Below are positions 1-30,845 of a DNA stretch of 30,845 nucleotides, piece by piece (within the stretch, counting starts at the first letter, position 1; every line of letters starts with the position of its first letter). Under the pieces are notes generated by a model. It saw nothing but the letters and a program-made list of their open reading frames with translations. It was not told the DNA's origin and made no database searches. This stretch comes from Saccoglossus kowalevskii (lineage: Eukaryota; Hemichordata; Enteropneusta; Harrimaniidae), in contig NW_003125891.1 in the NCBI RefSeq assembly GCF_000003605.2, positions 76,748 through 107,592 on the forward strand, in the 5' to 3' direction. The translations under genes were made by a program, and so were the position numbers.

Positions 1-106
1 ATCACGACCTACCTCCGAATAAATTACACAAACAGGTTAAACGTTTGTTGCACATTTATTGTTTTCAATCAAATATTATGTTGACACATTATACTGCTAC
101 ACTTGA
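1..106 (-). repeat. 3' end of the left Crypton-type unit
   Basis: This stretch is the reverse complement of about 10378-10475 beyond the stop codon of the right copy. Similarity runs to base 1, where the GTCGTGAT of the right copy's terminal hairpin begins. The window therefore cuts the left unit inside its 3' terminal palindrome, and its continuation lies outside. Confidence 0.7.
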
Positions 107-1793
107 TCAGATATTTCCGGTAATAGTAAACACGTGATTGTTGTAAACAATTCTAGCTTCAGCGTCTTGGGTGTTTAGTTTATGGATTTCAATATCCGCA
201 GGAGATGACGTGTCGGAAAATTCATCAAGGTCGACGTTTACTTGTTTGGAGGTTGTAGCAGCTGCGGTATCATTCAACATATCGCTCACTTTCTTCTCCT
301 GGTTCTGTGTTGTACGTTTATAACTGCAAACACCTGTAGATTAAAAAACAACATTGTCAAGATAATTTAAACTTAATTAAGTTTTTCATGTGATCATGCA
401 TTCATTTAAAATTCTTTGAAAAATCAACAAGTAAAAACGTGCTTTGCTACTTTCTTTAGTTAAGTTAGTTTACAGTGATAGCAATATACTAATAAAGTTC
501 AAGTTTGGTTAGCTTCTACTGAGCAGTGTCCTGTTCGTTGCATTATGAGTTGCTCATCAACACAATGCTCATAAAGACTGGTCGCGTGCGTAGCTGTGGC
601 ATGTAGACTATGGTTTGCTAAGTTTCCAACGATTCCAGCAGATCGGAATAAATCTGGCACTACGAGTTGAATAGAATTGTGACCCATTGGCTGCTTAGTA
701 AACCATATCTTGTCGGATTCTTCGTATTTACGTCGGGGTTACAGGTATAATGCTTTTTTGTTTTCCCTCGGGTAGGCAGAGTGATGTGTACTTCTTGTAC
801 ATTCTAATATGGCATTGTTGGGGGTTTTCAGCATTTGCATAATGCATTGCCTCCTTTCGATGCTTCAGACCACCTTGGTTGCTTTTCGACACGTCTTCCA
901 AATACTTCAAATAAGGCGTTTCACACGGTGACTCGTGTAATGTGATTTGGGGTGGGTCAAAACGTAGAGCTCGATGTTCCATTCCGCTTCTGAAGGCAAA
1001 GTGTTTAATTTAGAAATACCACAGTGCGAACAAGAACCCGGGGAGAATAGTCTCCCAGCAGCTTCATTTTCAACAGTAACGCAGTTTGGTTTTTGGTAAT
1101 TACCTCAGCTTGTTTTGTTTTTGATTCCAACCCCAAACTGGACAATCTTTTCATTTCTGAATCGAGTACTTGACGAAAACCTTGGAATTCTTTATCACTT
1201 AGAACATTTAGAGGCGTTTGCAGCTCAGAACAACGGTAGCTTTGCAAACCCATAATTAAAGATAACAATGTTTTTGAAGGATAACAATTTCCATCCACTT
1301 TGCGCACCTCTAGAAAGAATTTACTTAACCAATAAGCCAAGTCCACGACGGGCATTGCTTTGATAGAGTTGTTAATTCCAGTCGGGTGTTATTTCGTACC
1401 ATCGCCCATTCATTAAAAGTACGCAGAGCTCACATGTTCCGTCGCCTTGTGTTTTAGGCATTGAATCCTTAGCGACGGCCCGTACAGCAGAATCAGATAC
1501 CGGGTCGCAAAACTTTCTACTCTGGATTTCCTGCAATATGATAAAACAAGTTTGCTTTTTTAATACAGGAATTAGACAAACCAGTAAATTGTAGTCATTG
1601 CAGTGATAAAATACTTACTTGTGGAACAGTACCCGGTTCAATATCGACATTTATCAAACCCGAGCTGATTCAAATATTCAGCTGCCTGCGTTGCTTCTAT
1701 TAGGTCATCGTCGTAAACGTCCGATCGAGAAAGTGGGATATGCTTCCATCTCTCCACGATGCACGTCAATGAGAACTGGGGAAAGTTGGCCAT
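107..1793 (-). pseudogene. Crypton-type tyrosine recombinase (DUF3504) pseudogene, left copy
   Basis: Read on the minus strand, three exons can be followed: 1793-1619 (start MANFPQF), 1530 to about 513, and 333-107. The middle exon carries family-typical text: YWLSKFFLEVRK, the QAEVITK stretch, KYLEDVSK, KQPMGHNS, NHSLHATA and DEQLIMQRTGH. The last exon holds the SYKR tyrosine motif and ends in GNI-stop. This order matches the DUF3504/Crypton recombinase family that also gave rise to animal ZMYM and KCTD1-like proteins. The gene is dead: exon 1 has 15 extra bases plus a one-base frameshift, the middle exon has several frame breaks and stops, the HxxR box reads HSLH, and the donor before the tyrosine exon reads CT where GT is expected. 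The right copy (8771-10377) is its inverted twin. Family assignment comes from recognised motifs, not a search. Confidence 0.75.
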
Positions 1794-1918
1794 GTGCGAT
1801 TTTGCATTTATAAGCCTTCGGCGTCGGTCGATATTATAGATATCACCTCAGTAGTCATGCGATATCTCACACATTAAGTTATTAATATTATATTATATTA
1901 TAGACAAGCATTCAAGCT
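1794..1918 (-). repeat. 5' boundary of the left Crypton-type unit
   Basis: On the minus strand the block starts at about 1875 with GTGTGAGATATCGCATGAC, the same words found at about 8377 on the plus strand, and the flanks differ outside it. The left copy contains only one arm of the palindrome seen at 8383-8479. It then passes straight to TATAAATGCAAAATC before the start codon, so about 310 bases present in the right copy are absent here. An AT-rich repeat lies at about 1888-1905. Confidence 0.55.
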
Positions 1919-3440
1919 CAGAGTGACCCACTTGTTTTTCGCCGAACACTAGCCTATGGAGTATTATTTTCTTCTGTCAACCAGACTGTAACGTTGACTC
2001 TCAATCAAAACTAACAGTGTAGTGTGTACACATTTGACGTAGTGTGGGCATGACATTTGTCACAAAGACCATATTCAACGCCACGTATAAAACTATTTAA
2101 GACATATTTATGATCTGTGCCATATTAATTGTAAGTGTCTCCATAGTCTTAAATAGAAATAATATAGTACTCAAAATCCTACAAAACAAAAACAGTGAGA
2201 TATAATGTCCAGAGCAAATGAAATGTATAGTATTTCTTCATTAGAAAAATGTGAAAAATATCGGGGGAACTCGAAACTGTCGCAATAATAATCACTGTCG
2301 CACTAGAAACTGTCCTTATAGCATCAATAGCTGACATTATCAATAATTGTGCACCCTATTTCATATTTCATAGATGGTTTATCATTATTATAAATTATTT
2401 ACTATTTCAATAAGGCTGGTCAATTATTTTTCAAAAACGAATAATGTCATTACTACCTAAAAGAACACATAAAGTCAGATAATTAATGTTATACAGTTTA
2501 ATTCAAGGTATGTCGAATATTAATTTGCAGATTTTGGTTAAAATGGTGTTAGTTTACGGATTTTTTTTCAAAAATCTAACTCACGTTTAGAAATTTTCAA
2601 ACACACGGACTTCATGACAAGAAGTTCAACACTTTAGATTCACAACAAAAGACAACCTAAAGTATTTAGTTCACTTGTCACACACAACACTGTGTACACA
2701 CCACAGTAAAGTTGTTCCTTATGATCATATTTAGAATAAATCTACATGTTGAAAGTATACTAACCACTCAATGAACAAATTCATGCAAGCCAAGAAAAGA
2801 TATATTCAACTTACCCGACGAAGTTTCACGAATGTAATCTTGTGGACCAGACTGAATTCCGGTGTACTTACCCAGACAAGCGACTATGTGAACGACCATA
2901 GAACAACAAAGACATACCCCCTATCGTACTGATAATTTACTATTTACACTATGTTATAGAAAGGTTCACTTCCCAGTAACCCGCCTGTCTCCAAACAATA
3001 GCCTCTATAAATACTGATGCTGACTAAAGCTCTATTGATGATCACATGACTAAGCTTACATAGTCTTGTTCCTCATGGCCGCTAACGTAGACAAAGCTCT
3101 TTTGATTGTTGTGCTCACTTGTGTTGCTTATATTATCAAACTGTATTCAATGATATATAATGCTATATTCGACTGAATAGTGCCAGCGTGGATATTGCAC
3201 CCTGAGGGAGTGAGCACATCAGTGAAAACAGCCACTATATAAATTTGTGTTTTGAAATTCGGGTATATCGTGGATTTGCTGTCATTTTTTTTATTTGGCA
3301 CATATACAATATAGAATACAAATCAATCACAATTCAACTTACAATCAGATCCAAGATTACCAAATGGCCCACTTTTTTTAAAAGTGTAATAGATGATTTA
3401 GGGTAATATGAGTGAGTCTAGATGTCATATCACAAGTATG
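1919..3440 (-). repeat. P450 upstream block, inverted copy
   Basis: On the minus strand this is collinear with 17580-19185 on the plus strand. Shared landmarks are the words around GCGGCCATGAGGAACAAG (near 3075), the GTCTGGGTAAG stretch (near 2870), a GGGTAAGTTGAATAT splice-donor-like site (near 2814), the CAACATGTAGATTTATTCTA box (near 2745), TGTGTACACAGTGTTGTGTGTGAC (near 2690) and the CAGTTTCGAG box (near 2275). Because the same block precedes the intact P450, it is probably an ancestral promoter and first-exon region. Here it leads into the Crypton-type pseudogene instead of a P450. Confidence 0.75.
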
Positions 3441-3998
3441 TTGAATAAATCGGATATCCCTTGACATGCATTTGAAGCTCTACATTCTAAAAGCCACTAC
3501 AATCGCTGTTCCCATGTATAGCATAAGACCTGGTTCTTCTCAAAGCAAGCAACACGAAAAATATAAATATTTGAAATGTGATTATTACACTTTTGCTGTT
3601 TTATACAGTAGGAAATATTTGCCTGAAGTAAAGCTGCTCAAAAAGATGTAAATAAGAAGTTCAAGTACAGATTCCATAGGTAGCCATGTATCAAAAGAAA
3701 ATTTGGAGACAGAAAGAGGACTATCGGTTCTTACTAGGAACCGAAGGCTCTATGATCATCCTTTTTATGGATGTTTGATCTGTGCAAAGACCATTTAATG
3801 GTTTAATAACCATTTTTCTTATCTGGGTTTTGTGAACATCAACATAAAATAAACCTCACGTACACTTAAAAACTAGGATTACACTATAAAATGGTGTGTG
3901 AAATGGCTTATTGTATTACCACCAAATTCGTCCATTCGGAATAAAAGGTCTATTAAACAATTAAAACATATGTAGAAATTACTTAATACAACAAATGT
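3441..3998. repeat. Duplicated non-coding segment, then unassigned sequence
   Basis: About 3441-3650 is the inverted counterpart of about 15530-15742. Both contain a shared stretch running from the AAGGGATAT region through a conserved CTACATTCT and GCCACTRCAATCG. A reading frame starting MHLK can be followed in both, but the frames diverge and break, so it is treated as non-coding. From 3660 to 3998 no gene, RNA or element was recognised. Confidence 0.5.
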
Positions 3999-4042
3999 AT
4001 GTAGTCACAGCCTATGATCCGCATTGTTTATTGACTAAACTT
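3999..4042 (+). pseudogene. Remnant of the 3' end of the unknown membrane-protein gene
   Basis: Only the last codons survive. The plus strand reads SHSL-stop, matching the SHSL-stop of the terminal exon at 27063-27278 (16 of about 17 bases agree around AGTCACAGYCTATGAT). The following bases to 4042 match 14393-14421 in inverse orientation. It sits downstream of the dead minus-strand P450 and faces it, the same arrangement as at the intact locus. Confidence 0.45.
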
Positions 4043-4090
4043 AAGCTGATAAGTTGATGTCATTTACTATTGCTACACAATTCAGTAGGG

Positions 4091-4298
4091 CTGTAAAAGG
4101 GTTAATTATTCACTGGGTTTTAATCTTGCTTATTTCGCTGACTGGAAAATGCGCTAAATTAAAACCCAGTGAATATGTACAATTTAGCATAGAACACATT
4201 TACCTAAATGATAAAACCGTAAATTTAAGACCCACTGAATATGCTTGAAATGGTAAATCAGTGAAATTTAAACCCAGTGAAAATTAATCATTTTACAG
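4091..4298. mobile_element. 208-bp MITE-like foldback element
   Basis: The ends are imperfect terminal inverted repeats of about 34 bases, at 4091-4124 and 4264-4298. Both begin CTGTAAAA and share TTAATT, then CACTGGGTTT. Inside, two more copies of the ACCCASTGAATATG motif occur in direct order, so the element is made largely of one motif repeated in both orientations. It has no coding capacity. It has no visible counterpart at the matching place in the right arm (after about 13090), which supports insertion. No clear target-site duplication was found. Confidence 0.6.
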
Positions 4299-4499
4299 TA
4301 TATTGATATGGATGCAAGCATCATGTGACTTCTGATCATGCAGGTACAATATAATCTTTCTGATGCACAATCAAATGGTTTCTTCAGGAAACACAAATCA
4401 CACAAAAAAATACTTTTACCCTCCCCCACCATGATATATTATGTATTGTTTTTCATTAATTTAAATATTAATATTTTGTATTTAAGACTGTCGCTATTT
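4299..4499 (-). repeat. P450 3'-flank segment shared with the right arm
   Basis: On the minus strand this matches about 12700-13090: the words AATAGYGACAG, AATACAAAATATTAAT, TTTCCTGAAGAAA and CCTGCATGATCAGAA occur in the same order and spacing. It marks the 3' boundary of the LINE inserted at 4500-7190. No coding sequence is seen. Confidence 0.65.
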
Positions 4500-7190
4500 T
4501 TTACCTGACTTCTAGGTATTTAATTATATTTTCCCATTTGTTAACAAATATTTCGTGTTTGTTATATTATTCTGTGATTGATTTTTCTAGGTTAAAGGGT
4601 TGTTTTACTCTTTCAATGAATAAGTTTAAGTTTGGTTAAGAATTATTAAATCTCGCAATATATAATTCGTATTTCCCAAGTAGAATTAAGTGCTTCCACA
4701 GGGCTTGAAAGTTACTTTTGCCACCAAAATTAAAGATTACCTCTATTATAACGTCTGTTATACTGAAACCCGCGCATTTTTTCGTTGATTGTTATCTGTT
4801 TAATTTGTTTCCAGTTTTCCTGCCATTCAACATCATCTGTATATTGTTTACTAGCAAACGTGCTTAATGCAGTGGCCTTTTCAAATTTTGAATTTGATAA
4901 AACATTGTAGTAGTCATTACATTTGAATTTGCTATATTGCTTATAGTTTTCTCAAATAGGTCTCGTCTCCTTTGGCGACATACGCCGTTTTAATGCAGGT
5001 TTAAATTCTGTAGGAATTGCGGACGTTAAACCATAACATATAATAAAATCTTACTTGATATTGAATTTAGTCTGGAACTGATTGAATGACAAAACCTCCC
5101 CATTCTTATCAGTCAAATCACTTACGTACTTCACCCCGTGGTCAAACCAATTGCGGTAAAATATCGATTTTCCATCAATAAGTACGTAATTATTGTTCCA
5201 TATTATATGCATCCCTGACTTATGTTCGGCAATCTTTTGTGATTTTTGCAACTCTGACCAGTGACTAAGAATTTCACGGTAAAAAATAGGTATCTTGACT
5301 GAGAGCGAGTCAATCGAATAATTACAATTCATAAGCAAGGCCAACCCTCCCAATTTATTAAAATAATGGTCTGGAAAATTAGGCCATGATGACTGTAATT
5401 CTAATATTCTGTTTATCCACGTTAATTCGAATGCTTTATTCATTAGTTCAAGATCTAAACAGTTAACGCCACCTTGAGAAAAGTGCCCAAGCATGGTATT
5501 GTTCTTAATATGTTGTTTTTTTTCTATTCCACAGAAAATTAAATAGATATGCGCCTGCTTCCTTAATATCATTAACTGGTACGGGTATACTATTCATAAT
5601 GTAAATTAACTGTGAGGCTCCAAAGCATTTGCCCAGTAATGCTTTGCCTTGTAGGATTAAATCCCTTGATTTCCATATCTGAAGTTTATCTTTCATTTTT
5701 TTAATTTTTGTCCAAAAATTTAAGTTTTTCATTTTCGTATTTATCGTGACCTACATACACTCCAAGTACGCCAACGGGACCCAAAGACGGCGATAAGCCC
5801 CGTGGAAGCACCCATCCCCCATTCTGATCGCATACTAGAATTAGTTCTGTCTTCTCTAAATTTAAAGTCAAACCGGACTGATTACTAAAATCAGATAAGA
5901 TGTTTAGGGAAATCTGAATGGATGAGCTGTCTTTAAGTATGAATGTCGTATCGTCTGCATAAGCAGATATTTTTCGCTAGTATCCAGAGGGTAATGTAAT
6001 ACCCCTAATACGTTCATTATTTCTAATATGAATTAAAAGTAGTTCTATCGAAACAACAAATAGAGCAGTGGACAACCTCAAACCACCCAGTACTGGCACC
6101 TTTGTTCAAAACGCAACATTGAATGTTTGTATAGAATGTTTGTACCCATTTTATTAATGAAGCCCGAAATTAAATGCGTCTAAGGCTTTATACATAAATG
6201 ACCATTCCAATGAATTGAATGCTTTAGTATAGTGTAGAAATAATAGTGCACCTTGGTTACCAGTTTCTTCGCACCATTCGATAATGTCACAAATTAGACA
6301 AATATTATCTGTAATACGTCTGCCTTTTTTAAAGGCTGACTGATCTTAATGGATAATAATAGGTAATACTTTCTTTAGTCTTGCTGCTATACAGCGGCTT
6401 GCAAGCTTATAATCTATATTTAGTAGGGAGATTGGTCTCCAGTTATGTATATGAAGTGGGTCTTTTTCAGGCTTTGGCAATAAAGTAATCACTGCTTGTC
6501 TTTGTGTTGCAGAGAGAGAGAGAGAGAGAGACATTGTTGTAAGTATAATTTATGCACGCAAGAAGACAATCACTGATATTTTTCCAAAATCGCAAATAGA
6601 ATTCGGGCGGAATTCCATCACAGCCGGGGGTTTTATTCGTAGGACTACTCTTAAGAGCTTCAAATAACTCGTCTTTAGTAATTTCTCCTTCGCAGATATT
6701 TGATTGCTCATGATTGAGCCTTGGAATATGAGCAGTTTCAAGGAAGCTATAACTATTCTCATTAATTTCCAAATTTCGTTTGGAATATAAATTCTCGTAA
6801 AATCTTGCAAGGTGTACAATGTTTCTTACCAATACCAATTTACCCGTGACCGAATAATAGACCCCTGTATTTGTTGCGCAATCAACTTTTCCAGTTCATT
6901 TTTCACTTGCTCATATTGCAGCAAAATGCTTTAATCAAGGGTTTCATCAATACGCTCTTCGAGTTGTTGTAATTTTTTATTTAAGTTGTTCTCGTTGTTA
7001 CGCAGATTCCTTTGCTTGTTTTTACTATAGATAATGGTTTTCTCTCTGATTTTGAATTTTAAATATTCGAATGTTTGTTGAGCATTGTAACTCAAAATGT
7101 GACACTCTCTGTACTGAGCATCAATTTGCGCGTTATAAATTTCACCGTTTAAAAGGCTATTATTAAACTTCCAAAATCCGGGGCAATCCG
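4500..7190 (-). mobile_element. 5'-truncated L1/Tx1-like LINE, inactive
   Basis: The minus strand encodes a broken ORF2. From its 5' side it shows a GFWKFNNSLL stretch and a charged coiled-coil-like linker (about 7170-6960), PGCDGIPPEFY (about 6630), LPKPEKDPLHIHNWRPISLL (about 6470-6420), RRITDNI (about 6315), FLHYTKAFN (about 6230), YADD (about 5955), and the C-terminal region to a stop near 4503. The endonuclease domain is absent. Frameshifts and stops interrupt the frame, the first catalytic Asp of the RT (normally FxD) is His at about 6232-6234, and an (AG)n tract breaks the frame at 6511. The matching segment of the right arm lacks the whole element, so both edges are defined by comparison. 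A short A-run follows the stop codon at the 3' end. Confidence 0.85.
6511..6531. repeat. (AG)n microsatellite inside the LINE reverse transcriptase
   Basis: Ten AG units lie inside the RT coding region, between the CINYTYNN stretch and the QRQAVITLL stretch. They cause or accompany the frame change between those two segments. Such a tract is expected to vary in length between individuals. Confidence 0.9.
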
Positions 7191-7344
7191 TGGTTCAGAC
7201 TAGGCTAGCTCTGCTATCTTCTGTTCCCCTTTACTCATCTTTCTTTATGTTCCTCGTATATTCAAATACGTGGAGCATTATTCATTATGGGTAAATAAAT
7301 AATTATTATAAAGTAGAGATACACACCTATCTGCTAATAACGAT
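7191..7344 (-). repeat. P450 3'-flank segment shared with the right arm
   Basis: On the minus strand this matches about 12525-12690 over some 160 bases, beginning GTTATTAGCAGAT and ending TCTGAACCAYGG. It abuts the dead P450 directly, whereas at the right copy about 600 bases of 3' UTR-like sequence lie between. A deletion therefore removed the 3' UTR here. The LINE starts where the similarity stops. Confidence 0.7.
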
Positions 7345-7938
7345 AAATGGTTTTGGGTAATAAATGTCAAGCCGAGATTGCCCTCGCGGGAAGGTTTTTC
7401 AACTCCTGGCAATCAAAAAATACTTCATACGACCAAGTACTAAAAATATATGGATCTTCAAACATCTTCTCATTATAGTCAATTGCCCAATGATTTGGTA
7501 TAATTATGGTGTTTGTGGGAATATCATGGCCCCCAGCCGAGGTTTCACGAGCAGTGCAATGAAACACACTCGGGGGCAAAGGGCTGTGCATGCGTAAAGC
7601 TTGGTAAATAGCTGCTTCAACATACGGCAGGTTTTGCCGGTCACTGTAGACTGGGAGTCAGTCACGACCAATAATCTCATCCAGTTCTTGATGGATCTTT
7701 GATCCATTTATACCATATACCAACAGAGAGTTTGTGTAAACAGGCGTACAATACAATGTAACTTACCATAACATTTACTTAATTTGGTTAATGATAAATG
7801 TGGACTTGACCCAACTTCCAGGATATTACCAATCAATGGCCAGCCCTTTGGCCTATTTGGTAATAGTGATTGAGACGACTTTTTCCACAGTAACCCAATA
7901 CAGATTATTACCATAGCTGTCAGTGTAAAAGTGATCAT
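7345..7938 (-). pseudogene. Cytochrome P450 pseudogene 1 (exon 1 joined to part of exon 5)
   Basis: Exon 1 (7938-7767) is complete: start codon, membrane anchor, [11 protein letters not shown] and an intact GTAAGT donor, and it is very similar to exon 1 of the intact gene. Only about 65 bases of intron follow. At about 7700 the sequence then enters the middle of the last exon at the KIHQELDE region. That part continues through [17 protein letters not shown] and FEDPY. It then jumps over the PxRF region and the whole heme-binding Cys loop, to fragments of GRMKYFLI and GVEKPSREG, before ending near 7345. Exons 2-4 are missing. A one-base shift lies near the PVYSD counterpart. Without a heme-ligand cysteine it cannot make an active P450. 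A good splice acceptor (TTTTACAG, ending at 7959) lies 20 bases before the start codon. Confidence 0.9.
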
Positions 7939-8382
7939 GGCTGTGATCTGCAGATGATCTGTAAAATAGAAATGAATTCATTACAATTAAGTATCGATCA
8001 GTATTTAACAATTTAAATTGGATTAGTTGGTGTTTTCAATCAAGGTTCGTGGGCACTTGGAAGTGATTTTTTTGTGCTTTTTCTTACCCAGACAGTCTTG
8101 GCTAGATAGATGCATTTCGGAGCATTTTCAATGCTGGAACATACTGAAAAATCGATTTTAAACTATTGGGAACTGAGGCACGCGTATTTAATTGACATTC
8201 CTGAAAGTTTGTTTACATTGCTTTTTGACTGACAAGTCACTGTTGATGTTATATGCAAATGAGTTACTGGTCTCAGTTACGGTGTGAAATAGTGTATCAA
8301 ATAGTGCGGAAAGTCGTTTCAGGATTGAAGTCAATCCATTAACTTGTACATGGTCAAATCGGTAAGTAAAAGATATGTGTGA
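7939..8382 (-). other. Upstream region of P450 pseudogene 1
   Basis: Near the pseudogene this resembles the region just before the start codon of the intact gene (about 19950-19983). On the minus strand about 8075-8110 carries a GTCTGGGTAAG word also found in the other upstream blocks, perhaps all that is left of the promoter. The rest has no recognised feature. The inversion junction between the minus-strand P450 unit and the plus-strand Crypton-type unit must lie here. Confidence 0.35.
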
Positions 8383-8479
8383 GATATCGCATGACTACCG
8401 AGACAGTATCCATAATATCGATCGACGCCGAAAGCTGAGGTCGATATTATGGATATCGTCGAGGTAGGAATGCGATACC
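8383..8479. repeat. Long imperfect palindrome at the 5' edge of the right Crypton-type unit
   Basis: Arms 8383-8421 and about 8441-8479 pair at 32 of 39 positions, including an unbroken 15-bp block around ATCCATAATATCGA. The loop is GC-richer than its surroundings. The left Crypton-type copy carries only one arm. Similar words (CGAGAC and ATAATATCG) recur near 10555-10577 at the 3' side of the unit, so these may be the structured ends of a transposable unit. Confidence 0.75.
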
Positions 8480-8770
8480 AAACATACACAACGAGAGGAT
8501 GTCCCTCTGTTATAGAGAAATAACCCTTAGAACCTAATAGAACCGTTCAAAACCTTTTGTAATGAAGCAAGTGGGCGATATCAGCACTGAGTTTTAAAAT
8601 GGTATAGTCCCCTATTGATACACAGATTTTGTGGAATTCGTCATTCTCACCTGGATGCATATTAGTTTTATACAACCAATCAAGCCACGGACATTTGGTA
8701 TTCACATATTGAAGTTGTTTGATTGGCCACATAATATCGGCTGAATGTGCGTATAAATGCAAAATCACAC
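8480..8770. other. Segment present only in the right Crypton-type copy
   Basis: About 290 bases between the palindrome and the recombinase start codon have no counterpart in the left copy, where the palindrome arm is followed directly by TATAAATGCAAAATC. An open frame on the minus strand crosses it, but it runs into the antisense of the recombinase exon and is taken as a shadow. No family was recognised. Confidence 0.35.
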
Positions 8771-10377
8771 ATGGCCAACTTTCCCCAGTTCTCATTGACG
8801 TGCATCGTGGAGAGATGGAAGCATATCCTACTTTCCGACGATGACCTAATAGAAGCAACGCAGGCGGCTGAATATTTGAATCAGCTCGGGTTTGATAATG
8901 TCGATATTGAACCGGGTACTGTTCCACAAGTAAGTATTTTCTCACTTCAATGACTACAATTTACTGGTTAATCATATTCTTGTATTAAAAAAAAAGCAAA
9001 CTTGACTTTACATGCAACTTGTTTTATCATATTGCAGGGAACCCAGAGTGAACGGTTTTGCGAACCAGTGTCGGATTCTGCTGTACGGGCCGTCACTAAG
9101 AATTCAATACCAAAAAACACAAGGCGACATGTGGGCTCTGTGTACTTTTAATGAATGGGCGATGGTACGACTGGAATTAACGACTGATGGAAATTTATGA
9201 CTGTATCGAAGTAATGCCCGTTATTTGGTTAAGTAAATTCGTTCTAGACGTGCGCAAAGTGGATGGAAATTGTTATCCTCCAAAAACATTGTTATCTTTG
9301 ATCATGGGTTTGCAAAGCTACCGTTGTTCTGAGCTGCAAATGCCTCTAAATGTTCTAAATGATAAAGAATTCCAGGGTTTTCGTCAAGTGCTCGATTCAG
9401 AAATGAAAAGATTGTCCAGTTCGGGTTGGGATCAAAAACAAAACAAGCTGAGGTAATTACTAAAAACTAAACCCCGTTACTGTAGAAAATGAAGCTGCTA
9501 TGAGACTATTCGCCCCGGGTTCTTGTTCGCACTATGGTATTTCTACACGTTGCCATCATTAGCAGAATGGAACATCGAGCTTCTACATTTTGACCCACCC
9601 AAATCACTTTACAGGAGTGACCAGGTGAAACGGCTTATTTGAGTAAGACCAAAGGCGGTAATGCATTATGCAAATGCTGAAAACCCCCCAACAATGCCAT
9701 ACAAGAAGTACACATCACTCTGCCCACCCGAGGTTAAACAAAGCATTCTACCTGAAACCCCGACGCAAATACGAAGAATTTGACAAGATATGGTTTACTA
9801 AGCAGCCGATGGGTCACAATTATATTCAACTCGTGGTGCCAGATTTATTCCGATCTGCTGGAATCGTTGGAAGCTTTACAAACCATAGTCTACATGCTAC
9901 AGCTACGCACGCGACCAGTCTTTGAGCATATGGTGTTGATGAGCAATTCATAATGGAACGAACAGGACACCGCTGAGTAGAAGCTAACCAAACTTGAACT
10001 TTATTAGTATATTGCTATCACTGTAAACTAACTTAACGAAAGAAAGTAGCAAAGCACGTTTTTACTGGTTGATTGAATTTTAAATGAACGCATGATCACA
10101 TGAAAAACTTAATTAAATTTAAATTATCTTGACAATGTTTTTTTAATCAACAGGTGTTCGCAGTTATAAATGCATAACACAGAACCAGAAGTAAGTAAGC
10201 GATATTTTGAATGGTACCGAAGCTGCTACAACCTCCAAGCAAGTAAATGTCGACCTTGATGAATTTTCCGACACGTCATCTCCTGCGGATATTGAAATCC
10301 ATAAACTAAACACCCAAGAAGCTGGTGCTAGAATTGTTTACAACAATCACGTGTTTACTATTACCGGAAATATCTGA
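8771..10377 (+). pseudogene. Crypton-type tyrosine recombinase (DUF3504) pseudogene, right copy
   Basis: Three exons are visible. Exon 1 (8771-8929) is intact: 53 codons, MANFPQ to GTVPQ, followed by GTAAGT. Exon 2 runs from 9038 to about 9983 after a TTGCAG acceptor and begins GTQSERFCEPVSDSAVRAV, then IPKNTRR, FNEWAMVR, WLSKFVLDVRK and SDKxEFxGFR-type text, KQPMGHN, NHSLHATA and ERTGH. Exon 3 (10154-10377) holds the SYK tyrosine region and ends in GNI-stop. Frameshifts and stops scatter through exon 2 and a stop interrupts exon 3. HxxR reads HSLH, and the expected donor at 9984 reads CT, both exactly as in the left copy. It is a dead recombinase or a dead domesticated derivative. The spliced structure is unlike most short DNA elements but is found in animal members of this family. 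Confidence 0.75.
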
Positions 10378-10464
10378 TCAATTATAGCAGTATAATGTGT
10401 CAACATAATATTTGATTGAAAACAATGAAGGTTTAACCTGTTTGTGTAATTTATTCGGAGGTAG

Positions 10465-10632
10465 GTTGTGATATCATCCCTCGGCTTCGCCACGGGATGT
10501 TATCACGACCGTACCATCGGAGTGTCATTTCGAGGCATGATATAGGAAATGACACGAGACGAAGGTCTATAATATCGCCAACTCCCTTCAAATATCGCTT
10601 GAGTTGGAGGTTGTTATTCAAAAAACAACCTC
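10465..10632. repeat. Three successive hairpins at the 3' end of the right Crypton-type unit
   Basis: Hairpin 1 has arms 10465-10480 and 10494-10509 (14 of 16 pairs, with GTGATATCATCCC as the core). Hairpin 2 has arms 10522-10531 and 10546-10555 (GTGTCATTTC, perfect over 10). Hairpin 3 has arms 10607-10615 and 10624-10632 (GAGGTTGTT, perfect over 9). The left copy ends at window base 1 inside the counterpart of hairpin 1. Dense palindromes here and at 8383-8479 bracket the recombinase pseudogene. Confidence 0.7.
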
Positions 10633-10705
10633 AAAGTCTATTCTTATTTTGCGTATGAGGTGTGTATATTCATTGAAAAGAATTATTACCATTCTCTATT
10701 GGCAG

Positions 10706-11908
10706 GATCACTTTCAAGGAAGGCAGGAATTCTTTTCGATATCCAACATTCTCTCACTGTAACGGCGTTCAATGTTCTGTGTATATGAAAATTGGACTGA
10801 CGTTTACAGAAAAATGGCAGTGTGTTTACTTGCTACGAGTGTTGTTGGTAATGTATCAATAAATGTTTGATTTATGTATTTGTTACTATTATGTAACGTG
10901 GACTGTGTCGCGTCATTGATTCAGTAACATTTAAATAAACATTGAGTTCCATAACACAAACACAGCCTATTATACTTGGTGCAGATTATGTTCCATGGGT
11001 GAAGGTATTCATGCAGTCGAAACTTCAGTATATGAAGGATGTATCTGACAGGCGTTACCGATTTCTGGAGTCCGAACTTGAACACCATTGCTACAATTGA
11101 CAGAGAAAAACCCCATGACATTATTGATATGACTTTGATTGAAAGAGAAGATTCAGACATGAAAGCTGATGACATGTACAGCAATGCACATATAATACAA
11201 TCACTGATAGATTTACTTTCTGCAGGTAAGGTGTAAAATCTAGTGTCGATGAATGTTTCATAATCATGCCATAAACAGTTCATTGGATTAACTTCCATCT
11301 TAAAACAATTTTTCTTCCTATTTGACAAAGATGTGTATTGTTACAATCCTTAATAAGTACACACAAAATGACACATACGTCCAATATTAATACGTGACTG
11401 TCTGTTCCCAGTCTCGTCAGATTTATTGGCAAACACTCGTATTGTGTTCATTATTGTGCACATAAAATAATGAAAAAAAGAATTCAGATAAAACTGACTG
11501 TAATAATTTGTTGACTTCATAGGTGTTGAAACTATCATATCGGCATCTAAATGGTGGTTAATAGAATTGATTCACCACCCAGATATCCAAACAAAAATCC
11601 ATCAAGAACTGGACGAAGTTATTCCTGCAAACACCATAATTATGTCAAACCATTGGGCAATTGATCATGATGAGAAGGTCTTTGAAAATCCATATAGTTT
11701 TAATCCTTAACGATTCATAGACCCCAAAACTGGTTTATTAGTTTCATATAACAATATAAAATTTGCACCTTTTAGTATGGTTCGTCGTATTTGCTTAGGA
11801 GAAGTATTTGGTCGTATGAAGTATTTTTTGATTGCTTCCAATATTCTTCATCAGTTTGAGTCATATCACCCCAAACCATTTAAAATCATGGTAAAAAAAA
11901 GAAAGTGA
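10706..11908 (+). pseudogene. Cytochrome P450 pseudogene 2 (exons 3-5)
   Basis: Similarity to the intact gene starts at about 10655, inside intron 2. Exon 3 (10706-10847) has lost 41 bases and one further base. Exon 4 (10966-11225) carries a 10-base insertion after CCTATTATA and a 2-base deletion. Exon 5 (11523-11908) has two in-frame deletions (150 and 54 bases); the first removes the K-helix ExxR and the second the region before the C-terminal HPKPF. The PQRF glutamine codon has become a TAA stop, and the first Gly of the heme loop is Val. Intron 4 has exactly the same length as in the intact gene (297 bases) and is nearly identical. Exons 1-2 are absent, and the Crypton-type unit stands in their place. 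Confidence 0.92.
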
Positions 11909-12520
11909 GAAGTGAAGTATAATTTTTTTATAATTAACATATTACTTTACATTAAATCAACTTTTGTCATGAATTTAAAAGGACAGTGAATTAATTGCCT
12001 TTAGTTAATAAATATACCAGTATAGAATTCTAAATTTATCAGTGTTTACCTTCAATGATGCTCTCCACCATTTACAGAAACTCATTGGTATGAATAGAGA
12101 CAATAAATACACTTACTGGTCCTAAATTCTTTCCGTAATATCTAGAAAGGCGGCGTAAATAGATCATGATTGGGAGGAAATGAACAATATCGTAGTTAAT
12201 AGAAAATTTGGAACCTTTGCTTCCTGCGCTGCATGAATCTCGAAGCAGTAAACCAATTTTGCTGTTAGTATTAATACATTAACTACTCCCATGCCTAATA
12301 AAACTAACAATAGGTCACAATGTACACCAGATTTTTAAAATTACACATCAGGTTTTACTCCGTCGTGAGACAGGTTAGTTTTACTCTACTGATGCGCATC
12401 ATCTATGTATATATGTACACATACATACTGTCCTCTTTATAAAGACACTGCTATATTAAAGTCGAGCATTAATTAATTAGCTGTGTTAAGTGCATTTTTG
12501 ATTTCCCTGGCCCATCGTTT
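11909..12520 (+). other. 3' UTR-like flank of P450 pseudogene 2
   Basis: This corresponds to 24339-24795 after the intact gene: CATATTACTTTACATTA, CAGAAACTCATTG, ATATCTAGAAA and CTGTCCTCTTTATAAAG occur in the same order. Similarity is clearly lower than across the exons and intron 4. The AATAAA of the intact gene is replaced by ATTAAA near 12457. Confidence 0.6.
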
Positions 12521-13090
12521 ATGTTACCCGGTTCGTTATTAGCAGATGGGTACGTATCTCTACTTTATAATAAATATTTATTTACCCATAATAAATAATG
12601 CTCAAAGTATTTGAATATACAAGGAACATAAAGAAAAATGGGTCACAGAAGATAGCAGGGCGAGCCTCTTCTGAACCATGGAAAAAGTACTTGTGTAAGA
12701 AATAGTGACAGACTTGAATACAAAATATTAATTTTTAAATTATATCATATCAACTATGACCTTCAAGAAGAAGTAACAAATGTTGAAAGTGAATACAAAC
12801 AACATAACATTCATATCTAGTGTAAGTGAAATATGTTAAATGTCATTCTATATTAAGACTGATAGTCATGAAGCATTTCAGTAATGATTTGTTAAAATAT
12901 TAATTGGGGATGGGATACAATGAGCTTGTGGGCAAATATAAGACTTGCATAATGATCCCAGACGACATCGATTTCAAATGCAAACCCCTTGTTTCCTGAA
13001 GAAATCATTTGAGTATGCAACAAAACGATAATATGGCAGGATCTCTTTGAAACCCAAGACATCACGTTCACCTGCATGATCAGAACTGTG
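12521..13090 (+). repeat. P450 3'-flank segment, empty site of the left-arm LINE
   Basis: 12525-12690 matches 7191-7344 inverted, and about 12700-13090 matches 4299-4500 inverted. In the left arm the L1/Tx1-like LINE sits between the two parts. Here they are separated by only about 16 bases around AAAAGTACTTGTG, so this is the unoccupied form of the locus. Confidence 0.7.
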
Positions 13091-14390
13091 TTTACACTTG
13101 GAGGTTTAGTATAGTGAGCACATTGTGAGGCTTTTGTTTGTAAACCAATTAAGAAGGTCTCTCATGACAAAAGGGCACATCCCAAAAAGAACCACTGCTG
13201 GTTCACGACTTTACAACATACCGTCTATGCATTAATTGCATAATTTTGGATGCTTACATGCAACAAAAGCCCTCAAGAGTAGTGTCACAATACTGAATGT
13301 CATCTACCTTGACAGAAACAATGTTGACAACATCAGTGAACCAGCCAAAATCGGAACCAGATTGTTCTCAGAAATTGCTCATACCCAGAATTTGAAGATC
13401 AGTAAGGTAGGCAAACCAGAATTGGCAAAGAGGTAGAGGTAGAAAACGCGGACGACATGTATTGATACATTACAGTTCGTTAGAGGCAGATGTTCAAAGT
13501 ACTCATTTTAGTACTTACTGTCTATCATCTAATTGTTGGGGACCTCCACAAATCTACTTATATTACATAGATGAGGCAAAGTAACTTGAATGGTTTAACA
13601 TGTATAAACACACGTAGGTGTTAATAGGAAATCACAATATTTTTATATTTGTCACACATCATACACAAACAAGTTATTGACCACATTGGTTGGAGAAAAA
13701 TTGAAATGTAAAAGATAAAACAAGCAGCCTAATATACATGCTGTATGTTATCTAAGAGTCTATTCATTGACGTCCATCAAATGTATCTAAACGTGTCAAA
13801 TAATTTGGGCACTTGTTTAAATATAGTTCCGACGAAAATATATAAGCTACTTTGTATAGGAAATATTATTTCAAATTACTGACTATACGAATCTATTAAA
13901 TGACAAGACTAGCTTTGCGATAACATGATTTTCAGATACAAGCACCTTGTTCTACGCCCTCAGTCACGATCATACCTCATTTGCTGGACCAATACATTGT
14001 ATATTTTTGCATATTATCGATACAATTTTTTTTAATTGCCCATTGCTTTGTCGGAGCGTGACATAGACTAATGCACACAAGTCCTATGATGTATTCTTCT
14101 TGACCTCAACTATCATTAACAAAAGTGTATCTTTGTGTGCCCATTTTCTGAAGTGAAGCCAAATTGGCCAGTTTTCTTCGGTGGAGTATCGGAATTTGCA
14201 ACCGACCAAACTAACAAACGCAGATAAAATATTGAAAATCACAATTTCAAGTGATGAGTGACGTTACCCCGGGACACTAGTTGGTGTTTTAGTTGCGCTA
14301 CTGTGGCAATATAGTTGACACCACATAACACGGATTTCATCAACTAAGGGACAGTATGGGCGAGTATGGGTTATAATAAAAAAATTATAA
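13091..14390. other. No recognised gene
   Basis: This 1.3 kb has no counterpart in the left arm, where about 50 bases lie between the matching points apart from the foldback element. It may therefore be an insertion in the right arm. An open frame at 13236-13436 (66 residues, mixed charge) matches no family I know and has no support from the duplicate. No terminal repeats were seen. Confidence 0.3.
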
Positions 14391-14392
14391 TA

Positions 14393-14560
14393 AGTTTAGT
14401 CAATAAACAATGCGGATCATCTTCTATTTGAAGCAAGATGTCTGTAGTCCATTCAAGTGGAACCGCATAACGGAGGACTGTTCGTAGGATATATCAGGAG
14501 ACTAGGATAATTTGGACGATTCAGGTGTTTTGGATTACGGGCATAGAATTTCTGTATTGT
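14393..14560 (-). pseudogene. Degenerate terminal exon of the unknown membrane-protein gene
   Basis: On the minus strand the text around YILRTVLRYAVPLEW and DILLQIED aligns with YLSIVCCLVMQLLLDG and YILLQKKDE of the better preserved exon at 27063-27278. About 40 of 52 bases agree across the best part (14415-14470). Stops interrupt the frame, and the final SHSL-stop segment is deleted. It lies downstream of P450 pseudogene 2 and faces it. Confidence 0.5.
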
Positions 14561-15529
14561 AAAACAGACAGTTTCATTGGTACTATTTTATTTTGCTACT
14601 TTGTTCAGGAAGTTGGACACAATTTTATGAGTTGACTTTTCACTTTACCTAATGTTTGGCTGACTTTGATGTTCAAACGACTAATAAAATACTTGAATTG
14701 TGGTGAGCAGAATAGTACCTGCAGCTGGGACTCGGCTTTCTGTGTTTGGAAAAAGGAGATAGTGAATCGAAATAGTACATCGATATGATCCGGATAACAC
14801 CAACGCACAATTTAGAGATGTTCATTTTTTTTTGAAAAACTTTAAGAGGTAAAAAATAAGTTAAAGTCACTTAATATATATATTACTCTTACACTGTTTG
14901 TCAGTAAATGAATACTTAAAAATACACAAGAACAAAGTGTAGGTAACAGTTTGTTGAAGAGCTGGTGTGCAGTTATCATGGCTGTCTTCAAAGTTGAAAA
15001 TGTTTTATTTTGAATTGGTTACTCTGCCATGACTTCAGAATGTAGAAAGTAGTTAAGGTAGCAAAGCTGCATTTTTTTCATTATCAAACTCAGTTTTAAT
15101 TTTGTAGACCTTATGTATTCGTGAATGCACACATACACACAGTTGTATTAAATAATGTCTACACATATTTGTTGTGGTTTAATAAACCTCTCACTCTGTG
15201 GGTCACTGTTTAATAGACGCTCTTACAAAAGAAAATTGAGATTACGTAGGATATGCAAATTACTTATCAACTGACAGGAGAATTGTTTCTAAGTGGATTT
15301 GTACTAATTAATAGTAAATTAATTATATAGTGAATTAAATTAAATTACTGTTTAGATGTTTTCTTCTCATGTATTTATGCAATTGCTGTACCCAAACCCA
15401 AGTAAAGTGCATGTCTCCAGTAACGTGTGCCACCTTATTTTCTCACTTTTCGGATTCTTTCGCTTCTTTTACTTGTTATGGTGCCCTGGATTATGTTTTT
15501 CAGGCTGCTGTGTCTGATGGTGTGGCTGG
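14561..15529. other. No recognised gene
   Basis: Short open frames occur on both strands without splice-site or family support. No RNA gene or clear repeat was seen apart from AT-rich runs near 14870 and 15310-15350. Confidence 0.3.
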
Positions 15530-15741
15530 AGTATTTCTTATCTGCTTGATCATCATTGGTGTGGTTTTCTTGTTACCAAACCTCCTTCCATGCCACATCT
15601 GCCAATGTTTACATTTCAGAAGCTTATAACTCCTTTGTTGCTTACACTGTGGAGAACTTATTGCTATGACAACAACGATTGCAGTGGCTCTGAGAATGTA
15701 GGGCTTCAAGTGCATTTTCAAGGGATATTAGATTTATTGAA
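15530..15741. repeat. Duplicated non-coding segment, right-arm copy
   Basis: This is the inverted counterpart of about 3441-3650. The match ends at the LINE tail (15742), and the left arm continues uninterrupted into what is here found again at about 17580. That identifies the LINE insertion point. Confidence 0.6.
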
Positions 15742-17575
15742 CATTTATTTATTTTATTTATTTCACCAGAATGACCATATTTACAGAATTTAAAAAGTAC
15801 AATAGTAATAATTCTGGTGTGGACCATGTCCAGTCTATGGCCCAGACTGCCAAGTAGAAATTGACAAAGCACTGGTAAAGGAAAGGAACGGAAAGGAACA
15901 TTACTATTTACATAACGAAAAGTAATCTATAAGATTTAGGTATAAACATGAAGAAAATATAATAATATAAACTACTGGTACTACCAATTTTTAAGCAGAA
16001 GAAAAGAAAATAATGCAGAGAAGTGGGAAGTAATCAAGAAATTTAACAAGGCAAATAATGTTTCATTTCGTATTTAAATTTGTTTCTGTTGATAATTTTG
16101 AGTCTGGAAGTGAATTCCAGTGTTTTACTGCAGCAAATTTAAAATTATGTTGTGAAACTGTATGTCGAGTAACAGGAATTGACAAGTTACCGCTAGACAC
16201 TGACATTGTGGGATAGCAATGTGCAAAATCATTTACATACTTATTGAGGCTGTGTGCATATCTGTTGTGTTTGAGGTCGAAGATAAATAGACAGGTTTGT
16301 AATTTACAAAGTTTGTGAATATCAAGTATGCGTAATTGAATAAAAAGAGGAGCGGAATATGCTTTAAAGTGCGAGAAGGTGATAAGACGCACAACCTTTT
16401 TTGTAAGAGCAGAACTGGTTTGGGTTTGTGTTTCCCCAGATTTCAATACAGTACATTAAATGTGGGGGAATGAATGCATTGTAAAATAGGATGAGAATTG
16501 ATCTGGGAACATAGTGACGACTGCGAGATATAATGTCCAATTTGGGACTAATGGTTTTCACAATTTTGGCAATATGAGATTTCCAATTTAGGCATGAGTC
16601 AAAGGCTACTCCCAGATAGGTGGCTTTAGACATGACCTCTATCAACATATCATTGATTGCGATTGCGAGCTGTCCCTCTACATTTACTTTTCTTTGAGGG
16701 GTTTTCAGGATCAAATAGTTTGTTTTTTCTATATTAATTTTTAATTTATTAACATTGCACCACTGTACAACATTTCCAAAACCATTGTTAATATTAGAAA
16801 ATTCAATAGTTAGTTTGCAAGAATTTAAATAAATTTGTATCATCCGTAAAGAAGCGGAAATTGAAAGCATCAGTGGAGTGGTTAATATCATTTATGTAGA
16901 GAAGAAAAAGTAAAGGCCCTAATATTTATCCCTGGAGCACCCCGTATTGAATCTGTCTGCATGTGGATGCTGTTCCGTCAATGTTTACTGTTTGGTGGAT
17001 ATTAGTTAGGTAGCTTCGGAACCACGAAAGCGGGAGACCCCTTATCCCACAATAAGCCAAATGTTCGAGGAGAATATTGTGATCAATATTATCGAATGCC
17101 TTTTTTAAGTCAATGAATACCCCAAATGTAACAAAACCGTTGTCCATGTTGGCAGTGATATCAGAAACAAGGTCAACTAGGACAAGGCCAGTACTGTATT
17201 TTTTCCAAAAAACATATTGTGAGGGCAAGAGGATGTTGAACTTTTTTTGGAAACCAAGAAGCTGATCATTTACAGCTGATTCAAAAATTTTACTGAATAC
17301 GGACAAAATAGATATGGGACTATACTTGCCTACATCCAGGGCAGGCCCCTTTTTATATACTGGTGCAATATCGCAACTTCCTGTCGAAACTTTATCGGGA
17401 GCACCCCATGATTTAAGTATTTGAGGGGTGGTCATATTATTGCATTTATTGAAAATACTGTTAATTGTTATCCAAATCTTACTCCTATTTGCGGAAATAA
17501 ATTTATATTTAAAAAAACGTTTTTTGCCAATTTTAACAATTTTGTATCATAATGATATAATTTTTTTTAAATATG
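15742..17575 (-). mobile_element. 5'-truncated CR1/jockey-like LINE, inactive
   Basis: The minus strand encodes most of a reverse transcriptase plus its C-terminal domain. In order: YSPISILSVFSKIFE (near 17310), SQYVFWKKYSTG, FIDLKKAFDNIDH (near 17110), WFRSYLT, YGVLQG (near 16935), ILGPLLFLLYINDI, FTDD (near 16845; usually YADD), KLKINIEKTNYLIL, YLGVAFDSCLNWKSHI, then TRHTVSQHNFKFAAVKHWNSLPD near the 3' end. Frameshifts separate the three main open segments, at about 16900 and 16400. The 3' tail is a (TAAA)-type run, seen on the plus strand as ATTTATTTATTTTATTTATT at about 15745. No endonuclease domain remains. The left arm has the empty site at about 3430. The short word CATTTA occurs at both edges and could be a target-site duplication, but it is too short to be sure. 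Confidence 0.85.
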
Positions 17576-17579
17576 CATT

Positions 17580-19185
17580 TACATCCTGACTTACTCATAT
17601 TATCCTGAATGATCTTTTACATTAGAGAAAAGTGTCCGCCAGTTGGCAATCTTAGATCTGACAGCAAAATACCAAATTATATACTAGCTGTTTCCACTGA
17701 TGTGCACACTCCCTCGAGTTGCAATATTTAAGCTGGCATAGTAAGGTCGAAGGTAGCAATTTCATGTCTTGAGACAGTTTGACTTGGGAGTTTGATAATA
17801 TAATCAAGATAATCAAAAGAGCTTTGTCTAGGTTAACGGCCATGAGGAACAAGATTATGTGAGCTGGTCTTTATAGATACTTGGAGGTTTATAGACAAAC
17901 AGGTAGGTAACTAGAAACAAGTACACTTGTCTATAATATTGTGTGAACAGTAAATTATCAGTGCGATAGGGGGTATGTCTTTGTAGTTTGGTCATTCACC
18001 TAAATCGCTTGTCTGGGTAAGGAGACCGAAAATTTGTCTTGTCCATATAAGACATTATATTCGTCATCGTGCATACGTCGGGGTAAGCTAAATATTTTTA
18101 TTGCTTGACTTATATGAATTTGTTAATTGTGACTTTGTTTAATGAGTGGTTATTGTACTTTCAAGCAACATGTAGATTTATTCTAAATATAATCACAAGG
18201 AACACCTGTACAGTGGTGTGTACACAGTGTTGTGTGTGACGAGAAAACTACATATTTTAGGTTGTCTTGGGCTGACAATCAGAAAGTGCTGAAGTCCTTG
18301 TTATGAAGCCTGTGTGTTAGTTAGATTTTCGAAAGAAATCGTAAAAGGTTCTAGAACTTGCACCATTTTCACCAAAAACTGCTTTTTTTTTATCAAATTA
18401 ATTTTCGACATACCATGAATTAAACTGTATTAAATTAATTCATAGGCTTTATGTAAAAATTTACCAGCCATATTGAAATATTAAATAAATTGGTGAAACT
18501 GATAAAACCATCTGGTATAATTCTTGATCTATTATACCCATTATATAATATTTGTAATCCCACTTGTAACCAATTAGCTGCAAACATGATCCAAAGTGAA
18601 CGTATTTGCATGAAATATGGTGGTCAGCTATTGATAATGTCAGCTGCTAGTGATATTAGAACAGTTTCTAGTGTGACAGTGATTATTATTGAGACAGTTT
18701 CGAGTGCCCCCAGATATTTTTCCACATTCTTCTAATGCAGAAATACTATACATTTTATTTGCTTTAGAAATTATATCTCACTGTTTTTGTTGTGTATGAT
18801 TTTGGGAACTACATTATTTCTATTGTAGACTATGGTGACACTTACAATTCATATGGCATAGATCATAAATATTTCTTAAATTGTTTTACACATGACGTTG
18901 AATATGGTATTTGCTGTTAACGAATGCCAACAATAACAAGTTGTGATCCGTTAATAGAAGTCCCCCAAAGTGACCTACATAGTATACGTCAGAGCAATAA
19001 AAATATTCGCTAAAAATATAGAATTCAAGATTTTGCTACACAATAGACATATTCGATAGTGGCTCCCCCTATTATCAAAACAATATAAAGGCTGTTAGTT
19101 TAGATTGAGAGTTAACGTTAATAATTAATAATTAATAATTTTATACTCTAGAGCTAGTGTTCGGTGACAAACATGTCGGTCACTC
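17580..19185 (+). repeat. P450 upstream block, right-arm copy
   Basis: Collinear with 3440-1919 on the minus strand. It carries a CATATAAG TATA-like word near 18045 and a GGGTAAGC donor-like site at 18083, followed by the CAACATGTAGATTTATTCTA box, the TGTACACAGTGTTGTG box and the CAGTTTCGAG box. The part from 17930 to 18250 is repeated at 19210-19490. An open frame at 18490-18735 is not preserved in the left-arm copy and is not called. The block probably holds an old or alternative promoter of the P450 unit. Confidence 0.7.
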
Positions 19186-19209
19186 GGAACTTGAATTCCT
19201 GTCTGTAAT

Positions 19210-19490
19210 ATAAATACGTGTGAATAGTAAATTACCAGTACTTTGTTTGATCATTCACCCAAATCACTTAACTGGGTCAGTAAATTGAAAATCTGTCTGG
19301 TCTATATGCAAATATTGTATTGTGTTGTTTAGTGTGTAGACATCATAGGGGTAAGTTGAATATTTCTATTGATCGAATTAATATGAACTTGAATGTGTTT
19401 ATTGAATCATTACCATACTTTTTGTCATGTAGATTTATTCTACATATATTCACAACAAATACTGCGTCGTGTCTAGAAAATTAAATACTT
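19210..19490 (+). promoter_or_regulatory. Second tandem copy of the first-exon block; candidate P450 promoter
   Basis: This repeats 17930-18250: GTGAAYAGTAAATTA, GATCATTCACCCAAATC, CTGGGT, a TATATGCAAATATT stretch, then GGGGTAAGTTGAATAT with a good donor at 19351, and the CATGTAGATTTATTCTA box. ATGCAAAT at 19306-19313 is a perfect octamer word overlapping a weak TATA-like sequence. The same donor is kept in all three copies of the block (2814 minus, 18083, 19351), so a non-coding first exon ending at 19350 and splicing to an acceptor just before the ATG (CTGCAG at 19969-19974) is a reasonable inference. No transcript evidence is available here. Confidence 0.45.
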
Positions 19491-19511
19491 CATTTAGGTC
19501 GACATTAGACG

Positions 19512-19525
19512 ACGTGACGTCACGT
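19512..19525. promoter_or_regulatory. 14-bp perfect palindrome containing a CRE word
   Basis: ACGTGACGTCACGT is self-complementary and contains TGACGTCA, the classical cAMP-response (CREB/ATF) site. Another GACGTCA lies 11 bases further on. It is about 460 bases before the P450 start codon. Function as a binding site is inferred from the motif only. Confidence 0.45.
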
Positions 19526-19536
19526 TTAGACGTCAT

Positions 19537-19648
19537 GCTTGGATGGTTGAGTGACCTAGATACTGGATCACAATAGGCTAAAAGTCCTTTTGGTTGGGCG
19601 CGTGTGTTTGAATCCGGGGACGCACACTTAGCACCAGAACCATTTTTT
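19537..19648 (+). repeat. tRNA-like (SINE or tRNA-pseudogene) sequence
   Basis: An A-box-like TGGTTGAGTGA (19544-19554) and a B-box-like TGTTTGAATCC (19605-19615) lie 61 bases apart, the spacing of a long-variable-arm (Leu/Ser type) tRNA. A T6 run at 19643-19648 would suit RNA polymerase III termination. The T stem does not pair, so it is not a working tRNA. It is more likely a tRNA-derived fragment. No second copy was seen in the window. Confidence 0.35.
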
Positions 19649-19983
19649 GTTCATCCGAGAAAAACTGTTCGGTATATCAGATATATTGCTGCTGTCAAAC
19701 CAATTGAATCTTACATTGAAAATATTGTGGCCGCAATTATATAAAAGCTTTGTGTGTTCATTCGCGTTAATAAATTTGGAAACGTTGTTATGATAAATAG
19801 TTGTGCACTATTTCCATGGTCAGCGTATACATCCGGGACACTTAAATCATTAGACAACATGTAATACAATAAAACATGTTGACTGAATTAAAAATATAAT
19901 TGAATGTCCCATCAATTAGTCCAATTAACATTCTAATTAATTCCACTCTATTTTATTTTACGGATCATCTGCAGACCACAGCC
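19649..19983 (+). other. P450 5' flank and probable 5' UTR end
   Basis: No gene is seen. The last 40 bases match the same region before pseudogene 1. There the splice acceptor reads TTTTACAG; here it reads TTTTACGG, leaving CTGCAG (ending 19974) as the nearest acceptor, nine bases before the start codon. Confidence 0.4.
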
Positions 19984-22900
19984 ATGATCACTTTAATACT
20001 GACAGCCGTTGTAATAATCTGTATTGGGTTACTGTGGAAAAATGCGTCTCAATCACTCTTACATAATGGGCCAAAGGGTTGGCCATTGATTGGTAATATC
20101 CTGGATGTTGGGTCAAGTCCACATTTATCATTAACCAAATTAAGTAAACGTTATGGTAAGTTACCTTGCATTGGGATTACTTCGCCTAGTACCTGAAGGA
20201 CATATATGCCTGATTATACAAACACTAATGAAAAAGGATATTCATTTATTTGTTTTATTTAATTAAAAAGAAACATTATTAAAGGCATTATAATGATGGC
20301 AAGAAATATGACTAATACATTAGATGGCTCTGTGTGGTCCCATGTAACCTAATATTAATATGCATAATTGTATTCTCTTATGCCCTTTTTCGGAAAGGAG
20401 CATGCAACCTGTGCCATAATAATGACATTGAACACGAGGTATAAATAATATATTAGGACAACCGCCTCCGGACAAATTGCCCCACAAAATTATTATGTGT
20501 TATTTTTGACAGTGATTTTGACTATTAATAATTAGTTAACTACTAGGTGTTAACGGCAAAAAGGTGTTCATATAAATTCATAATACCTTGTCTAGTGTAA
20601 TACCATGGACAGAATTACAATATATAAATGATTGAATAAATAACTCGGTAAATAGTTCGCAGGCTTCCCATCTTAATCATCGTATGCACACAATCGTACC
20701 TACGAACTTAGTTAAAGATGTATTTACGTCAGTATATAGAAAAAATTGTGAAAAACGAGATTGTGTTATTTTTAATCTTATGACTAAATCCCATGGTGAA
20801 TTGAGGAACGCACATAGAACACATATAATTTAGAACGTTTGCTAAGTGAAACTATGATTGGTCCCTGTTGACCTTCTGTATAAAATCCTTGTCTTGCTGT
20901 GACACTCTGACGAAATAACTATCAAACGAACTGAGATATTTCAATCCACACTTGAAACGCCATCATCTGGAAATTATTGAGCATTACAAAAACGCAGTCA
21001 GCTGTGGTAGTACTCAATAATCTAGATCAGGTATAGCGATCATTGATGGTAAACGAACAAAGACTTATTATAATTAATGTCGACTAAGCAGGTTACAAAC
21101 ATGCGACATTCAAACATATGACCACAGCGTAAGCAGACGCAAATCGTTCAGTTCGTCACTCTATTATCATTCGAATAAATGTAATGAACACAAGTCTAAT
21201 GTGACTAAATGGACATGGGCAAGCCTGATCCCCGATGTCAAAGACCACTGCTGAGACATAAAGTATTCGTTCGTATATCCTGTTATTATTTGGTTGCACC
21301 ATGATGGAGACTTTTGTCTGATGTGTGTCACTAGACGTTAATTTCCATTAAATTTTAATGTAATTTTAAATTATAGAAAATCTTCTATAAACATTCAACA
21401 TATTGCACCGACTGAGATGGATTGACACTGATATTAATCACCTTAACGCCCATCCAGACAGGGTGTGGCAAAATAAAGGTGTTCCCTGCTTGCCTTCTGC
21501 ACATCAGGGACATTAATTATTTTCTTTTCTGCCCAGTATTTTCTCGAAATATAATGTTAGCGCTGTGGCAGAACAATTTAGGTGCTTAACGTGCTCTTCT
21601 AACCCAACATAAATACGTGAGAATGGTATTGTGATGACAGTCTGTACTTCAATAAATATGCATACTTTTTTCTATATGTCCTTAAAACATGTTAACATTT
21701 AGCCATGCAGCCAATATGATTTTATATCTATTTGGTCAAAAATTAAAGGACAGGAAGACATGTTGACTTGATGATGATGATGTTGTTCATATTATGAACA
21801 CGAATTTTTTAGTAACCAGTTCTAGAAAGTTGTCTGTATTATCTATTGACATATAAGAAATCATCACACGACTCCCACTATATCTCTATCTTAACCATAG
21901 GTGATGTGTACAGCGTGAAATTGTTTACAACTAATGTAGTTGTGATTAACTCATACAAGGCTCTGCAAGAAGCCATGATCACCAGGGGATCAGACTTTGC
22001 TGACCGCCCTCAAAATTTTACCACAGCGAGAATTATCACTGATTATAAAGATATTACATTTCAAAATTACACCGATCAACTAAAAAGACATCGGAAGATC
22101 CTACAGACTGCGATGCGTGCAAATGGTACCAAGGGATGGCAGAAGCTCATATCAAAGGAAATTGATAAGTTCTTAGGTATTTTTAAGTTGCATTTGCTCA
22201 ATACTATGTTGTGTCGTGTCATGTTGTTACCTCGTGTCTGTATGAATGATTAGGGAAAGTAACAAGACATAAATGTTACAGTCCCCATCTTAAAATACAT
22301 ATCCTCAAATATCATAAACACACTAAATAAAAGTGGATATGCTGTATTACATTTTGTCACTATGAACAGTTTCATTCATATGCAACTTGCCCAGTTCACT
22401 TGTAGGACTTTTGCGAATTCAGTTTATTCAAACATTTGAAGACACAGTGATTCTTGTGATCAGATTCAATGACAATAAAATTGACATTTAAATCAAATTT
22501 AAACAAAATCAGTAAAATTAAATCTGCATGGGGAACAGATAGGATGTATACATTTTGAATCAAATCGTGGGAATGATTGACGTAGCCGACATGAGTAAAG
22601 GCACTAAATTAGAATTTGAAACAGATAAATCTGGGGTTCCCGAAAAACGGATAAAAATAATAAAAATGGCTGCGTGTCGGTCAATATGGATTAAATTGCG
22701 ACTAAAAATAATGTTCTTCAGTGTGAATACCAATAGGCCCTTTAAGATAAAAATAATCGCCTGACGACAAACGTCAATATAATTACAAAGGTGTCATTTG
22801 TGGACCATTACGATTTGTCTTTGTACCAACTTTGAACAAACTCACATAAATCATCACATTCAAGTGATTATATTCATCGAAAACAATTACTTGTTACCAT

Positions 22901-24338
22901 TCTCTATTGACAGAATCACTTTCAAGAAAGGCAGGAACTCTTTTTGATATCGACCATTCTCTCACTGTAACATCGTTCAATGTTGTGTGTGATATGGTAA
23001 TTGGACGGACGTTTACAGAGAACGATATGGAATTCAATAATTTCCAAGATGCGACCAGAGAAGTGACAATGTGTTTACTGGCTACAAATGTTGTTGGTAA
23101 TGTATTCAGTTTTGTCACTATTACGTAACGTGGACTGTGTCGCGTCAATCATTCGGTAACGCTTAAATAAACATATTGAGTTCTATAACACAAAAACAGC
23201 CTATTATGATTATGTTCCATGGGTGAAAGTATTCATGCGGTCGAAACTCCAGTATATGAAGGATGTATCTGACAGGCGTTATCGATTTCTGGAGTCCGAA
23301 CTTGAACACCATATTGCTACATTTGACAGAGAAAAGCCCCGTGATATGATTGATATGATATTGATTGAAAGGGAAGATTCAGACATGAAAGCTGATGACA
23401 TGTACAGCAATGCACATATAATACAATCACTGATAGATTTACTTTCTGCAGGTAAGGTGTAAAATCTAGTGTCGACGAATGTTTCATAATCATGCCATAA
23501 ACAGTTCATTGGATTAACTTCCATCTTAAAACAATTCCCCTTCCTATTTGACAAAGATGTGTATTGTTACAATCCTTAATAAGTACACACAAAATGACAC
23601 ATACGTCCAATACTAATACGTGACTGTCTGTTCCCAGTCTCGTCAGACTTAATGGCAAACACTCACATTGTGTTCATTATTGTGCACATTATATAATGAA
23701 AACAAGAATTCAGATAAAACTGACTGTAATAATTTGTTGACTTTATAGGTGTTGAAACTGCCATATCGGCAACTAAATGGTTGTTAATAGAATTGATCCA
23801 CCACCCGGATATCCAAGCAAAAATCCATCAAGAACTAGACGAAGTTATTGGTGGTGACCGTCTCCCAGTCTACAGTGACCGGCAAAATTTGCCCTATGTT
23901 GAAGCAGCTATTTATGAAGCTTTACGCATTCACAGCACTGTACCTCTGGGTGTTTTTCGCTGCACTGCTCGTGACACCTCGTTAGGGGGCCATGATATTC
24001 CCACAAACACCATTGTTATACCAAACCATTGGGCAATTGATCACGATGAGAAGGTCTTTGAAGATCCATATAGTTTTAATCCTCAACGATTCATAGATCC
24101 CAAAACTGGTTTATTAGTTTCATATAACAATATGAACTTTGCTCCTTTTAGTATGGGTCGTCGTGTATGCTTAGGAGAAGTATTTGGTCGTATGAAGTAT
24201 TTTTTGATTGTTTCTAATATCCTACATCAGTTTGAGTTTGTTGTTCCTCCGGGAGTTGAAAAACCTTCCCGCGAGGGCATTCTGGGCTTAACATATCACC
24301 CCAAACCATTTGAAGTCATGGTCAAAAAAAGAAAGTGA
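19984..24338 (+). CDS. Cytochrome P450 monooxygenase, clan-2 type, intact, five coding exons
   Basis: Exons are 19984-20155, 21901-22176, 22914-23096, 23200-23451 and 23749-24338. They join to 1473 bases, 490 residues, normal for a microsomal P450. All donors are GT and all acceptors AG, and every intron falls in phase 1. Landmarks: membrane anchor (residues 2-18), hinge [11 protein letters not shown] (30-40), FADRP (90-94), helix I AGVETA (294-299), ExxR as EALR (351-354), PQRF (406-409) and heme loop [10 protein letters not shown] with the ligand Cys at 435. The family uses NADPH-P450 reductase and O2 to hydroxylate small lipophilic molecules at the endoplasmic reticulum. The layout resembles the CYP1/CYP2/CYP17 clan, but the subfamily and substrate cannot be read. 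The helix C Trp position holds Leu118 (before the conserved HRK). The ATG at 19984 is preferred because it starts the anchor and is conserved in pseudogene 1. Confidence 0.92.
20156..21900 (+). other. P450 intron 1
   Basis: A 1745-base intron between a GTAAGT donor and a TTAACCATAG acceptor. Nothing recognisable lies inside except a short (GAT)n tract near 21770. In pseudogene 1 all but about 60 bases of the matching intron are deleted. Confidence 0.7.
22177..22913 (+). other. P450 intron 2
   Basis: A 737-base phase-1 intron, GTATTT to CTATTGACAG. A 69-codon open frame at 22555-22764 lies inside, but it has no family resemblance and begins at a non-ATG codon. The last 50 bases are shared with pseudogene 2. 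Confidence 0.7.
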
Positions 24339-24795
24339 GATGAGTGAAGTATAAAAATAATTTTCATAATTAACATATTACTTTACATTATATAAGTTTT
24401 CAATAATGTTCTATACAATTTACAGAAACTCATTGTGAAAGTGATTACGTTCTGTGATATCTAGAAACTCGAAATTTATCATGATTGAAGGAAATCTCAA
24501 GGATGATATTCGTTACGCAATAGTAAACTTCTTTTTTTAATGGGAACAGGTTTGATGCTCTTGATCTTTTGCAATAATAACATCTGGTTTACTGTGATTA
24601 AGAAGCAGTAAAAATAATTTAGATTCATATATCGCATATAGTTTTATTAGGCTACGAGAATATCACTCACTGTAGGTTATAATCTACACCAGATTTTGTA
24701 AATTACTTGCACTACACTATGTCATCTATATGTATATATCTGTCCTCTTTATAAAGAGACACTGCTTTTATAATAAAGTCAATCATTATTTGCTA
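24339..24795 (+). terminator. P450 3' UTR with polyadenylation signal
   Basis: AATAAA occurs at 24772-24777, about 435 bases after the stop codon. It is the first such signal downstream, and a T/G-richer stretch (TTGAGCGTGTTTTTT) follows near 24812. The sequence just before it (CTGTCCTCTTTATAAAG) is conserved after pseudogene 2. Confidence 0.6.
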
Positions 24796-25229
24796 ACTGA
24801 AGTATAACTGTTGAGCGTGTTTTTTATTTCCAAAAGACCATTTTTAAAGACCAAACGATGAGTGTTAGAAAATATCGATCATCAGTGTAAGGCCTGCTTA
24901 TTGCTATTAAGACTGGCACCCACAGAACTCACACTAAACAGGGGGTTCTTTCACTGCTAGAATAGGGTAGACAAGATAATAGTACTGGAAATGAAATACA
25001 CATACACCAAGTTAAAGCTTTGATACCTCTCACAATATTTACAAGAAACAAAGCAGAGACAAATACAATGAATAAATTCACTAAAATAGGGGATTGCCTA
25101 AAGAAGTGTGCATGGGTGATTACTCACAGTTCCAGGATGTGGAGGTTGATGACAATCAATGGCTTTTGCAACACAACGACGAGGAAATACAGGAGACTTG
25201 ATTGCAGAGGAACGCTGTTATTCTGGTTG
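24796..25229. other. Intergenic, no recognised gene
   Basis: An open frame at 25020-25238 on the plus strand has no known relatives. If the minus-strand promoter at 25230-25330 is real, it would be antisense to a first exon. That exon could end at a GTGAGT donor near 25130. Confidence 0.3.
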
Positions 25230-25330
25230 AAATGGTAGACCACAACTGTCCTCAGTCTAGCCTATTTATAGGCATAAATTGCCCAGATTCAGGCACACCA
25301 TCTGGGTTTCCACATGAGCCAATCAGAATG
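25230..25330 (-). promoter_or_regulatory. Possible minus-strand RNA polymerase II promoter
   Basis: On the minus strand a CCAAT box in reverse (CTGATTGGCTC, 25316-25326) is followed about 50 bases later by GCCTATAAATAGG (25259-25271), a strong TATA word. A start site near 25235 would fit. The transcript would meet a GTGAGT donor near 25130 without an ATG first, so a non-coding first exon is possible. No downstream coding exon was found on this strand before the P450. Confidence 0.35.
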
Positions 25331-25370
25331 TGGACTTGCTAGCAGCTGTCTCGCGTAGGCAAGTCAGAAG

Positions 25371-25890
25371 ATTGTAAACATCCTTTGTTATGTAAATCAC
25401 AAGCACGCCTGGTAGATTCCAATTATCCTTCCAGAGTTGTAAACATCCTTTGTTATGTAAATCACAAGCACACCTGGTAGATTCCAATTATCCTTCCAGA
25501 GTTGTAAACATCCTTTGTTATGTAAATCACAAGCACACCTGGTAGATTCCAATTATCCTTCCAGAGTTGTAAACATCCTTTGTTATGTAAATCACAAGCA
25601 CACCTGGTAGATTCCAATTATCCTTCCAGAGTTGTAAACATCCTTTGTTATGTAAATCACAAGCACACCTGGTAGATTCCAATTATCCTTCCAGAGTTGT
25701 AAACATCCTTTGTTATGTAAATCACAAGCACGCCTGGTAGATTCCAATTATCCTTCCAGAGTTGTAAACATCCTTTGTTATGTAAATCACAAGCACACCT
25801 GGTAGATTCCAATTATCCTTCCAGAGTTGTAAACCTCCTTTGTTATGTATATCACAAGCACACCTGGTAGATTACAACTGTCCTTCCAGA
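25371..25890. repeat. Minisatellite, eight copies of a 65-bp unit
   Basis: Units start at 25371, 25436, 25501, 25566, 25631, 25696, 25761 and 25826, each beginning (G/A)TTGTAAAC and ending CCTTCCAGA, with a ninth beginning at 25891. Units 2-5 and 7 are near identical. Units 1 and 6 share an A-to-G change (GCACGCC), and the last unit is the most diverged. There are no unique spacers, so it is not a CRISPR-like array. It lies directly beyond the possible minus-strand promoter. Confidence 0.97.
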
Positions 25891-25899
25891 GTTGAAAAC

Positions 25900-27040
25900 A
25901 AGTATGACCTTTATGACAGTTATCACACGGCAATGCACACCATTTCTTCCCATGATTCTATGCACATTTCTATTTGCAGGGTTTGAAGTAACATGACAAA
26001 AACATAGAATAAAGGATGCTGACACTGTGCTAACTCCTCTTGAAAACATCTTACACCACTTCGTTTACGTACTGTGATGCATTTGTTAGTTTTAAAGGAT
26101 TGTCCAGATTGTTTGTCAGTCCATTTCTCATCTTGTAAACATCCATAAAAATACTATGAATTTGAGCATCTTTTGGTACGTTGTTATTTTCATTATTCAT
26201 ACCTGTGACATTGAGGTCTGGCCAACATCATGATTGTTGTTTATATAAATTCATTGGAGATTCTTCAAATCCTTTTCACACATGTTCAACATGCATAATA
26301 TTTTTTAAATACTATCATCAGTTGTTATGGCCTCTGTTAAGAAAGTTGGGAGGCTTTTGTTTAAAATTGTGATTCAGGAGGTACCAGACCGACCCAGCCC
26401 TTCAAGACTTGAATTAAGAATTGTTGTCATTAAGTACTGTTGGTGGTTGCTCATCCTGTTCGATATGTGACCCATATCGACATATACAACACATGTAATT
26501 GACATTGCTCGACAACCACTCCCACTTAATTAACATTCAGGCAAGTTTACCAGTAAATGCCATAAATGCCAAACCAGGTCCTTCTTACAATATCATAAAT
26601 TGTGATCGCGTTCATACTCGAAAATATAAGTAGAACAGCAATTCAAGCAGAAATCGGAGGTGAGAGAGTAGTATGTACATTGTATTCTGTCTGTCTTGTA
26701 TACTTGTTAAACGTCAGTCCATAACGCATACAAAAAGTCACACTAAATTACATTTGAAGGGATTTGTAGAGCAAATACTGATTTGTAGTGTAGTGATGTG
26801 ATAGATAATCATTTAGAATTTTATGACATACTGGTATGAATATACCACACTGAATCCCACTGTTAGATAACATTTCTTATTTATTATACTTGAGGATAGT
26901 GGTCACTCTGACGCACCATGTGGGAGCCATGTGACATATACAATGTGTATGAAATTTGAACATGTGCTACTCGATTACCACAATGTTGTTTTTATAACTC
27001 AGAGAGTGGCTAGTTATTATTAAAAAATAGTTAAAATATG
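25900..27040. other. Intergenic, small palindrome only
   Basis: No gene was recognised. A perfect 8-bp hairpin (TCGATATG with CATATCGA) lies at 26460-26480, nested in a looser inverted repeat, GGTGGTTG near 26445 against CAACCACT near 26513. Confidence 0.35.
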
Positions 27041-27062
27041 TTTATTTAGTAAAAATTTATAA

Positions 27063-27278
27063 TCATAGACTGTGACTTCTGTAGGCACCATTTCCATCTG
27101 TGGAGTGCGTCTCATCTTTTTTTTGAAGCAAGATATATAGTCCATCCAAGAGCAACTGCATTACCAAACAACACACGATACTAAGATAGACAAAAATAGA
27201 AAAAATTCTTGGTACATAATTAAAACAATATTTTCGGGGGATCAGATTGAAAATGACAAATGGCCATATTAGAGCCAA
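27063..27278 (-). CDS. Terminal exon of an unrecognised membrane-protein gene (partial)
   Basis: On the minus strand the frame reads a hydrophobic stretch (IFSIFVYLSIVCCLVMQLLL), then DGLYILLQKKDE, a polar tail and SHSL-stop. An AATAAA follows just after the stop, near 27045. The left edge of the exon is uncertain: an acceptor CTATCTTAG lies near 27180 inside the open frame. What makes it credible is conservation: degraded copies of the same end occur at 14393-14560 and 3999-4042, each next to a P450 copy and facing it. Upstream exons should lie to the right, but I could not place them. One candidate first exon is 28150-28098 (starts MDEIIQRP, ends at a GTGAGT donor). The function is unknown. 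Confidence 0.45.
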   Translation of the reverse strand: MALIWPFVIFNLIPRKYCFNYVPRIFSIFVYLSIVCCLVMQLLLDGLYILLQKKDETHSTDGNGAYRSHSL

Positions 27279-27417
27279 AAATGACCTATTATCTGATTAT
27301 GAATTCTGTTTGAACAAAGAATAGGTGCGATTTCATTAGGGATGTGGCTTCTAATACAGGTACTAATTTATGAAAACACTAAAGTGTGTACTATCCTCGG
27401 GGGCGGACATCCGGGCA

Positions 27418-27449
27418 TTTTCACCGCTTGGCAACACTGGCGGTGAAAA
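27418..27449. repeat. GC-rich hairpin in AT-rich surroundings
   Basis: TTTTCACCGC (27418-27427) and GCGGTGAAAA (27440-27449) form a perfect 10-bp stem with a 12-base loop. It sits within a GC- and CpG-rich patch of about 60 bases starting near 27396 (CTCGGGGGCGGACATCCGGG). It could be a structured RNA, a regulatory site or a transposon fragment; nothing decides between them. Confidence 0.7.
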
Positions 27450-29960
27450 CAAAGGCCAAAAACTCTCAGAAAACGGTACTTTGGGATGGTTGTTGAGACT
27501 CCCCTGAACAGTGTAACAAGGTTAGTCCTGCATGTGTAACATATATAAACTTGGTTGTTCAGGATTACTTCAAAGTTGAGTTTGTGTTGTTTTCTCGAAT
27601 TTTGACCAGCTCGCCCCACACAGAGCCCATAGAAATGCATGTACATTAAATTGTTGTTGGATTGTCCGGATTATAAGAAACTAGTTGTGTGTCTAAATAT
27701 ACATGAATGTATTGTGTATTTCATTCATTATAATAGTATATATTGACAGCCTATACTGAAAGGTAGGTTTTGTAGCCCAATTTTAGACGAATTTAACTCT
27801 ACATGTATAAATGAAAGTAAGTTGTGTTACATGCCCCAGATGTGACCTCTAATGGCGTACTGGCCTTCCTGGTGATTATACGTATAGAGGTGATAAATGT
27901 ACAGGGTTGTAAACCAATTATCTGTGCAACAGTATCACTGATACTCAAGGTTCAATCGAGTGTTTCCTTGTGATCCTGCTGATAAGACACATCCATGTAA
28001 TACCATGGTTTAGTCCAACGGGAAAAGAAACTATGTAATACAGTTGCGAAGGTGGATTTGCAATGCTTCAAATGTGTGAACTCCAGTCACCACTCACGTT
28101 CCATTCACTTGGGTGTCCAACACCGCTGGTCGCTGTATTATTTCATCCATTTACCAAGATGTGACATTTTTCGGAAGATACTGGTACACTCACACTAGTT
28201 AGTCCTGGGATTTCAGTTATTAATACAAGTTTTTTAATGTATAGAAACTATTTATTTCACTGGTCAGTTTTATTTCTCTGATATTTTACGAATTATTATG
28301 TGAAGAGTATTGGATATTCTCCTTATCAACCTTGCTGTGGTGTGTGTAGTGCATGTTTTTGTTACCTTCACCTCTTACTAATTGTGTTTCTACATTGGTG
28401 TGTAGTGAAGGCCACATTTAGCACTAAGCTATTGCAGGGTAGAATAATATGGCAGGAGATAATCAACAATACCAAACATAATATATATATGGTATATAAT
28501 TGTATTGTACTTTATCTATGCCAATCACTCAAACTATCCCTGTGTTAAACGAATTGTGTAATTTTAAATTGGTTACGTTTCCACAAACAAAGTGATCTTG
28601 CGACGTTAGTCAACATTTTGTTTTTGCCATTATAACTTGTCGTGATCATGACATACAACAATGCCTTAAAATACAACAGTTTACATGCAATTCGAAGGCA
28701 TGCTACACAACGTCTGGTATTTACAGTGAAAATCACAGACATATAAATTATTTCTATGTGTAAATATGTCAGGATTGTAGACAAACTGCTAGGTAATCAG
28801 TTGTTCTGTTCTTACAACATCCAGTGAAATCTCAATGACTAAATCTTGGTGGTTTTCACTGTACGAGAAACCAAGTCATGTATTGCACCCTAGGATTGAT
28901 TTTTGATATGTTACTGACAGTAAAAACAGGAACCAACCATGTTAATACCACCTAATCAAGAACAGAGCTCCCTCTGTTGACAAACAGTGAACAACATTTT
29001 TTAGTTGGTCAGTTGAGGGCGCACAGTGTGGATTTTTAAGATTGGATTGTGTGATGTGCCTCTGTTACCATGGCTTTTCATTATGTCAATACAATGTGAT
29101 GAGATATAATGCTATGAGACCAGTCCATACTTTGCAGTACCTTATTATTATACATGTACATCTTTTTTCTGCTTGAAGTAATAGTTAATTGTGACATTAT
29201 AGCCCAAAATGACAACTAAAAATATTTGTGCCGTGGGTAGTTTTGTGTTCAGTGATGAGATTCTAAACACTAAAACGATTTGGCGTCCAGTATTGAAAAT
29301 AAACAATAAAAATATTGAATGTGTCAATGTAATGACATAGTTTACCCCACATAAATGAAAATTCCAATGTTCAAGTGAGTACCGATACATTTTAGAATAA
29401 GTGCTGATAAAAATTGTTATAAAAAAGGCAATTTCTTATGTTTTCATTGCTAGATGTACAATAATCAATAAAATTCTGTAAAACTAGGAGACGTTGTTGA
29501 AAATATACATAATATGGTTACAAATGGTATGCTAGATCGAGTGTTCACCTGATGCATATAGGTCATTGATGAAGTGCAACACTTAGCACTAACATATGTT
29601 GTGTCATAGTACCAGGATCCTGTATGTTCTCACTCACGTAATTTGGGATAAATTGCATTCTATTGTAAATTAGGCCACTTTCATGACCCATAAGGGTCAC
29701 ACATCCTGGTACTTTTGTTGTTATGACAGCATCACAAACATTTTAATGTATATTTTTATTCCTAACAGAAAAAATTTACTCGAGCATCTGAAACAAGAAG
29801 CCCAGAAAATTAAAGTGTTGAAATATCAATAAAATAATGACACTTTTAATATTTATACCAACAATTGTATCTTATATGGGATCTCTTGTCCTCAAATTTA
29901 CTATTTTGATAAATATTTGGTTTATTGTTATACATATTTTTTAGTCCCTTAACCTTATTG
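27450..29960. other. No recognised gene
   Basis: Open frames of 80-90 codons on the minus strand (27646-27368, 28784-28545, 29390-29148) lack family resemblance or convincing splice signals. The one small region worth noting is the possible first exon 28150-28098 on the minus strand. Otherwise the DNA is AT-rich without visible repeats. Confidence 0.3.
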
Positions 29961-30355
29961 AGGCCAGACGTTTTTTATTCCTTGTTTCTCGAGTTTGTAA
30001 AAGGCAAATTTTTTGAGGAGGGCGAAAAAAAAAAAAATTAATTCTTTTTTTCAATTAGATTTGTGTGATTCTGAAAGAATTGTAAGTGAGATAAATGAAA
30101 TAAAATGTTATTCCATGTATAACCTTGTTTCTCATCTGCGCGAGACTCCAGTACTTTGATCGTGATACTCCCACGAAAATGCAACTTGGATTTGTTATGC
30201 GGCGGGCGATAACAAAAATGAAGATAATTTTAGTAATTTTTTGCACTTACAGATCAGCGGGCGCGAGAAATTACGCAGAAATAAAATTTTATTTCATTTT
30301 CGACTCCTGATCATTCAGCGGGTTTGCGAAACAAGAAATGATAAAAGTCTGGCCT
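29961..30355. mobile_element. MITE-like element of about 395 bp
   Basis: Terminal inverted repeats of about 35 bases: 29961-29997 begins AGGCCAGAC and includes CTTGTTTC, and 30321-30355 is its imperfect inverse ending GTCTGGCCT. There is no coding capacity. The interior has CG-rich islands, and a further CTTGTTTCTC word at about 30124 suggests nested or subterminal repeats. The flanks contain TTATTG and GATTGA, not a clean duplication. The superfamily cannot be assigned. Confidence 0.55.
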
Positions 30356-30845
30356 GATTGAGAATTAAAATCTTAATTGTAAAAATATCATGTGTTTGGA
30401 TCAGATTATGATTATTATCAGATTATCAGATTATTGCCCTGAACTATGCATTTTTTTTCTTTAGGATGCATACATTTTACTGTGTGAAACCCTTTCCACC
30501 CACCACCAGCATCTACATGTACCTTACAGAAAATAGAAATCACCTACCTGTCTTGGAATGTAATTAATATTTATATACTGTAATGGTGTCCATATTTTCC
30601 AGTTCATCAGTAATGCTGTTAGGAATGTCTCTTTGATTTTTTTAACTGAAGCAACATGACCTTTGCCCTATTAAAGACAAATAGTGATATTGGTTTCCCA
30701 TAATGTCTAGAGCTTGTATTTCTGTTAGGGTATGCAGATTCAATCACCACAATTTCTATGAGTGGTGCACTTCATCCACCAATTATGTTTCTGTTCTAAC
30801 TAAGTCTGGAATAATCATGGTATGATTTGGGTTAGCTGGCTTTTC
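30356..30845. other. No recognised gene
   Basis: AT-rich sequence with a short TTATCAGATTA direct repeat near 30417-30433. Nothing else was seen. Confidence 0.3.

Follow-up and report, generated by a model that had tools for sequence, protein, structure and literature searches.

The window, by which we mean the whole 30,845 bp stretch of Saccoglossus kowalevskii contig NW_003125891.1 that was analysed, contains three homologous units, each made up of a cytochrome P450 gene or its remains together with downstream flanking DNA. Unit A lies on the minus strand and units B and C on the plus strand; the P450 copies of A and B are pseudogenes, and that of C is apparently intact. Two elements that we call Crypton-type stand on either side of unit A in opposed orientation, and each of the arms formed by A and B carries its own retroelement insertion. 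The features are as follows, in window coordinates with the strand in brackets; the values given for domains are E-values.

1..1874 (-): Crypton-type copy 1, frames broken, cut by the left edge of the window (QRICH1 1e-10; DUF3504 4e-11)
1893..7701 (-): unit A arm, comprising the terminal part of P450 pseudogene A with its 3' flank (12 collinear blocks against 11592-19213 on the plus strand)
4505..7186 (-): retroelement insertion in arm A, probably non-LTR (RVT_1 1.1e-07 at 5701-5976, minus strand; 2682 bp against 12 bp)
7345..7987 (-): P450 pseudogene A (blocks matching copy C; p450 3.9e-16 at 7367-7657, minus strand)
8375..10659 (+): Crypton-type copy 2 (QRICH1 2.3e-09; DUF3504 8.8e-06, below the cut-off)
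10660..11908 (+): P450 pseudogene B (over 10660-11990, 1197 of 1292 sites agree with C)
11909..19213 (+): 3' flank of unit B, partner of arm A (the same chain of blocks)
15745..17580 (-): retroelement insertion in arm B, probably non-LTR (RVT_1 8.3e-11 at 16926-17546, minus strand; 1836 bp against 12 bp)
19166..19462 (+): repeat, about 300 bp long, of 17894-18205, upstream of gene C (218 of 280 sites)
19984..24338 (+): P450 gene C, apparently intact, 490 aa, stop included in the coordinates, five exons by splice prediction (19984-20155, 21901-22176, 22914-23096, 23200-23451 and 23749-24338)
24399..27164 (+): sparse remnants of the unit 3' flank downstream of gene C (four short blocks that run collinear with 12051-14471)

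All four predicted introns of gene C begin with GT and end with AG, and no internal stop interrupts the translation. P450 enzymes carry a heme loop of the form FxxGxxxCxG; it is found in the gene C translation, the last exon of which matches the Pfam p450 family (PF00067) at 1.2e-63, and by these features the product is a cytochrome P450. Its closest relatives in the PDB are CYP17A1 (6b82, 7.5e-81) and CYP1B1 (6oyu, 4.6e-75), and all 18 distinct PDB sequences that match at E<=1e-60 are CYP17, CYP1, CYP2 or CYP21 proteins, so that the best PDB matches, which extend over nearly its whole length, identify gene C as a putative P450 of the CYP1/CYP17/CYP2 type. A single scan of the last P450 exon against viral contigs found no relative. 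The other two copies are decayed in different ways. In pseudogene A the middle exons are gone, exon 1 abuts the last exon almost directly, and the last exon, when aligned to C, has deletions of 101 bp and 38 bp and a 2-bp insertion. Pseudogene B is missing its 5' half and contains small frame-breaking deletions as well as deletions of 36, 150 and 54 bp; it has a stop at 11708-11710, where gene C reads CAA, and its heme loop (FSMVRRICLG) has lost the glycine to a substitution.

The four blocks downstream of gene C match the B flank at E-values from 2e-5 to 6e-8, and the control comparison of the same region with the reversed B flank returned nothing better than 0.059. Because the blocks are collinear with the B flank, C is part of a third copy of the unit, whose flank appears more decayed than the others, or replaced. 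The initial annotation, made from the letters of this DNA, had described a duplicated P450 unit; the A/B pair is indeed there, but the third, apparently intact copy with its flank traces had been overlooked. A 65-bp tandem array (8.1 copies, 97% matches) occupies 25372-25900, downstream of gene C.

The inverted relationship of A and B was assessed by BLASTN of the whole window against its own reverse complement (E<=0.01), which yielded 25 inverted rows. Twelve of these pair 7701-1893 on the minus strand with 11592-19213 on the plus strand and keep collinear order, with blocks starting (A, minus / B, plus) at 7701/11592, 7532/11611, 7441/11803, 7343/12533, 4504/12695, 4393/12990, 4043/14391, 4003/15134, 3586/15604, 3425/17581, 3254/17665 and 2017/19092. 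At the P450 end, adjacent blocks share 13 bp on the B side and 7 bp on the A side. One further row between the arms (3007-2719/19149-19455) falls off the chain because of a local direct repeat (17894-18205/19166-19462). Of the remaining 12 rows, 4 are self-palindromes, 4 join arm A to the third P450 (C), 2 belong to the Crypton pair, 1 is a local pair, and 1 (11269/8353) is weak and falls into none of these classes. Twenty order-3 Markov shuffles produced 5 matches in total, the highest at 45.4 bits, compared with 683 bits for the largest chain block; several short chain blocks score between 36.8 and 46.8 bits, within the shuffle range, and are believed because of their position in the chain. 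Under random ordering, 12 blocks would fall into one order with a chance of 1 in 12! (2e-9).

Arm A measures 5809 bp and arm B 7622 bp, and most of either is without alignment. Over the 12 blocks, gaps excluded, 1641 of 1931 aligned sites are identical (85.0%), and the gene-end blocks (140/163) are as alike as the others (1501/1768; Fisher p 0.82), as expected from one duplicated unit. These results confirm the large collinear inverted repeat that had been proposed, and with it a single ancestral unit, made of the P450 end and the DNA downstream of it, present in both orientations. Among the nine landmark pairs on which that proposal had been built, five fall within a chain block and two (7700/11590 and 7340/12525) lie no more than 10 bp from a block edge; the last two (4290/13080 and 3640/15560) miss their blocks by some 45-60 bp but keep nearly the same diagonal. 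Segmental duplications are usually defined by a length of at least 1 kb and an identity of at least 90%. The largest A/B block is longer than 1 kb, yet identity across all 12 blocks stands at the 85.0% given above, and the arm A/B duplication appears, by this measure, older than the usual threshold.

One separate retroelement has inserted into each arm. Gaps in the chain had been predicted at 4500-7190 and 15742-17575, and were measured at 4505-7186 (2682 bp, opposite 12 bp in arm B) and at 15745-17580 (1836 bp, opposite 12 bp in arm A); each carries a different reverse-transcriptase frame, bearing out the earlier view that the arms were broken differently. Both insertions are likely, though not proven, to be of the non-LTR type. 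Matches of their frames to group II reverse transcriptases are weak, at 0.019 and, for arm A, 0.0012, far below the cut-off; against solved structures in the PDB, frame 16926-17546 has no match and frame 5701-5976 a single weak one (0.0052). A 6-bp CATTTA repeat occurs in the flanks of the arm B insertion, which carries a tail of simple repeats on its 15.75 kb side, and no repeat of 6 bp or more was found in the flanks of the arm A insertion. Annotation of frame 16364-16891 as an isomerase was rejected, the match (0.017) being far below the cut-off and meaningless.

The initial annotation had also placed the remnant of a second gene in the shared flank. This candidate was dropped: none of the 17 frames of 60 or more residues in the non-retroelement flanks of A and B has a Pfam match (E<=0.05), mismatches in the largest A/B block follow no clear codon periodicity, and 27 of its 35 gaps have lengths that are not divisible by 3. 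Two stretches of arm B, 13035-14390 (1356 bp) and 14421-15133 (713 bp), are without an arm A counterpart, and Pfam gives no match for the 4 frames of 60 or more residues that fall within or span them. A search of the whole window with Rfam at gathering scores gave no RNA features. A segment of about 300 bp is present twice in unit B, and the start of its second copy is also present in A (2719-3007/17894-18205/19166-19462), where the homology stops near 1893, beside a Crypton-type element.

It had further been suggested that inverted repeats of this size could drive instability and copy-number change. For the present state of the arms this is unsupported, as is a role for them as a current recombination hot spot: the longest exact run common to A and B is 30 bp, and the largest block is evenly diverged, with no conversion tract detected in it (471, 466 and 454 of 1000 shuffles were as low in windows of 150, 300 and 500). 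The arms therefore look like a poor recombination substrate now. What is presented here is sequence evidence, and it shows neither a phenotype nor a change in copy number.

The Crypton-type copies are mutually inverted (1837-1/8731-10472 and 1874-1813/8375-8436) and 92.9% alike (1587/1709 sites), and the longest exact run they share is 71 bp. Crypton recombinases have a catalytic tetrad R-H-R-Y with an HxxR motif; at the place expected for HxxR both copies read HSLHAT, as judged by eye in broken frames. Copy 1 additionally matches Phage_integrase at 1.4e-4, below the Pfam cut-off. The Crypton label is thus a putative one, given on domain content, namely the DUF3504-type domain; Cryptons are known in animals, and host genes derived from them also carry DUF3504 (PMC3212892). 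About 300 bp of copy 2 (8437-8730) have no counterpart in copy 1. Homology between the two can be followed as far as 10472, the point at which copy 1 is cut off by the window edge, and we infer that the right end of copy 2 lies before 10660. The intervening stretch, 10473-10659, may be the other end of that copy; between the Crypton homology and P450 B it holds a palindrome (10590-10649) and, by eye, a further hairpin. A 107-bp imperfect palindrome (8378-8484) marks the inner end of copy 2, and both arms of this palindrome match the end of copy 1 (at about 1813-1874).

At the left edge of unit A, homology of arm A to B ends at 1893 and homology between the elements ends at 1874, 19 bp apart. 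The elements are significantly more alike than the arms (1587/1709 and 1641/1931; Fisher 4e-14), suggesting that they were inserted after A and B had split, probably so, although element identity is a rough clock, one that gives the age of the source that the copies have in common. No significant high-identity tract was detected in the pair (72, 519 and 265 of 1000 shuffles were as low in windows of 150, 300 and 500). The inverted orientation of unit A had been recognised from the outset; the opposed Crypton-type pair that flanks it, and the alternative route to that orientation which it offers, had been missed.

If the segment from about 1.9 to 8.4 kb is reversed on the map, the order becomes element, A, A-flank, element, B, B-flank, C, which is a head-to-tail array. 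In this flipped map the end of the A-flank precedes B across an element, just as the end of the B-flank precedes C, and B and C are head to tail already. We tentatively favour, with a probability of about 0.45, an element-mediated flip of one tandem unit, together with the array history that goes with it. Three P450 units, each a gene with its 3' flank, would have arisen head to tail in what is now an old array; Crypton-type elements would have inserted on either side of unit A in opposed orientation; and recombination between them would have flipped the segment, leaving A reversed so as to mimic an inverted duplication. Unit B would have lost its 5' half next to one of the elements, and the direct copies B and C would have undergone gene conversion in the gene body. 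That the Crypton pair itself flipped the P450 unit, through recombination within the elements or through their tyrosine recombinase, and that this would make it a case of Crypton-mediated gene inversion in an animal, is a conjecture we hold with a little more reserve. Inversions mediated by recombination between retrotransposons are on record, 49 of them between human and chimpanzee (PMC2603318). No direct mark of a flip was found within the window, beyond the edge of which lies the outer end of copy 1, and the DNA upstream of A (7960-8731), compared with the region upstream of C, matched at the edge of exon 1 alone.

We rank this flip slightly above its chief competitor, a true inverted (head-to-head) duplication at birth followed by independent retroelement and Crypton insertions and partial deletion of the centre. 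Such an origin is a serious possibility in its own right: it accounts for the collinear chain, for gene-end and other blocks that are equally alike, and for the even divergence of the largest block, which a single duplication predicts, and it does so with no later inversion step. It must, on the other hand, treat the opposed elements at both edges of A as coincidence, and it fits poorly with B and C being direct copies in the same array; both of these objections are arguments from plausibility. The search for the missing 5' half of B bears on the two readings alike. Comparison of C 20170-22870 with the window gave weak rows alone (E 0.013 to 0.094), so an extra deletion is needed under either model.

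We consider it unlikely that the arrangement is an assembly artefact, produced by a false reversal of A at the two similar elements or by a false joining of copies from uncollapsed haplotypes. A similar inverted pair is a place where an assembler may flip a segment, but the element copies contain no exact run longer than 71 bp, so reads should be placeable, and 15% divergence between the arms along with different insertions would go far beyond ordinary haplotype difference. Least credible is the idea that the blocks common to the flanks stem from dispersed transposons and not from a single duplicated unit. One piece is in fact repeated locally (17894-18205/19166-19462/3007-2719), yet the twelve blocks stand in a single order that chance would rarely produce, gene-end and flank blocks are equally alike, and just 12 bp lie opposite each retroelement insertion.

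Taken as a whole, the window holds a P450 array that is old and decayed and belongs to a known kind; it records mostly ordinary gene-family decay. Tandem clusters of P450 genes with birth-and-death evolution are familiar among CYP1/CYP17/CYP2-like relatives, and the present locus resembles them in its several copies, one apparently intact and others decayed, in the direct arrangement of B and C, and in its signs of exchange; it differs in having one inverted unit, with opposed Crypton-type elements on its two sides. What is new is this opposed pair, which could explain the orientation of unit A. An inverted repeat in one window may accordingly stem from a flipped tandem unit and not from inverted duplication. 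As in the retrotransposon recombination-mediated inversions of Lee et al. 2008 (PMC2603318), opposed element copies bound an inverted segment, although the elements here are Crypton-type and the event is a deduced one. The elements share recombinase relatives of the DUF3504 type with the animal CryptonA elements described in PMC3212892, and are unlike them in that both copies are frame-broken, one is cut by the window, and there are two copies in this window. Among the literature titles searched, none concerned a P450 array inverted between Cryptons, and we make no claim that none exists.

Units B and C have not diverged equally in all their parts. The gene bodies (B 10660-11965 and C 22864-24400) are far closer than their flanks: identity is 92.6% in the gene body (1197/1292) and 82.9% in the four flank blocks (184/222; Fisher 1.5e-5), the latter a figure from BLAST-selected blocks, so that true flank identity is probably below 82.9%. 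This fits gene conversion of the gene body between B and C, the direct copies; alternatively, B and C may be younger partial copies of the gene body and not converted ones. If exchange did occur, it would be the direct copies, and not the inverted ones, that take an active part here, and an intact P450 could receive defects from a pseudogene. Within the gene, 388 sites around the intron before the last exon have 14 mismatches, against 81 in the other 904 sites (p 4.5e-4), for a region chosen post hoc, after the alignment had been viewed; in a scan free of such choice, 14 of 2000 shuffles of the B/C gene gave an equally low 300-site mismatch minimum. The three copies have 116 last-exon sites in common; 94 of these are identical throughout, 13 are shared by B and C only, 5 by A and C only, and 4 by A and B only.
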